Below are positions 1 through 64,000 of a DNA stretch of 64,000 bases, piece after piece. The first letter of the stretch is position 1, and each line of letters opens with the position of its first letter. Source of the DNA: Paracoccus methylovorus (GTDB lineage Bacteria; Pseudomonadota; Alphaproteobacteria; Rhodobacterales; Rhodobacteraceae); contig NZ_CP070371.1 of NCBI RefSeq assembly GCF_016919705.1, forward strand, positions 1,269,501 through 1,333,500. The letters are read 5' to 3'. The notes beneath the pieces were generated by a model. The model saw only the letters and a list, made by a program, of their open reading frames with translations. It had not been told where the DNA came from and made no database searches. Made by a program: the position numbers and the translations under genes.

Positions 1-120
1 AAAAGCGCCATGAAAGCGGCGCTCAGCAGGGCCGAACGGATGCTTCCCCCATAAGCATGGGGAAAGGACCCGGGTTGGGGATGGCTTGCGGCTTGTCCCA
101 TTACAAACGCATCAAGAGCC

Positions 121-1161
121 TCAGCCCTTGATATCCACCCCATGCTTCGCAGCCGCCTGCAGCACCTGAGCGACGATCCGTTCGGCGATATCCTGCGTTT
201 CACGCCCGATCATATCGGCTTCCTCGGGGGTGAATTTCTCGCCGCCGTTTTCGCGTTCATTGGTCTGGCTGACAAGCGCGATCAGGTCTTCGAAGCCGCG
301 GGTGATCGAGGCATCAAGCGCCGGATCATCGGTTGCGATCACAGGGGCGAGCGCCGAGACATACATCCGCTGGCAACCGCCCATGATACCCAGAACGTCC
401 ACCAGCCGGCTTTGCGCCACAAAGGACAGGGCGTCACCACCGACAAATTGCGATTCCTTCCATTCGGCGAAATAGTCGCCCACGGTCGGCGTCATCACCA
501 CAACGGCGGTGAAGGCATCATCGCGGTTTGGCACCCAGGCCGACATCTCGGCTTCAAGTGCCTGCGACCATTCGACCAGCGCGCGCGTGGCGCCCACCGC
601 CAGATTGGCGTCGAACAACACTTCTCCTGTCTTGACCTGGCCATCGCCGTCAAGATCGGCCTCAAGCTTTGCATGGGCCTCGTTGGTGCCCCAGAACAGG
701 GGTTCGGTAATGCCATGGAACAGGTTGCCCGGCTGCTCCAGAACAGTGCCATCGGGCAGGGTCAAATCGTATTCGGCAACGTCCTCTTCCTCGTCACCCG
801 GATTTCCAGCGTCAAGGATAAGGTCATATTTCGCGGTTGAGGGGATGCCCGCGACGATGCCTTCGATCACTTCATATTGGTTCGAGGCGGCAAGCCATTG
901 CGTGCGCAATGCCTTGATCGTCTCGGCCAGCTTTGCGCCGTCGGCTTCCCACGCGGCGGCATAATCGCCGTTGTGGGACGCGATGATCGCGGCATAGGTT
1001 TCGGCCCCGGTGTTAAGCTTTTTAGCTTCGGCGATCAGGGCGCCGTTATGTTCCAGCGTGAACGCCTTGATCTGGGCCAGGCCCTCTTCCTCGGTTATTG
1101 CATACGCGGCAGTGCCAAGGGCCATTGCGGCAGCGGTTATCATCAATTGGGTCAGACGCAT
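121..1161 (-). CDS. Imelysin-like (M75 family) periplasmic protein
   Basis: 346 aa with an N-terminal signal peptide (about residues 1-21, cleavage after AYA). Residues 148-158 carry LFHGITEPLFWG, which resembles the GxHxxE signature of imelysin/EfeO-type M75 proteins, linked in that family to periplasmic iron binding or uptake. The rest is largely helical, with an acidic stretch near residues 122-130. The start has a good ribosome binding site (AGGGAAGG). It appears to be a single-gene unit, and the nearest upstream regulatory sign is a perfect FNR box at 1272-1285. The family call rests on the motif and general character; the exact ligand is unknown. Confidence 0.6.
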   Translation of the reverse strand: MRLTQLMITAAAMALGTAAYAITEEEGLAQIKAFTLEHNGALIAEAKKLNTGAETYAAIIASHNGDYAAAWEADGAKLAETIKALRTQWLAASNQYEVIEGIVAGIPSTAKYDLILDAGNPGDEEEDVAEYDLTLPDGTVLEQPGNLFHGITEPLFWGTNEAHAKLEADLDGDGQVKTGEVLFDANLAVGATRALVEWSQALEAEMSAWVPNRDDAFTAVVVMTPTVGDYFAEWKESQFVGGDALSFVAQSRLVDVLGIMGGCQRMYVSALAPVIATDDPALDASITRGFEDLIALVSQTNERENGGEKFTPEEADMIGRETQDIAERIVAQVLQAAAKHGVDIKG

Positions 1162-1271
1162 ACGGGTTTCCTTCCCTGAATCATCTCAGATTTCGTTGGC
1201 TGACTTCCCGCATCCATAAGACTCGGGCCTGCCCGGCTGCGCTCACAATGCGGTGGAAACCGACCCGCACA

Positions 1272-1285
1272 TTGATCAATATCAA
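1272..1285. promoter_or_regulatory. FNR/FnrP-type binding site
   Basis: TTGATCAATATCAA is a perfect match to the FNR-family consensus TTGAT-N4-ATCAA, bound in Paracoccus by FnrP, NNR or NarR. It lies 111-124 bases upstream of the imelysin-like start codon. The palindrome has no direction; the leftward gene is the only gene facing away from it. Confidence 0.65.
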
Positions 1286-1570
1286 AAGCATAGTTTTTTT
1301 GTTTGTTTTCTCTCGCCGGCGACCACTCACCGGGTCTAGCTGGTCAACGGCAAGGAGGGGCCTGCACCGGTTCGGTTCCGGTCAGTTCCTCATGCCAAGC
1401 GGCCGTTTGCTCACCGGGACTTCCAACCTGGGCGGCAGTTTTTGGCGCAGATCGCGCAGAACAAACCGAGTTCTAAGCCTGATCGGTTAATAGTGCGTGG
1501 ATTCAAAAACGACGGGCCAGGTGCTCAAAACCACCTTCCGGTACTCATGCAATCAAGAGCCCGACCTACT

Positions 1571-1624
1571 CTTCTTTCGTGAGGAAATATCCTCGGGGGG
1601 TCCGGGGGGCAGACAGCCCCCCGG
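1571..1624 (-). terminator. Terminator-linked intergenic repeat, copy A
   Basis: Directly downstream of the purine permease stop codon. Read on the minus strand it has a GC hairpin (CCGGGGGG, short loop, CCCCCCGG at 1602-1624) followed by CCCGAGGATATTTCCTCACG and AAAGAAG. The same tail follows the allE stop (5506-5536) and, in weaker form, occurs at 8176-8202 and 33706-33738. Confidence 0.55.
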
Positions 1625-1633
1625 TTTGCCGGA

Positions 1634-2935
1634 TCACTCCACGAAAAAGGCAAAGCGGATCACGAACAGCGCCGCGACGATCCAGGTCGCGGCATGCACT
1701 TCACGTGCACGACCGGTCAGCAGCTTGATTGCCGCATAGCTGACAAAGCCGAAAGCCAGACCGTTGGCGATGGAATAGGTAAAGGGCATCATCAGCGCGG
1801 TCAGCACCGCCGGTGCGCTTTCGGTAACGTCGCTCCACTGGATTTCCTCGAACTCGCGCACCATCAGGCAGGCGACGTAAAGCAGCGCCGGTGCGGTGGC
1901 GTATGCCGGAACCGATCCCGCCAGCGGCGCAAAGAACACCGCCAGCAAGAACAGCGCCGCGACGACCAGCGCAGTCAGCCCGGTGCGACCGCCCGCCTGC
2001 ACACCCGATGCGCTTTCGACATAGGCGGTGGTCGAACTCGTGCCCAATACGGAACCGGCAAGGATCGCCGTCGAATCCGCCATAAGCGCACGTCCAAGGT
2101 TCTTGTTGGTATGGGCCGGCCCCTCGACCAGTAGCCCGGCACGCTTGGCGACGCCGATCAGCGTGCCGGTCGCGTCAAAGACCTCGACCAGAACCATGAC
2201 CAGAATGACGTGGAAGATGCCAACGGTCAGCGCCCCGGCAATATCAAGCTGCATGAAGGTCGGCATGATCGAAGGCGGCATCGAGATCACCCCACCAAAG
2301 GCGCTGGCGCCAATGGCGATCGAAACCACGGTGATGACCAGAATGCCGATCAGGATCGAGCCCCGCACCTTCAGCGCGTCCAGCGCCGCGATGATGAAAA
2401 AGCCCAGGATGGCCAGCAGCGTGCCGGTCTGGGTCAAATCGCCCAAACCCACGAAGGTCGCGGGATTGTCCACCACGATGCCCGAGTTCTTAAGCGCGAT
2501 CAGCCCCAGGAACATGCCGATACCGGCAGCGATGGCGCTGCGCATCGACGTCGGGATCCCCGCGATCAGCCAGCGCCGGATGCCGGTGACCGACAAGAAC
2601 AGGAACACCAGGCCCGAGATGAACACTGCCCCCAACGCCTGCTGCCAGGTGAATCCAAGCGCGCCGACCACTGTGAAGGCGAAAAAGGCGTTCAGCCCCA
2701 TGCCCGGCGCCATGCCGATCGGCCAGTTGGCCCAAAGCGCCATGATCGCCGATCCCAGCGCCGCAGCCAGACAGGTCGCGACAAAGACCGCATTGCGGTC
2801 CATACCGGTCGAAGACAGGATCTCGGGGTTCACGAAGATGATATAGGCCATCGTCAGGAAGGTCGTGATCCCTGCGATCACCTCTGTCCTCACGCTCGTG
2901 CCGTGGGCCGTCAGGCCGAATTGCTTGTCTAGCAT
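1634..2935 (-). CDS. NCS2/AzgA-type purine permease
   Basis: 433 aa polytopic inner-membrane protein of the AzgA (adenine/guanine/hypoxanthine) branch of nucleobase:cation symporters. The N-terminus has the typical TEVIAGITTFLTMAYIIFVN segment and the APGMGLNAFFAF loop, followed by alternating hydrophobic segments to the C-terminus; length is normal for the family. The start has a strong GGAGGATAA site. It diverges from the purine/allantoin genes at 3155, which supports a purine substrate, although the sequence alone does not separate xanthine, hypoxanthine, guanine or adenine. Confidence 0.88.
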   Translation of the reverse strand: MLDKQFGLTAHGTSVRTEVIAGITTFLTMAYIIFVNPEILSSTGMDRNAVFVATCLAAALGSAIMALWANWPIGMAPGMGLNAFFAFTVVGALGFTWQQALGAVFISGLVFLFLSVTGIRRWLIAGIPTSMRSAIAAGIGMFLGLIALKNSGIVVDNPATFVGLGDLTQTGTLLAILGFFIIAALDALKVRGSILIGILVITVVSIAIGASAFGGVISMPPSIMPTFMQLDIAGALTVGIFHVILVMVLVEVFDATGTLIGVAKRAGLLVEGPAHTNKNLGRALMADSTAILAGSVLGTSSTTAYVESASGVQAGGRTGLTALVVAALFLLAVFFAPLAGSVPAYATAPALLYVACLMVREFEEIQWSDVTESAPAVLTALMMPFTYSIANGLAFGFVSYAAIKLLTGRAREVHAATWIVAALFVIRFAFFVE

Positions 2936-3037
2936 TTATCCTCCCATCGGCGGATGGCCCGCCGTGCCGGCCAGTTTATGCCCATCGACATGAAAACGAC
3001 CATGCAGGGTCTGGCGACAGAGTTTCAATCAGGCATT

Positions 3038-3078
3038 TATAAACCACCACTTTCAAGGAAATTGTGGTTCTGTTTATA
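3038..3078. promoter_or_regulatory. Inverted repeat in the purine divergent promoter
   Basis: TATAAAC (3038-3044) and GTTTATA (3072-3078) form the outer arms, and CCAC (3047-3050)/GTGG (3064-3067) inner arms offset by one base. The element sits midway between the divergent permease and puuE genes and is a candidate operator for a purine-responsive regulator not in this window. Confidence 0.35.
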
Positions 3079-3154
3079 GAAATTCTCGGGTTGCCTGCGA
3101 GGCCCGCAAGGTGATGAGTGCTAGTCAGCCAGAAAAGGGAAAAGGAAGCAAGCG

Positions 3155-4567
3155 ATGCGATACAGCCGCGACATGATCGGTTATGGCGAACAAACGCCCG
3201 ATCCCAAATGGCCCGGCGGCGCGCGGATCGCGGTGCAGATCGTCATCAATTACGAAGAAGGCGGCGAGAACAGCATCGAACATGGCGACGCCGCCTCGGA
3301 AGCTTTCCTGTCCGAAATCATCGGCTGTCAGCCTTGGCCGGGCCAGCGCCATTGGAACATGGAATCCATCTACGACTACGGCGCACGGGCGGGTTTCTGG
3401 CGTCTCCATCGCCTGTTGAAGGATGTTCCCGTCACCATCTACGGGGTCGCTACCGCACTGGAACGCGCGCCCGAGCAAGTGGCCGCCATGCAGGCCGCAG
3501 GGTGGGAGATCGCCACCCACGGCTATAAATGGATCGATTACAAAGACATCCCGCGCGAAGTCGAGGCCGAACATATCGCCAAGGCGGTCGAGCTGCACAC
3601 CCGCGTCACTGGCGAGCGGCCGCGAGGCTTCTATCAGGGCCGCACCTCGATGAACACGGTGGCGCTGGGAAGCGAAGAAGGTGGCTTCGAATATCTGGCC
3701 GACAGCATCGCCGACGACCTGCCCTATTGGCATGTTCACAATGATCGCCCGCAGCTGATGGTGCCCTATACGATGGATGCCAACGACATGCGCTTTTCCT
3801 CGGGGCAGGGATTTGGCACCGGGGGCGAGTTCTTCGACTATCTGCGCGACAGTTTCGACATGCTTTATGCCGAGGGTCAGGCCGGCGCTCCCAAGATGAT
3901 GTCCATCGGCCTGCATTGCCGGCTGGCCGGCCGGCCGGGTCGCGCCATCGCCGTGCAGAAGTTCCTCGAACATGCCCGCAAGCATGAGGGCGTCTGGTTC
4001 GCCACCCGGCTCGACATCGCCCGGCATTGGGCGAAAACCCATCCCTGGCAGCCCAGACTGCGCCCCTCGCAAATGGGTCGCGAGGAATTCGTCGAGACAT
4101 TCGGCAGCGTCTATGAGCATTCGCCCTGGATCGCCGAGCGGGTCTGGGACGGCGAAATGGGCAGCGTCCACGATACTGCCGCCGGCCTTGCTGCCCGTAT
4201 GGCGCAGGTGTTCCGCTCGGCCAGCGACGAGGAACGCCTTGGCGTGCTGCTGGCGCACCCCGATCTTGCCGGCAAGCTGGCCGCCGCCAAGCGCCTGACC
4301 GCCGACAGCACTGCCGAACAGGCTAGTGCCGGGCTCGACAGCCTGACCGACGCGGAGCGCAGCGATTTCGACCAGCTGAACACGGCATATGTAGAAAAGC
4401 ACGCCTTCCCCTTTATCATCGCCGTGCGCGATCACGACAAGCCGGGGATCATGGCCGCCATGCGCCGGCGGCTGGATAACGACACCGCCACCGAGCGCAA
4501 CGAGGCCGAACGCCAGGTCAGCCGCATCGGTGAATTGCGCCTGCAACAGATGCTGGAAAGCAACTGA
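3155..4567 (+). CDS. puuE: Bifunctional allantoinase (PuuE) / OHCU decarboxylase
   Basis: 470 aa fusion. Residues 1-300 are a PuuE-type polysaccharide-deacetylase-fold allantoinase (opening RYSRDMIGYGEQTPDPKW, then VINYEEGGENS and HWNMESIYDYG), which hydrolyses allantoin to allantoate without the metal centre of classical allantoinase. Residues about 305-470 are 2-oxo-4-hydroxy-4-carboxy-5-ureidoimidazoline decarboxylase (HPDLAGKL, then FPFIIAV), which makes S-allantoin from OHCU. One chain therefore covers two consecutive steps after urate oxidation. RBS AAAGGAAG precedes the ATG. The next gene, allE, takes the path onward. Uricase and HIU hydrolase are not in the window. Confidence 0.92.
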   Translation: MRYSRDMIGYGEQTPDPKWPGGARIAVQIVINYEEGGENSIEHGDAASEAFLSEIIGCQPWPGQRHWNMESIYDYGARAGFWRLHRLLKDVPVTIYGVATALERAPEQVAAMQAAGWEIATHGYKWIDYKDIPREVEAEHIAKAVELHTRVTGERPRGFYQGRTSMNTVALGSEEGGFEYLADSIADDLPYWHVHNDRPQLMVPYTMDANDMRFSSGQGFGTGGEFFDYLRDSFDMLYAEGQAGAPKMMSIGLHCRLAGRPGRAIAVQKFLEHARKHEGVWFATRLDIARHWAKTHPWQPRLRPSQMGREEFVETFGSVYEHSPWIAERVWDGEMGSVHDTAAGLAARMAQVFRSASDEERLGVLLAHPDLAGKLAAAKRLTADSTAEQASAGLDSLTDAERSDFDQLNTAYVEKHAFPFIIAVRDHDKPGIMAAMRRRLDNDTATERNEAERQVSRIGELRLQQMLESN

Positions 4568-4575
4568 ACCTTTCT

Positions 4576-4598
4576 CCCGCCCGCCGCCTGCGGGCGGG
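4576..4598 (+). terminator. Strong GC hairpin between puuE and allE
   Basis: CCCGCCCGC, loop CGCCT, GCGGGCGGG: a perfect 9-bp stem beginning nine bases after the puuE stop. There is no T-tract, so it may act as an mRNA processing or stability element that lowers allE expression rather than as a full terminator. Confidence 0.45.
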
Positions 4599-4650
4599 TC
4601 CGCCAGACCCGATCGGGCCCCAAAAGACCCCGACGCAACGGAGACCTGAC

Positions 4651-5478
4651 ATGACTGCCAAGACCCCGACCTATGCCGGGCCTTTTGCCGGACTGCCGCC
4701 GCAGACCGACCTGACGACCGACACCGCGATCTTTACCGATGCCTATGCCGTCATTCCTGCCAGCACGATGCGCGACATCGTGACCAGCTTCCTGCCGGGC
4801 TGGACGGGGATGCGGATGTGGATCATCGCCCGCCCGCTGTCGGGGTTCGCGGAAACCTTCAGCCAGTATATCGTCGAGTTGGAACCCAACGGCGGCTCGG
4901 ACCACCCCGAGGACGATGCCGGCGTGCAGGCCGCGATCTTTGTCACCGATGGCGCGGTGACGCTGACCATCGACGGCAAGTCCCATGAGCTGACGCCGGG
5001 CGGTTTCGCCTATATCCCCGCCGGCATGGCATGGTCGGTCCGGAACGGCACGCAGACCTCGCGTTTTCACTGGTGGCGCAAGCGCTGGCAGGCGGTCGAG
5101 GGGTTGTCGAAGCCCGACGTGATCATCGCCAATGACCGCGATATTGCCCCGATCCCGATGCCCGACACCAACAACAGCTGGGCGACCACCCGCTTCATGG
5201 ACCCGGCCGACCTGCGCCACGACATGCACATCACCATCGTGACCTTGCGGCCGGGTGGCTCGATCCCCTTTGCGGAAACCCATGTCATGGAGCACGGGCT
5301 GTTCGTGATCGAGGGCAAGGCGGTCTATCGTCTGAACCGCGACTGGGTCGAGGTAGGGCCCGGCGATTTCATGTGGCTGCGCGCCTTTTGCCCGCAGTGC
5401 TGCTATGCCGGAGGGCCGGGCAATTTCCGCTATCTGCTCTATAAGGACGTGAACCGTCACGCGCAGATCTGGAAATAA
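4651..5478 (+). CDS. allE: (S)-ureidoglycine aminohydrolase
   Basis: 275 aa bicupin of the YlbA/AllE family, which releases ammonia from (S)-ureidoglycine to give (S)-ureidoglycolate after allantoate hydrolysis; this is a manganese enzyme. Two cupin halves are visible: one around residues 70-130 (VTDGAVTLTIDG, ELTPGGFAYIPAG) and one around residues 190-260 (GGSIPFAETHVMEHGLFVIE, GPGDFMWLRAFCPQ). Family-typical phrases include SRFHWWRKRWQAVEG. It lies downstream of puuE, so it is probably co-transcribed through the GC hairpin. The terminator repeat follows directly after the stop. Confidence 0.88.
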   Translation: MTAKTPTYAGPFAGLPPQTDLTTDTAIFTDAYAVIPASTMRDIVTSFLPGWTGMRMWIIARPLSGFAETFSQYIVELEPNGGSDHPEDDAGVQAAIFVTDGAVTLTIDGKSHELTPGGFAYIPAGMAWSVRNGTQTSRFHWWRKRWQAVEGLSKPDVIIANDRDIAPIPMPDTNNSWATTRFMDPADLRHDMHITIVTLRPGGSIPFAETHVMEHGLFVIEGKAVYRLNRDWVEVGPGDFMWLRAFCPQCCYAGGPGNFRYLLYKDVNRHAQIWK

Positions 5479-5536
5479 GGGGGCTCTGCCCCCGCCGCTG
5501 CGCGGCTCCCCCGGGATATTTGGTCACGAAAGAAAC
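5479..5536 (+). terminator. Terminator-linked intergenic repeat, copy B
   Basis: GGGGGC-TCT-GCCCCC hairpin (5479-5493) starting right after the allE stop, then a small CCGC/GCGG hairpin, then CCCCCGGGATATTTGGTCAC and GAAAGAAAC. It is the same composite as copy A. Confidence 0.55.
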
Positions 5537-5562
5537 ATAAGGCAGTGAAGGTTCGGAGGGCC

Positions 5563-6219
5563 TCAGGCGGCTTGGCGGAAGGTCAGGTTGATGCGAACCG
5601 GGCCCGTCACCGGATGGTCGCCCTTTTTCAGCGTCAGGATGCCGTGCCAGTTCAGCCGCGACGGTCCACCCCAGACCACCACGTCGCCGTGGTTCAGCGC
5701 ATGTTTCGCCACCGGATCGCCCCGGTCGGGACCACCGAACTGAAAAGTCGCGGGCAGGCCCAGCGAAACCGAGACGATAGGCGCGTCAAACCGGGCCTCG
5801 TCACGGTCTTGATGCAGCCCCATTTTGACGCCCGGCACATAGCGGTTGATCAGGCAGGCGTCGGGTTGAAAGCCTGCAAACCCCGCCCGCTTGGCCGCCA
5901 TCTCCGCCAGCCGCTGGAACTGATCGGGCATTTCCGGCCAGGGCCGGCCGGTCAGCGGATCGTCATGCTCATAGCGATAGCCGCGCCGGTCGCTGACCCA
6001 GCCAAGCGCGCCGCAATTCGTCATCTCAACCCCGATCTGACGCCCGCCCGGTGTCTGCATGTGGCGAAAGGGCGAAACTGCGGTCATGCGTGCAATCTGC
6101 GCCGGAATCCCCGGGTCCAGCGCAAAGCCGCGCAGGATCATGGCACCGGGACCGATGGATTCGTCGCGGCGGGTTCCGAACAGGTCTGCTTCCACGCTGC
6201 CCTCCCACGGGATTGTCAT
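5563..6219 (-). CDS. alkB: AlkB-family alpha-ketoglutarate-dependent dioxygenase
   Basis: 218 aa, the usual AlkB length. It removes alkyl groups from 1-methyladenine and 3-methylcytosine in DNA or RNA by Fe(II)/2-oxoglutarate oxidation. The iron site is visible as HxD in GLHQDRDE (around residue 130) and the distal His in RLNWHGI (around residue 190); the 2-oxoglutarate-binding Arg is in RINLTFR at the C-terminus. GVSDRRGYRYEHDD fits the nucleotide-recognition lid. It is convergent with allE and divergent from the DsbA-like gene. No ada or other repair gene is adjacent. Confidence 0.93.
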   Translation of the reverse strand: MTIPWEGSVEADLFGTRRDESIGPGAMILRGFALDPGIPAQIARMTAVSPFRHMQTPGGRQIGVEMTNCGALGWVSDRRGYRYEHDDPLTGRPWPEMPDQFQRLAEMAAKRAGFAGFQPDACLINRYVPGVKMGLHQDRDEARFDAPIVSVSLGLPATFQFGGPDRGDPVAKHALNHGDVVVWGGPSRLNWHGILTLKKGDHPVTGPVRINLTFRQAA

Positions 6220-6286
6220 GTCGGCCCGCTTGACCAGCGCCCCCGACAGTGGCTTTCAGAAGAAGCCACCAGAACGGAGTCATGCC

Positions 6287-6901
6287 ATGCGTCGCCCCCT
6301 TGCCGCAATCGCCCTTGCGCTTCTATGCGCCATGCCGCTGGCCACTGCACAAGCGCAGGATAACCCCGCCGAGATCGCGGCGATCAAGCAGGCCGTGTTC
6401 AGCGGTCCCGGCCTGCCGGTGATGGGAAATGCGCAAGGCGACACCGTGCTGGTCGAGTTTTCCGATTACAACTGCGGCTTTTGCCGCAAAACTGCGCCGC
6501 AGGTCATGGCGCTGCTGCAAGCTGACCCAAAACTGAAGCTGGTGGTGCATGAGATCCCGATCTTTGGCGAGGGATCGCGCTATGCGGCCATGGCGGCACT
6601 GGCGGCACAGGCGCAGGGCAAGTATCCCGAGTTTCACCGCGCGCTGATGGGGATGCGCGGCAAGGCCGAGAAGCCCTCGGTACTGCGTGTTGCGCGTCAG
6701 GTCGGGCTGGACGTGGACCGGCTGCAACGCGACATGCAGGCCCCCGAGATCACCCAGCGGATCGGACGGTCGCTGGAACTGGCCGATGAAATCGGGCTGG
6801 TCGGCACGCCCAGCTTCGTTATCGGCGACCGCGCCATCTTCGGCTATCTGAGCAAGGCCGATCTGACCGAGATCGTGGCTGAGGCGCGCGCCGCGAAATA
6901 G
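6287..6901 (+). CDS. DsbA-family thiol:disulfide oxidoreductase
   Basis: 204 aa. The start at 6287 is chosen because a clear signal peptide follows at once (hydrophobic core ending ATAQAQ, about residues 1-22) and AACGGAG lies upstream; the longer upstream frame has no such sign. The thioredoxin-fold active site is CGFC in DYNCGFCRKTAP (around residue 62), and the cis-Pro loop is VGTPSFVIGD near residue 180. The protein should act in the periplasm on exported cysteine proteins. CGFC rather than CPHC resembles the ScsC/Com1-like DsbA branch. Confidence 0.88.
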   Translation: MRRPLAAIALALLCAMPLATAQAQDNPAEIAAIKQAVFSGPGLPVMGNAQGDTVLVEFSDYNCGFCRKTAPQVMALLQADPKLKLVVHEIPIFGEGSRYAAMAALAAQAQGKYPEFHRALMGMRGKAEKPSVLRVARQVGLDVDRLQRDMQAPEITQRIGRSLELADEIGLVGTPSFVIGDRAIFGYLSKADLTEIVAEARAAK

Positions 6902-6920
6902 CGCACGCCCCAACCCAGGG

Positions 6921-8150
6921 TCAGGTGCGAATATCGGCGCCAAGGTGCTTGGCGACGGTGAAGATATCCTTGTCGCCCCGGCCCGACAGGTTGACGACCA
7001 TGATGTGATCGCGGGGCAGGTCCGGCGCGATCTTGATGACATGCGCCAGCGCGTGGCTGGGCTCCAGCGCCGGGATGATGCCTTCAAGCCGGCAGAGGGT
7101 CTGGAAAGCCGTCAGCGCCTCATCATCGGTGACGCTGACATATTCGGCGCGACCCTGTTCCTTCAGCCAGGCGTGTTCCGGGCCGATGCCGGGATAGTCG
7201 AGCCCGGCGCTGATCGAATGACCTTCAAGGATCTGCCCCTCCTCATCCTGCAAAAGATAGGTGCGATTGCCATGCAGCACGCCCGGGCGGCCTCCGGTCA
7301 GGCTGGCGCAATGCTGCATACGGTCGTCAACGCCCTTGCCGCCAGCCTCGACGCCGATGATGCGGACCGAAGGATCGTCGAGGAACGGATGGAACAGCCC
7401 CATCGCATTCGAACCGCCGCCAATGGCCGCGACCACGCTGTCGGGCAGCCTGCCCTTGCCCTCTTGCTCTTCAAGCTGCCAGCGGGTCTCGCGTCCGATG
7501 ATGCACTGAAAATCGCGAACCATGGCCGGATAGGGATGCGGGCCGGCAACGGTGCCTATACAATAGAACGTGTCACGCACATTGGTCACCCAGTCGCGCA
7601 AGGCGTCGTTCATCGCGTCCTTGAGCGTGCCACGCCCCGAGGTGACCGGCACCACCTCGGCCCCCAGCAGCCGCATGCGGAAGACGTTCGGAGCCTGACG
7701 TTCGACATCATGCGCGCCCATGTAGACCACGCATTGCAGCCCAAAGCGGGCGCAGACCGTCGCGGTCGCCACGCCATGCTGGCCAGCGCCGGTTTCGGCG
7801 ATGATGCGGGTCTTGCCCATGCGGCGCGCCAACAGGATCTGGCCCAGCACGTTGTTGATCTTGTGGCTGCCGGTATGATTCAGCTCTTCGCGCTTGAGAT
7901 AGACCTTGGCCCCGCCGAGCTCCTCGGTCAGGCGCGGCGCGAAATACAGCGGGCTGGGTCGGCCCACGTAATGTTTCCAGAGCTCGTCCATTTCGGCCCA
8001 GAAGCTCGGGTCGTCCTTGGCGTGCTCGTATTCGGCCTGAAGGGCAAGGATCAGCGGCATCAGGGTTTCACTGACGAAACGGCCACCGAAGATGCCGAAA
8101 CGACCCTGTTCGTCCGGGCCGGTCATGAAGCTGTTGATGAGATCGGCCAT
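6921..8150 (-). CDS. trpB: Tryptophan synthase beta chain
   Basis: 409 aa from the ATG at 8150, preceded by GAGGAAAG; an in-frame start 13 codons upstream would add a basic, poorly conserved tail. TrpB joins indole and serine using PLP to give tryptophan. The PLP lysine is in [11 protein letters not shown] and the phosphate-binding loop in [27 protein letters not shown] is also diagnostic. No trpA or trpF is adjacent in this window, which is unusual for alphaproteobacteria where trpF-trpB-trpA are often together. Confidence 0.97.
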
Positions 8151-8594
8151 GGCTTTCCTCGCGCGTGGTGGGAATGGGTATTTGGGCAACGAAGAAGCCC
8201 CTTAGAGCGATTTCTTATATCCGATACGGGAGGGGGTAAAGCCGAGCTTGTCGTGGAGGCGTTCCGGGGACTGCTTGGGTTCCGTTCCGGTCTTCTGAGA
8301 GCGATGCTCGCCATCAGGGAAACCAGGGCCGCGAGAAACGGGCTATGAGTTCATGCAGGATGCGGTTCGCATTGCGCTGGCTGGCGATTTGACAAGATGG
8401 CGGGTTTCCGATTTGGGGATTGGTCGCGCCCCACTTGCCAAACCGATCAGGCCATTTTCCGAAGAACCGACTACCCCTGCGCGGGAGCTGAGTGGCTGGG
8501 TGAGAACGACGTTGCGCAACTCGTAGCGAGGCCCCCGTCGGACGTCGTGGGGAACCGGCCATGCAAATGAGGACACAAGGCCAAAGGGAAATAT
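8151..8594. other. Intergenic region upstream of trpB
   Basis: About 440 bases. It holds the trpB leader and a weak copy of the dispersed repeat (8176-8202). I see no supported gene; short overlapping frames on the minus strand have no ribosome binding site or recognisable domain. Confidence 0.5.
8176..8202. repeat. Terminator-linked intergenic repeat, partial copy C
   Basis: GGGTATTTGGGCAACGAAGA followed by AGCCCC. It matches the tail of copy D (33706-33738) closely and copies A and B loosely. No adjoining GC hairpin is present. Confidence 0.4.
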
Positions 8595-9146
8595 TCAGGG
8601 CTTCATACGGCGGGGCAACGCGTGATCTGCCACCAGCCTGGATAGAACCTTGCAGATATGCCTGGCGTCTTCGGGCAGCATATCGGCACGATCTGGGGCT
8701 TGAAGGTCCAGCACCAGGCGCGCCGCATCCTCCAGGGTTCTCTCGCCGCCAAGCTGAGATGCTGGCGGAAGCGACCGGATTAGGGCTTCCAGCACCTCGA
8801 CCTCGATCCGCTCCGCCATCAGTTCCTGCGCCTTGATGGCCTCTCGCAGGGCGGGCACGCGCGCACTCCAAGCCATAACGTCGCCAGATTTCATCGCCGT
8901 CCTGATCCGGCGCAAGGGGCGGACCACGGTTTTCCGCCACTCTGCGCAAGAAGCGTCCAACGCCTGCACCGCGACTGCATCGAGCGCCCTGTCAGATACC
9001 GCCCCGTAAAGGACGGCGAGCAGCAGCGGAATATCCAGACCATATGTCTCTTGCAAGCGCAGGCAGGCAGAGGCCACCCCGGGCGAGGCATAGATCCTCG
9101 ACATGAAGGGCCAAAGCTCGGTCATCCCATCGCTGTCAGTAGCCAT
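8595..9146 (-). CDS. TIGR02444 family protein
   Basis: 183 aa from the ATG at 9146, chosen for the GGGAGGAC site upstream; a 42-residue upstream extension is not protein-like. The opening ELWPFMSRIYASPGVASACL and DIPLLLAVLY are typical of this small conserved family of unknown function found in proteobacteria. It is mostly helical, with no signal peptide or membrane segment. It lies downstream of the dehydrogenase operon in the same direction, but 147 bases apart, so operon membership is uncertain. Confidence 0.75.
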   Translation of the reverse strand: MATDSDGMTELWPFMSRIYASPGVASACLRLQETYGLDIPLLLAVLYGAVSDRALDAVAVQALDASCAEWRKTVVRPLRRIRTAMKSGDVMAWSARVPALREAIKAQELMAERIEVEVLEALIRSLPPASQLGGERTLEDAARLVLDLQAPDRADMLPEDARHICKVLSRLVADHALPRRMKP

Positions 9147-9293
9147 TGCCGTCCTCCCTTGGGTCGGCCCGATACCACTGTCCCCATAGACCAAAGGGGG
9201 CACGGAATGGATACCCGGCTGGTCGTTCTGCCCGCCGGTCGCATTCATCCACCTGATAAGGCATCGCGACATATCGCAAGATTGCAGGCATTG

Positions 9294-10676
9294 TCACGGC
9301 CCCTCACCAACGAGATCGGCGACCTCGCCCAGGCTTACCGGGCGCAGAGGCGGGCGGACGGTAAGCCAGCCCGCCTCCTCCATGGTCATGCCGCGCATCT
9401 GGGCCGTCAACTGCGCCAGGGTCGGGCCGCAGATCCGGCCCTGACAGGGTCCCATGCCGCAACGCAGGAACGCCTTGAGTTGGTTCGGCCCGGCATTGCC
9501 GGCGGCAAGGCTTGCCCGGATCTCGCCACAGCGCACCTCCTCGCAGCGGCAGGCGACGACTTCGTCGGGCGGCATCATTACGTCGGGTGCCGGGTGATAA
9601 AGGCGCTCGATCAGCGGGCGGGCGGCAAGATGCGCGCGGCGCGCACGATGCGTGGCCGAGACCAGCAGCGGATCGACCGCGCGGCCGAGGCGATCCAGAA
9701 TGGCCATGGCAGCGATGCGCCCTTCGAGCAGGGCCACCGTTGCCCCGCCGATCCCGCCGGCATCGCCTGCGACATGGACATGGCTCAACGAACTGCGCAG
9801 GTCGCGATCCCGATCCGGGTGGAAGGCGGTGGCGGTTTGCGACCAGACCATCCGGCACCCCAGGCTGCGCAGCAGATGGGTTTCGGGAATAATCCCTTCA
9901 TGCAGGCCAATCCGGGACAAGCGTAGTGTGTGTGGACCCCGGCTGAAGAAGCTCAGAACCAAATCGCCCTGCGCGTCGGGTTCGATCCTGATCTCGCGGG
10001 CACCGGCATGGGTGGGAATTCCCCCCCGGCGCAACCGCCACAACAGCCCGGCGCCCTTGGCGAGGTAAGCCGGGCCGCGTCCCAGCAGCGCACGCGGCAG
10101 ATGCCGTAGGGCCGCAAACATGGCCCCCGGACGGCCGGTATCGACAAGTACCAGATCGCGCTTGCCCGCTGACAGGCATTGCGCCGCATAGAGATAGACG
10201 AGCGGCCCCGTTCCCACCAGCGCAAGCGGCCCCTGAGGCAGCATCCCCTCGCGCTTGAGCAGGATTTGCAGGCCGCCGATGGTTGTCACCCCCGGCAGCG
10301 TCCAGCCGGGCAGCGGGACCGGCCGCTCCATCGCGCCGGTAGCGATCAGCAAATACCGGGCCGTTTCGCGGCGCAGGCCCCGCGCATCCCTCAGCCAGAC
10401 CACACCGTCAGGCTCAACCCGCCAGGCTTCGGTCGAGAAGGCAAGGGAAGCACCGCTGGCCCGCAGCCGCGCCACCTCCGCGGCTCCGGCCCGGTAATCG
10501 GGGCCAAGGATGGCTGCGCGGCCGGGGGGCGCCGTCTCGATTCCGCGCCAGATCTGGCCGCCGGGACCGGGTGCCTCGTCGATAAGCAAAACGCGCGCGC
10601 CCCCTTCCGCCAGAAGGCTGGCACCGCCTATTCCAGCCGGGCCGGCGCCGATGACAATCGCGTCCCACACGCTCAT
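9294..10676 (-). CDS. FAD-dependent dehydrogenase subunit with C-terminal BFD-like Fe-S domain (HcnB/LhpF-like)
   Basis: 460 aa. An N-terminal Rossmann motif (DAIVIGAGPAGIGGASLLAE) and an internal GDAGGIGGATVALLEGRIA mark an FAD/NAD-type oxidoreductase. The C-terminus has a BFD-like [2Fe-2S] module: CRCEEVRCGEI followed by CGMGPCQGRICGP. This domain order is that of HcnB, opine oxidase subunit A and D-hydroxyproline dehydrogenase subunits. The start overlaps the stop of the upstream [2Fe-2S] gene by ATGA. With the two preceding genes it should form a membrane-linked or electron-acceptor-coupled amino-acid dehydrogenase. Confidence 0.85.
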   Translation of the reverse strand: MSVWDAIVIGAGPAGIGGASLLAEGGARVLLIDEAPGPGGQIWRGIETAPPGRAAILGPDYRAGAAEVARLRASGASLAFSTEAWRVEPDGVVWLRDARGLRRETARYLLIATGAMERPVPLPGWTLPGVTTIGGLQILLKREGMLPQGPLALVGTGPLVYLYAAQCLSAGKRDLVLVDTGRPGAMFAALRHLPRALLGRGPAYLAKGAGLLWRLRRGGIPTHAGAREIRIEPDAQGDLVLSFFSRGPHTLRLSRIGLHEGIIPETHLLRSLGCRMVWSQTATAFHPDRDRDLRSSLSHVHVAGDAGGIGGATVALLEGRIAAMAILDRLGRAVDPLLVSATHRARRAHLAARPLIERLYHPAPDVMMPPDEVVACRCEEVRCGEIRASLAAGNAGPNQLKAFLRCGMGPCQGRICGPTLAQLTAQMRGMTMEEAGWLTVRPPLRPVSLGEVADLVGEGP

Positions 10677-10981
10677 TCCTCCGTGCCTGCAGCATCGCGC
10701 CGGGCGCCGATCTGGCGTCGCACCTGCATCCCGGCCCGCGCGGGCACCATGCAGGCGCGCTGGTTTTCCCGGCCATCTATGCTGACGAGACAGTCGAAGC
10801 AGACGCCCATCAGGCACCAAGGTCCGCGCGCGGCGCCGGAGGCCGGGGTTTCACGGAAACTCGTGATCCCGGCAGCCATCAACACGCCGGCCACGGTTTC
10901 ACCCGGCCAGAACCGCAATGGCTGCCCCTCGAAGAGCAACTCGGCACCCGCCTCGGGCGCAAGGGGATCAAGCCGGAACAT
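10673..10981 (-). CDS. Small [2Fe-2S] subunit of an HcnABC/LhpBEF-like dehydrogenase
   Basis: 102 aa with the four cysteines in [16 protein letters not shown] and RACMV, which is the plant-ferredoxin-like ligand pattern of HcnA-type subunits. The ATG at 10981 lies inside the 3' end of the upstream oxidase gene (14-base overlap), and the stop overlaps the downstream start (ATGA). It should pass electrons from the flavin subunit. Translational coupling of the three genes supports one heteromeric enzyme. Confidence 0.85.
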
Positions 10982-12083
10982 GGGCAAGGCGCGCACTCCG
11001 CATGGATTGGGGGGCGGCACCAAGATGGCCTTGGGCAAGGGCCGGGCCAAGTTCGAGCGCATGTAGGCTCGCCAGCGTAACTCCGCTGTGACAGGTGACG
11101 AGGAAGGCCCCCGGCATCTCGGGCGATTCGTCATAGATCGGCAGGCCGTCGGGCGACATGATCCTGAGGGCGGCCCAAGCCCGGATCAGCCGTGCCGCGC
11201 GCAGCGCCGGAAAAAGCCGCGTGCCGATGCGGCAAAGCCGGGCGATGGCTTCAACATCGGTCGCGGTGGAAAAGCCGGCGTCCTCATGCGTGCTGCCAAG
11301 CAAAACCGTGCCTTCGCGGCTTTGGCGGATGGCGCTGGCAGGATGGTGCAGAAAGGGCGCCACCCGGTCGGTAACGACGATCTGTCCGCGTTCGGGCACA
11401 AGATGCGGCTCAAGCCCCACCTGACGCGCCAGTGCATTTGCACCAAGGCCGGCTGCGATCACGACCCGGCGACCCGCGACTTCGGTCCCCGAGGCATCGC
11501 GGATCACGAAGCCCCGGCGCGGATCGCGTCGGATTTCGCGCGCCGAAAAATTGACCCGAAGCCGGCCGCCGTGCCGCACCAGCCCCTCATGAAAGGCGCG
11601 CAGGGCAAACTGCGGACTTACCTCGCCATCGAGGTCTGAAAGCGAGGCACCCAGCACCTCGGGGCCGATCCCGGGGGCAATCTCGCGCAGGGCATCGCGG
11701 TCGAGCAACTCGATGCTTATGTCGGCGGCTTCGGCACGGGTGCGGGCGATCAGCGACCGACGCTGCTCCAACTCCTCTGCCGAGCAGCAGAAATGCAACC
11801 CGCCACCGCCCCGCCAACCGATGTCGATCCCGCTTTCCTCCGCCAGAATGCGGGCAAGTTCGGGCCAGCGCCTGCCCGCACGGATCGACCAATGCATGTA
11901 TTCAGGATGACCCAGCCCCTTGCCTTGCAGCCAGACCAGACCGAAATTCCCGCGCGACGCGCGAAAGGCGATGTCACCTTCGTCCAGCAGGGTTACATCG
12001 GCCCCCGCTCGTGCCGCGCCCCAGGCAAGGGCAGCGCCGATCAAGCCGCCACCGATGACGACCAGTTCGCCGGCCGCAATCAT
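10968..12083 (-). CDS. DAO-family FAD-dependent oxidoreductase (HcnC/LhpB-like catalytic subunit)
   Basis: 371 aa from the ATG at 12083, which overlaps the stop of the racemase-like gene (ATGA). It opens with an FAD-binding motif, [20 protein letters not shown], followed by [18 protein letters not shown]; the C-terminal half has [14 protein letters not shown] and [16 protein letters not shown], the usual DAO-fold closing motif. Homologues oxidise glycine, sarcosine, D-proline, D-hydroxyproline or opines at the C-alpha/amine. The substrate here is not known. A much longer open frame upstream is an out-of-frame overlap with the racemase gene and was not used. Confidence 0.87.
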
Positions 12084-12793
12084 CCCGCCCACTCCTCGGG
12101 TTGCAGGGACAGATGCATCCAGCGCACAAGCGTGACGATATCGAATACGGGAAGGCCGAAGCGACGCGAAACCGCAGCCGAATAAGGCGGCAGATTGGCG
12201 CATTCGAAGACCAGCGCACCGATCTCTGGGTGACGGGCCAGCAAACCGGCGGTCGCGGCCATCACGTCGGCCTCTTGCGCAGGGCGATCCACCTCGGGCG
12301 CATGTTCGCGCATGTTGCGCAGCAGGGGGCCATCGAAGGGCAGCGCCGCCATGGGCAGCCCGGAGGTTACACCCACGCCGCGAAAATGCCGGGCATCCAG
12401 CGCCGAGGAATCCGAGACGATCAGCCCCGGCACGCGGCCCACGGGCAGGATGCGCTGGATCATCGGAATCTGGAGCAGCGCCGAGGATAGGAAGGGCACC
12501 GGAGAATGCCGGGTCAACTCGTCCTGAAGCGCGGCAAGAAACCCGCAACTCGTGGTGATCGCCGAACAGCCGAGCTCTGCCAGCTCGTCGATGGCGGCGC
12601 GGAAGGCATCGAGCGAATGACGCGGATCGCCTTCGATAACGTCGCGCGGCCTGACCCCGCGCACGACCCGGAACTGGACCGGAAAGGGCCAGGTGCCGGT
12701 ATGGGCGATGTCGCCCGGCAGGCGACAAAACCCCGTGTCCAGCACGATGATGCCAAGCATCACACCATGAATCGCGCGGCGACCTGAGGTCAT
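12080..12793 (-). CDS. Asp/Glu/hydantoin-racemase superfamily protein
   Basis: 237 aa. Two cysteines sit in the positions expected for a cofactor-independent racemase, maleate isomerase or arylmalonate decarboxylase: [10 protein letters not shown] (near residue 84) and [12 protein letters not shown] (near residue 200). It overlaps both neighbours by ATGA-type junctions, placing it between UbiX and the oxidase. In this context an epimerase that feeds the right enantiomer to the dehydrogenase is the simplest reading, but a non-oxidative decarboxylase is also possible. Confidence 0.72.
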
Positions 12794-13383
12794 GGCATCT
12801 CTCCGGCAAGGGCGTTCTTCAGCCCATTCCAGCGTCGCACCGCCCCGGTGTCGACATCAAAAAGGTCGAGCGCCCGCGCAGTGGAGTGCGTCACGACCTC
12901 CTCCAGATCCTGCGGCTTGGTGTAGAATGCGGGCACGGGGGGCATGATGATCGCGCCCATCTGCGTCAGTCGCGTCATCGTCTCCAGATGACCCAGATGC
13001 AGCGGCGTTTCGCGCAGCATCAGGACCAGCCGTCGACGTTCCTTGAGCACGACATCCGCAGCACGGCTCATCAAGGTCGAGGTAACGCCGGTGGCAATCT
13101 CGGACATGGTCCTGACAGAGCAGGGCGCAATCAACATTCCCATGGTGCGAAACGAACCCGAGGCAATGCTGGCACCGATGTCGGCCACTGGATGCATAAA
13201 ATCCGCACGACCATCCAGATCGGCGCTTTTCAGGCCCAGTTCCTGATTCAGCGTCAAGAGGGCCGAGCGGGACACCACCAGATGGGTTTCCACCCCCGCC
13301 CCGCGCGCCAATGCCAGCGCCGCAATGCCATAGGCGGCACCCGAAGCGCCAGAGATACCGATGACGAGCCGCCGCACAGTCAT
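12790..13383 (-). CDS. ubiX: Flavin prenyltransferase UbiX/Pad1
   Basis: 197 aa. It prenylates reduced FMN to prFMN, the cofactor of UbiD decarboxylases. Signatures: [15 protein letters not shown] at the N-terminus, [17 protein letters not shown] in the middle, and [17 protein letters not shown] near residue 145. The start at 13383 (upstream frame ignored) is two bases from the preceding ubiD stop, so the pair is co-translated. Because its partner is local, this copy probably serves the catabolic UbiD rather than ubiquinone synthesis. Confidence 0.93.
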
Positions 13384-13384
13384 C

Positions 13385-14716
13385 TCAGAGCCCCGGGAAC
13401 CAGTCTTCGGCGCGGACTTCATCGCCTAGGCGCAGCCGTTTTCTCTCGAACTCGGCCTCCCGCCCCCAGGGTTTGGTGGCATCGACAAGCAGCCTGCCCC
13501 AATGATCCTTTTGTTCGTCACGATAGAACGAGGGGGTTTCGGGAATGATCATCATGTCCTTATCGGGACGGCAGCGGGTCAGGATCGCCCATTGCACGTC
13601 GTCCATGTCGTAGATGTTCACATCGGTATCGACCACGGTGATCTGCTTGGCCCAGATCGGCTCGGCACCGATGGTGGCCAACATGACCTGTCGGGCGTGG
13701 CCTTCGAACTGCGGTTCGATCTGCACGACGGCATGGTTCACGAAGGGCTGGCAGGTCACGTTCACGATGCCGGGCAAAGCCGCGGAAAGCCGCTGGTAGA
13801 TATTGGCCGAGACCGAAAGCTCCAACGTCAGCACCTCTTCGGGCGAACCGCAGAGGATGGAGTGAAACAACGCATCCTTGCGGACCGTGACGCCCAGCAC
13901 CTCGAAGACGGCATTCGGCGCCTCGGCCACATAATAGCCCATGAACTCGCCAAAGGGGCCCTCGGGCAGGCGGACGTTGGGCAGGAAGCGACCCTCGATC
14001 ACCACCTCGGTCTCGGCCGGCACTTCAAGATCGATATGGTTGCACTTGCGCATGGGGATGGGCTTGCCGCGCAACCGCGCCGCGACCTCAAGCTCATCCA
14101 CATCATAGGGCAAAGGTGCGGCTGCGGTAAGAAAGGCGTGGGCCGGCGGTCCGATAAGCATCGCGGCTTCAAGCGGACGGCCCATCTTTTCGGCCTTCTC
14201 GTGATAGATCGTCAGATGGTGACGCGGTGCAAGGCGACAACGCAACTCACCGTCGTTGATATACATCGAGCGGTGATAAGAGAGGTTGCCCACGCCGGTT
14301 TCGGGATCTTTCGCAATGAACATGGCCGAGGTGAAATAAGCTCCGCCATCGCGGTCCGAATAGGTGATGAGCGGAAGATCGGAAAGCTTCACCTCTTCAT
14401 ACTCGGGCAGATCGGCCGCTGAGGCGGGCACGAGCGCATCTTGCATGTCGGCGGCGCCCAGCGAAGAAAGCCTGCTCCATTGCCGGCAGAAATCGGCAGA
14501 ATCGATGCCGATCACCTCGCCCAGCCGTTCACGCGTGCTGTAGACATTGCTTACCACCGGAAAGCTTGTGCCCTTCACATTGGTGAACATCACCGGCTTT
14601 GCCCATTTTTTCTGCGCAAGCTGGGTGACGGCGGCAAGCTCATGCGCCGGATCGATCTCACGATCGACGACCAGCAGGTCGCCACGGGCTTTGAGCTTGT
14701 GGACGAATTCTCTCAT
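13385..14716 (-). CDS. UbiD-family prFMN-dependent decarboxylase
   Basis: 443 aa, normal for the non-oxidative decarboxylase branch of UbiD. Recognisable segments are VTQLAQKKWAKPVMFTNVKG near the start, EGPFGEFMGYYVAEAPNAVF in the middle and the VGNLSYHRSMYIN loop. Family members reversibly decarboxylate aryl or alpha,beta-unsaturated acids such as 4-hydroxybenzoate, protocatechuate and ferulate. RBS AAGGAGG lies at good spacing. It is the first enzyme gene of the leftward operon, directly after the GntR gene. The true substrate cannot be read from sequence. Confidence 0.9.
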   Translation of the reverse strand: MREFVHKLKARGDLLVVDREIDPAHELAAVTQLAQKKWAKPVMFTNVKGTSFPVVSNVYSTRERLGEVIGIDSADFCRQWSRLSSLGAADMQDALVPASAADLPEYEEVKLSDLPLITYSDRDGGAYFTSAMFIAKDPETGVGNLSYHRSMYINDGELRCRLAPRHHLTIYHEKAEKMGRPLEAAMLIGPPAHAFLTAAAPLPYDVDELEVAARLRGKPIPMRKCNHIDLEVPAETEVVIEGRFLPNVRLPEGPFGEFMGYYVAEAPNAVFEVLGVTVRKDALFHSILCGSPEEVLTLELSVSANIYQRLSAALPGIVNVTCQPFVNHAVVQIEPQFEGHARQVMLATIGAEPIWAKQITVVDTDVNIYDMDDVQWAILTRCRPDKDMMIIPETPSFYRDEQKDHWGRLLVDATKPWGREAEFERKRLRLGDEVRAEDWFPGL

Positions 14717-14752
14717 GTCGGCCTCCTTCGGGTATTTCCCTGGATGGTGGGA

Positions 14753-15505
14753 TCAGCGCGCTTTTCCGCCTTGCAGCGTGGGAACGATGCGGTTGGAACG
14801 CGCCTCGTGGGTAGAGCGCAGGCGATAGCGGTCGCCGGGATAAATGAAGCGGCTGCGCGTCACAGGGATACCGTCCCGCCACGTCGAACGATCAAGCAGC
14901 AGGCAGGGCTGGTTCTCGTCGATCTGGAGGTGCTTGCGCACTTCCTCGTCGGCGCGGATGGCGCGGATGGTGTTGTCCACCGTCGTCACGGTGGTCTCGC
15001 GCAAAAGCCAATTGTGCGGGGTGAAACGAGAGAAATCCTGCTCCAGATACGCCGGCGCCTCGGCAGCGTTCACATAGCGGTCCTCAAGCTGGATCGGCGT
15101 GCCATCTTCAAGATGCAGCAGGCGCGAGTGAAAGACGGTATCGTCCGGTGCAAGCTGCAGCATGTGCCGCCCCGGGCTGTCGCGCCCCAGGATCGCATGA
15201 TGCAGAACCCGGCAGGAATGCGCTCCGCCCGAATAGGCGATCTCTTCGGAAATATCAGGCAGGTTGAAGACTGCACATTGCATGCGCGGCCCGATCACGA
15301 AGGTGCCCCTTCCCTGGATGCGCAACAGCACCCCGTCAGCCTGCAATTCGCGCAACGCCCGACGCACGGTCAGCGGCGAGGCCCCGAATTCGCCCGCCAG
15401 ATCCTCTTCCGAGGGGACCTGGAAGTTCGCAGGCCATTCCTCGGCCTCGATCCGTCGGTCGATTGCGCTTTTGATCTGTTCGTAAAGGGGTTGATCCGTG
15501 CTCAC
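14753..15505 (-). CDS. GntR/HutC-family transcriptional regulator (UTRA domain)
   Basis: 250 aa from a GTG at 15505; a TTG at 15517 is also possible. The N-terminal winged helix (LYEQIKSAIDRRIEAEEW, then EFGASPLTVRRALRELQADG) is followed by a UTRA effector domain (about residues 95-245; LHLEDGTPIQLEDRYVN, DQPCLL-type core). UTRA repressors bind catabolic substrates. It sits at the head of the leftward operon and next to the divergent aldehyde dehydrogenase promoter, so it very likely controls both. Candidate operators are the AGTAATATCA repeats at 15518 and 15702. Confidence 0.9.
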   Translation of the reverse strand: MSTDQPLYEQIKSAIDRRIEAEEWPANFQVPSEEDLAGEFGASPLTVRRALRELQADGVLLRIQGRGTFVIGPRMQCAVFNLPDISEEIAYSGGAHSCRVLHHAILGRDSPGRHMLQLAPDDTVFHSRLLHLEDGTPIQLEDRYVNAAEAPAYLEQDFSRFTPHNWLLRETTVTTVDNTIRAIRADEEVRKHLQIDENQPCLLLDRSTWRDGIPVTRSRFIYPGDRYRLRSTHEARSNRIVPTLQGGKAR

Positions 15506-15517
15506 TGCAACATCCAA

Positions 15518-15527
15518 AGTAATATCA
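15518..15527 (+). promoter_or_regulatory. Candidate GntR operator, repeat 1 (AGTAATATCA)
   Basis: Ten-base sequence repeated exactly at 15702-15711. This copy lies immediately upstream of the regulator's coding start, suited to autoregulation. Confidence 0.4.
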
Positions 15528-15689
15528 CTATTGATGCGTTATCACCCTATGCTTTCTTACAATGCAAGCAAAATCGACGCGGTTTAGGCCCGACTTTCTC
15601 ACGAATTGGACCGAAAAGAGACATCCTTCAGCATTATTGCCTAATTTTTAATCAAAATGCCCTATCTTGCATATCTCCAAAGTCTATTG

Positions 15690-15722
15690 TTGACAGACAT
15701 TAGTAATATCATTTTGTATGCT
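15690..15722 (+). promoter_or_regulatory. Promoter with embedded operator repeat 2
   Basis: TTGACA (15690-15695) is a good -35 element, with an A/T-rich region and TTGTAT/TATGCT-like -10 candidates at 15714-15722. The second AGTAATATCA copy (15702-15711) lies in the spacer, where a bound repressor would block the rightward operon. Confidence 0.45.
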
Positions 15723-15800
15723 AAGACATATGGTAGCTGAGTCGTATTCACGATGTAACCTCGGCACCACCAGCAGAAGCCCTGCAAGAATGGAGTGACC

Positions 15801-17291
15801 ATGTCCACGGAAAGCCTGCCGAAACTGTCCATGTATATCGATGGCCAATGGGTCGCCCCCACTTCGGGGGAGTATCTTGAGACGGTGGACCCCTATACGG
15901 CCAAACCCTGGGCACTGGTTCCGCGCGGCAATGCCGAAGATGCCGACCGCGCCATCCAGGCAGCACACCGCGCCTTCAAGGAAGGGCCGTGGGGCAGGAT
16001 GCACCCCAGCGCGCGGGGCCGCATCATTTCGAAATTCGGCGACCTGATCGAGGCCAATGCCGATGCGCTGGCCGAGATCGAGGTTCGCGACAACGGCCGC
16101 CTGCTGGCCGAAATGCGCCATCAGATCCGCTATATCCCGCGCTGGTATCACTATTACGCCGGTCTTGCCGACAAGATCGAGGGGGCCGTGCATCCCTGCG
16201 ACAAGGACGCGCTGAGCTTTTCGCGTCACGAACCGCTAGGCGTCTGCGTTGGCATCGTGCCGTGGAACGCGCCGCTGTTCCTGTTCTCGCTCAAGGCCGC
16301 GCCGGCGCTGGCCGCGGGTTGCACGCTGGTGATGAAACCGGCCGAATATACATCGGCCACTGCGCTCAAACTGATGGAGTTGGTCGACGAAGCCGGCTTT
16401 CCGCCGGGAGTCATCAACGTCGTCACCGGCTACGGCCCGGAGGTGGGTGAACCGCTGGTCACCCATCCCTTGACACGACACGTCGGCTTTACCGGCTCGA
16501 CTAAGACCGGCGCGCATCTCTATTCTCTGGCGGCAAAGGACATCAAGCGTGTCAGTCTGGAACTGGGCGGCAAATCTCCGAATATCGTCTTCGATGACGC
16601 CAACCTGGACAATGCCGTGCGTGGCGTGGTCGGGGGCATCTTTGGCGCCGTGGGCCAGACCTGCATCGCCGGCTCGCGGCTATTGGTGCATCGCAAGGTG
16701 CATGACGAGTTTCTGGAAAAACTCACTGCCTTCACGACGACCGCCCGCATCGGCGACCCCAAGCACATGGAGACCCGCATCGGCCCAATCGCCAATGCGA
16801 TGCAATATCAAAAGGTGTTGGATTATATCGATATCGCCGGCAAGGAAGGCGCCGATCTGATCCTGGGCGGCAAGCGTCCTAACATTGAAGAATGCGCCAG
16901 CGGCTTCTTCATCGAACCTACGATTTTTGCCGGCGTGAACAATGACATGCGCATCGCCCGCGAAGAGGTCTTCGGCCCCGTGCTGGCTGCCATCCCTTTC
17001 GATGAACCCGAAGAGGCCATCGCCATCGCCAATGACAGCGAATTCGGCCTGGCCGCCGGGGTCTGGACCGCCGATATGCGCCGCGCGCTGCTGATGTCCC
17101 AGCGCATCGAAGCGGGCAGCGTCTGGGTCAACACTTATCGGGATGTTTCCTATACCACGCCCTTCGGCGGCTACAAGAAAAGCGGCATCGGTCGCGAGAA
17201 CGGCATCGAGGGTATCCGCGAGTTCCTCCAGACCAAGGCCATTTGGCTTTCGACTGCCGAGGAAATCGCCGACCCCTTCGTCATCGGGTGA
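15801..17291 (+). CDS. Aldehyde dehydrogenase (NAD(P)-dependent)
   Basis: 496 aa from the ATG at 15801 (GGAG at good spacing; an in-frame GTG two codons earlier is less likely). Catalytic Cys is in GAVGQTCIAGSR (near residue 290), the general base Glu in LELGGKSPNIVF (near residue 256), and the NAD loop in GFTGSTKTGAHL. It resembles the class that oxidises aromatic and amino aldehydes to acids. It is the first gene of the rightward operon and stands 5 bases from the TPP enzyme, which would produce an aldehyde from a 2-oxo acid. Confidence 0.93.
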   Translation: MSTESLPKLSMYIDGQWVAPTSGEYLETVDPYTAKPWALVPRGNAEDADRAIQAAHRAFKEGPWGRMHPSARGRIISKFGDLIEANADALAEIEVRDNGRLLAEMRHQIRYIPRWYHYYAGLADKIEGAVHPCDKDALSFSRHEPLGVCVGIVPWNAPLFLFSLKAAPALAAGCTLVMKPAEYTSATALKLMELVDEAGFPPGVINVVTGYGPEVGEPLVTHPLTRHVGFTGSTKTGAHLYSLAAKDIKRVSLELGGKSPNIVFDDANLDNAVRGVVGGIFGAVGQTCIAGSRLLVHRKVHDEFLEKLTAFTTTARIGDPKHMETRIGPIANAMQYQKVLDYIDIAGKEGADLILGGKRPNIEECASGFFIEPTIFAGVNNDMRIAREEVFGPVLAAIPFDEPEEAIAIANDSEFGLAAGVWTADMRRALLMSQRIEAGSVWVNTYRDVSYTTPFGGYKKSGIGRENGIEGIREFLQTKAIWLSTAEEIADPFVIG

Positions 17292-17296
17292 ATATC

Positions 17297-18991
17297 ATGA
17301 GAAAAGGTGCAGAAATCCTTGCCGACGAACTGGCGCTGAACGGTGCGCAGATTGTCTATCACGTGCCGGGCGAGAGTTTTCTTCTTGCGCTCGACGCCTT
17401 GGCGACGCGACACCCCGAGATCCGCGCGATCAGTTGCCGGCATGAAAACGGCGCGGCGCAGATGGCCGAGGCGCATGGCAAGCTGACAGGCCAGCCGGGC
17501 GTTGCCTTCGTTACCCGCAGCCCCGGCGCCACCAACGCGGTCAATGGCGTCCATACCGCCTTCCAGGACAGTTCGCCCATGATCCTGATCGTGGGACAGG
17601 TAAAACGCGCGATTCTGGAACGCGAAGCCTTCATGGCCTATGACTTCCGCACGATGTTCGCCCCCATGGCAAAATGGGTGGCGCAGATCGACGACCCCGC
17701 CCGTATACCCGAATTCGTTCAGCGCGCCTGGGCCACGGCGCTGTCTGGGCGGCGCGGGCCGGTGGTGCTCGTCGTTCCCGAGGACGTGCTGGAGGAGTAC
17801 TGCGATGTCGCCCCCTCGATCCGGCCCGCAAGCGCGTCCCATGCAGGCGCCCCACGCCAACAGGATCTTGAGCGTATTTTCGGAATGCTCGGCGAAGCCG
17901 AACGGCCGCTGGTCGTCGTCGGCGGCTCGGATTGGAGCGAGACCGCGCGCGAGGACATCCAGAGCTTTGCCACCCGCTTGGGCCTGCCGGTGGTGACGAC
18001 GTTTCGCCGCCGCGACATCATCGACCACCGCCTGGACTGCTATGCCGGCGAAATCGGCATCGGCTCGAATCCCGCGCTTCTTGCCCATATCAAAGAGGCG
18101 GACTTCGTGCTGATGCTCAACGACGCGCTGAGCGACGTGAACACCATCGGCGCAGGTTATATGGAGGGGTTCACGCTTTTCTCGATCCCTCACCCCAAGC
18201 AGAAGATCGTCCATGTCATGGCCGACCATGCCGACCTGAACCGGGTGTTCCAGGTTGACTTGGCCCTGGTCGCCGACAACGACGCCACCGCCGGTGCGCT
18301 GGCAGGTCATGATGCCCGCCCGGTCCCCACGCATGCGGAATGGACCGCCAAGCTGCGGGCAACCTTGCTGGCAGAGCGCGAACCCCAGCCCTGCCCCGGC
18401 GCGATCGACCTGCCCGGGGTAATGGGCTGGTTGCGTGAGCGCTTGCCCGAGGACGCCATCGTCACCAACGGGGTCGGCGCCTATGCTACCTGGAGCCAGC
18501 GCTATTTTCCGCATTACCGGCTACACACCCAGCTTGGTCCCATCAGCGGCAGCATGGGCTATTCCCTGCCCGCGGCCATAGCGGCGAAACTGGCCTATTC
18601 CGAACGGGTGGTGGTGGATTTCGTGGGGGACGGCTGCTTCCAGATGAGCAGCGAGGAACTGGCGACGGCCGTGCAATACGGCGCCAATATCGTCATCCTG
18701 CTTTTCAACAACGGGCTTTACGGCACGATCCGCATCCATGAGGAAAACCGCCTGAATGGCCGCGTGAACGGCACGGACCTGACCAATCCCGACTTCCTGC
18801 TGCTGGCGCAAGCTTATGGCGCCCATGGCGAGCGGGTGACCACGACCGAGGAGTTCGCCCCGGCCTTTGAGCGAGCCTTGGCTGCCGGAAAGCCTGCCCT
18901 GATCGAGATGATCATCGACCCCGAGGCGATCCATTGCCGCTATTCCCTTAGCGATCTTCGCGCACGCCGTGCAGCGCGGGCGCCTGACTGA
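17297..18991 (+). CDS. Thiamine-pyrophosphate-dependent enzyme (acetolactate synthase/benzoylformate decarboxylase-like)
   Basis: 564 aa with the three-domain TPP layout. The cofactor-activating Glu is in SCRHENGAAQMAEA (near residue 51), the central domain runs about 190-320, and the TPP/Mg motif is VVDFVGDGCFQMSSEELATA with LLFNNGLYGTIRIHEEN, about residues 435-480. It is annotated generically as acetolactate-synthase-like, but the absence of a small subunit and the location next to an aldehyde dehydrogenase favour a 2-oxo-acid decarboxylase. Five bases separate it from the upstream stop. Confidence 0.85.
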   Translation: MRKGAEILADELALNGAQIVYHVPGESFLLALDALATRHPEIRAISCRHENGAAQMAEAHGKLTGQPGVAFVTRSPGATNAVNGVHTAFQDSSPMILIVGQVKRAILEREAFMAYDFRTMFAPMAKWVAQIDDPARIPEFVQRAWATALSGRRGPVVLVVPEDVLEEYCDVAPSIRPASASHAGAPRQQDLERIFGMLGEAERPLVVVGGSDWSETAREDIQSFATRLGLPVVTTFRRRDIIDHRLDCYAGEIGIGSNPALLAHIKEADFVLMLNDALSDVNTIGAGYMEGFTLFSIPHPKQKIVHVMADHADLNRVFQVDLALVADNDATAGALAGHDARPVPTHAEWTAKLRATLLAEREPQPCPGAIDLPGVMGWLRERLPEDAIVTNGVGAYATWSQRYFPHYRLHTQLGPISGSMGYSLPAAIAAKLAYSERVVVDFVGDGCFQMSSEELATAVQYGANIVILLFNNGLYGTIRIHEENRLNGRVNGTDLTNPDFLLLAQAYGAHGERVTTTEEFAPAFERALAAGKPALIEMIIDPEAIHCRYSLSDLRARRAARAPD

Positions 18992-19086
18992 GCACCTGAA
19001 AACCGCCGCGCCCGCCGCAGAAGCGGGCCGGCAGAACCCGTGGGCGGCGGACCCGCCCCCTCTTCATTCTCCAACAGGAGTCCCCC

Positions 19087-20109
19087 ATGAACACCAAACA
19101 TCTCCTAGCCGGCCTCGCCCTTTCGACCTTCTGGGTCGGCACAGCTTCGGCACAGGATTGCATGCTGCGCGTCACCACCTGGGGCGGCAGCTATCAGGCC
19201 ACCTACGAATCCGTGGCCGAAGCCTTTGAAAAGGTAAATAACTGCCGCATAGAATGGGTCGTGGGCTCAAGCCCCGATCACTTGATCAAAGCTCGGCTTG
19301 GTCAGGTGGATGTGGTGACCAACACCCTCCTCAACTCCATCGCCGGCGAAAAAGAGGGACTTTGGGCGCCGCTCGACCCGCAGAAAATTCCGAACATGGC
19401 CAATCTCTATGACAACGCCGTCTATTCGGACTACACCATCTTTGCCAATGTCGGCGACTACGTGCTGGCCTATAACACCGACCAGATATCGGAACCGCCC
19501 ACCAGTTGGGATGCGCTGTGGGATGCCGACTACAGAAGCGCGGTGGTGATCTATGGCATCGATCATATCCCCGCGCTTAGCCTGACGGTGATGGAGGCCG
19601 AGCAGAACGGCGGCAGCATCGACGACATCGAACCGGGCCTCGACCGCATGGCCGAACTGTTCAAGAACGGCAACCTGATCGGCGCGCTGGATGTGGAAAG
19701 CCAGATGGTATCGCTGTTCGAGACCGGGGACGCCTGGATCGGGATGATGGCCACCGGGCGGATGCGCGATCTGCTGTCGAAAGGCGCCGATAACATCGCC
19801 TTCGTGCGCCCGGACGAGGGCACCTTCCCGCTTATCTCGACCATCAATATCCACAAGGATGCGACCAATCTCGACATGGCGGCGAAGTTCGTGGACTACG
19901 TTCTTAGCCCCGAGGTCCAGGTCGCCTTCGCGACACACAATCTTTATGCACCCACGGTGAAAAATGCCGAGGTGCCCGAGGATACCCCCTATCGCGACCT
20001 GTTGGTGATGGGCGACGCCTTCGAACGTCTCTACCTGCCGGATCAGGAAAAGATCACCGCCAACAAGGCCAGCTGGCAGCAACGTCTGAATCAGAAAATC
20101 GGGCGCTGA
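19087..20109 (+). CDS. ABC transporter substrate-binding protein (PotD/polyamine type)
   Basis: 340 aa exported protein with signal peptide (cleavage near TASA-QD, residue 21). CMLRVTTWGGSYQATYESVA is the usual opening of the spermidine/putrescine-like solute-binding family, and LISTINIHKDATNLDMAAKF matches its C-terminal lobe. RBS AACAGGAG. It binds a cationic or amino-type solute in the periplasm for the ATPase and permeases that follow. Family members also carry opines, thiamine and modified amino acids, so specificity is open. Confidence 0.88.
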   Translation: MNTKHLLAGLALSTFWVGTASAQDCMLRVTTWGGSYQATYESVAEAFEKVNNCRIEWVVGSSPDHLIKARLGQVDVVTNTLLNSIAGEKEGLWAPLDPQKIPNMANLYDNAVYSDYTIFANVGDYVLAYNTDQISEPPTSWDALWDADYRSAVVIYGIDHIPALSLTVMEAEQNGGSIDDIEPGLDRMAELFKNGNLIGALDVESQMVSLFETGDAWIGMMATGRMRDLLSKGADNIAFVRPDEGTFPLISTINIHKDATNLDMAAKFVDYVLSPEVQVAFATHNLYAPTVKNAEVPEDTPYRDLLVMGDAFERLYLPDQEKITANKASWQQRLNQKIGR

Positions 20110-20186
20110 GCGGTTTCAATCCCGTGGCGGCCCAACCGGCCGCCACGATCCCCAGGGCCGGCAACCGCCGAAAGAATCAGGATGAA

Positions 20187-21281
20187 ATGCAGCCTATGTC
20201 CGACGATGCCATTCAAGTCCAGGGAGTCCTGAAGAGCTACGGCACCATGCTGGCCGTGGACGATGTCTCCTTCAATGTCGCCGAGGGCGAGTTCGTTTCG
20301 CTTCTTGGCCCCAGCGGCTGTGGCAAGACCACGACGCTGCGGATGATTGCGGGCTTCACCGACACCTCCGGCGGTGCGATCCGCGTGCATGGCCGCGAGG
20401 TCACCCACCTGCCCCCCGACAAGCGCGATCTGGGTTTCGTGTTCCAGAACTATGCGCTCTGGCCGCATATGACGGTGGCCGAGAACGTGGCGTTCGGGCT
20501 GAAACTGCGACGCAAACCGCGTGATGTCATCCGCAGCAAGATCGAGGAGGCGCTGTCGGTTACCGGTCTCTCGGGCTACGAGGACCGTCTGCCGCGCCAG
20601 CTTTCGGGCGGGCAGCAGCAGCGGGTGGCGCTTGCCCGAGCATTGGCGCTTGAACCGCAGGTGCTGCTGATGGATGAGCCGCTGTCGAACCTCGACCGCG
20701 CGCTGCGCGTGGTCATGCGCCGCGAACTCAAGGAGTTGCAGGCACGCATGAAGATGACGACGCTTTATGTGACCCATGATCAGGAAGAGGCGCTTTCCAT
20801 GTCAAACCGGGTCGTGATCATGAATCGCGGCAGGGTCGAACAGATCGCCGCGCCCTATGAGCTTTACGAAAATCCCGCCACCAGTTTCGTCGCGGATTTC
20901 GTAGGTATCACGAATTTCCTCGAAGGCACCGCCAGCGATACACAGGGCGGGATCGTCGGGGTGCGTCTGGCCTCGGGCCAGATGCTGCATGCACAGGCAC
21001 GCGTGCCGGTAGCGCAGGGAGGTGCGGTACGCGCATTGATCCGCCCCGAGCGGGTGACGATCTCTGCCACCGAACTTTCGGGCCCCAATGTGCTGGCCGG
21101 CAGTGTCGCGCTTTCTGAATATTTCGGCGCTGTGCTGCGTTATACTGTCCGGCTCGACAGCGGCGAGATCCTGCGCGCCGAGGTGCATAATTTCGATAAC
21201 TTCCTCGCGGGCGGCAGCAGGGTCTGGATCTGCGTACTGCCCGAGCATCTGCGGGTGATCCCGCATGATCCGCGAGGCTGA
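20187..21281 (+). CDS. ABC transporter ATP-binding protein (PotA type)
   Basis: 364 aa from the ATG at 20187 (CAGGATGA upstream); an ATG three codons later is an alternative. Walker A GPSGCGKTT, Q-loop FVFQNYALWPHM, signature LSGGQQQRVALARAL and Walker B VLLMDEPLSNLD are intact. A C-terminal TOBE domain (about residues 270-360) fits the polyamine/opine importer class. It powers the two permeases downstream. Confidence 0.95.
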   Translation: MQPMSDDAIQVQGVLKSYGTMLAVDDVSFNVAEGEFVSLLGPSGCGKTTTLRMIAGFTDTSGGAIRVHGREVTHLPPDKRDLGFVFQNYALWPHMTVAENVAFGLKLRRKPRDVIRSKIEEALSVTGLSGYEDRLPRQLSGGQQQRVALARALALEPQVLLMDEPLSNLDRALRVVMRRELKELQARMKMTTLYVTHDQEEALSMSNRVVIMNRGRVEQIAAPYELYENPATSFVADFVGITNFLEGTASDTQGGIVGVRLASGQMLHAQARVPVAQGGAVRALIRPERVTISATELSGPNVLAGSVALSEYFGAVLRYTVRLDSGEILRAEVHNFDNFLAGGSRVWICVLPEHLRVIPHDPRG

Positions 21282-21284
21282 GCG

Positions 21285-22145
21285 ATGATCCGACGTCTGC
21301 TCCCCCCGCTGGCCCCCGCACTTATCGCGCTGCTGATCTTTGTCGCTTTGCCCATGCTGTGGGTATTGCGCACCAGCTTCAACGAACTTGGCGATGGCGC
21401 CTATGTTGTCGAGGCGATGACGCTCGACAATTATATCCGTTTCCTGGGCGACCCCTGGTACCTGGTGAACACGCTCTGGTTTTCGATCCGCATCGCGGTT
21501 GTGGCAACGGCAATCTCGGTCATATGTGCCTATCCGGTCGCGCTTTACATCGTGAAAACCACCGGGTTGCAGCGCAATATCCTGATGGCACTGATCATGG
21601 CCCCGCTGCTGATCGGTCTGGTAACCTTGGTCTATGGCTGGATCGTGATCTTCCGCGGCGGCGGGCTGCTCAATTCCTTGATGATCGCGCTGCATGTCTA
21701 TGACCGGCCGGTGCGCTACATGTGGGACATCAAGGGGGTGGTGATCCTGCTGGTCTATATCGGCGCGCCCTATGTGGTGTTGTCGCTGCTCGACAGCCTC
21801 GAACGCCTCAACCCCTTCTTGGTCGAGGCCGCACGCAATGTCGGCGCCAGCCGCTGGACCGCCTTCTGGAAGGTGGTCTTCCCGATGACCATGCCGGGGC
21901 TTTATGCCGCTCTCGTCATCGTCTTTTCGCTGAACTTCTCGGCTTTCGCGGTGCCGCTGATGATCGGCAACAGCAATACGCAGATGATCGGCCTGATCAT
22001 CTATCGCGAGGCGCTGCTGAACAATGATCTTCCCTTCGCCTCGGCGCTGTCGGTGATCATGGTGGCAGTGAACGCACTCATCCTTGTAGGCATGGCCGCT
22101 CTTTTCGGTCGGATCATTCTCAACCGACTGGAGGCAAAGCGATGA
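21285..22145 (+). CDS. ABC transporter permease (PotB type)
   Basis: 286 aa with about six membrane segments and the EAA loop in FLVEAARNVGASRWTAFWKVV (near residue 180), which docks to the ATPase. It starts three bases after the ATPase stop and overlaps the next permease by ATGA, so the transporter is translationally coupled. Confidence 0.93.
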   Translation: MIRRLLPPLAPALIALLIFVALPMLWVLRTSFNELGDGAYVVEAMTLDNYIRFLGDPWYLVNTLWFSIRIAVVATAISVICAYPVALYIVKTTGLQRNILMALIMAPLLIGLVTLVYGWIVIFRGGGLLNSLMIALHVYDRPVRYMWDIKGVVILLVYIGAPYVVLSLLDSLERLNPFLVEAARNVGASRWTAFWKVVFPMTMPGLYAALVIVFSLNFSAFAVPLMIGNSNTQMIGLIIYREALLNNDLPFASALSVIMVAVNALILVGMAALFGRIILNRLEAKR

Positions 22146-22936
22146 CGCGGCTTGATCTTGGCACGATTGCCCTGCGATTTTTCACGCTGCTGATGATGGC
22201 CTTCCTGATCTTCCCGATCGCTGTCACGCTGATCGTGGCGGTCAACCCGCGCGAGTTCATCCTGCCGCCGAACGGTTTCACGCTGGATTGGTTCAAGGCC
22301 GCATGGAGTTCCAAGACCTTCCTGCGCGGCATGGGGGTCAGCCTTGTCCTTGGCATCGTGGCAGCCACGCTGGCCAATGCGCTGGCGCTGCCCGCAGCCA
22401 TGGCGCTGGTGCGCAATGATTTTCGAGGCAAGGGCGCGATCAACCTTCTGCTGATGTCGCCGCTGCTGATCCCGACGACCATCTTCAGCCTGGCGCTCTA
22501 TATCTGGTTTGTACGGGTGGGATATGGCTCCGGCCTCGTGCCGCTGCTGGTGGGGCATACGATCCATATCATGCCTTATGCGCTGCGCATCCTGACGGCG
22601 AGCCTGCACAATCTCGATCCCAGCTATGAAGAGGCCGCGCAAAACGTGGGCGCGGGCCGCATTCGGACGCTGTTCTCGATAACGCTGCCGGTGATCCGCA
22701 CCGGGCTGATCTCAAGCTTCGCGCTGTGCTTCATCCTGTCCTGGAACGACTTTCCGATCTCGGTGTTTCTTGCACCGCCAGGCTGGACGCCGCTGCCGGT
22801 CGAGCTCTTCGCCTATATCAAATTCCAGTACGACGCGGTGGCAGCGGCGCTGGCAGGATCGCTCATCTTACTTTCGGCAGTCGCCATGGTGGTCATTGAC
22901 CGGCTGGCGGGCCTGCGGCGGGTCCTGCGTTCCTGA
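22142..22936 (+). CDS. ABC transporter permease (PotC type)
   Basis: 264 aa, six predicted membrane helices, EAA motif in YEEAAQNVGAGRIRTLFSI near residue 160. It is the second half of the heterodimeric membrane channel. FALCFILSWNDFPISVFLAP is typical of PotC/opine permeases. The stop is followed after about 50 bases by the RidA gene. Confidence 0.93.
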   Translation: MTRLDLGTIALRFFTLLMMAFLIFPIAVTLIVAVNPREFILPPNGFTLDWFKAAWSSKTFLRGMGVSLVLGIVAATLANALALPAAMALVRNDFRGKGAINLLLMSPLLIPTTIFSLALYIWFVRVGYGSGLVPLLVGHTIHIMPYALRILTASLHNLDPSYEEAAQNVGAGRIRTLFSITLPVIRTGLISSFALCFILSWNDFPISVFLAPPGWTPLPVELFAYIKFQYDAVAAALAGSLILLSAVAMVVIDRLAGLRRVLRS

Positions 22937-22987
22937 CCTGCACCACACGGGACCGCATATGTGCAATCCAACCCACGGAGTTTTCGT

Positions 22988-23371
22988 ATGAAAAACCGCA
23001 TTTTTACCGGCGCACCCTCCGAGACGCTTGCCGGTTACGCCAAGGCTGTCATTGTCGGAACAACAATCCATGTCTCGGGCACGACCGGTCGCGACCCTCT
23101 GACCAACCTCTTTCCCGAGGATGCGGGACAACAGGCGCGCAACGCGCTGACCTCGATCGACGCAGCCCTTCGCGAGGCTGGGTCAAGCCTTGCAGATGCC
23201 GTCGTCAGCCGGGTCTACGTGACCGACCCGGAAGCCGCGGCGGCCGTAAGTCCGGTTCTTGGCGAGGTCTTTGCGGACATCCGCCCGACAAGCACATTCC
23301 TGATCTGCCAAATCCCGGCACCGGGCGCGAAAGTCGAGATCGAGATCACGGCGTCCAGAAATATCGCTTAG
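22988..23371 (+). CDS. RidA/YjgF family imine deaminase
   Basis: 127 aa from the ATG at 22988 (CACGGAG upstream), the standard RidA size. IHVSGTTGRDP is the N-terminal signature; residues around 100-110 include RPTSTFLICQI, where archetypal RidA has the Arg that orients the imine carboxylate, so the Arg appears retained. RidA proteins hydrolyse 2-imino acids to 2-oxo acids. As the last gene of the import/oxidation locus it is well placed to process the imine made by the HcnABC-like dehydrogenase. Confidence 0.88.
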   Translation: MKNRIFTGAPSETLAGYAKAVIVGTTIHVSGTTGRDPLTNLFPEDAGQQARNALTSIDAALREAGSSLADAVVSRVYVTDPEAAAAVSPVLGEVFADIRPTSTFLICQIPAPGAKVEIEITASRNIA

Positions 23372-23746
23372 ACCCTATGCGGGCGCACTACACTGCCGGG
23401 CGGGCCGCAAGGGATGAGCGCATCTAAGCCTGATGGGGCAGGCCCGTACCGACAAGGCGACGGCTATCATAAACGGTGGTGCCGCCTTCCTGGGCGGTTC
23501 CGGCGGCCGAGTTAGGCTGAGCCTGATATGACTATGCCGCCATGTCGGTCATCAGGCCTGCCCCTACGCCTTCCCATAAGGATGCCCACCTCTAAATCCG
23601 TCGACAACAACTGCTCGGGATCAAATCCGCACCGCGTCACAGTGCAAACGGTGTCATGCTCTCCGGCCGTCCCGCATTTGGCAGCCGTGATCGGGTGCGC
23701 CGGCACCGTCGCGCGGCCCAGCGCCACGTCCAAGCCGCCGCTGCCT
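23372..23746. other. Intergenic region after the catabolic locus
   Basis: About 375 bases between convergent genes. A short frame on the minus strand (23512-23733) has no ribosome binding site or family resemblance. GCCTGATGGGGCAGGC near 23428 and ATCAGGCCTGCCCC near 23550 form distant inverted copies. I see no gene. Confidence 0.4.
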
Positions 23747-25429
23747 TCAGCGAAGCAGCCTCTCCTTCAACCGCGCGACATCCTCGGGCGACCAGCCTTC
23801 GGGCGCCGTCACCGCGATCCAGGCGTCGATATAATGCGCCGGCGCATAGTCATGGCCGAAACCCGGCGGCACCGCGAGGCCGATGGCCATGTCCAGCGCC
23901 AGTTGCAGCCCCGTCACCACCGGATACCAGCGCAGTTCCGGCGACACGTCCGGCCCGCGCGGCGCCTGCATCCAGTCGGGCCGGCGCCAGAAGCTGGCGG
24001 CGCTGAAAAAGGTGATCGGGTCACTGGCATATTGCAGATAGACGATGCGCATCGGTCCCCAGGGCACGCCCGGCATTGCCGCCTGATTCTCCTGACTGGA
24101 AAAACGGATCATCGAGCTGTCGCCGAATACCGGCAGCCATTCCGGGCTGCCCGCCTCGCGGTCGCGCGTGGCCGAGCGCCAGATCGGGTTCGAAAACGGC
24201 GGTCCCGCCCACAACGCACCGTCGAAGGGATCGGGGAAAACCTCGTGCAGGCTGAAGGACTGCTCGGACCCCGAGGAGCCGAGACTGAGGCCGAACAGAT
24301 AAAGTTTCGGCCGCTTGTCCTTTGGCAGTGCGGTCCAGTGACCATAGACCTCGCGAAACAGCGCCCGGCCGGTTTCCGAGGCAAACCCTGACTCGAACAG
24401 CAGCGACAGCGGGCTGCTGAAATAGGAATACTGCACCGCGACATTGGCGGTGTCGCCGTCATGCAGGTATTCGATCGGGTCCGTCGCCGAAGGATCCATC
24501 CAGCCGGTCCCGGTCGGAACCGTCACGATCAACACCTTGCGGTCGAAGCCGCCGACGCGGATCAGTTCAGCCAAGGCCAGCGCCGCGCGCTCTTCCGGGG
24601 TGCGGGCACCGTTCAGGCCGACATAGACCCGGATCGGCTGCAAGGCCGGGCGACCGGTCAGGCCCGAGATATCCGCCGCTGTCGGGCCTGCGGCGATAAA
24701 GTCGCGCCCGGTGCGGCCCAGGTCCTGCCAAGGCACCAGCGAGGTCGCACTGCCCGTCGCCATCGGATCGGCGGGCGGGGCAAGGTCGGATTCGATCCGC
24801 GCGTCCAGTGCCCCGAAAGAGCGATCCGCGAGTTGAAAGACTCCGCGCAGCAGCACGCCGTTGACCAGCAGCACCAGCAGGATCATCGCCGCCGCCGCCG
24901 CCACCAACCTCGCCAACCGCACCGGCATCACCCGGCCCGACAGGGATTCTGACCAGTAATACAGCCGGGTCACCCCCCGCATCAGCAGCACCGCCAGCAC
25001 GAAGACAGCCACGGCGATGCCCAGCACTATCCACGGGCTGGAATTGGGGACCGCCTCGATCCCCATCAGCTCGCGGATCGAGTTCTGCCAGGCCGCCGAC
25101 TGCCAACTGAACGCGGTGACGACGACGACCGCCACCGCCAGCGCGGCCCGGGCACTGCTCTGCTGCAGTCTGTCGCTGCCGCGGCGCAAACCCAGCCAGG
25201 TCCACAGATCGTCGCCCAGCACCCCCAACCCATAGCCGATGGCGAAGCACACCCCAGCCAGAACGCCCTGCGGCACCGGCGCGCGCGGGATCAGCGAGGG
25301 CGTCAGCGACGCCGCCAGCAGCAGTGCCCCCAGCAGCAGCCCCGGCACCGACAGCCGGCGCCAAAAATCCTGGGTCCAGACTGCGTGACGGACAGGGCGG
25401 TTCGGCATGGTGGGGAAACGTGCTGCCAT
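23747..25429 (-). CDS. Membrane-anchored alpha/beta hydrolase (Abhydrolase_9 type)
   Basis: 560 aa from the ATG at 25429. The first about 220 residues contain several hydrophobic segments (for example the PGLLLGALLLAASLTPSLI region); the C-terminal half is a hydrolase domain with nucleophile elbow FGLSLGSSGSE near residue 390. This pairing matches the two-domain family of membrane-bound alpha/beta hydrolases of unknown substrate in actinobacteria and alphaproteobacteria. Single gene, convergent with the RidA gene. Substrate not predictable. Confidence 0.75.
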   Translation of the reverse strand: MAARFPTMPNRPVRHAVWTQDFWRRLSVPGLLLGALLLAASLTPSLIPRAPVPQGVLAGVCFAIGYGLGVLGDDLWTWLGLRRGSDRLQQSSARAALAVAVVVVTAFSWQSAAWQNSIRELMGIEAVPNSSPWIVLGIAVAVFVLAVLLMRGVTRLYYWSESLSGRVMPVRLARLVAAAAAMILLVLLVNGVLLRGVFQLADRSFGALDARIESDLAPPADPMATGSATSLVPWQDLGRTGRDFIAAGPTAADISGLTGRPALQPIRVYVGLNGARTPEERAALALAELIRVGGFDRKVLIVTVPTGTGWMDPSATDPIEYLHDGDTANVAVQYSYFSSPLSLLFESGFASETGRALFREVYGHWTALPKDKRPKLYLFGLSLGSSGSEQSFSLHEVFPDPFDGALWAGPPFSNPIWRSATRDREAGSPEWLPVFGDSSMIRFSSQENQAAMPGVPWGPMRIVYLQYASDPITFFSAASFWRRPDWMQAPRGPDVSPELRWYPVVTGLQLALDMAIGLAVPPGFGHDYAPAHYIDAWIAVTAPEGWSPEDVARLKERLLR

Positions 25430-26003
25430 GCTGGCCTCTTGCGACGGATGTTCAGCCTGAGTGTTAAACACCACTGCCCCGCCGTGCAATCGCGAAGACG
25501 ACGGCAAGTCATACGGTTACCACCCGGTAGCAATGTGCACGGCACCCTGCCACACCCCAGTTTCCGGCTTGACTTGTGGGACGGTTACGCAAAAAGGTCA
25601 GACGTCAATTTCGCGCACCCGAGGGGCCACGTTTCGAAAGACTTGCCGCCATGGGCGACGCAACCATCAACCCCGGCAATCAGGCGCACAGCGCCATGCG
25701 GCGCTTTCACTGTGTCTTCCTGCGTCAGGCGGTGCCGATGATGATAGCCCGAGGGCGTAGCGCTGATCAGCCCGCTCTTCACTACGGGAATACTGACGCC
25801 GATCCTGGGCTGAGCGCCGCTGATTACCGATGCAGTGCAGGTGACGACGGTGCTGTTGGGACGCCGGCATCATTTCTTGCTGGAGTTGATCTCGGCCGCA
25901 ATGACCTTCCGCATCGGCTTGATCATGTTGCGCAACCCAACGGTCGCGGTCACCATCCTGATGGTTTTCGCAAGACGCGAACCGCACAACGAATGAGGAA
26001 ATA
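25430..26003. other. Intergenic region with a possible decayed membrane-protein remnant
   Basis: About 570 bases. On the plus strand, 25755-25998 reads as a hydrophobic sequence (ALISPLFTTGILTPILG, then a stop, then VTTVLLG and LISAAMTFRIGLIMLRNP) ending in TGA just before the AI-2E gene. One internal stop and no start make it at best a pseudogene fragment. Family unknown. Confidence 0.3.
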
Positions 26004-27122
26004 ATGACCGGCACCGCGCCCCCCCATTCGCCCGCCCCGCCGCCGTCCGGGTCCAGCGCGCCCGTGGTCCGGCTGTTCGCCGGCGTGGGCATCGTCGTTC
26101 TGGGTGTCGCCGCGCTTTACCATGCCGGGCCGGTAATCGTGCCGGTGGTGCAGGCCGTCGTGGTCTGGATGGTCCTGAACGCCTTCGCCAACTGGCTGCG
26201 GCGGCTACCCGGAATTGGGCCGAGCCTGCCGGGCTGGGGTGCACTGCTGATCGCGTCGCTGGTAACGCTGGTCGCCTGCGCAATCGTGGCGCGCATCGCA
26301 CTCAGTTCCGTCGCACAGGTCACCGCCGAAGCTCAGGCATTCCACGATTTGCTGACAACTTGGGTCGAGCGGCTGGCGTTGCGCTTCGGCATCGAGGATG
26401 CCGCCGGGGTGCAAGACCTGTTCAGCGGCGTGCGGCTGGACGTGGTGGCGCGAATGGTGGTCTCGGCCACCACGAGCACCATCGGCCAGTTCAGCATCGT
26501 GATGGTCTATGTCGGCTTCATGCTGGTGGATCAGCAGTTCCTGGGCGCAAAAATGGCCTTCCTCTTCCCCGATCCCACGCGCCGGGCCAAGGTCGACCAG
26601 TTGGTTCGCCGTCTCGCGCTGGCGATCTATGGCTATCTGCAGGTGATGACCTTCGCCTCGGTGCTGACCTCGGCCGTGATCTACCTGATCCTGCGCCTGG
26701 TGGGCCTGGAATCGGCCGGGTTCTGGGCGACGGCGATCTTTTTCCTGAACTTCATCCCCACCATCGGCTCGATCCTCGGCACCGTGCTGCCCGTCGCATT
26801 CGTGCTCATCGAGGTGCAATCCTTTGGGGCGGTCATCGCCGCGCTGGTCGGCGTGGGCGCAACGCAATTCGTGGTCGGCAATATCCTGGTGCCACGCCTG
26901 TTCGGCAACCGGCTGAATGTCAGCCTGTTCGTGGTGTTACTGTCGATCTTTTCCTTTGGCGCGCTGTGGGGACTGACGGGAATGTTCGTGGCCATGCCAG
27001 TCACCGCCATGCTGATTATCGCGTTCGGCCATTTCGAGGCCACCCGCCCCATCGCCATCATTTTGTCCCGCAACGGCGATGTCAGCGACCCCAGCCCCTC
27101 GCCGGACGAGCTTTTGAAATGA
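26004..27122 (+). CDS. AI-2E family transporter
   Basis: 372 aa inner-membrane protein of the AI-2E/PerM/TqsA family. Paired hydrophobic segments at the N-terminus (VRLFAGVGIVVLGVAALY; VIVPVVQAVVVWMVLNAFA), a periplasmic region around residues 110-150, and the conserved C-terminal run FFLNFIPTIGSILGTVLPV and LWGLTGMFVAMPVTAMLII. Known members export autoinducer-2 or act as Na+/H+ antiporters; actual function here is not assignable. RBS GAGGAAATA. Confidence 0.9.
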   Translation: MTGTAPPHSPAPPPSGSSAPVVRLFAGVGIVVLGVAALYHAGPVIVPVVQAVVVWMVLNAFANWLRRLPGIGPSLPGWGALLIASLVTLVACAIVARIALSSVAQVTAEAQAFHDLLTTWVERLALRFGIEDAAGVQDLFSGVRLDVVARMVVSATTSTIGQFSIVMVYVGFMLVDQQFLGAKMAFLFPDPTRRAKVDQLVRRLALAIYGYLQVMTFASVLTSAVIYLILRLVGLESAGFWATAIFFLNFIPTIGSILGTVLPVAFVLIEVQSFGAVIAALVGVGATQFVVGNILVPRLFGNRLNVSLFVVLLSIFSFGALWGLTGMFVAMPVTAMLIIAFGHFEATRPIAIILSRNGDVSDPSPSPDELLK

Positions 27123-27177
27123 AAATCGCCCCGATGCGGCGGCAGCGGGGCGGTTCAGGCAGCGGGTGACGGACCGC

Positions 27178-27588
27178 TCAGCGCATCGGCGGGATCTGGG
27201 CGCCCGAGCGCGCCTTCGCCAGTGCCTTCTTGAAGATTATCATCGGCAGCAGCAGTACCGCGACGACCCCGAACAGCCAGACGATCAGCGTGGCGATGAT
27301 CCAGGTCGAGACCCCGTTGATCTGCAACCCGTCGGTCAGCCAGGTGGTCACCAGCAACCCAGCAAAGGTGGTGACCAGCGCAATGCCACCGGTCAGGGCG
27401 CGGGCATGCTGGAAGGACAGCTTGAAGATCAGCGGCGCCAGGATCAGGCGGGCGGCGGTGAACACCCCGATCGCCCAAAGGAAACCCGAGATGCTCAACG
27501 TGAAGTCGGGCAGCAGCCATGCGGCCGCCAACAGGCCGACGGCGCTTGCCGCCAGTTCAATGACGATCATGGCGATAAGCCGGATCAT
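27178..27588 (-). CDS. Phage-holin-family-like small membrane protein
   Basis: 136 aa from the ATG at 27588 (GAGGAAAT upstream). Four hydrophobic segments (IRLIAMIVIELAASAVGLL; ISGFLWAIGVFTAARLIL; GGIALVTTFAGLLVTTWL; IIATLIVWLFGVVAVLLL) in a layout like the Phage_holin_4_2/YvlD family of bacterial inner-membrane proteins. No phage genes are nearby, so the family name should not be read as evidence for a prophage. Convergent with the AI-2E gene. Confidence 0.6.
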   Translation of the reverse strand: MIRLIAMIVIELAASAVGLLAAAWLLPDFTLSISGFLWAIGVFTAARLILAPLIFKLSFQHARALTGGIALVTTFAGLLVTTWLTDGLQINGVSTWIIATLIVWLFGVVAVLLLPMIIFKKALAKARSGAQIPPMR

Positions 27589-28108
27589 GGATTTCCTCGC
27601 GAACAAAGGGTTTACGCTATCTTAGCATAAAAGCCGGGCGGGCACCACGCAACCGCCGCCACGCTGCCGCTGTATGAATGTGACCGGGCCTATCCGGCCA
27701 CGCACCATGGCCCCGGTCTGGATTGCGCACAGCACGCGACCAGCCCGCTCACCCCGCCAGCACCCCGGCGCTCGTCACAAGCACGCAACTGCGACATGGG
27801 CGATGCCGCAAATCTCCGATCAGGACACTACGATGCTGGATCATGCGCAAAGGGCCTGCCTCGGGAAGATCGTGGACAAATGGCCAAACTTCGGCGGCGG
27901 GCGGATCATCTGCGGGATCATGTCGCCACGCCTCTGGGATCGCCAAAGTTCGAAACGTCCTGCCTGATCCAACGCCCCACTGCAAACGGGGTGCCTCCGA
28001 TCCATCCACATGCTTTTGGAGATGCCGCCCTGTCCCAGTTTCAGGGTTGACCCGCAGCTTCGTCGGCAGGAACCCTGCACGGGTAGAACAGTCGTTGCAG
28101 GAAATCTG
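27589..28108. other. Intergenic region
   Basis: About 520 bases between the small membrane protein (-) and chaC (+). Overlapping short frames on both strands show no RBS or family features. It must hold the promoters of both divergent genes; no clear -35/-10 pair stands out. Confidence 0.4.
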
Positions 28109-28855
28109 ATGACCAATTGCCGCCCCATCGTGCTGTCCGACGATCATATCGCCCGCGTGGCCTCGGCCGAGGGGCCGCTGCACGATCCGCGCTGGCGGTT
28201 ACTCGAAGACGCCGATCTCGACCTGCTGGCCCACCGGCTCACACAGGGACGGCCACGGCCAATTCCGGTCTTCGCCTACGGCTCGCTGATCTGGAACCCC
28301 GGCTTCGCCGTTCAGTCCCGCCGCCGCGCCACCGCCATCGGCTGGCATCGCAGCTTCTCGATCTCGCTTGAGCATTTCCGCGGCACGCCCGAGCGGCCGG
28401 GCCTGATGCTCGCCCTCGCCTCGGGCGGCAGTTGCGAGGGGTTGGTTCTCGAAATAGCCCAAGAAACTGAGACGCAGTCGCTCCGCGCTGTCTTGCGGCG
28501 CGAACTCGTCGCCCATGAGTTGTCCGCCAACGCCTGCTGGATCGAGGTCGAGACCGAACGCGGCCGCGAGCCAGCCCTGACCTTCTACGCCGACCCGATC
28601 GGCACGCAACTCGCCGAACTGACAGTCGCGCAGCAGGCGCGACGACTTGCCCGCGCTGCGGGGGCCGCCGGATCGGGCGCGGAATATCTGCTGCGCACGG
28701 TCCGAGGGTTGGCAGAGAACGGCATCCATGACGACTACATCTGGGCGCTTCAGCAAATCGTAGCCGAGGAAATCGAAGCCGGACAGGATGAAACCCGGAT
28801 CCACACAGGCCAAGTGCCCGGACCAGCAGGACTGTCGATTTGCACTGAGAGGTGA
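28109..28855 (+). CDS. ChaC-type gamma-glutamylcyclotransferase
   Basis: 248 aa from the ATG at 28109 (GCAGGAAAT upstream). PVFAYGSLIWNPGF is the substrate-binding motif of the GGCT/ChaC fold, and HRSFSISLEHFRGTPERPGL follows, as in ChaC. ChaC enzymes cleave glutathione to 5-oxoproline and Cys-Gly in the cytosol. Length is in the normal bacterial range. Right after it the IS21 remains begin. Confidence 0.88.
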   Translation: MTNCRPIVLSDDHIARVASAEGPLHDPRWRLLEDADLDLLAHRLTQGRPRPIPVFAYGSLIWNPGFAVQSRRRATAIGWHRSFSISLEHFRGTPERPGLMLALASGGSCEGLVLEIAQETETQSLRAVLRRELVAHELSANACWIEVETERGREPALTFYADPIGTQLAELTVAQQARRLARAAGAAGSGAEYLLRTVRGLAENGIHDDYIWALQQIVAEEIEAGQDETRIHTGQVPGPAGLSICTER

Positions 28856-28869
28856 GCCGGTTCGGAGCA

Positions 28870-29577
28870 TAATTCCCATGAGAATTGACCCATGTGCCCC
28901 CAACGCGAGGAGCGACGGGGGCCAGGGAGTGATCCACATGGGACTTTTGAACGTCATCCGCCGGATGGCGCTGCGAGAAAAGTTTCCGATCTGCGAGATT
29001 GCGCGCCGGACCGGACTTTCGCGTAACACCATCAAGAAGTATCTGAACTCCGGCACGGTTGAGCCGAAGGTCGTTGTGCCGGAGCGCCCGAGCAAGCTCG
29101 ACCCTTACGCGGACAAGCTCTCGGCATGTCTGAAGGCCGAGACGTCGAAGTCGCGCAAACAGCGCCGTCCGCTCACGCGTCTGCACGCCGATCTTCGGAT
29201 CGGGCACGGCAAGGAGCGCCAGGCCAACATGCGCTTCCTTGCCATGGAGAACCACTACGTCTTTGAACCGGAGTTCTGCAATCCAGCCGCAGGCTGGGAG
29301 AAAGGCCAAGTCGAGAAGAACGTGCAGGGCGCTCGGCCGCGGCTTTGGCAGCCGATGCCGGACCTCCCCAATCGCGCGACGCTGCACACTCGGCGGGAAC
29401 AGCGTTGCAAGGAGATCTGGCAGGAGATCCCGCACGGTCGTCTGGCCGGAAGCGTCGCCGATGTCTGGGCCGTGGAGCAGGCCGCGCTGATGCCGGTGCC
29501 GCCTGCCTTCGACGGGTTCGTCGAGCAGGGCAAGCGCGTCTTGCCCACCTGCCTGATCAGCTTCGAACGCAATCGCC
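28870..29577 (+). mobile_element. IS21-family remnant
   Basis: The left edge carries AATTGACCCATGTG (28877 onward), resembling IS21-family terminal sequence, followed by a collapsed istA. The right boundary is sharp at about 29577, where the sequence becomes the start of an H-NS gene in the opposite direction. No istB is present. Confidence 0.6.
28938..29577 (+). pseudogene. istA (IS21 transposase) with large internal deletion
   Basis: The start codes for the istA helix-turn-helix (ICEIARRTGLSRNTIKKYLN); after SKSRKQRRPLTRLHADLRI it jumps in frame to the C-terminal part of the integrase core (ENHYVFEPEFCNPAAGWEKG, QVEKNVQGARPRLWQPMP) and ends LISFERNR. About 210 codons remain of about 500, without most of the DDE domain and without a native stop. 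Cannot be active. Confidence 0.8.
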
Positions 29578-29663
29578 TTGAAAGAGGCGATGGCCTTCGC
29601 CACGTTCTTTTCCAGCTGCTTCAATTCGGCCAGCGACAAGGCATTCAGGTCGATATCGGTAAT
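29578..29663 (-). pseudogene. H-NS/HvrA-family gene, 5' fragment cut by IS21 remains
   Basis: The minus strand from 29663 reads TDIDLNALSLAELKQLEKNV and AKAIASF, the N-terminal oligomerisation helix of alphaproteobacterial H-NS-like proteins (HvrA type). It stops being homologous where the istA fragment begins, so the C-terminal DNA-binding part is lost. The codon in start position is ATT after GGGGGACGCTT; either a decayed ATG or a rare native start. Confidence 0.7.
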
Positions 29664-29726
29664 AAGCGTCCCCCGTTGTTATGCCGCCGGTTTAATCCAA
29701 TGGCTGCCAAACGGCAAATCTCGCGC

Positions 29727-30029
29727 TCAATCATAGCCCGTCACCTGTCCAGCCTGATCTCCCGAAGCGGATGGGGCAGGCCAGGCGCGGCGCAGATCCT
29801 CGTCCATCCGGGCGCCGTTCAGGGTTTCCTCATAGGGCGAGCGGTCCCAGGAGGCGTATCCCATCACCGTGCCACCCGGCCCCACCGCATCCAGCAGAGC
29901 CTGGGCGACCCCGGCCGCACCGCCCTCGACCGGGCCAAGCGCCTTCAGCGAGGCGTGGACCATCACCAGATCACCCGGCTGCAAGCCAAGCCGCCGAAGA
30001 TCCGCCGTGATCGTGGCCTTGCTGCGCAT
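29727..30029 (-). pseudogene. AAC(3)-family aminoglycoside N-acetyltransferase, N-terminal fragment
   Basis: The first about 86 residues are typical of AAC(3)-family antibiotic acetyltransferases: LRRLGLQPGDLVMVHASLKA, PGGTVMGYASWDRSPYEETL, EDLRRAWPA. The following 14 residues are unrelated and the frame ends at 100 aa, against about 260-280 aa in the family, so the acetyl-CoA and catalytic parts are missing. It follows the cupin gene by 4 bases and was probably its operon partner before truncation. Confidence 0.75.
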
Positions 30030-30033
30030 GACC

Positions 30034-30441
30034 CTACGGATTGTCCCTGAACCAGTCGGCGATGGCGGGCATATCGCGCTCGAACCCGCCGGGGATGAAG
30101 ACGTTCAGCAGACCGACACGCTCGGCCGTGCGGTTCCTGAAATCATGCGCCACCCCGGCCGGGATGCGCAGGAACGTCCCTTGCGGCGCGTCCAGCCAGT
30201 CCTCCCCGGCAAGGAAGCTGACCGTACCGGCGATGACGTAGAAGATCTCGTCATTGCCCTCATGCGCATGCGCGCCCGGGCCATCGGCGCCGGGCTCCAG
30301 CCACCATTCCGAGACGCTGTAGCGCGCAGCCGTCTCACCCTCGTCGGCCTTGAATACCGCCGTCATCCGGCCGAGTTCATAGCGCCGTCCCTCGCCCGGT
30401 GGCAGATGCAGGACGCCCTTGTCGGTGTGATCGTCGCTCAT
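30034..30441 (-). CDS. Cupin-domain protein
   Basis: 135 aa single cupin. Motif 1 is represented by PGAHAHEGNDEIFYVIAG (metal-ligand His, His and Glu), motif 2 by PAGVAHDFRNRT. The N-terminus HLPPGEGRRYELGRMTAVFKAD is not distinctive. Intact and with a usable start. Function unknown; neighbouring sequence to the left (AAC(3)) and right (SMP-30-like) is degraded, so this is a survivor in a decaying segment. Confidence 0.8.
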   Translation of the reverse strand: MSDDHTDKGVLHLPPGEGRRYELGRMTAVFKADEGETAARYSVSEWWLEPGADGPGAHAHEGNDEIFYVIAGTVSFLAGEDWLDAPQGTFLRIPAGVAHDFRNRTAERVGLLNVFIPGGFERDMPAIADWFRDNP

Positions 30442-30538
30442 CGCTGCCTCCCGGTGGCTGATGGAAAGATCGAAACAGCATAGCCTGACGAGGCCCCGCT
30501 GTCAGGTCCCGCGCCAGGAGCCCCAATGCCCGAAGGCC

Positions 30539-30922
30539 TTACGCCGGATCCTGATCCACCTTGCGCAGAACCACCCTCAGTTTGCCGCTGCTGCCATCAC
30601 CGCAGAAGAACCGTTCGCCGCCATGGGTTCCAGCCCCGAGACCCCGGTGCCCGCCGGCATCTCCAGGCGCTCCAGCCCCGCGCCGGTTGCGGAGTCGATG
30701 CGCCGGATGTCGCTTTCCTCGCCCTGCCAGGTGCCGTGCCAAAGCGTGCCCTCGACCAGGTGACGCCGGTGACGAAGCGGTCGGAGTCGATGCTGCGCAG
30801 CACCTTGCCGGTCTCGGGATCGACCTGATGGATGCGGCGCCCGCGATACTGGCCCATCCAAAGCGAACCCCCGGCCCAGGCAAGCCCGGAATTGCCGCCC
30901 TCGAGCGCGGGAATGGCCGCCA
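30539..30922 (-). pseudogene. SMP-30/Vgb-like beta-propeller gene, frameshifted
   Basis: Three minus-strand frames together give one protein: GGNSGLAWAGGSLWMGQYRG and QVDPETGKVLRSIDSDRFVTG (first frame), then LWHGTWQGEESDIRRIDSAT and LEMPAGTGVSGLE (second), then GGERFFCGDGSSGKLRVVLR (third), ending at 30539. This looks like the C-terminal half of a small beta-propeller of the SMP-30/glutamine-cyclotransferase kind. At least two frameshifts and a missing N-terminus make it non-functional. Confidence 0.7.
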
Positions 30923-31485
30923 ACACCCCGCTGCTGCACCGTGCCTATGACCAGCTTGCCGACCCTGGTCACTGGCTTGCGCCACAAGGGCTGGGCGGAT
31001 TCCCGATCCGCTTCCCCTCGCCCATCGCCCCGGCGACCATGGCTGGCACGTGGACATGGGCTTCGACGACAGCCCGGATTTCATGGAGTGGCGGGTCAAT
31101 GTCAAAAGCAGGGGCCGCGCGTTACTGATGCTGTTCCTGTTCTCGGATATCGGGCCCGGCGACGCACCTACCTGGATCAGGCAGGGCTCGCACGCCGCCA
31201 TTGCCCGCGGATTGCTGCCCCAGGGGGCGGCAGGCGCGACGCTGCGGCAATTGTCGGCGAACGGCTACGCCTCGACCGAGACCTGCCCCGAGGCACTGGC
31301 GACGGGCGCGGCGGCACGGTCTATCTGTGCCATCCGTTCCTGGTCCATGCGGCGCAACCGCACCGGGGGACAAGGCCCCGCTTCATGGCCCAGCCGCCCT
31401 TGCTGCCAAGAGCCGAGTTCGACCCGGCCTTGCCGCCTCGCCCGTCCAGAACGCCATCCGCAGAGCCTGCGGGCTGGCGTTCTGA
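30923..31485 (+). pseudogene. Phytanoyl-CoA-dioxygenase-like (PhyH) gene, truncated and frameshifted
   Basis: Plus-strand pieces in three frames line up: PLLHRAYDQLADPGHWLAPQ and GGFPIRFPSPIAP, then VDMGFDDSPDFMEWRVNV and LLMLFLFSDIGPGDAPT, RQGSHAAIARGLLP, then GTVYLCHPFLVHAAQPHRGT with FMAQPPLLP, ending near PVQNAIRRACGLAF. The distal His (FLVHAA) is readable and an HxD-type site lies at the HVDMGF junction. Frameshifts near 31035 and 31310; the N-terminus is replaced by the SMP-30-like fragment. Confidence 0.7.
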
Positions 31486-31505
31486 GGCCGGCAGGGTCCG
31501 GGGCG

Positions 31506-31955
31506 TTATGTCCTGTGACATGGGCTTATATTATCCAGTTCGCCATAGCGCCGTTTCAGGGCGACACGAATATGCACAGGGATCTCAATCTTGACCAGTT
31601 TCTCCAGGGCCACGAAGACCGAAATGAATTGGGCCTCGAAACAGGGGAGTTCCTGCTGGATGCCCCGCACACGCATAGCGACGGATGTGGTCCCGATCCG
31701 CGTCGGCGCGACATGGCACAGCAAGGGCGCGCGCGGCGTGATTGGGCGCGAAAAGGCGTAATCCATCTTGACGAAAGGCATTCCGTAGCCGTGATCGACA
31801 TTCATCTCGTACCAGCTTTCGCCATCCAGAAGATCATCCCAGAATGCTTCTAGCGCTTCGAGCGCAAAGTCGGCGATCTTGCCGGTATAGGCAATGCGCG
31901 CAGGGTCACAGTCGCCGAAAGCAACGCGGCGGGACCAGATGAAATTCGCTGCCAT
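31506..31955 (-). CDS. Acyl-CoA thioesterase, hotdog fold (4-hydroxybenzoyl-CoA type)
   Basis: 149 aa. RRVAFGDCDPARIAYTGKIADF contains the D-x-x-x-x-x-x-Y/F pattern of the 4HBT active site near residue 17. The protein would hydrolyse a short or aromatic acyl-CoA in the cytosol. It ends in a GC-poor tail next to pseudogenes and starts 6 bases after the ETF-QO stop, so it is likely the last gene of that transcript. Confidence 0.85.
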   Translation of the reverse strand: MAANFIWSRRVAFGDCDPARIAYTGKIADFALEALEAFWDDLLDGESWYEMNVDHGYGMPFVKMDYAFSRPITPRAPLLCHVAPTRIGTTSVAMRVRGIQQELPCFEAQFISVFVALEKLVKIEIPVHIRVALKRRYGELDNISPCHRT

Positions 31956-31961
31956 TTTTTC

Positions 31962-33608
31962 CTACATATTCGGGTAGTTTGGCCCATCGCCGCCCTGCGG
32001 GGTTGTCCAGTTGATGTTCTGGCTGGGGTCCTTGATGTCGCAGGTCTTGCAGTGGACGCAGTTCTGGAAGTTGATCTGGAACTTCGGCCCCTCAGGCGTT
32101 TCCAACACCTCATAGACCCCGGCCGGGCAGTAACGCTGCGCCGGCTCGGCATAAAGCGGCAGGTTCACCGCGATCGGGATCGAGGGGTCCTTCAGCTTCA
32201 GGTGGCAAGGCTGGCTTTCCTCGTGGTTGGTAAAGGAAAACGCCACGTTGGTCAGCCGGTCGAAGCTGAGCTTGCCGTCGGGTTTGGGATAGTCGATGGG
32301 TTTGAAATCGGCGGCCTTGCCGGTGGCCGCGGCGTCGGATTTGCCGTGTTTCCAAGTGCCTAGCGGGTTCCACCCGGTCAGGTTCGCCACCCACATGTCC
32401 ATGCCGCCCAGCATCAGGCTGGCGGTCAGGCCCAGCTTGGACCACAGCGGCTTGACGTTGCGCACCGGCTTCAGGTCGCGGGCGATGGGACCGCTGCGCA
32501 CATCGGCCTCGTAATCGGCAAGCTCGTCGCCCTCGCGGCCCGCGGCGATGGCCGCCGCCGCCGCCTCGGCCGCCGCGATGCCCGACAGCATGGCGTTATG
32601 ATTGCCCTTGATGCGCGGCACGTTCACCAGCCCGGCCGAGCAGCCCAAGAGCACCGCGCCCGGCACCGAAAGCCTGGGGATCGACTGCCAGCCGCCCTCG
32701 GAGATGGCGCGGGCGCCGTAAGCCACGCGCTTGCCGCCCTCCAGCAGTTCGGCGACCAGCGGATGATGCTTGAAGCGCTGGAACTCCATATAGGGGTAAA
32801 CGTGGGGATTGGCATAGTTCAGGTGCACGACAAAGCCGACAAGCACCTGATTTCCTTCCAGATGATAGATGAAGCTGCCGCCGCCGGCATTCTTGCCCAA
32901 GGGCCAGCCCATGGTATGCGTCACCGTGCCGGGCCGGGCCTTGGCGGGGTCGATTTCCCAGATCTCTTTCATGCCGAGGCCGAATTTCTGCGGATCAACG
33001 CCGGCCGAGAGATCGTATTTGCCGATCAGCTCCTTGGCCAGCGAGCCGCGCACGCCTTCGGCGATGAAGACGTATTTGCCGCGCAGTTCCATGCCGGGCT
33101 CATAGGCCGGGCCGGGGGTGCCATCGGCGTTCAGCCCCATCTCGCCGGCCACGACGCCGGCGACGCGGTCGCCCTCGTAGACCAGTTGCGAGCAGGCCAT
33201 GCCGGGAAAGATCTCGACCTCCAGCGCCTCGGCCTGTTCGGCCAGCCAGCGACAGACATTGCCCATGGAGACGATATATTTGCCGTGGTTCGACATCAGC
33301 GGCGGCATGGGCCAGTTCGGGACCCGGATCTGGCCATGCGGGCCGAGCAGGTAAAAGTTGTCCGAGGTGACCTCGGTGGTGATCGGGGCGCCCTTGTCCT
33401 TCCAGTCCGGGATCAGCCGGTCGAGGCCCGAGGTGTCCAGCACCGCGCCCGACAGGATATGCGCGCCGATCTCGGAGCCCTTTTCCAGCAGCACCACCGA
33501 AAGCTCGGGGTTGACCTGCTTCAACCGGATCGCCGCCGACAGCCCGCTGGGACCCCCGCCGACGATAACCACGTCGTATTCCATCGACTCGCGCTCAATT
33601 CCGGACAT
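31962..33608 (-). CDS. Electron transfer flavoprotein-ubiquinone oxidoreductase
   Basis: 548 aa from the ATG at 33608. FAD motif EYDVVIVGGGPSGLSAAIR at the N-terminus, middle domain with YPYMEFQRFKHHP, and a C-terminal [4Fe-4S] cluster motif in NCVHCKTCDIKDPSQNINW. It takes electrons from ETF and reduces ubiquinone at the inner membrane, which links acyl-CoA dehydrogenases to respiration. Genes for its partners EtfA/EtfB lie just upstream in the same direction, separated by repeat copy D. Confidence 0.97.
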   Translation of the reverse strand: MSGIERESMEYDVVIVGGGPSGLSAAIRLKQVNPELSVVLLEKGSEIGAHILSGAVLDTSGLDRLIPDWKDKGAPITTEVTSDNFYLLGPHGQIRVPNWPMPPLMSNHGKYIVSMGNVCRWLAEQAEALEVEIFPGMACSQLVYEGDRVAGVVAGEMGLNADGTPGPAYEPGMELRGKYVFIAEGVRGSLAKELIGKYDLSAGVDPQKFGLGMKEIWEIDPAKARPGTVTHTMGWPLGKNAGGGSFIYHLEGNQVLVGFVVHLNYANPHVYPYMEFQRFKHHPLVAELLEGGKRVAYGARAISEGGWQSIPRLSVPGAVLLGCSAGLVNVPRIKGNHNAMLSGIAAAEAAAAAIAAGREGDELADYEADVRSGPIARDLKPVRNVKPLWSKLGLTASLMLGGMDMWVANLTGWNPLGTWKHGKSDAAATGKAADFKPIDYPKPDGKLSFDRLTNVAFSFTNHEESQPCHLKLKDPSIPIAVNLPLYAEPAQRYCPAGVYEVLETPEGPKFQINFQNCVHCKTCDIKDPSQNINWTTPQGGDGPNYPNM

Positions 33609-33647
33609 GGGAGGGTTCCTCCTGGCTGGCGGATGGGCTTGCGGCAC

Positions 33648-33738
33648 GGGGGTCCCGGGCTCTGCCCCCACGCCTTTTGCGTCCCTCGAGGGCGCGCGCA
33701 AGGCGTTGCCCCCTAGGGTATTTATGCAACGAAGAAGC
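33648..33738 (-). terminator. Terminator-linked intergenic repeat, copy D
   Basis: Between the etfA stop and the ETF-QO start. It contains GGGGG/CCCCC arms (33648-33669), the phrase GGGCTCTGCCCCC shared with copy B, and CCCCTAGGGTATTTATGCAA followed by CGAAGAAGC (33709-33738) shared with copy C. It probably ends or attenuates the etfBA transcript. Confidence 0.45.
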
Positions 33739-34665
33739 TCAGATCTTCCCGGTCAATTCCGGGACGGTTGTGAACAGATCCCCGACGAGACCGTAATCGG
33801 CGATCTGGAAGATCGGGGCCTCTTCGTCCTTGTTGATCGCCACGATCACCTTGCTGTCCTTCATCCCGGCGAGGTGCTGGATCGCGCCCGAGATGCCCAC
33901 CGCCACGTAAAGCTCAGGCGCCACCACCTTGCCGGTTTGCCCGACCTGCCAGTCGTTCGGGGCATAGCCGCTGTCGACCGCCGCCCGCGAGGCGCCCACC
34001 GCGGCGCCCAGCTTGTCCGCCAGCGCCTCGATGATCGCGAAGCTTTCCTTCGAGCCCAGCCCCCGGCCGCCCGAGACCACGCGCTTGGCCGAGGTCAGCT
34101 CGGGACGGTCCGAGGCCGCGACCTCGTCGCCCACCCAGCTCGACAGGCCCGGATCGGCGGCCGCGGCGGCCTCGGCGACCTGCGCCGCGCCGCCGATCCC
34201 CGCCGCGTCGAAGCTCGCGGTGCGGATGGTGAAGACCTTGGTCGCATCCTTCGACTTCACCACCTGGATGGCGTTGCCGGCATAGATCGGGCGTTCAAAC
34301 GTATCCGCGTCGACGATCGCCGACACATCCGACAGCACCATCACGTCCAGAAGCGCCGCAACCCGCGGCATGACGTTCTTGGCATCCGTCGTGGCCGGCG
34401 CGGCGATGTGGCTGTAATCGCCCGCAAGGCTGACGATCAGCGCCGCCGTCGGCTCGGCCAGCCGGTGGCCGTAAAGCGGGTTTTCCGCCACCAGCACGCG
34501 GGAAACGCCGGCGATCTTCGCAGCCTCCGCGGCCGCCGCCTGCGCCTGCGACCCGGCGCAGAGCACCGTCACATCGCCAAGCGCCTTCAGCGCCCCGACC
34601 GCCTTGGCGGTCGCGTCGCGGTTCAGCTCGCCATTCGTGACTTCTCCAAGCAGCAGAACAGCCAT
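33739..34665 (-). CDS. etfA: Electron transfer flavoprotein subunit alpha
   Basis: 308 aa, standard length. The C-terminal FAD-binding domain carries [19 protein letters not shown] and [20 protein letters not shown], the classical ETF-alpha signature. With EtfB it forms the soluble heterodimer that collects electrons from acyl-CoA dehydrogenases such as the one at 35435. Its ATG overlaps the etfB stop by one base. Confidence 0.98.
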
Positions 34666-35423
34666 CAGATCACCCCCGCTTCTTTCAACTTGCCCACCAG
34701 CTCGTCCACCGAGCCGACCTTGATGCCGGCCTTGCGCCCCTCGGGCTCGCGCACCGAGACCACCTCCAGCCGCGGCGAGACATCGACGCCGTAATCGCCG
34801 GCCGTCTTCTCATCGAGCGGCTTCTTCTTCGCCTTCATGATGTTGGGCAGGCTCGCATAGCGCGGCTCGTTCAGCCGCAGGTCGGCGGTGACCACCGCCG
34901 GCAGCGCCACCTCGATGGTCTGCAACCCGCCGTCGACCTCGCGGGTGACTTTCGCCTTGCCGCCCTCGATCTCGACCTTGCTGGCGAAGGTCGCCTGCGC
35001 CCAGCCCAGGATCGCCGCCAGCATCTGCCCGGTGGCGTTCATGTCGTTGTCGATCGCCTGCTTGCCGGCGATGATCAGCTCGGTGCCCTCGGCCTTCGCG
35101 ACCGCGGCGAGGATCTTCGCCACCGCCAAGGGCTCGATATCCTGGTGCACGTCCTCGACGGCCACGACCAGGATCGCCCGGTCCGCGCCCATCGCAAGCG
35201 CCGTGCGCAGCGTCTCGGCCGCCTGCTTCACGCCGATCGAGACCGCGATCACCTCGGAGGCCTTGCCGGCTTCCTTCAGCCGGATCGCCTCCTCAACCGC
35301 GATCTCGTCGAACGGGTTCATCGACATCTTCACGTTCGAAAGATCGACACCGGAACCGTCCGACTTAACACGCGCCTTAACGTTGTAGTCGATTACCCGC
35401 TTCACTGGCACGAGAACCTTCAT
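34665..35423 (-). CDS. etfB: Electron transfer flavoprotein subunit beta
   Basis: 252 aa from the ATG at 35423. [20 protein letters not shown] is the expected N-terminus; [20 protein letters not shown] and [20 protein letters not shown] are family hallmarks, the latter part of the ETF-beta recognition-loop region. It begins 12 bases after the acyl-CoA dehydrogenase stop, so gcdH-etfB-etfA are probably co-transcribed. Confidence 0.98.
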
Positions 35424-35434
35424 GGGTGCGCTCC

Positions 35435-36655
35435 TCAATAGAACGCCTGCAGCCCGGTGATCGCGCGGCCCAGGATCAGGGCATGCACGTCATGGGTGCC
35501 TTCGTAGGTGTTGACGGTTTCCAGATTGACCATGTGCCGGATCACCTGGAATTCCTCGGAAATCCCATTACCGCCATGCATGTCGCGGGCAACCCGCGCG
35601 ATCTCCAGCGCCTTGCCGCAGTTATTGCGCTTGACGACGGAGATCATCTCGGGCGCGGCATTCGCATCGTCGAGCAGGCGCCCCACCTGCAAGGAAGCCT
35701 GAAGGCCCAGGCTGATCTCGGTCAGCATATTTGCCAGCTTGAGTTGGTAGATCTGCGTGTTCGCCAAGTGCTTGCCGAACTGCTTGCGGTCGAGGCCATA
35801 TTGTCGCGCGGCATGGAAACAGGACTCGGCTGCGCCCAGCACCCCCCAGGAAATGCCGTAGCGGGCGCGGTTGAGGCAGCCGAACGGCCCTTTCAGCCCC
35901 TCGACATGTGGCAAAAGCGCCTTCTCGCCGACTTCAACGTTGTCCATCACGATCTCGCCGGTGATCGAGGCGCGGAGCGAGAGCTTCCCGCCGATCTTTG
36001 GCGCCGACAGGCCCTTCGTCCCCTTGTCCAGCACGAAGCCGCGAATCTTGCCACCGTGCGCCTCGGATTTGGCCCAGACCACGAACACATCGGCGATGGG
36101 GCTGTTCGATATCCACATCTTGGTGCCGTTCAGGACATAGCCAGCCGCAGTCTTCTTCGCCGTGGTCTTCATCCCGGCGGGGTCGGATCCCGCATCGGGT
36201 TCCGTCAAGCCGAAGCAGCCGATGAACTCGCCCGAGGCCAGTTTGGGAAGATACTTGCGGCGCTGCTCCTCGGATCCGTAGGCATAGATCGGATACATCA
36301 CCAGCGAAGACTGCACCGACATCATCGAACGATAGCCGGAATCGACCCGCTCCACCTCGCGGGCAACGAGGCCGTAGGCGACATAGCTCGCCCCGAGCCC
36401 GCCGTATTCCGCCGGCACCGTCACACCCAGAAGGCCCATCTCGCCCATCTCGCGGAAGATCGCCGGATCGGTTTCTTCCTCGGCGAAGGCCCTGATGACG
36501 CGTGGTTGCAGTTTCTCCTGCGAGAAACTGCGGGACGCGTCGCGCAGCATCCACTCGTCCTCGGTCAGCTGCCCATCCAGCCGGAGGGCATCCTCCCATT
36601 CGAAACGCGACAGTTCAGGGACGTCCTTCGGCTTGAGTTTCGGTCTATCGCTCAT
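35435..36655 (-). CDS. gcdH: Glutaryl-CoA dehydrogenase-type acyl-CoA dehydrogenase
   Basis: 406 aa from the ATG at 36655. Segments [19 protein letters not shown] and [20 protein letters not shown] are the FAD-contacting loops; the catalytic base Glu is in [17 protein letters not shown] near the C-terminus, the GCDH phrase. The enzyme oxidises and decarboxylates glutaryl-CoA to crotonyl-CoA in lysine, tryptophan and aromatic acid breakdown, delivering electrons to ETF. Downstream crotonyl-CoA processing genes would normally follow, and the damaged thiolase and 3-hydroxyacyl-CoA dehydrogenase lie just upstream. Confidence 0.93.
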
Positions 36656-36672
36656 CAGAAATCCTCCGGGAA

Positions 36673-37323
36673 TCAAACACGTTCGAGAAGCAGTGCCGCG
36701 CCCTGGCCGACGCCGATGCACATCGTGACAAGGGCGTAGCGGCCGGTGCCCTGCGACAGATCGAAGGCGGCGGAACCGGCGATGCGGGCGCCCGACATGC
36801 CCAGCGGATGGCCAAGCGCGATGGCGCCGCCGTTGGGGTTCACGCGGGAGTCATCGTCCGCAAGGCCCAGGCTACGGGTAACGGCCAGTGCCTGCGCTGC
36901 GAAGGCCTCGTTCAGCTCGATCAACGCCAGCGCGTCGAGACCGATCCCGGCCCTTTCCAGCAGCTTGCGCACCGCAGGCACCGGGCCGTAGCCCATCACG
37001 CGCGGTGCGACGCCGACCGAGGCGCCACCGACGATGCGCGCGCGCGGCGTCAGGCCGTGGCGCTTCACCGTCACCCCTGGCACGGTTTCCGGCAGGCTTG
37101 CCAGCAGCAGCGCCATGCGCGCAACGTTGCGGTTGTCCTCGCCCGCCTGGTTGGCGCAGCCCAGCCAGACCTCCTCCACCGCCGCGGGGTCAAGGGCCGG
37201 ATTACGCGCCAAAAGCGCCGCCAGCGGCAGCGCGGCCAGATCGTCGGCGCGCAGCGGGGCGAGCGCCCCGCCATAGCGGCCGATCGGAGTGCGGATATAG
37301 TCGCAGATGAAAGCGTCGGTCAT
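36673..37323 (-). pseudogene. Thiolase (3-oxoadipyl-CoA/acetyl-CoA type) with internal in-frame deletion
   Basis: 216 aa against about 400 for the family. The N-terminus [20 protein letters not shown] is that of PcaF-like thiolases and the C-terminus keeps the His motif [20 protein letters not shown] and the second Cys in [10 protein letters not shown]. Between them, PETVPGVTV is followed directly by [12 protein letters not shown], so about 180 residues are missing, including the nucleophilic Cys of the NRLCxSG motif. The frame stays open with no stop, so a protein may be made but cannot be a thiolase. Junction near 37068. Confidence 0.88.
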
Positions 37324-37330
37324 CGGATCC

Positions 37331-38458
37331 TCACAATTCTTCGGGGGTCTTGCCTTCGGCCACGGCGCGGGCCAGCAACTCGGGAACGCCCCAGGACAGC
37401 GGGTCTTCGGCGGCATAACCTTCGATCCGCCGCAAGATTTCAGGCAGGCCCACGCGACCCGCCCAATGCATCGGCCCGCCGCGCCAGCGCGGAAAACCGT
37501 AACCGTGGATCATCACAAGGTCGATGGAGGCCGAGCGTTCGGCAATCCGTTCGTCAAGGATGCGGAAGCCTTCCTCGACCATCGCGGCGGTTGCACGGGC
37601 CACGATCTCGTCGTCGCTAAAGCGACGCCGCATGATCCCCGCCCGCGCGCTTTCCTCCATTACGATCTCGTCGATCAGCGCCGAGGGTACGGTCTTGCCG
37701 CCCGTGTGGTCATACCAGCCCGTGCCGGTCTTGCGGCCCAAGCGGCCGGTCTCTTCGACGATGCGGTCGGCGATGGGGATGTAGCGAAAGCCCGGCCTAG
37801 TCTTCCAGCCCAGCCGCTTGCGATTGGCATAGGCGATGTCCAGCCCCGACAGGTCCTGCACCTCGTAGGGTCCCATCGCCAGGCCGAAGCCGCGCATCGC
37901 GGCGTCGATCCGCGCTGGCAGCGCACCCTCGATCAGCATCACGTCACAGCACTGGCGATAACGGGTCAGGATGCGGTTGCCGATGAAGCCGTCGCAGGCC
38001 CCGGCCAGCACCGGGATCTTCTTCAGCCGCGCCGCCAGCCGCAGGGCGGTGGCAAGGGTTTCCGGCCCGGTGTCCCGCGCCCGGATCACCTCGACCAGCT
38101 TCATCACATGCGCCGGGCTGAAGAAATGCAGGCCGAGGAAGCGCGTGGGATTGCGCACCCCCTCGGTGATCCGGTTGGGGTCCAGATAGGAGGTATTGGT
38201 CGCCAGGATCGCGGTTTCCGGCAGAGCCGCATCCAGCGCGGCGAAAACCTGGTGCTTGACCGCCAGATCCTCGAACACGGCCTCGATGGCGATGTCCACC
38301 GGGGGCAGGTCGTCATAGCCGGCGCGGAAGGTGAACAGCCGCTCCATGTCCGAAGCGGCCCTTTCCGCACTGGCCTTGCCACGCTTGACCGCATCGTCGA
38401 ACAACCGCGCGATATTGGCACGGGCGCGTTCCACAGCGGCGGCGTCGGTCTCAACCGA
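37331..38458 (-). pseudogene. 3-hydroxyacyl-CoA dehydrogenase (FadJ-like), 5'-truncated
   Basis: From SVETDAAAVERARANIARLF onward this is a normal 3-hydroxyacyl-CoA dehydrogenase: NTSYLDPNRITEGVRNPTRF, GLHFFSPAHVMKLVEVI, GFIGNRILTRYR, then a second C-terminal domain ending [10 protein letters not shown]. The NAD-binding GxGxxG strand and any enoyl-CoA hydratase domain that precede it in FadJ are absent; the sequence is replaced at about 38459 by a partial tRNA gene. The open frame extends to 38536 through the tRNA, which is fortuitous. Confidence 0.85.
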
Positions 38459-38459
38459 A

Positions 38460-38513
38460 CAGAGCAGGGAGTTTCTACCTCCAGGGTTGAGGGTTCGAAT
38501 CCTTCCATGCGCA
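38460..38513 (+). pseudogene. tRNA-Arg(UCU), 3' portion only
   Basis: Positions fit tRNA numbering: D-stem 3' strand GAGC (38462-38465), anticodon stem GGGAG/CTCCA with loop TTTCTAC (38472-38478; anticodon TCT), 5-base variable loop (38484-38488), T stem GAGGG/CCTTC with loop TTCGAAT (38489-38505), acceptor strand CATGCGC and discriminator A (38506-38513). No matching 5' acceptor GCGCATG is present; the left side is the broken 3-hydroxyacyl-CoA dehydrogenase. CCA is not encoded. Confidence 0.8.
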
Positions 38514-38654
38514 CTTCCCAGCAAAACGGAGACCACCCCGGCCGGAGGTATGCGTCCGGCCCGTTCATACTGCCGCGGGTAGGGAGGGCCGGATCGTATC
38601 CACCATCGACAGAGGCATTTGTGGAGGCCCCGTTGGGTGTAAGAAGAATTTCTC

Positions 38655-38991
38655 CGAAATGGTAGCGACGCACCAGGTCAGCGATTACCGGTACGCGGCC
38701 ATGCTCAACAGCCTGCCGAGGGCCCAATGGATGCTGGCGGACAGGGGCTATGATGCAGACTGATTCAGAGACGCTTTGAAAGACAAAGGGATAAAGGTGT
38801 ATATCCCCAGCAGAAAGACCCGCAAGAAGGCTGTCAAATACGACAAGCGCCGATACAAGCCCCGCAACAGGGGTCGAAATCATGTTTGGCAGGCTCAAGG
38901 ACTGGCGCCGGGTGGCAACCCCATCCGACAGATGCCCCACGTCTTCCTCTCCGCCATCGCTCTCGCAGCAACGGTTCTCTTCTGGCTTTGA
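38655..38991 (+). pseudogene. IS5-family (IS427 group) transposase, C-terminal remnant
   Basis: Reads VSDYRYAAMLNSLPRAQWML and ADRGYDAD, then a stop (38761), then FRDALKDKGIKVYIPSRKTR, KYDKRRYKPRNR; after a frameshift near 38875 the original IMFGRLKDWRRVATPSD frame continues, and FLSAIALAATVLFWL ends at 38991. These are the DDE C-terminal motifs of IS5-family transposases. Stop plus frameshift plus missing N-terminus: inactive. Confidence 0.8.
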
Positions 38992-39117
38992 ACATCAATG
39001 AGTCTGGAGCCAAAGAAGGGCTGTCCGCCGGCCGGGAGAGGCGATGAGTCGGCATAAGCGTATCGTCCTCTGTTCCCGTCGGATGGTTTCTGCTACGCGC
39101 GTCATCCGGCGTTCTGA

Positions 39118-40539
39118 TCAGGACCAAATATCAGCATCGACGCCCTTGGCCATTTCGGGATGCTCGCGGATGTTGAACTTCGGAATTTGGCCTGCTTCGC
39201 GTTGCGCGAAATAGTTCCGCGTCAGTGCTACCACCGTGCCTGACAGGGCGACGATAGCGATCAGATTGATTGTCGCCATCAGCCCCATCGAGGCGTCGGC
39301 AAGATCAAACACCGTCGTAACGGCCTGCATTGCTCCCCAGATCACCATGACCAGCACCAGGCACCGCAGGGTGATCAGCCCAGCCCTGTTCCCGATCCCA
39401 AGAAAGGTCATCGCCATTTCCGAATAGGCATAATTCCCGATGATCGAAGTAAAGGCAAAGAAGAAGATTGCCACTGCCACGAACAACGGGCCCAAGCCTC
39501 CGATATGGTCGGCCATGGCGGACTGGGTCAGTTGCGTGCCCGTCAGTTCTCCCCCCGGCACGTAAACTCCTGAGAGCAGGATCATCAGCGCGGTGCAGGT
39601 GCAGATCAGGATCGTGTCGATAAAGACACCGAATGCCTGCACGAAGCCTTGGCTCGAAGGGTGGTGCGGATTGGGTGTCGCCGCTGCGGCGATGTTGGGA
39701 GCCGAGCCCATCCCCGCCTCGTTCGAGAACAGCCCGCGTTTCACCCCGTTCAGCATGGCGGCGGCGATGCCGCCCGTGATGCCGCCGGCTGCCTCGGTCA
39801 GGCCGAAGGCGTTTGACACGATATGGCCGAGCATTCCCGGAACTTCGCTGAGGTTCATCGCCACGACAATGATTGCAACAAGAAGATAGATGCCGGCCAT
39901 GAAGGGCACGACATATTCCGCCACTGCGGCGATTTGCCGGATGCCGCCAAAGATAACCACGCCAGTCAGCGCCGCGATGGCAAGTCCGGTTGCCAGCTTG
40001 GGCAACCCAAAGGCCCCCTCCATCGCATCGGCGATCGAGTTCGCCTGCACCGCGTTGAACACCAGCCCGAAGGACAGGATAAGGCAGACCGAGAACACCG
40101 CGCCAAGCCAAGGCAGGCCAAGGCCATGGGCGATGTAGAAGGCGGGACCGCCGCGATAGACACCCCCGGTATCACTTTTGTCCTTGACCTTGTAGAGTTG
40201 GGCGAGCGTCGATTCCGCGTAGGCGGTCGCCATCCCGACAAGAGCCACCATCCACATCCAGAAGATCGCACCCGGCCCGCCAAGGACCAGCGCCACCGCC
40301 ACCCCAGCGATATTGCCGGTTCCCACGCGCGACGCCAGACTGGTGCAAAGCGCCTGAAACGGAGAAATCCCTTGTCGGTCCGCCGCCGGGGCGGCGGTGA
40401 TCGACCGGATCATTTCTCGGAAACGCAGGATCTGCTGAAAGCGGAGCCGGATGGTGAAATAGATCCCGACGGCCAGGAGACCGTAGATAAGGATATATCC
40501 CCAGAAGATCGTATTCAGGAAGTTGATAACTGTCGTCAC
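39118..40539 (-). CDS. AGCS-family sodium:alanine/glycine symporter
   Basis: 473 aa with about 10-11 membrane segments. GTGNIAGVAVALVLGGPGAI and GAIFWMWMVALVGMATAYAE are the AGCS signature; GLFSNEAGMGSAPNIAAAA is also diagnostic. It imports alanine, glycine or a related amino acid with Na+. Start is GTG at 40539 with GGAG upstream. It is downstream of, but 345 bases from, the TRAP genes in the same direction. Confidence 0.95.
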   Translation of the reverse strand: MTTVINFLNTIFWGYILIYGLLAVGIYFTIRLRFQQILRFREMIRSITAAPAADRQGISPFQALCTSLASRVGTGNIAGVAVALVLGGPGAIFWMWMVALVGMATAYAESTLAQLYKVKDKSDTGGVYRGGPAFYIAHGLGLPWLGAVFSVCLILSFGLVFNAVQANSIADAMEGAFGLPKLATGLAIAALTGVVIFGGIRQIAAVAEYVVPFMAGIYLLVAIIVVAMNLSEVPGMLGHIVSNAFGLTEAAGGITGGIAAAMLNGVKRGLFSNEAGMGSAPNIAAAATPNPHHPSSQGFVQAFGVFIDTILICTCTALMILLSGVYVPGGELTGTQLTQSAMADHIGGLGPLFVAVAIFFFAFTSIIGNYAYSEMAMTFLGIGNRAGLITLRCLVLVMVIWGAMQAVTTVFDLADASMGLMATINLIAIVALSGTVVALTRNYFAQREAGQIPKFNIREHPEMAKGVDADIWS

Positions 40540-40884
40540 CTTGGATTCTCCGGTTCGGGCGGAAAGGATATGCGACGCTTATTTCCAAAAGCCTAACCGG
40601 TATCCGGCAGCGGGGCAATTCCGGTCATGTTTTGGCAGGCCTGCTTTCAATATTTTCCCAAAAATAGGCCTAAGGCTGGGTATCCCTGAATCATCACATG
40701 GCTTACCGGGAAGCCGAAGCGCCCATCCGCGCCTCACTCTTGATTGCTGTGCCGCACTCGGCATCGCCCAGCATTTAGCTGGATTCGCAGAATGCGATGC
40801 GGACTCACGATCGCCGTGGTCTCACCCCCAGCCCCAGGGAAAGCCCGGTTGCTCCGGGTGAGACAAACATAATAAGCTGTTGGC
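40540..40884. other. Intergenic region
   Basis: 345 bases between the TRAP permease stop and the AGCS start (both leftward). No gene or clear hairpin with T-tract; it should hold the AGCS promoter. Several short A/T-rich stretches (for example around 40650-40680) are the only promoter-like composition. Confidence 0.35.
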
Positions 40885-42951
40885 TCACGTGACCGGTTCC
40901 GGGCTCGGGCCGGAACGTCCCGCTAGATACTGCCGCAGGACAACGACGCTAAGGATTGCCGCGCCAATCACGGTGGAGATGATTTCCGGCGCGATCATCA
41001 GCAGTGCAGCAATGGGCAGCAGCAGCCGTTCGATCAGAAGCAACGGTCCCAACAGCCAGTTTGTGATGGCTGCCGACAGCGCCACGATACCAAGAACCGC
41101 GCCGGCAAAGGCCAGCAGGAAGTCGGGCAGCGTAAAGGATTGTGTAACCAGCAAGAGAGAGGGCGAGAAGACGAAGACAAACGGCACCAGCGCCTTGCCC
41201 ATCGACAACCGGAATGCCGTGTTTCCCGCCTTGAAGCCGTTTGCGCCCGCGATCCCGGCGCCGGCATAGGCCGCCAAAGCGACCGGTGGTGTTACATCGG
41301 CCAGCACACCGAAATAGAACACGAAGAAATGCGCCACCAGCGGCTCGACGTTCATCATCCCCAGCACCGGTGCCGCCACCGCAACCATGATGATGTAGTT
41401 CGCCGTTGTGGGCACGCCGCAACCCATCAGCACACAGACGACCGCGGTCATCAGAAGCGTAAGGAGCAGCGTCAGTGTCTGGATGCTGAGCAATTCGAAC
41501 GGCAGCACAGCCAGCAGGCCATGCAAGGACATGGCCCAGTTCTGCGCCATGCTTGTCACCATGAAGGCAATCTTGAAACCGACCCCGGTCAGGGTCACGA
41601 TTCCGATCACTACCCCGACAAGCGCCGCAGCCGCTGTCACGGCTAGCGACTGCCGGGCACCCGCGACGAAGCCTTCATAGATACCGGCGGCGGTTTCCTT
41701 GATGCCCTCGATAGTGCCGGCCGCCATGATCCGTTGGATCAGATAGACGATCATGCAGGCGGTGATGGCCCAGAAGGCCGATAGGAAAGGCGTGCGGCCC
41801 GACATCAGCATCCAGACCAGCAGGATCAGCGGAAAGACCGACAGCCAGCCTTCACGCAGGACCTTGACGGCTTTCGGCAACTCTTCCTGGCGCAGGCCAC
41901 GGATGCCAAGGCGCTTGGCCTCAAGGTGGACCTGAACCAACACGCCGAAGAAATGCATGAAGGCCGGAACGATGGCCGCGATCAGGATGGTGCGAAGGGG
42001 GATGCCCAGATACTCAACCATCAGAAAGGCGACTGCACCCATCACCGGGGGGGTGATCTGCCCGCCGGTCGAGGATGCGGCCTCAACAGCGGCGGCGAAG
42101 TGGCGCTTGAAACCGATTTTGATCATGGCCGGGATCGTCAGCGCGCCGGTCGTCACGGTATTGGCGATCGACGAGCCCGAGATTGTGCCCAGCATGGCCG
42201 AGGAGATGACCGAGACCTTGGCCGGTCCGCCAGCGAAACGGCCGGCCAACGCGGTGGCCAGATCAATGAACAACTGCCCCAGCCCGATCTTTTGCGCCAT
42301 GACACCGAACAGGACGAAGTGGAACACATAGGTGGCAATGACGCCAAGCGCGGTGCCGTAAATACCCTGCGAGGTCAGGTAGAGATGATTGATGATATTG
42401 GCCCAATCGGCGCCGGGGTGAACCAGGATCCCTGGCATCGACCTGCCAAAGTATGCGTAGGCGATGAACAACAGCGCGATGATCGGCAGCGGCCAGCCCA
42501 TCGAGCGCCGGACCGCCTCCATCAGTGCCAACAGCAGCACGGTGCCCATGACGATGTCGATGGTCAGCGGATTGCCGACCCGGAAGGCCAACTGGTCATA
42601 GATCCAGGGCACATAGAAGGCACTGACCGCGCCGCCGATGGCAAGCACCCAGTCCGTCACCGGCACGCCAAGGACGGCGAAGCCATCTGTTCTGTGGCGA
42701 TTGCGGGTCAGGGACGAGAAGCTGAGATAGACGATGAACAGCGACACGCCCATATGCAGTCCACGATGGGTCGTGGCCCGCGGAATACCAAAACCTGCGG
42801 TATAGAAGTGATAGACCGACAACAGGAAAAGGATGACGCCGGACATGATGGCAACCGGACGAGTGACCGTGCGGAACCGCGCTTCGGGATCGTATTCCTC
42901 TTCCAGAGCACGAAGCTCTGCATCGGAAAGCTGGCGTGTCGTTTCGGTCAT
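40885..42951 (-). CDS. TRAP transporter fused permease (TAXI type, 4TM-12TM)
   Basis: 688 aa. The first about 190 residues correspond to the small DctQ-like part and the rest to the DctM-like part, the fused arrangement of TAXI-TRAP systems. Conserved stretches include SSAMLGTISGSSIANTVTTG and GGQITPPVMGAVAFLMVEYL. It moves a carboxylate or amino acid with Na+ after delivery by the adjacent TAXI binding protein. RBS AGGAAG. The SBP gene lies 82 bases upstream. Confidence 0.95.
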   Translation of the reverse strand: MTETTRQLSDAELRALEEEYDPEARFRTVTRPVAIMSGVILFLLSVYHFYTAGFGIPRATTHRGLHMGVSLFIVYLSFSSLTRNRHRTDGFAVLGVPVTDWVLAIGGAVSAFYVPWIYDQLAFRVGNPLTIDIVMGTVLLLALMEAVRRSMGWPLPIIALLFIAYAYFGRSMPGILVHPGADWANIINHLYLTSQGIYGTALGVIATYVFHFVLFGVMAQKIGLGQLFIDLATALAGRFAGGPAKVSVISSAMLGTISGSSIANTVTTGALTIPAMIKIGFKRHFAAAVEAASSTGGQITPPVMGAVAFLMVEYLGIPLRTILIAAIVPAFMHFFGVLVQVHLEAKRLGIRGLRQEELPKAVKVLREGWLSVFPLILLVWMLMSGRTPFLSAFWAITACMIVYLIQRIMAAGTIEGIKETAAGIYEGFVAGARQSLAVTAAAALVGVVIGIVTLTGVGFKIAFMVTSMAQNWAMSLHGLLAVLPFELLSIQTLTLLLTLLMTAVVCVLMGCGVPTTANYIIMVAVAAPVLGMMNVEPLVAHFFVFYFGVLADVTPPVALAAYAGAGIAGANGFKAGNTAFRLSMGKALVPFVFVFSPSLLLVTQSFTLPDFLLAFAGAVLGIVALSAAITNWLLGPLLLIERLLLPIAALLMIAPEIISTVIGAAILSVVVLRQYLAGRSGPSPEPVT

Positions 42952-43033
42952 TCGATCTTCCTGGTGTTCGGTTCAAAGGCAAAGAACGCGAACCGGGATC
43001 CGGTCGCGTCCTTTCGTTACATAAGGAGCAGTT

Positions 43034-44035
43034 TCACTCGACCTTGCCGGCCTCTTTGTAGAAACGCTCGGCACCGGGGTGAAACGGGATGCCGGCGCCC
43101 TGAACCGCGCTGTCCAGCGTGATTTGCTTGCCTTTGGCATGTCCGACGGCAAACAGCTTTTGCGTGTTGTCGTTATACAGGGCCTGAACGATGCCATAAA
43201 TCAGTTCATCCGGTTGGTCCGCATTGGTGACAAGCTGGGCACCTACCGAAAGTGTGGTGGTATCGGCGTCCTGCCCCTCATAGGTACCAGCCGGAACCGT
43301 GTCGGTAGCGAAGAAGGTGTAGGCCTCGCGCAGCTTGTCGACCTCGGGTCCGGTGATGGGCACCAATGCGATATCGTGCTGGCTGGCCAACTCGGCGATC
43401 GCGCCTGCCGGATAGCCGCCCACAAAGAAAAAGGCGTCCATCGCTCCATCCCGCATCCTGTCGGCCGCCTGATCCGGCTTGAGATATTCCGGCGTGATGT
43501 CGGATTCGGACAGACCGAATGCCTCCAGAATGATCTTGGCGTCCACCAGCGTGCCGGAGCCGGGTTCATCCAGCGAGACCCGCTTGCCCTTGAGATCGGC
43601 AACCGAGGCGATGCCCGCATCCTTGCGCGCTACCAAGTGGATGCTTTCCGGGTAGAGGTTGGCGATCAGGCGCAGCTTCTCGACGGCCGGTTGGCCTTCC
43701 CACAGCCCAGTGCCGGTCTGCGCCCAATAGGCTACATCGGATTGGCTGAAGCCCGCCTCCATCGCGCCGCCGTTGATGGCATTCACGTTGCCGACCGAGC
43801 CGTTCGAGGCCACGGCTGTCGCGACCAGTCCCGGTACGCCGCAGGATCCGCCATCCTCACAAGCACGCGAACCTGGCGGGTTCGAGATGGCGTTCGCGAT
43901 CAGCCCACCAATGGGATAATAAGTGCCTGCCGTGCCACCGGTGCCGATTCGGAAGAACGACATCTCTTGCGCTGATGCGGCTTGACCAAGCGAGGCAGCG
44001 ATTGCGAAGGCGGCGAACAACGTCTTGATTTTCAT
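43034..44035 (-). CDS. TAXI-family TRAP solute-binding protein
   Basis: 333 aa from the ATG at 44035 (AGGGAC at better spacing than for the ATG two codons earlier). Signal peptide MKIKTLFAAFAIAASLGQAA with cleavage near ASAQE. FFRIGTGGTAGTYYPIGGLI and GVPGLVATAVASNGSVGNVN are hallmarks of the TAXI (NMT1-like) family. A pair of cysteines around residues 64-70 (ACEDGGSCG) is common in this family. Partner of the fused permease downstream; likely ligand an acidic amino acid or keto acid, but not determined. Confidence 0.95.
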   Translation of the reverse strand: MKIKTLFAAFAIAASLGQAASAQEMSFFRIGTGGTAGTYYPIGGLIANAISNPPGSRACEDGGSCGVPGLVATAVASNGSVGNVNAINGGAMEAGFSQSDVAYWAQTGTGLWEGQPAVEKLRLIANLYPESIHLVARKDAGIASVADLKGKRVSLDEPGSGTLVDAKIILEAFGLSESDITPEYLKPDQAADRMRDGAMDAFFFVGGYPAGAIAELASQHDIALVPITGPEVDKLREAYTFFATDTVPAGTYEGQDADTTTLSVGAQLVTNADQPDELIYGIVQALYNDNTQKLFAVGHAKGKQITLDSAVQGAGIPFHPGAERFYKEAGKVE

Positions 44036-44593
44036 GTGCATGTCCCTGTTTTATAGACGGTCAGAATCGAGACTAGCCCATAGCAGCAGATGACGACAAC
44101 CGTTCAGGTTCCCGAAAATCCGCAGTGGTGTGGCTTTCCGAAGTTGCGACAGGCCAGAACCGCCTGAATTTTTCGGCGCATGAAACGAAAATTCTCATCA
44201 GAGGGATGCCTTCCACGCGGCCTCGACCCCACCTTCTGCCGAAACAGCCACGGACGGCGACGACCGGCGATTAATTGACGGGCATATTGCATTATGTCTG
44301 ACAAGGATCACGAAGCCGATATCTGGAAGCATCGGAAATGATTACGAAGGGGAAATCTTTCTGTGCTATTCGAAGTGGTACCTCCAAGAGGAGACCCAAA
44401 CACTGCGCCACAAAGTGTGCGGTATATATATTGAGGGGTTTGACGCAGATCTATAGTAAACAGGCTGTCAGCAAGCCAATATTCCAAGATGGAGACGTCG
44501 ATCCTGCCAAGCTATCGGCACAGCATGATGTCGAATGCAAGCGTAAAGACATGTTAAAAGGTTGATAATCTTAAGTACGTAAAAATCTTCACC
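44036..44593. other. Lower-GC intergenic region
   Basis: About 560 bases that are clearly more A/T-rich than their surroundings. A plus-strand frame at 44338-44565 is not supported by codon style or RBS. The region may carry the promoter of the TAXI operon and may be of foreign origin. Confidence 0.4.
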
Positions 44594-44788
44594 TCAGAAT
44601 TTTTTCTGTTGCCTCGATTCTCTGTGCAAGAGGATGTCAAGTAAGCCGCTTTCGCGTAGCAAGGTTACAGCAAACCTAACTTCGTCCCTTGGCAGCCCAG
44701 TTTTTATGGAAATATCTTCTACGCCATAACCGTCTTCCAGCATTTTTCGGATCATTGGATGATAGCCTCCTGGTCCAGATTTAAGCAT
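44594..44788 (-). CDS. Small helix-turn-helix-like protein
   Basis: 64 aa. YGVEDISIKTGLPRDEVRFA resembles a helix-turn-helix with a recognition helix, followed by VTLLRESGLLDILLH. It lies 29 bases after the SelA-like gene in the same direction, with a reasonable start and its own small size conserved-looking rather than random (balanced composition, no rare-codon runs). No family recognised; it could be a small regulator or a partner of the PLP enzyme. Confidence 0.55.
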   Translation of the reverse strand: MLKSGPGGYHPMIRKMLEDGYGVEDISIKTGLPRDEVRFAVTLLRESGLLDILLHRESRQQKKF

Positions 44789-44817
44789 GATGCGGCATTC
44801 GCTTCAGAGGTGGTGGC

Positions 44818-45948
44818 TTAGTAATCGATGCGAAGAACCCTATCCGGTCTCTGCGTCAATAGGCCCTTCAGGCGCATCGTAACGTAATCAAGTTCATCTT
44901 CCCGCAGCGACGTGATCTCAAGGACAAGTTTGTTTGATCGGACCATATGATCCATCACAAAGATTGGCGGATCGAAGGATTGAAGATGATGGATCACCTT
45001 TCCTGCATCAAATTCAGGGGCGAGCTCCAGAACAACTCTGGCGAAGGGCAGACCGGTGGGATCAGGCTGCGAGAAGGTCTCTACGCCAGGCAGTCCGCGG
45101 ACTTCATGGATAAACCTCTCTAGCTTCCTGGTCTGGTCAATCTGCCATGTTTCGATATCTAGATTCGCGCGTATCTCAAGCGCTGCAATCGTCCCGGCGA
45201 TAGCTTCCTTGCTTGCCTTCATGCCGCGGCCGATGCCTTTCTCTTGCGCGCGGACGGCTGTCACCGCTGCCCTTGATCCCACAACCAGTCCTGCTGTGGG
45301 CCCAGCCAGATATTTCTGCCCGCTCAGAATGACGAGATCCGCGCCTGTGCTGACCAGTTGCCGCACGCGCATGTCCTGCGCAGCGCCGTCAATGATAACG
45401 GGGATGTTCCGATCCTTGGCAAGTGCTACCGCCGCCGCCATATCAGGTCCGTTCCCGCCGGTAAGACGGGAGGATACGAGAAGCAGGCAGCAAATATCAT
45501 CGTGAGACAGCGCATGACCGAGATCGGCCAAGTCCCATTCTGCCTTGGTCCCGACGAGATTTGGCTGACCGCCAGCAAGGCGAACGGCCTGCTCGATGGG
45601 CTGCCCGTAGTTCACATTGTGGCAGGCAGGTAGAAGAACCCGCCGTGCAAGACCGTCAGCGTCCGGGAGGCGCGCGACCGCATCGGCATTCTCCATGGTC
45701 ATACAGGCCGCAACCGCCAAAGTGACGGCAGCTGCCGCACAGTGGACGACTGTGCCGGCCTCCGCTCCGGAAAACTCGACCAGATGTGCCGACACCGCCT
45801 CCTGCATCCCTTCAATCAGCACGTAGGCCCCCAGCGCCTTTGCAACGGCTGCTTGCACTTCGACATGGGATCTCGACACCCCGAGAGGGGTAAAAGTTCC
45901 TCTCGCATTGATGATGTCAGACAGACCAATCGTCTTGCCGAGTGCCAT
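44818..45948 (-). CDS. SelA-like PLP-dependent enzyme (DgaE/SelA superfamily)
   Basis: 376 aa, fold type I. ADLVILSGQKYLAGPTAGLV carries the PLP lysine; INARGTFTPLGVSRSHVEV and HLVEFSGAEAGTVVHCAAAA are features of the SelA-like group that includes D-glucosaminate-6-phosphate ammonia-lyase. It lacks the length (about 460) and context (selB, tRNA-Sec) of true selenocysteine synthase. The reaction is probably elimination, deamination or aldol cleavage of an amino-acid-like substrate, perhaps one imported by the TAXI-TRAP system. RBS GGGAGGC. Confidence 0.78.
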   Translation of the reverse strand: MALGKTIGLSDIINARGTFTPLGVSRSHVEVQAAVAKALGAYVLIEGMQEAVSAHLVEFSGAEAGTVVHCAAAAVTLAVAACMTMENADAVARLPDADGLARRVLLPACHNVNYGQPIEQAVRLAGGQPNLVGTKAEWDLADLGHALSHDDICCLLLVSSRLTGGNGPDMAAAVALAKDRNIPVIIDGAAQDMRVRQLVSTGADLVILSGQKYLAGPTAGLVVGSRAAVTAVRAQEKGIGRGMKASKEAIAGTIAALEIRANLDIETWQIDQTRKLERFIHEVRGLPGVETFSQPDPTGLPFARVVLELAPEFDAGKVIHHLQSFDPPIFVMDHMVRSNKLVLEITSLREDELDYVTMRLKGLLTQRPDRVLRIDY

Positions 45949-46216
45949 GCACCTATGCCTCCCGCAAAGGTTCGCTATGCCGCACTGCTAACCTAGGCGG
46001 CACTAGCGATCAATGAGATGGCCTATCGAGTCGGCTCTGAACAAATGAGACAGCCAATGCGTCGCGTTGATACCCGATCAGCCGCTTCGGGCCGACCTCG
46101 CCAGCCCGCAGGGCTCGCGGTCGAGCTCGGCGTCGCTTGCCGCATTCGGCTGGGCGTCGTGGGCGAAGCTGGCCACCTCCGGCGCTCGAAGAGCGCCTCT
46201 TCCGACGCGCCTTTAC

Positions 46217-46231
46217 GAGACAAATTGTCTC
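46217..46231. promoter_or_regulatory. Palindrome GAGACAAATTGTCTC
   Basis: Perfect 7-bp arms around one central base. TGTCTCATT on its right side recurs in reverse complement as AATGAGACA at 46044-46052, near the SelA-like gene's promoter. It looks like a dimeric regulator site controlling one or both divergent genes. Confidence 0.45.
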
Positions 46232-46338
46232 ATTGGACTATTCGAAAGGCAGTACCATCAGTCTATGAGGGCTCGAAATCCTTGGGCCTTGAATGTGCGC
46301 GTTTGTTGTGTGTTGCGCACTTTTATGGTTAATTTGCA

Positions 46339-46366
46339 TGTTAAGTGAGGGCTTTTGCCCTTAACA
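46339..46366 (+). promoter_or_regulatory. Bulged hairpin upstream of the Hint-domain gene
   Basis: TGTTAAG-TGA-GGGC, loop TTTT, GCCC-TTAACA: a 10-bp stem with a 3-base bulge, 57 bases before the coding start. It could act in the mRNA leader or be a DNA-level operator. Confidence 0.35.
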
Positions 46367-46422
46367 TACCGCACCCTGTGTCCATCAGCCGCGACGGTGT
46401 CGCCCGTTTCTAGAGTGTGTCC

Positions 46423-48354
46423 ATGCCTGTCCTCATCGACGCCCCCGGAACCTATACAGTCATTCCGGGAGAGACCTATATTATTGATCCCAGCGTATCC
46501 GGCATCATCGAGTTCGTACCGCCATCCACGGCAGGAACGAACGACTTCACCGTCGAGCTCGATTCCAGCACGGACAGTGCCATGGTCATCTCCTTCAACG
46601 GCTCTGACCCGCTTTCACCCCTTGCGCCGACCGTGAATGTCGCGGAAGGCGCCACGGCATCAAACGTGAATTTCATCAATTCCGGCACGATCGAGTCACT
46701 GGACTATAATCTGGGGAACAGCTCTGCCATCGGTATGCTCAGCGGCGTCGATGGCACCGATCCAAATGAGGTCAAGACCACCGTTACGGGCGGCGACCAC
46801 GTCACCATCGGCGGTTTCAACAACGCTGACAGCAGCAGCATCAGCGCCTCCAAGAGCGTCATAACGCTGGGTGACAATGCCACCATCACCGGTCCCATCG
46901 AGGCCGACTACGGCGGGCTGGATCTGACGGCCGGCGACAACTTCGAGTATACCGCCGGTGTGAATTTGAGCTTCGACTTCACAGTCGGGGACTGCAGTGT
47001 CACGCTTGGCGCCAATGCCGATACCCATGGCCAATCATTTTCCATGGGCAACTCGGGGCCCAACTACTCGGTCGAAGTCGGCGATGGCTCGGATATCGGC
47101 CATATCCTCATGGGCGGCGGCTCCGGCGACAAGAGCGTGATCCTGGGCGAGAACGTCAATACCGGCGATATCTCGATCGGCGGCAGCGGCCTTGCCGACG
47201 ACCACATGCAGATCACGCTGGTGGCCGGCAACGGCACATATATCGGCGGCACAACAGGCATGGTCGGCAATATCGGCCTGGGCGGGACATTTGTGGACCG
47301 CACCATCACCTTTGGCGATGACGTCCATGTCGGCGGGCTGCTGGGAATGGGCGGAATGTTCGGCACCAACACCGTCGCCATCGGCGACCGTTATACCCAG
47401 GACGGTCGCTTTACCGGCTCCACCATCATGGGCTCCGATTACGTCATCATCGGGGATGACTGGCAGTTCAACGACAGCTTCACGCTGCAAGACGGTGATG
47501 ATACGCTTCAGATCGGGGCCACCACACGTGATACAACAAGCGGCTCTGTATTAGGCGGTTTGGGGGTGGACGCGCTGACGATCATCGTTCCCGATGATGA
47601 GTTGGCAGCCTTCGACACCGCGGCCACAAACGCCGGCTGGACCAATAACGGCGATGGCACCTACAACCCGAACGGCCTGCCGCTGCTTTGGAAGAACACT
47701 ACCTATTACGACTGGGAAAGTGCCCAACGCGTCCCCTGCTTCACCGCGGGAACGTTGATCCTGACGGCACATGGCGAAGTCCCGATCGAACAGGTCAGCG
47801 TGGGCGATCTGGTGCAGACCCGCGACAATGGCCTGCAGCCGGTGCGCTGGATCGGTTCGCAAAAGCTGGGCGCGGCCCAGCTGTCATCTGCGCCCAAATT
47901 GCAGCCGATCCGCATCAAGGCCGGGGCGCTGGGGCCGGATGCACCGCGACAGGACCTGCTGGTTTCGCCGCAGCACCGGGTGCTGGTGCGCTCGAAGATC
48001 GCCCAGAAGATGTTCGGCGCATCGGAGGTGCTGGTGGCTGCCAAGCAGCTTCTGCAACTGGATGGCTTCGACATCGCCACGGATGTTGATGAGGTCACCT
48101 ATTTCCACATGCTGTTCGACCGGCATGAGGTGGTGGTGTCGAACGGGGCTGAGACGGAATCGCTCTATACCGGACCCGAGGCGCTGAAATCCGTGGGCAA
48201 GGCGGCGGTCGAGGAAATCTTCGCGCTGTTCCCGCAACTGGCGGATCCCGATCATGTCCCGGAGCCGGCGCGCTTTCTGCCCTCCGGCCGCCAGGCCCGC
48301 AAGCTCGGCCTGCGCCACCTGCAAAACCACCGTCAGCTCGTGATGAATGTATGA
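46423..48354 (+). CDS. Secreted-type repeat protein with C-terminal Hint (hedgehog/intein) domain
   Basis: 643 aa from the ATG at 46423 (a GTG lies two codons earlier). Residues about 60-430 are Gly/Asp/Asn-rich with recurring short beta-strand units such as VILGENVNTGDISIGG and TITFGDDVHVGGLLG, suggesting a beta-helix or RTX-like structure. A Hint_2 domain begins at Cys439 (PCFTAGTLILTAHGEVPIEQ, VGDLVQTRDNGLQPVRWIG) and includes SPQHRVLV; this domain is common in Rhodobacteraceae and is thought to self-cleave. No N-terminal signal peptide, so type I secretion is likely, but no transporter is adjacent. Confidence 0.85.
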   Translation: MPVLIDAPGTYTVIPGETYIIDPSVSGIIEFVPPSTAGTNDFTVELDSSTDSAMVISFNGSDPLSPLAPTVNVAEGATASNVNFINSGTIESLDYNLGNSSAIGMLSGVDGTDPNEVKTTVTGGDHVTIGGFNNADSSSISASKSVITLGDNATITGPIEADYGGLDLTAGDNFEYTAGVNLSFDFTVGDCSVTLGANADTHGQSFSMGNSGPNYSVEVGDGSDIGHILMGGGSGDKSVILGENVNTGDISIGGSGLADDHMQITLVAGNGTYIGGTTGMVGNIGLGGTFVDRTITFGDDVHVGGLLGMGGMFGTNTVAIGDRYTQDGRFTGSTIMGSDYVIIGDDWQFNDSFTLQDGDDTLQIGATTRDTTSGSVLGGLGVDALTIIVPDDELAAFDTAATNAGWTNNGDGTYNPNGLPLLWKNTTYYDWESAQRVPCFTAGTLILTAHGEVPIEQVSVGDLVQTRDNGLQPVRWIGSQKLGAAQLSSAPKLQPIRIKAGALGPDAPRQDLLVSPQHRVLVRSKIAQKMFGASEVLVAAKQLLQLDGFDIATDVDEVTYFHMLFDRHEVVVSNGAETESLYTGPEALKSVGKAAVEEIFALFPQLADPDHVPEPARFLPSGRQARKLGLRHLQNHRQLVMNV

Positions 48355-48454
48355 TTTGAACAGACCACCAGTAACGTGGTCATCTGCCGCATCTGCCGCA
48401 TCTGTCGGATTTGATCTTTTGTTCAGGGGGATTGCTGCGCTTACCTTCCTTCTA

Positions 48455-49280
48455 GGGCGTGTTGACAAAAGGGATTCACCGGGCGCGGTGATCGTGATTC
48501 AAGCTGGTATCTGCAATGGAGACCAGCGTGGCACGAAACCTGATGTCGAACGACGAGTGGGCGTTCTTTGAACGCTTCATCCTGGCTGTCCGTTCTCCGA
48601 ACGGCCGCAAGCCCACGAACCATCGGCTTGTTCTGGATGGGATTTTCTGGATCGCCCGAACGGGGTCGCCCTGGCGCGACCTGCCGGAAGAGTTCGGCAA
48701 ATGGTCGTCTGTCTATCGGCAGTTCCGGCGCTGGACGTTGGCGGGGCTGTGGGAACAGATCCTGGAGGCGCTGAACGAGAGCCGGATCGTGCCGGATGCG
48801 CTGCAGATGATCGACAGCACCGTGGTTCGCGCTCATCATCAGGCAGCGGGCGCAAAAGGGGGACTCCGCGCCAAGGTTTCGGCCGCTCGCGAGGTGGCTT
48901 CACGACCAAGATCCATCTGCGGGTCAATGCGGCAGGCCTGCCCATGAGAACCGAGATCACGGCCGGGCAGACATCGGACTACCTCGGCTTCGATCTGGTC
49001 ATGGCTGACAACCTGCCCGAGCCAAGCGTTCTGCTCGCAGACCGCGGCTACGACTCCGACAACATCCGCAAGACCATGGAGGTGCGCGACGTGGTGCCGG
49101 TCATCCCCATGCGCAAAACCCGGAAGCTACGGGTCGCCGTTGACCGCAGGCTCTACCGCCTGCGCAATCTCGTTGAGCGGTGCTTCAACAAGCTCAAGAA
49201 TGCCCGTCGCGTCGCCACCCGCTACGACAAGACCGCCGAAAGCTTCCTGGGCTTCATCGACATCACGTCGATCCGCCTCA
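48455..49280 (+). mobile_element. IS5-family (IS427 group) insertion sequence, right end missing
   Basis: The left end GGGCGTGTTGACAAAAGGGA (48455 onward) is typical of this group. The transposase is split in two frames. After SIRLRG the usual C-terminus and the right terminal repeat (expected TTGTCAACACGCCC) are absent, and unrelated sequence carrying the small lipoprotein gene follows. The element therefore appears cut at about 49280. Confidence 0.75.
48516..48947 (+). CDS. IS5-family transposase, ORF A
   Basis: 143 aa. LMSNDEWAFFERFIL opens the DUF4096 domain, followed by LDGIFWIARTGSPWRDLPEE, and MIDSTVVRAHHQAAGAKGG contains the first catalytic Asp. The frame passes into out-of-frame residues after AAGAKGG. 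A run AAAAGGGGG at about 48857 would allow a -1 shift into ORF B, as in related IS elements. Confidence 0.88.
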   Translation: METSVARNLMSNDEWAFFERFILAVRSPNGRKPTNHRLVLDGIFWIARTGSPWRDLPEEFGKWSSVYRQFRRWTLAGLWEQILEALNESRIVPDALQMIDSTVVRAHHQAAGAKGGLRAKVSAAREVASRPRSICGSMRQACP

Positions 49281-49336
49281 GGGGCAGGGGAAGGCGGATC
49301 ATTTACTGTATCGTCCCTTCTCGCACCAATACCTGA
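48854..49336 (+). CDS. IS5-family transposase, ORF B (via -1 frameshift)
   Basis: In the -1 frame from about 48854: RGTPRQGFGRSRGGFTTKIH, then LADRGYDSDNIRKTMEV with the second Asp, RRLYRLRNLVERCFNKLKNA with the DDE Glu, and SFLGFIDITSIRL. The residues after 49280 (RGRGRRIIYCIVPS) do not belong to the family, consistent with loss of the element's right end. Probably inactive for transposition of this copy. Confidence 0.8.
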   Translation, partial: KRGTPRQGFGRSRGGFTTKIHLRVNAAGLPMRTEITAGQTSDYLGFDLVMADNLPEPSVLLADRGYDSDNIRKTMEVRDVVPVIPMRKTRKLRVAVDRRLYRLRNLVERCFNKLKNARRVATRYDKTAESFLGFIDITSIRLRGRGRRIIYCIVPSRTNT

Positions 49337-49547
49337 CAGATACGCCGGGCTGCCTTTGGAATAGTTCTGCTGTTATGGCGCAGTTTTCTGAGTTGTAGTC
49401 AGGCCCGTCTTTCGAGTCGAAGGTTGCCATATGAATGCGCATATTGCCCCCTAGCGGGCTGCCCCTGTAGAGCGTGAATGTATCTTTATCGTTCGGCAGG
49501 CATCCCGCTAACCCAACAACCGCTGCCGCGAGAACTAACGACTTCAT
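49299..49547 (-). CDS. Small lipoprotein
   Basis: 82 aa with a lipobox LAGC near residue 15 (KSLVLAAAVVGLAGC) and a short mature domain (DTFTLYRGSPLGGNMRIHMA, one further Cys pair CAIT / YWC). Its 3' end abuts the truncated IS5 element, but the frame ends at its own stop. No family recognised. It lies near two other small exported proteins. Confidence 0.65.
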   Translation of the reverse strand: MKSLVLAAAVVGLAGCLPNDKDTFTLYRGSPLGGNMRIHMATFDSKDGPDYNSENCAITAELFQRQPGVSVRYWCEKGRYSK

Positions 49548-49606
49548 AGGAACCTCACAAATCTGCCTGTCCGCGACATAGTGCCGACCACTGGCCGGTC
49601 ATTCTG

Positions 49607-50026
49607 CTAGTTCTGGGTGGGGCCGCAGTCTGCACGGTATACCGCCACCTTTTGAACGAGAGTCCCAACTTTGTTGCTTGACCACGCAACCTCATGGTTG
49701 GCCAAGTCAAAGTTGTAGATAACGACGTAGTTTTCATGAAAAGCGCCGACAGTCAGTAAATTACCTGCCGACATTATCGGGGACACCTGAGCGCCATCAG
49801 ACCGATACCCATATGCCCCGATGGAGTCGTCAAACTGGATGTCCCATTCGTCTCCAAGCTTAACCAGAACGATCTTCCCGTTTCGCATGCCATCTTCTTC
49901 CCACTTCGAGCCGCCGGGATTCATCGTCTCATCCTTGGAGAAATAGGCATGTCCCGTGGATGCGCCGCAGCGAACAATGACGCCCTCCGTTGGCTGAGCA
50001 AAGGCTGGCCCCGCCGCCAGCACCAT
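49607..50026 (-). CDS. Small exported protein of unknown function
   Basis: 139 aa from the ATG at 50026 (CAGGAGG upstream). It begins VLAAGPAFAQPTEGVIVRCG, an unusually short signal peptide (about 10 residues before the AFA-Q cleavage site), so the true N-terminus may have been lost or shortened. Two cysteines (RCGAST; ADCGPT) could form a disulfide. Beta-rich, no recognised family. Confidence 0.6.
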   Translation of the reverse strand: MVLAAGPAFAQPTEGVIVRCGASTGHAYFSKDETMNPGGSKWEEDGMRNGKIVLVKLGDEWDIQFDDSIGAYGYRSDGAQVSPIMSAGNLLTVGAFHENYVVIYNFDLANHEVAWSSNKVGTLVQKVAVYRADCGPTQN

Positions 50027-50172
50027 CACAACCTCCTGACGATTCTCACACCACCGTTACCACGACACGGCCCGCTTTTGAGAAGGCAGTTTTGTTCGTT
50101 GACTACACGGGGCGTTGTCGTTCGTGCCTGCCTGCCGCAAGATGCTCTGGTTCAAGCCGGAGAGATTATGAC

Positions 50173-50460
50173 ATGAAATCATTCGCCGCCGCCGCTATTC
50201 TCGCAATCACCGCCGCGCCTGCCTCTGCCGCCCTGAGCGGATATTGGGACAACTCCAAGATTATCCATGCCACCCTCGGCAATGACATGGTTGCGGACGC
50301 GCTCAAGCAGCAACCCGTCGAGAGCATCACCAGCACGGAGAGCGGCTACCAGATCCAGAGCCAAGATTGCCGTGTCGACGTCCAGGTGACGCGCACCGCA
50401 CCCGACAGGCCCGGCCCCACTCGGTTCAGCCTCAAAATCGGCAAGGGGCAATGCTCTTGA
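50173..50460 (+). CDS. Small exported protein of unknown function
   Basis: 95 aa from the ATG at 50173. Signal peptide MKSFAAAAILAITAAPASAA (cleavage ASA-AL), then a mature part of about 75 residues with two cysteines (QDCRVDVQVT; GKGQCS). The upstream extension of the frame to 49990 is not protein-like. Diverges from the exported protein at 49607. No family recognised. Confidence 0.65.
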   Translation: MKSFAAAAILAITAAPASAALSGYWDNSKIIHATLGNDMVADALKQQPVESITSTESGYQIQSQDCRVDVQVTRTAPDRPGPTRFSLKIGKGQCS

Positions 50461-51040
50461 TCTTGCCGGGACGTCCCAGCGGCAGATTGTCCGGTAGCCT
50501 CTCGCGGTGAAATCGCAACAGAATAGCAGCGGGTTGCTATTCTTCCCTGTCGCTAAAGCCCAGCCATGGCGCATCTTCTGCCAAGGCGAGGGGCGAAAAT
50601 CGCAGAATCGCGACAATCGCAGCGGCGCCGGTTCTCATCGTCCGATCCAGTCGCCATGAGGCGCAACCGCTTCATCGGCCCCTTTTGCAGCACGATACGC
50701 GCACGGGCGGTATGGGGTCATGCAAATCACCTGATTGGCGCAGAGATACGCGCGGGTGTGCGGGTGCGACGTGGGGTCATAGTCTGCGCGGGGTTTTCCG
50801 TAGCCGCAACGCGCGCGCCATAGGCGGGCAGCATTCCCGAGTATTCCCGCACAATCTTTTGCAGAGTGGGGGACATGATGGGGGAATAAATTCCCTGTAA
50901 AGGCTATTTTTACAATTAAATCAGCTATTTGCAGGATAATGATGGCGGAGCGAGTGACTCAAATACCGAACTCTCTCCCATCTTGTTGTCGGACCGTAGG
51001 TGATGAACGCGAAAACCTGCGCAGAAACGTCGGACAGGTA
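50461..51040. other. Intergenic region with inverted repeats
   Basis: About 580 bases. GGGAATAAATTCCC (50881-50894) and TGTAAA-N7-TTTACA (50896-50914) are adjacent operator-like repeats in an A/T-rich stretch. A 48-codon minus-strand frame (about 50734-50877, MSPTLQKIVREYSGMLPAYG) is possible but unsupported. Confidence 0.4.
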
Positions 51041-51370
51041 TCAAGCCCGGCCTTGGCCCAACCCGAAATCCTCCCGGAACCGATCGATCTGATGCATGCG
51101 CTCGTGCAGGATCGTCACGATGCCGATGTCGCCGTTGGACAGATTCCGCCAATAGACGAAATAATGCTCGTAGCGGAAGAAGAACCCGTCCACGCCGAAC
51201 TCGGCCGGAACCGGTTTCGAGGCGACGCCGTGCGAGGCGATCCGATCGAAGGCAGCGAACAGTCCGGTGATGTAGCGCTCGGCCTGTTCGGCACCCCACC
51301 GCTCCCGTGTATGACGGTAGATGTCGTCCAGGCGCAGCGACGCGCCTGCCGGTATGCGGATCCCGGCCAT
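51041..51370 (-). CDS. parE: RelE/ParE-family toxin
   Basis: 109 aa. SLRLDDIYRHTRERWGAEQA and VPAEFGVDGFFFRYEHYFVY, then VTILHERMHQIDRFREDF, match ParE-type toxins, which poison DNA gyrase. It starts 4 bases after the antitoxin stop, the standard antitoxin-first arrangement. It may stabilise the surrounding mobile-derived segment. Confidence 0.9.
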   Translation of the reverse strand: MAGIRIPAGASLRLDDIYRHTRERWGAEQAERYITGLFAAFDRIASHGVASKPVPAEFGVDGFFFRYEHYFVYWRNLSNGDIGIVTILHERMHQIDRFREDFGLGQGRA

Positions 51371-51374
51371 CCGG

Positions 51375-51629
51375 TCAGATCCGGTTGCGGGCGACGACCT
51401 CGGCGGCGGTCAGGGGCTGATAGCTGTCCTCGGGCGCTGCGAAGGCATGGGTCAGTTCGGCCTTCAGACGACTGAAAGCCGCAATTTCCGCCCGCTCCTT
51501 GTCGCGGCGGATCAGATCGCGAATGTATTCGCTGACGTTCTCGTAGGAACCGTTCTCGCCAACATTGGCGGCGACGAAGTCGCTCAGAGCACCGCCGACA
51601 CGGACGGTCATGGTCGTGGTGCGGGACAT
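51375..51629 (-). CDS. parD: ParD-family antitoxin
   Basis: 84 aa from the ATG at 51629 (ACAGGAGG). MSRTTTMTVRVGGALSDFVA begins a ribbon-helix-helix; NVSEYIRDLIRRDKERAE is the typical ParD helix, and the C-terminal tail wraps the toxin. It would repress its own promoter with ParE. Confidence 0.9.
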   Translation of the reverse strand: MSRTTTMTVRVGGALSDFVAANVGENGSYENVSEYIRDLIRRDKERAEIAAFSRLKAELTHAFAAPEDSYQPLTAAEVVARNRI

Positions 51630-51726
51630 GGGCCAGCCTCCTGTTGCTGTTTGCGTATTCAATATAACCAAAAACGAATACAAAGCAAGGCCGGACAGTT
51701 ACCCGCCCAGCAGCATCGTGGCCATG

Positions 51727-52011
51727 TCAGTCGCGCTGATCGTCTCCCAACCGTCGCACCGAGTCCGGCAACTCGGTAATCGCCTGCCCGGCCGCCACGA
51801 GCTTGATGGCCAGCATAAGCTTTTCCCGGTCCGCCATCGCCAGAAATGTGCCCAGCACCTCGTCCGAATGCCGCGCCAAGGCGACGAGATGTTCTCCGCT
51901 TGGGCCGTATGTGTCCGAGAACCAGTTCTTCACCGTCTTCTCGTTGGCTCCGGTCCAGGCCGCAACCGTCTTGGCACCCGACCTGCTGTCGCCAAGGGAG
52001 CGCTTCAGCAC
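51727..52011 (-). CDS. DNA-binding-like protein, probably 5'-truncated
   Basis: 94 aa from a GTG at 52011. AKTVAAWTGANEKTVKNWFS looks like a helix-turn-helix, followed by GPSGEHLVALARHSDEVLGT. The protein-like sequence continues upstream of the GTG (YAAQIASVLKRSLGD), but no ATG with a ribosome site is found before the serine-recombinase fragment at 52104, so the natural start was probably lost. Similar small proteins occur in integrated elements; function unknown. Confidence 0.55.
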   Translation of the reverse strand: MLKRSLGDSRSGAKTVAAWTGANEKTVKNWFSDTYGPSGEHLVALARHSDEVLGTFLAMADREKLMLAIKLVAAGQAITELPDSVRRLGDDQRD

Positions 52012-52103
52012 GGACGCAATTTGAGCGGCATAGCAGCTGTCCGGCGGTGCGCCGCCGTGGCCATAGCCGCGAGCTCTCGGTGAGGGTCTTCGCCGGGCAA
52101 TGC

Positions 52104-52511
52104 CGTCTTGTCGAGCTGGGTTTTCGTCAGGGCGGCGCAGCAGGGTACGGGCTGCGAAGGGTGCTGATTGATGAACATGGGAACAAGAAGGGAGAATTAT
52201 CGCGCGGCGAGCAGAAAAGTCTCCAGACAGACCGTGTCGTTCTGGTTCCCGACCCTGACCAGGAGCAGGATGTCGTCCGGCGCATGTATCGGATGTTCGC
52301 GGAGGATGGCAGCGCCAAGCGCCAGATCGCCGAAGCCTTGAATGCCGAAGGGTATCTGACGGATTTGCAGCGATCTTGGACGCGGGCGTCGGTCCACCAG
52401 ATCCTGACCAACGAAAAACACATCGGCAACAACATCTACAACAAGATTTCGTTCAAGCTGAAACGACAGCTGGTGATCAACCCTCGCGAGATGTGGATGA
52501 GGGCCGAAGGT
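52104..52511 (+). pseudogene. Large serine recombinase fragment
   Basis: About 135 residues from the recombinase (PF07508-type) domain: LVELGFRQGGAAGYGLRRVL, DPDQEQDVVRRMYRMFAEDG, IAEALNAEGYLTDLQRSWTR, SVHQILTNEKHIGNNIYNKI, ending INPREMWMRAEGA. The N-terminal catalytic serine domain and the C-terminal part are absent. The right edge joins a pyruvate carboxylase fragment at about 52511. Confidence 0.8.
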
Positions 52512-52815
52512 GCCTGCCGGCTGCGTCGCAAGCCTCGACCAGCTCGGGGTTTTCCGACAGCAGCCCATAGCCGGGGTGGATGGCATCGGCGCCCGATTCC
52601 CGCGCCACGCGGATGATTTCGGGGATCGACAGATAGGCGCCTACCGGCGACAGGCTCTGCCCGATCTGCCCGATCTGCCCGATCTGCCCGATCTGCCAGG
52701 CCTCGTCGGCCTTGAAGCGGTGCAGGCTCAGCTTGTCCTTCTTGGCATAGACGGCGACGGTCTGCTTGCCCATCTCGCCACGATTGGCAGCAAGGATCTT
52801 GCGAAAATCGGTCAT
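52512..52815 (-). pseudogene. Pyruvate carboxylase, 5' fragment with internal deletion and repeat expansion
   Basis: Starts TDFRKILAANRGE as in Pyc biotin-carboxylase domains, then skips about 10 residues of the normal IAIRVMRAANE stretch to MGKQTVAVYAKKDKLSLHRF, and continues SPVGAYLSIPEIIRVARESG, ADAIHPGYGLLSENPELVEA before ending at the recombinase junction. A tandem 9-base repeat (52656-52698) inserts IGQ units. About 100 of 1150 residues remain. Confidence 0.8.
52656..52698. repeat. 9-bp tandem repeat (TCTGCCCGA, about 4.7 copies)
   Basis: Four perfect tandem copies and a partial fifth within the pyruvate carboxylase fragment, coding for (IGQ)n on the minus strand. Intact homologues have a single unit here, so this is probably slippage after loss of selection. 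Confidence 0.8.
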
Positions 52816-52856
52816 CAGCACCGTCCTGTCACGATGCTCCCGATAAGGGGGGCCGG

Positions 52857-53669
52857 TCACCCGCTGAGCAGCGCGCGGCACAACGGGCTGTCGGGATCGG
52901 CCAGCGGCGCGACCACGTCGAAATGGTGCCGGCCGGGGGCCTCGACGACGCGGGTCTCGGCGCCAAGGCCGGTCCAGATATTGGCCAGAAGCGCGCTCTG
53001 GCGGATGAATTCCGGGCGCTCGACCGTGCCGACCCATGTGGTCAGCCGGGTGCCAGGCACGGGTTCGGCCAGAGCCGGGCTTTCGGCGCGGGCCTCGGCA
53101 GGATCGAGGCGCAGCGTCGCGTTCAGATCAGTGCGCAGCAGCGGGCGCAGATCGTGCAACCCGCTGATCGACAGCACATGGCGGATGCGGGCGCGCAGGC
53201 GGTCAGGCAGCGCGACATCGCGGCAGACCATGCGGGTGACCAGCTGGCCGCCGGCGGAATGGCCAGCCAGCAGGATCGGCCCGGCGACCTCCTCCGCCAG
53301 CCGATGCAGCGCGGCGGCGATCTGGCCGGTAATGGCGCCGATGCGCGCCGCCGGCGCCAGCACATATTGCGGGATCGCCACCGCCCAGCCGCGCGCCAAC
53401 GGCCCGGCGGCCAGATGCGACCACCAGTCCTTGCCGAACTGCATCCAGAAGCCGCCATGCACGAATATCACCAGGCCGCGCGACGGGCCCTCGGGCAGGA
53501 ACAGGTCCGCGCGCAGCCGCGCCGCCGCGCCGCAGGCCAGATCGAGGCGGGCCACCACGTCGCTGCGGGCGCGAAATGCCGCCGCCTCGGCCGCCCAGCG
53601 CGCCGGAAACGCCGCGCCATCGGGGATGTGCGGGGTGTTGGCATAGGCGTCGGTCCAGTCCGTGATCAT
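52857..53669 (-). CDS. Alpha/beta hydrolase (kynurenine-formamidase-like)
   Basis: 270 aa. Oxyanion motif FVHGGFWMQFGKDWW (near residue 71) and nucleophile GHSAGGQLVTRM (near residue 140) place it with HGGFW-type arylformamidase-like esterases; the catalytic His is likely in APGRHHFDVV. Cytosolic. Last gene of the leftward TRAP operon, 55 bases after the SDR stop. It may hydrolyse a lactone or ester in the same pathway. Confidence 0.88.
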   Translation of the reverse strand: MITDWTDAYANTPHIPDGAAFPARWAAEAAAFRARSDVVARLDLACGAAARLRADLFLPEGPSRGLVIFVHGGFWMQFGKDWWSHLAAGPLARGWAVAIPQYVLAPAARIGAITGQIAAALHRLAEEVAGPILLAGHSAGGQLVTRMVCRDVALPDRLRARIRHVLSISGLHDLRPLLRTDLNATLRLDPAEARAESPALAEPVPGTRLTTWVGTVERPEFIRQSALLANIWTGLGAETRVVEAPGRHHFDVVAPLADPDSPLCRALLSG

Positions 53670-53724
53670 CGCAATCCTCGCTGGTCAGGCCGCCGGCAGC
53701 GCGAACAAGCTGTCTCGCCTGCCG

Positions 53725-54453
53725 TCACAGCCCGCTTCCGCCCAGCGATTTGCCGCCATCGACAAACAGGCACTGGCCGGTGATGAAATTCGCATCCTCG
53801 CCCAGGAAAAAGCTGACGGCGGCGGCGATCTCGTCGGGGCTGGCCGCCTTGCCGCGCGCCTCCAGCCCCTCCCATTCGGCAAACAGCTCGGCCGGGGCCG
53901 AGCGGGTCATCGGCGTGTCGGTAAAGCCCGGTGCCACCGAATTGACGGTGATCTGCCGCTCGCGCAACTCCATCGCCATGGCCCGGGTCAGACCGATCAC
54001 CGCCGCCTTCGAGGCCGCGTAATGCGCGAACCGCCGTCCGCCCAGCGCGCCGCGCGACGAGATGGTGACGATGCGCCCGCCCGGCCCCATCCGCCGCGCA
54101 CCCGCCTGTGCGATCAGGAAGGTACCGATCAGGTTGACCTCGGTCATGGCGCGGAAGTCATCTGCGGTCAGTGCGAACAAATCGCGGTCGGAATAGATGC
54201 CGGCCGCCGTCACCACCGCATCGACGCGGGCCTCGGCCGCGATGCAGTCCGCCACCGCCGCGGCATCGGTCACGTCCAGCGCGGCAGCGCGTATGTCGAG
54301 CCCCTGCGCCGAGAGACGTCCGGCGGCGGCCTCGACCGCATCGGTGTTGCGGTCGATCAGCACGCTGCGCCAGCCCTCGGCCGCCAGCCGGGCGGCGATA
54401 GCCTCGCCGATGCCCTGCGCGGCGCCGGTCACGAAAACGGTCTTGCGAGTCAT
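53725..54453 (-). CDS. SDR-family NAD(P)-dependent dehydrogenase
   Basis: 242 aa classical short-chain dehydrogenase. Cofactor motif VFVTGAAQGIGEAIAARL, the Ser-Tyr-Lys site in FAHYAASKAAVIGLTRAMAM, and a C-terminal FITGQCLFVDGGKSLGG. The acidic residue after strand 2 (VLIDRNT) suggests NAD preference. Lies 10 bases after the TRAP large permease, so it is co-transcribed; probable role is oxidation of an imported sugar acid or hydroxy acid. Confidence 0.93.
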   Translation of the reverse strand: MTRKTVFVTGAAQGIGEAIAARLAAEGWRSVLIDRNTDAVEAAAGRLSAQGLDIRAAALDVTDAAAVADCIAAEARVDAVVTAAGIYSDRDLFALTADDFRAMTEVNLIGTFLIAQAGARRMGPGGRIVTISSRGALGGRRFAHYAASKAAVIGLTRAMAMELRERQITVNSVAPGFTDTPMTRSAPAELFAEWEGLEARGKAASPDEIAAAVSFFLGEDANFITGQCLFVDGGKSLGGSGL

Positions 54454-54463
54454 GGTTGATACC

Positions 54464-55756
54464 TCACCGATAGCCGAACGAATGCGGCAGGAACAGGATG
54501 ATGTCGGGAACCAGCACCATCACCAGCAGCAGCGCCACCAGCGCCGCGCAGAAGGGCAGCACGGCGACGAACACCTTCTGCAGCGGCGCGCCGGTCAGGC
54601 TGGACAGCACGAACAGCACCAGCCCGTAAGGCGGCGTGATCAGCCCGATCATGAAGTTGATGACAGCGATCACCCCGAAATAGTTCAGGTCGATGCCCAG
54701 GGCCTTGACCGAGGGCAGCAGCAGCGGGATCACCACCAGCAGGATGACCGAACCGTCCAGGAAACAGCCCAGCACCAGCAGCAGCACGTTCACCACCAGC
54801 ATGAAGGCCAGCGGCGACAGCTGCATCGATTCGATCCAGCCGACCAGAGCAGCACCCAGACCCTCGTTGGCGATGGCATAGTTGACCACGAAGGCGCTGC
54901 CGATCAGCAGCATGGTCGAGGCCATCTGCCGCATCGAGATCTCGAAGGCCGCCGGCAATTGCCGCAGGCGCAGGCTGCGCATGATGACCACGCCCAGGAT
55001 GATGCCCCAGAAGGCGGCGACGGCGGCGGATTCGGTGGGGCTGAACATGCCCGACCAGATACCGCCCAGCAGCACGATGGGCAGGGTCAGCGGCAGCACC
55101 GCGCGGCCCAGCAGCGCCGGACCCTCGCCCTTGATCACGCCCACCCCGGCGGGCAGGTCATAACGGCGCGCCATGATGGCGACGGTGGCCATGATGACCA
55201 GCGCCATCAGCAGGCCGGGCACGATGCCGGCCAGAAACAGCGTGCCGATCGAGGCGCCCGACAGCATGGCATAGATGACCAGCGGGATCGAAGGCGGGAT
55301 CACCGGCGCGATGACGCTGGCCGCCGCCGTCACCGCCACCGCCAGATGCAGCGGATAGCGACCGATCTGCCGCATCATCTTGACCGCCACCACGCCCGGC
55401 CCGGCGGCCTCGGTCACCGCGCTGCCGGTCATCGAGGAAAAGATGATGCTGACCACCACGGTCACATGGCCGGTGCCGCCGCGCAGCCGCCCGACCAGCG
55501 CGTTCGCCGCCCCCCACAGCCTTTCGCTGATGCCGCTGTCGTTCATGATATTGGCGGCGAGGATGAACATCGGGATGGCGACCAGCACATAGATGCCGGT
55601 CATCTGGCCCATGACCTGATCGACCAGCAGGCCGGGATCCTGGCCGGTGGCCAGGAAATAGACCGCCCCCGCCAGGAACATCGACAGCGCGATGGGCAGG
55701 CGGACGATCGAGGCCGCCACGAAGGCCGCCAGCAGCGCGATGAGGCCCGGCGTCAT
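54464..55756 (-). CDS. TRAP transporter large permease (DctM)
   Basis: 430 aa from the ATG at 55756, which overlaps the DctQ stop (ATGA); a longer frame upstream is a shadow of DctQ. About 12 membrane segments. FSSMTGSAVTEAAGPGVVAV and SVIAPVIPPSIPLVIYAMLS are DctM signatures. Partner of the DctQ and DctP genes directly upstream. Confidence 0.96.
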   Translation of the reverse strand: MTPGLIALLAAFVAASIVRLPIALSMFLAGAVYFLATGQDPGLLVDQVMGQMTGIYVLVAIPMFILAANIMNDSGISERLWGAANALVGRLRGGTGHVTVVVSIIFSSMTGSAVTEAAGPGVVAVKMMRQIGRYPLHLAVAVTAAASVIAPVIPPSIPLVIYAMLSGASIGTLFLAGIVPGLLMALVIMATVAIMARRYDLPAGVGVIKGEGPALLGRAVLPLTLPIVLLGGIWSGMFSPTESAAVAAFWGIILGVVIMRSLRLRQLPAAFEISMRQMASTMLLIGSAFVVNYAIANEGLGAALVGWIESMQLSPLAFMLVVNVLLLVLGCFLDGSVILLVVIPLLLPSVKALGIDLNYFGVIAVINFMIGLITPPYGLVLFVLSSLTGAPLQKVFVAVLPFCAALVALLLVMVLVPDIILFLPHSFGYR

Positions 55757-56271
55757 AGCGTGACCTCCTCGAGCGTGTCGGTGGGGATCAGCTCGGCCAG
55801 CGCGACCTCGTGGTCGCCGAATGTCAGCCGCCAGGCGAGGATGGCCAGCCGCAGCCCGATGGCGAGGATGAAGACCGGAAAGATCGCATAGACATGATCG
55901 AGGCGGATCCCCACCATGTCGGTGGTCATGATGCGCATGAACAGGACGTAATCGACCAGCGCATAGAACACCCGCGCGAAGACGACGATGAAGCCCAGGC
56001 ACGCCGCCACCATCGACACGCGCTGCCAGCGCGGCGGCAAGGCGCGGAACACCATGTCGAAAGCGATGAATTCCCGCCAGGGCAGCACGAAGGCCGAGGC
56101 GAAGAACACCACCCAGGCGGCAAGGATGGTGACCACCTCGTCCACCCATGATTGCGGATGCCCCGAGTAGCGCAGCGCCACCCCGATGATGAAGATCGCG
56201 AAGATCGCGAACATGCCGAGAACGGACAGCCGGCGCGCCGCCTCCCGCAACCCGGACCAGAGCCCTGTCAT
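55753..56271 (-). CDS. TRAP transporter small permease (DctQ)
   Basis: 172 aa from the ATG at 56271 (GGGGGAGG upstream). Four membrane segments; RYSGHPQSWVDEVVTILAAW and FASAFVLPWREFIAFDMVF are DctQ-like. Starts 59 bases after the DctP stop and overlaps DctM by 4 bases. Confidence 0.93.
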   Translation of the reverse strand: MTGLWSGLREAARRLSVLGMFAIFAIFIIGVALRYSGHPQSWVDEVVTILAAWVVFFASAFVLPWREFIAFDMVFRALPPRWQRVSMVAACLGFIVVFARVFYALVDYVLFMRIMTTDMVGIRLDHVYAIFPVFILAIGLRLAILAWRLTFGDHEVALAELIPTDTLEEVTL

Positions 56272-56329
56272 GTCAATTCCTCCCCCTTGATAAACGACGG
56301 GCGGCAGGTCGCCCCGCCACCCGGTCCCG

Positions 56330-57316
56330 TCACTCCACCGCAGCCACCTCGTCGAGCAGTTCGACACGCCAGCCCTTCATCATGCCGGGCTGGGCATAGA
56401 CTGCATCGACGCTGGCGCGGAACGGCGCGAGGTCGGGGGTCGAGAAGAGCTTGCCCTCGGCCTCGAATCTCTCGCGCGCGGCGGTCTCGGCCCCGCGGGT
56501 CAGGCGGATCTGCTCGGCCGTGCCCTCCTTGGCCGCATCGCGCAGGGTCTGCTGCTGATCGGGCGTCAACTGGTTCCAGGCCTTGCCCGAGATGGCGAAG
56601 AACACCGGCTGCACCAGATGATCGGTCATCACGAATTCCGCCGTCACCTCGTCGAATTTCCAGTCGGCGACCAGGTTCAGCGGGTTGTCCTGTCCGTCGA
56701 TGGCGCCGGTCTTCAGCGCCAGATAGACCTCGGTCGCCGGCATCGACACCGGCACCGCCCCCAGTGCGGTGGCGAGGTTCTGATAAGCCGCCCCCGGCGC
56801 CATGCGCAGCTTGATCCCGTGCAGGTCGTCGGGGCTGGTCACGCCATGCTCGCTGCGCAACCCGATGGTGCGAGTGCCCAGATAGCCGGTATCAAGGATG
56901 ACGACGCCCATCTTCTCCTCAACATCGCTGTAGAACCGCGCGCCGATCTCGCCGTTGAAGACCGCCAGCATGTGGTCGACATCGCGATAGACATAAGGCT
57001 TGCCCAGCGGTCCGTATTCGGGCAGCTGCTGCTCGATTTCATAGACGATGGGGGTGGCCATCTCCAGGTTGCCGCGCTGCATGGCCGGCAGTTCCGTGCC
57101 CTGCTTGAACAGGCTGCTGGAATGGTGGATCGTCACCTTGATCTCGCCCGGATAGGCTGCCTCCATGCGCTGCTTGATGACTTCGAAACCATCGACCAGC
57201 GGGTTGCCGGGCGGCGCGGCCGAGGAGATGCGGATCTCCATCTCGGCCTGGGCGGCGCTGGCGCCGAGGGCCAGCGCGGCAGCGGTGGCGACGGCGGCGA
57301 TGCGGTTGAATGTCAT
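56330..57316 (-). CDS. TRAP transporter substrate-binding protein (DctP)
   Basis: 328 aa with a signal peptide (cleavage around SAAQA-EM). Conserved Arg region GIKLRMAPGAAYQNLATAL binds the ligand carboxylate, and VYLALKTGAIDGQDNPLNLV is the DctP signature. YPGEIKVTIHHSSSLFKQGT matches the N-terminal lobe. It sets specificity for a carboxylate, most likely a sugar acid given the linked enzymes. RBS GGGGAGGAAG. Confidence 0.95.
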   Translation of the reverse strand: MTFNRIAAVATAAALALGASAAQAEMEIRISSAAPPGNPLVDGFEVIKQRMEAAYPGEIKVTIHHSSSLFKQGTELPAMQRGNLEMATPIVYEIEQQLPEYGPLGKPYVYRDVDHMLAVFNGEIGARFYSDVEEKMGVVILDTGYLGTRTIGLRSEHGVTSPDDLHGIKLRMAPGAAYQNLATALGAVPVSMPATEVYLALKTGAIDGQDNPLNLVADWKFDEVTAEFVMTDHLVQPVFFAISGKAWNQLTPDQQQTLRDAAKEGTAEQIRLTRGAETAARERFEAEGKLFSTPDLAPFRASVDAVYAQPGMMKGWRVELLDEVAAVE

Positions 57317-57344
57317 CGGTTCTTCCTCCCCTTTATGGATGATG

Positions 57345-58289
57345 TCAGGCCAGCGGCGTGCGGATGGCGGTGACGGGCGGCTGCACCGTCACCGACAGCC
57401 GGCCGATGCCCTCGATGGCGGCGTCAAGCCGGTCGCCGGGCTTCAGGAACTCGCCCTTCGGGACGCCGACGCCGGCCGGGGTGCCGGTCAGCACCACGTC
57501 GCCGGGGTCAAGCTGCATGATGCGCGAGGCGACACTGATCTGCTCGGCGATGGAAAAGATCATGTCGCCGGTGGTGTCGTCCTGCTTGCGCGTGCCGTTC
57601 ACGTCCAGCGTCAGGCGCAGCGCCTGCGGGTCGGCGATGGCGCTGGCGGGCACGAAACGCGGCCCCAGCGGGCAGCAGCTTTCCTGCGCCTTCCCGGCCA
57701 CCCAGTCCAGCTTGTAGAAGGTGTCGGCCGCCTTGTTGAGGTCGCGCGCGCAGGCGTCGATGGCCACCATGTAGCCGGCGACATGGGACAGCGCATCCTC
57801 GGGCGCGACGGCGCGGGCGGGCTTGCCGATGACCGCGGCCAGCTCGATTTCCCAATCCATCTGCGCGGTGTCCAGCGGCATGTGCAGGGTGTCGCCCTCG
57901 CCGACGACGGCATTGCGCGGCGGCTTGAAGAAGAAGAACAGCCGCTGGTTCTGCCTGGTGGCGCCCTTCACCCCCATCTCTTCCAGATGGCGGTAATAAT
58001 TCGCGCCCGCACACAGCACCTTGCCCGGATAGAGGATCGGCGCCAGCCGCACCCCGTCCGCGACCCGCGCCGCCGGATCGGGGCGTTCGGCCAGCGTCGC
58101 CAGCAGGGCCGCGCTGGCCGGCCAGTCGGCAAACAGCCCGGCCACGTCGCGCGCCGGCGCGCCGGCGCCCTCCAGCAGGCGGCGCAGGTCGTAAAGCCCG
58201 GTCGCGGTCTCCAGCACCGGCAGCGGGCCCCCGGCCCCCTGCAGCGTCGCCAGCGCCCAGCGCACCCCATCGGCAAGATCGTCGTGCAT
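57345..58289 (-). CDS. Fumarylacetoacetate hydrolase (FAH) family protein
   Basis: 314 aa. The metal site is suggested by DWEIELAAVIGKPAR, and VLTGTPAGVGVPKGEFLKPG, near residue 280, is the family signature. Members hydrolyse C-C bonds of acyl-pyruvates or 2,4-diketo acids, or dehydrate/isomerise related intermediates. First gene of the leftward operon, 28 bases before DctP, and divergent from the FCD-GntR gene. RBS GGGGGAGGGG. Confidence 0.93.
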   Translation of the reverse strand: MHDDLADGVRWALATLQGAGGPLPVLETATGLYDLRRLLEGAGAPARDVAGLFADWPASAALLATLAERPDPAARVADGVRLAPILYPGKVLCAGANYYRHLEEMGVKGATRQNQRLFFFFKPPRNAVVGEGDTLHMPLDTAQMDWEIELAAVIGKPARAVAPEDALSHVAGYMVAIDACARDLNKAADTFYKLDWVAGKAQESCCPLGPRFVPASAIADPQALRLTLDVNGTRKQDDTTGDMIFSIAEQISVASRIMQLDPGDVVLTGTPAGVGVPKGEFLKPGDRLDAAIEGIGRLSVTVQPPVTAIRTPLA

Positions 58290-58313
58290 GAACCCCTCCC
58301 CCTGAATCGAATC

Positions 58314-58355
58314 TTGACTTCCCGTTCAGGGTATTTTATAAAATCTGTAAGTCAA
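58314..58355. promoter_or_regulatory. Nested palindromes in the FAH/GntR divergent promoter
   Basis: Outer arms TTGACTT (58314-58320) and AAGTCAA (58349-58355) enclose a perfect 12-base palindrome ATTTTATAAAAT (58333-58344). This A/T-rich island in a GC-rich context is where an FCD-GntR regulator would bind to control both directions. Confidence 0.5.
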
Positions 58356-58368
58356 TATAGAAAGTGAT

Positions 58369-59061
58369 ATGATTGATAATTCCCTCTCCGCCTATGACCT
58401 GCTGCGCGCCGAGATCCTGCATGGCGACCTGATGCCGGGCGAGCGGCTGGCGGTGGCAGATCTACGCGCGCGCTATGGTGTCGGGCTGACGCCACTGCGC
58501 GAGGCGCTGATGCGGCTGGCCTCGGAAGGGCTGGTCGAGACCGAGGCCAATCGCGGCGCCCGGGTGCGCGAGATTTCGGCCCGGGAACTGCACGACCTGT
58601 TCTCGACCCGGCGCGAGTTGGAGGCGATCTGCCTGGCGCGCGCCATGGCCAACCGCACCCCGGAATGGGAGGCCGAGATCCTGCGCAGCCTGCATCTGCT
58701 GTCGCGCGCGCCCTTGCCCGAACAGACCGCCGACCGCGCCACGGCCGCCCGCTGGGAGGCCGCGCACCGCGCCTTTCACACCGCCCTTGTCGCCGCCTGC
58801 GCCTCGGACTGGCGGCTGCGGCTGTGGCACATGCTGGCCGACCAGTCCGAACGCTATCGCAAGCTGCGCCTGCTGGCCCCCGTACCCGACCGCGCCGCGC
58901 CGCGCGACATCGCCGCCGAGCACGAGGCCATCGCCCGCGCCGTCATCGACGGCCAGGCGGCCCATGCGCTGGAACTGATGGACAGCCACCTTGCCCGCAC
59001 CGAATCGGTGGTGGCGGGCCTGTTGCAAAACCTGCCGAAGAAAAGGAAGAACCCCGCATGA
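58369..59061 (+). CDS. GntR-family regulator, FCD domain
   Basis: 230 aa. N-terminal winged helix (AYDLLRAEILHGDLMPGERL; YGVGLTPLREALMRLASEGL) and helical FCD effector domain (ELHDLFSTRRELEAICL; HEAIARAVIDGQAAHALELM with metal-type histidines). FCD regulators sense sugar acids, organic acids or amino acids. Divergent from the TRAP/FAH operon and overlapping the next gene by ATGA; very probably its regulator. Confidence 0.93.
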   Translation: MIDNSLSAYDLLRAEILHGDLMPGERLAVADLRARYGVGLTPLREALMRLASEGLVETEANRGARVREISARELHDLFSTRRELEAICLARAMANRTPEWEAEILRSLHLLSRAPLPEQTADRATAARWEAAHRAFHTALVAACASDWRLRLWHMLADQSERYRKLRLLAPVPDRAAPRDIAAEHEAIARAVIDGQAAHALELMDSHLARTESVVAGLLQNLPKKRKNPA

Positions 59062-59393
59062 TCACCCGCAGCGCCTTTCTGCTGGGCCGGGTCGCCCCCG
59101 AGGACCAGCCCGCCTTCGACCGCCACATGCGCGAAACCGTGGTGGCCGAGATCCTGACCTATCCCGGCATTCGCCGCGTCACCCTGCGCAAGCTGGCGCA
59201 GGCCGATGCCGGCGCCGAGGCCGATGCCGCCTATATGCAGTTCGACCTGTTCTTCGACAGCCACGCCGCCATGGATGCGGCGCTGGCCAGCCCGGTGCGC
59301 CAGGCCGTGCAGGAACGCATCAAGGCCGGCATGGGGCCGTTCGCCGGCCGGGTGATCCATGTCGTCTCCGACATGCTGGAGGACCGGGCATGA
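59058..59393 (+). CDS. EthD-like/dimeric alpha-beta barrel protein
   Basis: 111 aa, ATG at 59058 overlapping the regulator stop. AAYMQFDLFFDSHAAMDAAL and an N-terminal SAFLLGRVAPEDQPAFDRHM have the spacing of EthD/Dabb-type ferredoxin-fold proteins, which often act as isomerases or accessory proteins in catabolic operons. No direct functional evidence. It overlaps the next gene by ATGA. Confidence 0.65.
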   Translation: MITRSAFLLGRVAPEDQPAFDRHMRETVVAEILTYPGIRRVTLRKLAQADAGAEADAAYMQFDLFFDSHAAMDAALASPVRQAVQERIKAGMGPFAGRVIHVVSDMLEDRA

Positions 59394-60355
59394 CCACGCT
59401 GGTCACCGGCGCCGGGCTGATCGGCAGCGCCGCCGCCGAATTGCTGGCGGCGCGCGGCGGTCGCGTGGTCGTGCTCGACATCCGCCGCCCCGAGGCGCTG
59501 CCCGAGGGCATCGCCTTCGAGGCCGCCGACATCACCGATGCCGATGCCCTTGACCGCATCATCGCCGCGCATGGCATCCGCGAGGTGATCCATACGGCGG
59601 CGCTGCTGTCCTCGGCATTGCGGGCCGATCCGCTGACCGGGCTGCGCGTGAACCTGCTGGGCACCACCACGGTGCTGGAGGCCGCGCGCCGGCACGCCTT
59701 GCGCCGGGTGGTTCTGGTCAGCTCGACCACGGTGCTTTACGCGGGGTTCCCGACCCTCGGCCCGGCCCCGATCCCCGAGGACGCCGCCCTGCACCTGATC
59801 AGCCAGCGCCCCGGCAGCCTCTATGCCATCAGCAAGCTGGCGGGCGAGCAACTGGGACTGCTTTACCGCGACCTGCACGGCGTCGATACGGTGTCGCTGC
59901 GCTATGGCGCGGTGATCGGCGGACGGCGGGCGGACCAGACCTCGGTGCCGGGGCGGCTGTTCTCGACCCTGGTCACGGCGGCGCGCGAGGGGCGCACCCT
60001 GCGCCTCGACGACCCGCTGCTGGTCTGGGCCGGGCCGGAGGAATTCGTCGATGTCCGTGACTGCGCCGGCGCGGCGGTGGCGGCGCTGGACGCGGCGCGC
60101 CCGGCGCTGGGGGTCTATAACATCACCCATCCGGGGCAGTGGACGCTGGATGCGGTCATCGCGGCAGTGGCGCAGACGCATGGCCCGCTGGCGGTCGATT
60201 ACGACCGGGACGTGAGCACGGGCTTTGCCGGTTTCCCGCATCCGCGCCCGGCCCCTAGCGCCATCGACGCCGCCTTGGATGAGCTGGGCTTCTCGCCCCA
60301 CCACGACCTGCCCGACAGCCTGCGCTACTGGTGGGCGAGTGGGTCCGGGGACTGA
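59390..60355 (+). CDS. NAD-dependent epimerase/dehydratase family protein
   Basis: 321 aa from the ATG at 59390. Rossmann motif TTLVTGAGLIGSAAAELLAA, then VVLVSSTTVLYAG, and the catalytic YxxxK in LYAISKLAGEQLG near residue 145; HPGQWTLDAVIAAV lies in the substrate domain. Extended SDR; in this context it may oxidise or epimerise a sugar acid or lactone. Third gene of the rightward GntR transcript. Confidence 0.9.
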   Translation: MTTLVTGAGLIGSAAAELLAARGGRVVVLDIRRPEALPEGIAFEAADITDADALDRIIAAHGIREVIHTAALLSSALRADPLTGLRVNLLGTTTVLEAARRHALRRVVLVSSTTVLYAGFPTLGPAPIPEDAALHLISQRPGSLYAISKLAGEQLGLLYRDLHGVDTVSLRYGAVIGGRRADQTSVPGRLFSTLVTAAREGRTLRLDDPLLVWAGPEEFVDVRDCAGAAVAALDAARPALGVYNITHPGQWTLDAVIAAVAQTHGPLAVDYDRDVSTGFAGFPHPRPAPSAIDAALDELGFSPHHDLPDSLRYWWASGSGD

Positions 60356-60663
60356 TGCGGGAATATCCCGGAGGGGATGGGCCTGACGTCGAACCTTCTT
60401 TTGTGGATGCCGCTCGTTTTGCAAGGAATTTCTGATCGTCTGGACTTGTGATCGAGTGCGGTCTTTTGTCAGGCCTGTACGTGCGGCTGACTGGCGCCGC
60501 TGGCCGGGATGGTGATGCGCGGAGCGGGGCCACATCTCCAACAGCGAGCTCGAGGCTCGGAGGAGGTTTCTGGTTTGCCCGATCCGGATCATGTCGATCA
60601 TGTGCCCATGCAGATCATGCCTTCCTCACAACTCGGTGGCCCGAGTGCCTGTTCGATGCCCGA
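60356..60663. other. Intergenic region, probably part of an IS110 remnant
   Basis: About 300 bases after the epimerase stop, containing no gene. Its right part precedes the IS110-type transposase stop codon and may be the flank of that element. Confidence 0.4.
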
Positions 60664-60812
60664 TCAGGCGCCGATCAGCACCGGACCACGATAGCTTTCA
60701 CCGCGCGTCAGCATTGCCCAGATACCGCGCGCCATCTTGTTGGCCAGCGCCACGGCGACCACCGGGATCGGCTTGCGCTCCAGCATCCGCGCCAGCCACG
60801 ACCCTTTAGCAG
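60664..60812 (-). pseudogene. IS110-family transposase, C-terminal fragment
   Basis: Minus strand reads KGSWLARMLERKPIPVVAVA, LANKMARGIWAMLTRGES, then a stop at 60664. This is the usual C-terminal sequence of IS110/IS116 transposases. Only about 48 codons survive. The break at about 60812 coincides with one arm of a 10-bp inverted repeat. Confidence 0.75.
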
Positions 60813-60836
60813 GACTATTTCAGCGCCCTGCTAAAG
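60804..60836. repeat. 10-bp inverted repeat at IS110 breakpoint
   Basis: CTTTAGCAGG (60804-60813) and CCTGCTAAAG (60827-60836) with 13 bases between. Its left arm lies at the edge of transposase homology. Confidence 0.5.
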
Positions 60837-61099
60837 CTTGTGTTTTGACACCACGAGTATGGCACATCGCGATGCCGTCAGGGGAGAGCGGCATCCACCC
60901 CATCTCCACCTTAAGTCCTTGTTTTTATATTGCTGAGAGGGGTGCAGTCGTGCGCATGCTTCGGTATTGCGCCGCTATGGCGGCGACGGACGCACCATCA
61001 CCGGCAAGCGGATGATCTTCGGCGCTCGTTCTGGGCAACCTTCAGGTGCGTTCGCTCATCGGCGGCAGTGTCCTGCGAGACTTGAAACCGACAACTGAG

Positions 61100-61228
61100 A
61101 TGACGATGGCCGACGAGAGAATTGCGCTGATCGAGCTTGTTGAGAGGCAGGCCGATGGTGACTTCATGCGCGAGATGATGGCCTTCGCAGCCGAGCGGAT
61201 CATGGAGGCTGAGGTCGAAGCCCGGACA
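61100..61228 (+). pseudogene. IS256-family transposase, N-terminal fragment
   Basis: Reads MTMADERIALIELVERQADG, DFMREMMAFAAERIMEAEVE, AR before joining the 3' end of the LysR gene. This is the conserved beginning of alphaproteobacterial IS256 (Mutator) transposases. About 43 of 400 codons remain. Confidence 0.78.
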
Positions 61229-61234
61229 TTCCAT

Positions 61235-62116
61235 TTACGCCCCGGCAACGAACGCGCTCTCTCCGGCAATAGCCTCGGCCAGCATCCGCGCGAATACCCG
61301 GACCCGTTCCATGCGGCGCAGGTCGGGATGGGTCAGGAGCCACGCGGGCAAGGTGTCGTAGGTCGCTGTGCCCGGAACGCGCGTGAGAGACGGGTCCCGG
61401 TCGCCCATGATGCAGGGCAAAAGCGCCATGCCCAGCCCTTGCCGCGCGGCCTCGGCCTGAAGCTCCAGCCCCGGCAGGCGCCAGGCGACCGACTGATCCC
61501 CATAACCCATGTGCGATATCCGCTCTGAAAACCGCTGGACGTCGGGCCAGCCGATCCAGGCCGCTTGGCTGCTTTCGCCCGCCTCGAAATGCGCCTCGAC
61601 ATAAGCGGGCGAGGCATAGACCGCGTCGCGGAATCTCGGCAATTGGCGGCCGACGAGATGGTCGTCCGGGGCCTCGGCAAACCGGATCGCGACGTCGGCA
61701 TCACGGCGGCCAAGGTCGGAATAGCCGTAGGTCGCCACAACCTCGAGGTCGATATCGGGGTAGTCCTGCCGGAACCGGACCAGATGCGGCAAAAGGAGAT
61801 ACTTGGCCACCGGTGGCGGCACGGTCAGGCGGATCGGGCCTTGCAGCCTGATGTCCGCCCCCAGCACGTCGCGCTCGACCTCGAACACTTCCGCCTCGAT
61901 CTGCTGCGCCTTGACCAGAAGCCTCGCGCCCGGACCGGTCAGGACCAAGCCATCCGGCGTGCGGTCGAACACCTGCGCCCCCAGCGCATCCTCCAGTGCC
62001 TGCAACCGGCGCAGCACGGTCGAATGGCTGGTTCCAAGCCGCGCCGCAGCCGTGCGCGCCGACCCACCCCGCTCGAGCGCGAGAAACACCTTCAGATCGT
62101 TCCAGTCCAGCGCCAT
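61235..62116 (-). CDS. LysR-family transcriptional regulator
   Basis: 293 aa from the ATG at 62116. HTH region DWNDLKVFLALERGGSARTA, followed by RLGTSHSTVLRRLQALEDAL, and a substrate-binding half ending VFARMLAEAIAGESAFVAGA. The last codons lie 7 bases from the IS256 fragment but the stop seems native. It diverges from the DUF2892 gene and has an inverted repeat (62121-62139) right at its start, suggesting autoregulation and control of the divergent genes. Confidence 0.93.
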   Translation of the reverse strand: MALDWNDLKVFLALERGGSARTAAARLGTSHSTVLRRLQALEDALGAQVFDRTPDGLVLTGPGARLLVKAQQIEAEVFEVERDVLGADIRLQGPIRLTVPPPVAKYLLLPHLVRFRQDYPDIDLEVVATYGYSDLGRRDADVAIRFAEAPDDHLVGRQLPRFRDAVYASPAYVEAHFEAGESSQAAWIGWPDVQRFSERISHMGYGDQSVAWRLPGLELQAEAARQGLGMALLPCIMGDRDPSLTRVPGTATYDTLPAWLLTHPDLRRMERVRVFARMLAEAIAGESAFVAGA

Positions 62117-62120
62117 GGCA

Positions 62121-62139
62121 GTTCCGCAAATGGTGGAAC
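62121..62139. promoter_or_regulatory. LysR-type box
   Basis: GTTCCGCAAATGGTGGAAC: 5-bp arms separated by 9 bases, containing a T-N11-A-like core, starting 4 bases upstream of the lysR start codon. Confidence 0.45.
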
Positions 62140-62263
62140 AAATCTGAACCACTCGGTCTGCAATAACGGTTCGCGCGGACCGCGTCCATCCATGCGATAC
62201 GGGTCTCGTTCCGCAGGCCGCGGCTCGATGACCCCGATCTCCAACCCTCAAGGACGCACGATC

Positions 62264-62503
62264 ATGTCTTTCCTGAAACGTCTCACCACCCGCAACGTCG
62301 GCACGGCCGACCGCATCATCCGAACGCTTCCATCCATAGCCTTCGCCTTCGTCTGGGCCACGGGCGCCGTGACCGGGACCGCCCTTATCGTCTTCGGCGT
62401 GATCTTGGCCATGCTGCTGTTCACGGCCATCACATCGCGCTGCTCGATCTACGCGATGTTCGGCATTGGCACGTGTCCGCTGCAGAATTCCGAACCCCGA
62501 TAA
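62264..62503 (+). CDS. DUF2892 (YgaP-like transmembrane) protein
   Basis: 79 aa from the ATG at 62264. Opens MSFLKRLTTRNVGTADRIIR, then two membrane segments (LPSIAFAFVWATGAVTGTAL; VFGVILAMLLFTAITSRCSI) and CSIYAMFGIGTCP at the C-terminus, typical for this family of small inner-membrane proteins. First gene divergent from lysR, 14 bases before the next. Confidence 0.88.
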   Translation: MSFLKRLTTRNVGTADRIIRTLPSIAFAFVWATGAVTGTALIVFGVILAMLLFTAITSRCSIYAMFGIGTCPLQNSEPR

Positions 62504-62517
62504 GAAAGAGACCAGAA

Positions 62518-62904
62518 ATGTTGAAGAAACTTGCCCTCGGCCTTGCCCTGTCCGCCATGACCCTTCCCGCGCTCGCCCAGCAAGCGGATCAGCCCGCCTA
62601 TCTCGTCGCCACACTCGAGGTCGCCGACCTCGCCGCATATTTCGACCGCTACGGCGGCCCGCTCTTCCCGATGCTCGCCGCGGCGGGCGCAGAGGTGCTG
62701 GTGGGAACGCCCACCGTCGAGACGCTGGAAGGCGACTATGCCGCGACATGGACGGCGATCGTGCGGTTCCCGTCGATGGAGGCGCTGAGCAGCTGGTACG
62801 CCAGCGACGAATATCAGGCCATCGCGCCCGAGCGCCGCGCCCTCAGCGACGCCGAAACGTCCGTGCTGTTCGCAGCCCCCGGCTTCGTGATGCCGGCTCA
62901 ATAG
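62518..62904 (+). CDS. DUF1330-family exported protein
   Basis: 128 aa from the ATG at 62518; signal peptide MLKKLALGLALSAMTLPALA with cleavage at ALA-QQ. The mature part is a dimeric alpha-beta barrel: AYLVATLEVADLAAYFDRYG, then ATWTAIVRFPSMEALSSWYA and SDEYQAIAPERRA, the DUF1330 signature. Periplasmic location is unusual for this domain. Function unknown. Confidence 0.85.
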   Translation: MLKKLALGLALSAMTLPALAQQADQPAYLVATLEVADLAAYFDRYGGPLFPMLAAAGAEVLVGTPTVETLEGDYAATWTAIVRFPSMEALSSWYASDEYQAIAPERRALSDAETSVLFAAPGFVMPAQ

Positions 62905-62947
62905 GGCCGGCATTCGAGCACCCAATTCTCATCAGAGGAAGAACAAG

Positions 62948-63388
62948 ATGACCCACCACGTCAAAGCCACGCGCGAAATCCCGGTTGCCTCCGCGGACCT
63001 CTGGCAGACCGTTCGCCAGATGACCGGGGTGGAGGACTGGTATCCGGGCCTCAGCCGCGAAAGCGAGGTTCTGGAGGAAGACGGCACGGAGCCGCGTCGC
63101 AATTGCCTCATGCAAGACGGCGGCGTGCTGAAGGAGCGCATCCTCCTTCGCGACGATCTGACCCGCACCTTCGTATATGCCATCGACAGCCATCCGCTTC
63201 CTGCGAAGAACGTCGTGGGAACGATCCGCATCGACGATATCGGGGACGGGGGCAGCCACGTAACATGGTCGGCCAACATGGCGCTGGACCTGAAATCCGC
63301 AGATCAGATCGCGGCGATGGTGACGGGCATGTATGAGGCGGGGCTTGCGTCGTTGGAAGCGTATCATCGCGACAGTCAAGTCGCCTGA
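62948..63388 (+). CDS. SRPBCC-family protein (START/polyketide-cyclase-like)
   Basis: 146 aa. THHVKATREIPVASADLWQT and MTGVEDWYPGLSRESEVLEE start a helix-grip fold that binds hydrophobic ligands; GSHVTWSANMALDLKSADQI closes the sheet and a long C-terminal helix follows. RBS AGAGGAAG. Third gene of the LysR-divergent unit, cytosolic. Ligand unknown. Confidence 0.87.
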   Translation: MTHHVKATREIPVASADLWQTVRQMTGVEDWYPGLSRESEVLEEDGTEPRRNCLMQDGGVLKERILLRDDLTRTFVYAIDSHPLPAKNVVGTIRIDDIGDGGSHVTWSANMALDLKSADQIAAMVTGMYEAGLASLEAYHRDSQVA

Positions 63389-63504
63389 GCGCAGGCAACG
63401 CCATTGGGGGCATGTCCGAGCGTCGTCTCACGGACATGCCACCCCATCCATCCTCGATCTCTTGTATACGTTGTTCGCTGCAACTTTCCCTTTGGTAACG
63501 ACCA

Positions 63505-63900
63505 GTGGACCAGGTGGATTTCAAGCGTGTAGCCCGTCAGCTTGCAGAGCTTCCATTCAGATTGAAGCTTTGGCTTGCTTGGCTGACTTTCGCCACGCTG
63601 GCGATACCCCTGGCGTTCCTCTCACACCCTTTTTTCGTCGCCTTGATAGTGTGCCAGGCCGCGAACATCGTGTTTGGTGGCTGGCTTATGCTGCGCTACG
63701 GATTGGTGAAACTTCTCAGCCTTGCTCACATCCTGCTCTGGACCCTGATGCTGGGTAAGTTCATGTTTTATCATAGCACGCTGTCGGGGTTCGAGCTTTT
63801 CGTCGCGTATTCCGTAATTACGACGGTCTTCGTCTCCCTCATCCTGGATTTTCGGGACTTCCTGGATTGGAGACGTGGGGATCGAGACCCTATCGTCTGA
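63505..63900 (+). CDS. Small polytopic membrane protein of unknown function
   Basis: 131 aa beginning with GTG at 63505, with only a weak upstream RBS. Four hydrophobic segments: FRLKLWLAWLTFATLAIPLA; FFVALIVCQAANIVFGGWLM; LLSLAHILLWTLMLGKFMFY; FELFVAYSVITTVFVSLILD. Codon use is less GC-rich than its neighbours. No family recognised. Confidence 0.6.
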   Translation: MDQVDFKRVARQLAELPFRLKLWLAWLTFATLAIPLAFLSHPFFVALIVCQAANIVFGGWLMLRYGLVKLLSLAHILLWTLMLGKFMFYHSTLSGFELFVAYSVITTVFVSLILDFRDFLDWRRGDRDPIV

Positions 63901-64000
63901 AAATCGAGAGAAGATGACAGCTCTGCTGATAGACGTGATCAATCGTGAAGAAGCACCGGTTCGACATTTTCGCTGCTAGCGCAACTTCTCTAGAATCCGC
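63901..64000. other. Window end
   Basis: About 100 bases with no gene that can be supported; the sequence is cut by the window edge. Confidence 0.4.

Follow-up and report, generated by a model that had tools for sequence, protein, structure and literature searches.

A UbiD-containing gene set with two front ends and a possible role in the catabolism of a ring-bearing amino acid

Gene content and layout of the locus

The window, a stretch of 64,000 nucleotides from Paracoccus methylovorus, contains a regulated bacterial set of about 15 genes that distant bacteria share sporadically. Its features are given below, with start codons as chosen by us.

8595-9146, minus strand: DUF2390/TIGR02444 protein (NCBIfam and Pfam PF09523), downstream of the BFD gene
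9294-10676, minus strand: FAD/NAD(P)-binding subunit with a BFD-like [2Fe-2S] region (amine dehydrogenase alpha; Pfam)
10673-10981, minus strand: [2Fe-2S] ferredoxin-like subunit (Pfam Fer2_4)
10968-12083, minus strand: DAO-family FAD subunit (amino acid/amine dehydrogenase beta; Pfam DAO)
12080-12793, minus strand: Asp/Glu/hydantoin-racemase family protein, PRK07475
12790-13383, minus strand: UbiX flavin prenyltransferase (NCBIfam PRK06029 and ubiX_pad, both above cut-off)
13385-14716, minus strand: predicted UbiD prFMN-dependent decarboxylase (three UbiD Pfam domains; TIGR00148, 314 versus 245 bits)
14753-15517, minus strand: HutC-like GntR/UTRA regulator (TIGR02018, 261 versus 220 bits)
15518-15529: operator-like palindrome, copy 1, AGTAATATCACT
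15702-15713: operator-like palindrome, copy 2, AGTAATATCATT
15795-17291, plus strand: aldehyde dehydrogenase (ALDH; Pfam Aldedh, E 2e-177)
17297-18991, plus strand: TPP enzyme of the PRK08199 subfamily (NCBIfam, 800 versus 539 bits), proposed 2-oxo-acid decarboxylase
19087-20109, plus strand: ABC importer binding protein, PotD-related (NCBIfam profile)
20196-21281, plus strand: ABC importer ATPase (NCBIfam profile)
21285-22145, plus strand: ABC importer permease 1 (profile match)
22142-22936, plus strand: ABC importer permease 2 (open reading frame at the conserved position where P. denitrificans has an annotated permease)
22961-23371, plus strand: RidA-family protein, proposed imine hydrolase (Pfam PF01042; Rid family TIGR00004 below cut-off)

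Pfam and NCBIfam profiles, together with codon checks, placed every gene named in an earlier, sequence-only reading of this DNA where that reading had it. The leftward operon holds the genes it listed plus an eighth that it overlooked, encoding the DUF2390/TIGR02444 protein (104 bits against an NCBIfam cut-off of 48.3), and the GntR/UTRA gene, described as lying between two operons, is instead the first gene of the leftward one, 36 bp from the UbiD gene. The overlapping junctions from UbiX to the BFD gene measure 4, 4, 14 and 4 bp. Identical gene order recurs in other bacterial orders, which makes the arrangement more than chance. The unit contains no ring-cleavage genes that would account for what becomes of the UbiD product.

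A single conserved palindrome occurs twice between the leftward and rightward arms. Its exact pattern matches only these two sites in the window's genome, where allowing one mismatch gives 14 forward and 14 reverse matches in all. Extending the search across genomes, as a regulon search aimed at the missing ring-cleavage genes, returned nine exact sites in six other genomes or records. Six fall in the main intergenic region, another lies ahead of a second GntR/UTRA gene of the Chelativorans locus, and two are elsewhere in the genome of Brucella pseudogrignonensis, which we took to be chance occurrences.

Distribution and the two front ends

We searched 61 genomes, made up of the window's own plus 36 from its genus and 24 from its class. 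UbiD at E ≤ 1e-60 was recovered in just four: the window's own genome, a congener at 91%, another with a match at 50%, and a fourth with a paralogue at 32%. We therefore rejected the locus as a generally conserved pathway. Among 387 sampled genomes of the class and 276 of the family, UbiD (E ≤ 1e-170) and the TPP enzyme (E ≤ 1e-220) were found only in the window's genome. GC content (62.7% versus 62.4 and 63.5%) gave no compositional sign of transfer. The two flanking genes compared (one trpB-like by eye, the other Abhydrolase_9) had no counterpart in the stretches fetched for 84 other loci, so the site differs. Since the laboratory strains P. denitrificans PD1222 and S. meliloti 1021 carry the locus, it is directly testable.

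The sequence-only reading joined both arms into one chain and made that proposal depend on their co-occurrence in other genomes. Taking racemase plus oxidase as the left arm and TPP enzyme plus binding protein as the right, we scored 35 loci that had wide flanks and a close UbiD (at least 70%): both arms were present in 12, the left without a complete right in 3, the right only in none and neither in 20 (Fisher p 5e-7, with related loci counted as independent). In each of the three loci with an incomplete right arm, the TPP gene lies inside the locus or on its edge. Such paired presence is partly shared ancestry.

A second front end emerged from the 20 loci with neither arm, 17 of which combine UbiD with a single-subunit FAD oxidase and an amino-acid or betaine-type importer; the operator-like palindrome is common to loci of both kinds. 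Among genomes lacking the left arm, the 15 that were searched yielded no TPP orthologue. This absence, with the different oxidase and importer in 17 of 35 loci, ties UbiD to the aldehyde/acid step and not to the whole chain. Two inputs thus appear to converge on one aldehyde, which would be oxidised to the acid that UbiD decarboxylates. Of the single-chain reading, the association of the arms holds, the succession of reactions and the compound that enters them stay proposals, and the tie of UbiD to the entire chain does not survive.

Proposed pathway and candidate substrates

We put at about even the chance that the locus is a catabolic module that has spread horizontally, is controlled by one repressor and takes a ring-bearing amino acid to UbiD decarboxylation. 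The reactions, their order, the repressor site and the substrate class we infer; gene content, co-occurrence, the two front ends, the palindrome and the residue changes are read directly from the sequences. The ABC importer would take up a ring-bearing alpha-amino acid, and the PRK07475 protein, which has both catalytic Cys residues and the racemase fold, is likely a racemase (a predicted activity) that would supply the enantiomer suited to the three-subunit flavin/iron-sulphur dehydrogenase. That enzyme would yield a 2-imino acid, whose hydrolysis to the 2-oxo acid RidA, where present, would accelerate. Decarboxylation by the TPP enzyme would then give an aldehyde and the ALDH would convert it to an acid, from which UbiD, using prFMN supplied by UbiX, would strip the carboxyl from a carbon that is aromatic or unsaturated. 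Sister loci would use their single-subunit FAD oxidase and a different importer to bring an amine (R-CH2-NHR') to the same aldehyde without a TPP step. The HutC-like repressor would work at the two inter-arm palindromes. An arylglycine or heteroarylglycine is our best structural class for the substrate, not a result.

Several observations weigh against the chain. RidA is patchy, occurring in 13 of 35 UbiD loci, and the P. denitrificans locus has no annotated copy. Among solved structures the TPP enzyme comes closest to acetolactate synthases, with benzoylformate decarboxylases ranking lower; two or three loci join UbiD/UbiX to an NMT1-like importer with neither front end; and free arylglycines are uncommon in nature.

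UbiD is one of the most conserved parts of the locus. Its N, rift and C domains all score above the Pfam cut-off, and alignment to 6h6v and 7p9q places the Glu-Arg-Glu active-site network at Arg149, Glu252 and Glu257, consistent with a predicted prFMN-dependent decarboxylase nearest HmfF and AnInD. The furan-2,5-dicarboxylate decarboxylase HmfF (PDB 6h6v) is the top solved match over the whole length (E 4e-68), followed by the indole-3-carboxylate decarboxylase AnInD (PDB 7p9q; E 6e-55). However, the substrate-specific His of HmfF, given as H297 in PMC7976604 and taken by our count as residue 296 of the 6h6v chain, aligns with Glu294, as does Asn318 of the pyrrole-2-carboxylate decarboxylase HudA when aligned through H297. 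AnInD Asp169, which binds indole according to PMC8988006, corresponds to Ala163. Glu294 is found in 35/35 UbiD rows of two close groups (28/28 and 7/7, one row being a duplicate), and the position is Asp in 14/14 UbiDs of the 45-52% group. The conserved Glu294 and Glu299 sit where the furan, pyrrole and indole enzymes differ, making a new acid substrate likely for this predicted decarboxylase; the pocket suggests a ring bearing an N-H, OH or cationic group.

The sequence-only reading offered hydroxyphenylglycine, degraded through hydroxybenzoate to phenol, as its example. Such a phenolic arylglycine would obey identical chain logic: hydroxyphenylglycine degradation runs via hydroxybenzoylformate and hydroxybenzaldehyde, and vanillate-type VdcC and VdcB are the second NCBIfam matches of UbiD (255 bits, below the cut-off of 650) and UbiX (223, below 290). 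Yet by solved structures UbiD is more remote from VdcC (E 4e-43) and AroY (E 3e-33) than from HmfF and AnInD, and aerobes can usually take hydroxybenzoate directly into protocatechuate, which would make UbiD wasteful. The example is not specifically favoured, and we judge a phenolic substrate unlikely.

The importer bears on a different proposal, in which a D-amino-acid dehydrogenase, an AruI-like TPP decarboxylase and the ALDH would process a cationic aliphatic amino acid in arginine/polyamine-type catabolism, with UbiD/UbiX serving something else. The binding protein, ATPase and ALDH do belong to families with polyamine members, and 14 of the 15 binding proteins compared keep an acid where PotD has Asp168 (15 of 18 matches were used; PotD Glu36 lies outside the aligned stretch). 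In all 15, the window's included, PotD Glu171 is nevertheless replaced by Pro and Asp257 by Ser/Thr, both strong spermidine contacts according to PMC4096761. A clear polyamine match would have counted against the sequence-only reading; the binding protein lacks these two contact carboxylates. The consulted text of PMC7268258 names S. meliloti SMa2203-9 (potABCD4) and SMa2195-97 (satABC) as putrescine and arginine importers, names that rest there on annotation and symbiosis TnSeq, and reports that satABC deletion lowers nitrogenase activity by about 55%. As this proposal also leaves a highly conserved UbiD without a role, we consider it unlikely.

Hydroxyproline-like catabolism, in which racemase and LhpBEF-like dehydrogenase would produce a pyrroline carboxylate and UbiD would clear by-product pyrrole-2-carboxylate, is very unlikely. 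The three-subunit dehydrogenase and racemase arrangement is suggestive, and UbiD enzymes acting on pyrrole-2-carboxylate exist (PMC7976604). Against it stand Glu294 at the HudA Asn318 position, the lack of any place for the TPP enzyme and ALDH, and the absence of a proline-racemase-family Hyp epimerase and a pyrroline-4-hydroxy-2-carboxylate (Pyr4H2C) deaminase among the profiled or annotated locus genes. Nor does the dehydrogenase have the clear D-hydroxyproline-type match that would have told against the sequence-only reading: no close characterised relative was found, the DAO subunit's best solved matches are glycine oxidases (E ~1e-23), and that of the FAD/BFD subunit (Pyr_redox_2 and SO_alpha_A3 above the Pfam cut-off, Fer2_BFD just under it at 25.5 bits against 26) is sarcosine oxidase alpha (E 2e-8). 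In a last alternative, the common aldehyde would come from an R-CH2-NH compound, either a vitamin or a base (such as an aminomethyl pyrimidine, pyridoxamine or a pterin), and the TPP front end would make a different carbon-carbon cleavage. This would fit acidic Glu294/Glu299 near the pocket as partners of an N-H rich ring and the NMT1/THI5-like importer of 4/35 loci, but is purely inferential, offers no known alpha-carboxylated counterpart to account for the TPP arm, and is highly improbable.

Wider reading and relation to known systems

Returning to the ring-bearing amino acid module, a bolder and unlikely extension is an undescribed prFMN pathway for a heteroarylglycine and, by way of the alternative front end, the matching heteroarylmethylamine, with a new UbiD specificity set by Glu294/Glu299, the DUF2390 protein as a new UbiX/UbiD accessory, and the S. 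meliloti importers carrying the compound into bacteroids. Ibotenate and muscimol would be a natural pair of this type, cited only as an example of it and not found here. No account of the pathway was found in the open-licence PMC literature, where DUF2390/TIGR02444 is listed for two papers. If the proposed chain is right, it would be a new route that reduces an amino acid to a bare ring, in which two interchangeable modules feed one prFMN-dependent exit; it would also give UbiD a new substrate and put in question the substrate of two S. meliloti importers reported to matter for nitrogen fixation.

The proposed middle steps are those of the mandelate/hydroxyphenylglycine route, which uses a 2-oxo acid decarboxylase and an aldehyde dehydrogenase; relative to it, the locus adds a racemase, RidA, terminal UbiD/UbiX, an ABC importer and HutC-like control. 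The three-subunit dehydrogenase shares with the HcnABC/LhpBEF/opine-oxidase type the DAO, [2Fe-2S] and FAD/BFD subunits, but has different partner genes. The regulator of the locus passes the HutC model TIGR02018 and falls below the cut-off of NF011575 (200 versus 424); HutC repressors of histidine utilisation are located with hut genes, whereas no hut enzyme is among the studied locus genes. The DUF2390 gene, present in 27 of 35 UbiD loci and with an all-helical predicted structure (pLDDT 91), encodes a possible UbiX/UbiD accessory, likened by gene neighbourhood only to the prFMN/UbiD accessory proteins LpdD, VdcD and PhdC. The importer's binding protein is related to PotD-type polyamine binding proteins, without their Glu171/Asp257 polyamine carboxylates. 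On S. meliloti pSymA, SMa2207 (ATP-binding), SMa2209 (solute-binding) and SMa2211 (TPP protein), as listed, follow the same order as the studied locus, and potABCD4 and satABC (the latter mapped by gene order and numbering only), though named for putrescine and arginine, are situated inside a UbiD catabolic locus.

Gene content and linkage of the two arms

Every gene listed by the sequence-only reading was borne out at its coordinates, in all cases except the second permease by profile searches. The leftward genes it named are present, but it had missed a DUF2390/TIGR02444 gene at the end of that unit. The TPP enzyme was assigned to PRK08199, with 800 bits against a cut-off of 539.

Features of the window locus
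Leftward unit (- strand), in order: GntR/UTRA regulator, UbiD, UbiX, racemase-like protein (PRK07475), DAO, [2Fe-2S] and FAD/BFD proteins, DUF2390/TIGR02444 protein (8595-9146)
Rightward unit (+ strand), in order: ALDH, TPP enzyme, binding protein, ATPase, two permeases, RidA
15518-15529: palindrome, copy 1
15702-15713: palindrome, copy 2

Directly downstream of the leftward operon, on the same strand, lies a gene judged trpB-like by eye (6921-8189); neither it nor an Abhydrolase_9 gene (23750-25507) had a match in the other loci compared. The window also encodes a 645-residue Hint-domain protein (46417-48351).

The earlier proposal that both operons serve one route implied that they should occur together, and they do. 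Among 44 loci with a UbiD at least 70% identical to that of the window, 9 were excluded as short, truncated or annotated-record copies, leaving 35 wide-flank loci on genome contigs. Racemase and DAO accompanied the TPP enzyme and binding protein in 12; the left arm lacked a complete right arm in 3, the right arm never stood alone, and 20 loci had neither. By comparison of positions, two of the three incomplete loci (L027 and L036) have a TPP orthologue of 73-74% identity at the edge of their own stretch, and the third (L039, P. xenovorans LB400) has the TPP enzyme with other oxidase and importer clusters. In the 24 genomes searched out of 25, a TPP enzyme of at least 70% identity was found in 9/9 genomes with racemase and DAO versus 0/15 others, 13 of which hold relatives of 47-49% and two none at threshold. 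Within the plasmid collection, a TPP enzyme at or above 60% was found in 23 records (18 S. meliloti, 5 Paracoccus), every one of which also carries UbiD at or above 60%; UbiD at that level was found in 25 records, two of them absent from those 23. The annotated order on the sister plasmid pMl1 runs FAD oxidoreductase, amino-acid importer, RidA, second importer, ALDH, hutC, UbiD, UbiX, racemase, oxidase subunits, UTRA regulator and TIGR02444, and tblastn placed its TPP gene in an unannotated gap.

A second front end and probable shared control

UbiX is retained in every one of the 20 loci that lack the left arm, and ALDH and GntR lie within the fetched stretch in 17 of them. A single-subunit DAO-family FAD oxidase (cluster c6) is likewise present in 17; the nearest solved proteins to its S. 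meliloti member are sarcosine/glycine oxidases. The importer beside c6 is of the polar amino-acid type (SBP_bac_3) in 15 of the 17 and betaine-type (OpuAC) in 2, and S. meliloti possesses both front ends (L085, L091). In c6 loci without the left arm, UbiD is 80-93% identical to that of the window and ALDH, wherever the stretch includes it, 79-90%, so both front ends probably lead to one and the same aldehyde and acid. The second would convert an amine directly to the aldehyde, with no TPP step. That the TPP enzyme is confined to the racemase-dehydrogenase front end fits a role in 2-oxo acid decarboxylation.

A palindrome of the type AATGATATCATT lies between the GntR/UTRA and ALDH genes. In 37 GntR-ALDH intergenic sequences, the set from which the motif was itself derived and in which two duplicate copies as well as near-identical strains are counted, it occurred 65 times (at least 10/12 positions) versus 2.4 (maximum 9) in 30 shuffles, with two or more copies in 25 of the 37. 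The window gave 6 strand hits versus 0.37 expected, two of the 6 being a one-mismatch site at 58363. The palindrome is found in loci of both front-end kinds and is rare elsewhere in the genomes searched. A stricter scan found none in the stretches of L025, L030-L032, L035, L036, L039 and L041; L035 and L039 have weak sites at the looser scan (at least 10/12 positions). The simplest reading is that one HutC-like repressor would act on both arms via these putative operators.

DUF2390 and other UbiD loci

DUF2390 lies within 27 of the 35 UbiD loci and occurs in 22 of 24 genomes searched, 19 of which have it within the UbiD locus that was fetched; in Pseudohalocynthiibacter it adjoins a UbiD of 37% identity. 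Elsewhere in Alphaproteobacteria, 23 of 40 sampled genomes have UbiX near DUF2390, compared with 0/19 outside the class, where an ABC-F-like gene is common to 19/19 DUF2390 stretches. The DUF2390 stretches concerned are window 8595-9146, L126, L128, L132, L142, L144-L146 and others. Since an excerpt of PMC10865409 holds that further prFMN chaperones are still to be found, DUF2390 is a candidate chaperone as a testable lead and no more.

Another UbiD (33%), accompanied by a UbiX of its own, is encoded in the window's genome (L005, G000:C5:136121-137347). In the alignment it keeps a furan-type His where the window UbiD has Glu294, and so may act on a furan acid. The Pseudohalocynthiibacter plasmid pRR4-35_4 (L092) carries UbiD (37%), UbiX, DUF2390, a D-glutamate-cyclase-like gene, an aminotransferase and a racemase whose nearest matches, EutA and arylmalonate decarboxylase, both score below cut-off; this set is related to the window locus, yet different. 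UbiD relatives of 50% identity have as neighbours genes for hydantoinase A/B, a copper amine oxidase and an HpaB-type hydroxylase, as profiled in L060; L064 and L067 hold the same gene clusters. Three Burkholderiales loci (L077, L071, L088) pair UbiD (48-49%) with a TPP enzyme (45-46%); those profiled have a monoamine-oxidase-type flavoprotein, a porin and an ABC_sub_bind-type importer, with an AtuA-like gene in L077 and a PRK07475 racemase in L088. In Ancylobacter mangrovi (L030), a nucleobase transporter gene (NCS2, xanthine-permease-like; 13318-15015) lies near UbiD/UbiX.

Spread and proposed pathway

The closest named relatives of the window UbiD belong to Paracoccus. A UbiD scan of genome contigs confirmed 153 stretches, the best 80 of which yielded 79 loci; among these, UbiD is 89-95% identical in Paracoccus denitrificans, Aureimonas, several Mesorhizobium, Chelativorans, Shinella and others, and 79% in two other Mesorhizobium strains. 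UbiD resides on plasmid 1 of P. denitrificans PD1222, on S. meliloti pSymA and on further S. meliloti plasmids. A 73-kb mobilizable plasmid of P. pantotrophus carries the unit from RidA to DUF2390, flanked by an IS5-like transposase gene and by repair-recombinase genes, with conjugation genes beyond the latter. No UbiD or TPP orthologue was found at the thresholds used beyond the window's own genome in 387 sampled class genomes and 276 family genomes. The combination of high identity and patchy distribution points to horizontal spread, of which the GC content gives no sign. Brucella pituitosa has two locus copies on a single contig (L026 and L075; UbiD 83% and 82%).

The pathway would run from amino acid through imine, 2-oxo acid, aldehyde and acid to a decarboxylated ring. 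This order, each reaction assigned from enzyme family, would explain the enzyme types and the joint travel of the modules. RidA was detected in just 13 of 35 loci and is thus helpful at most. An arylglycine of some kind is the only amino-acid shape we could think of from which a 2-oxo-acid decarboxylase and an ALDH would yield a UbiD substrate. In S. meliloti, SMa2207 is described as an ATP-binding protein, SMa2209 as a solute-binding protein and SMa2211 as a TPP protein (PMC12542648, in excerpt), and SMa2203-9 and SMa2195-97 bear the names potABCD4 and satABC, which an excerpt of PMC7268258 bases on symbiosis TnSeq and annotation.
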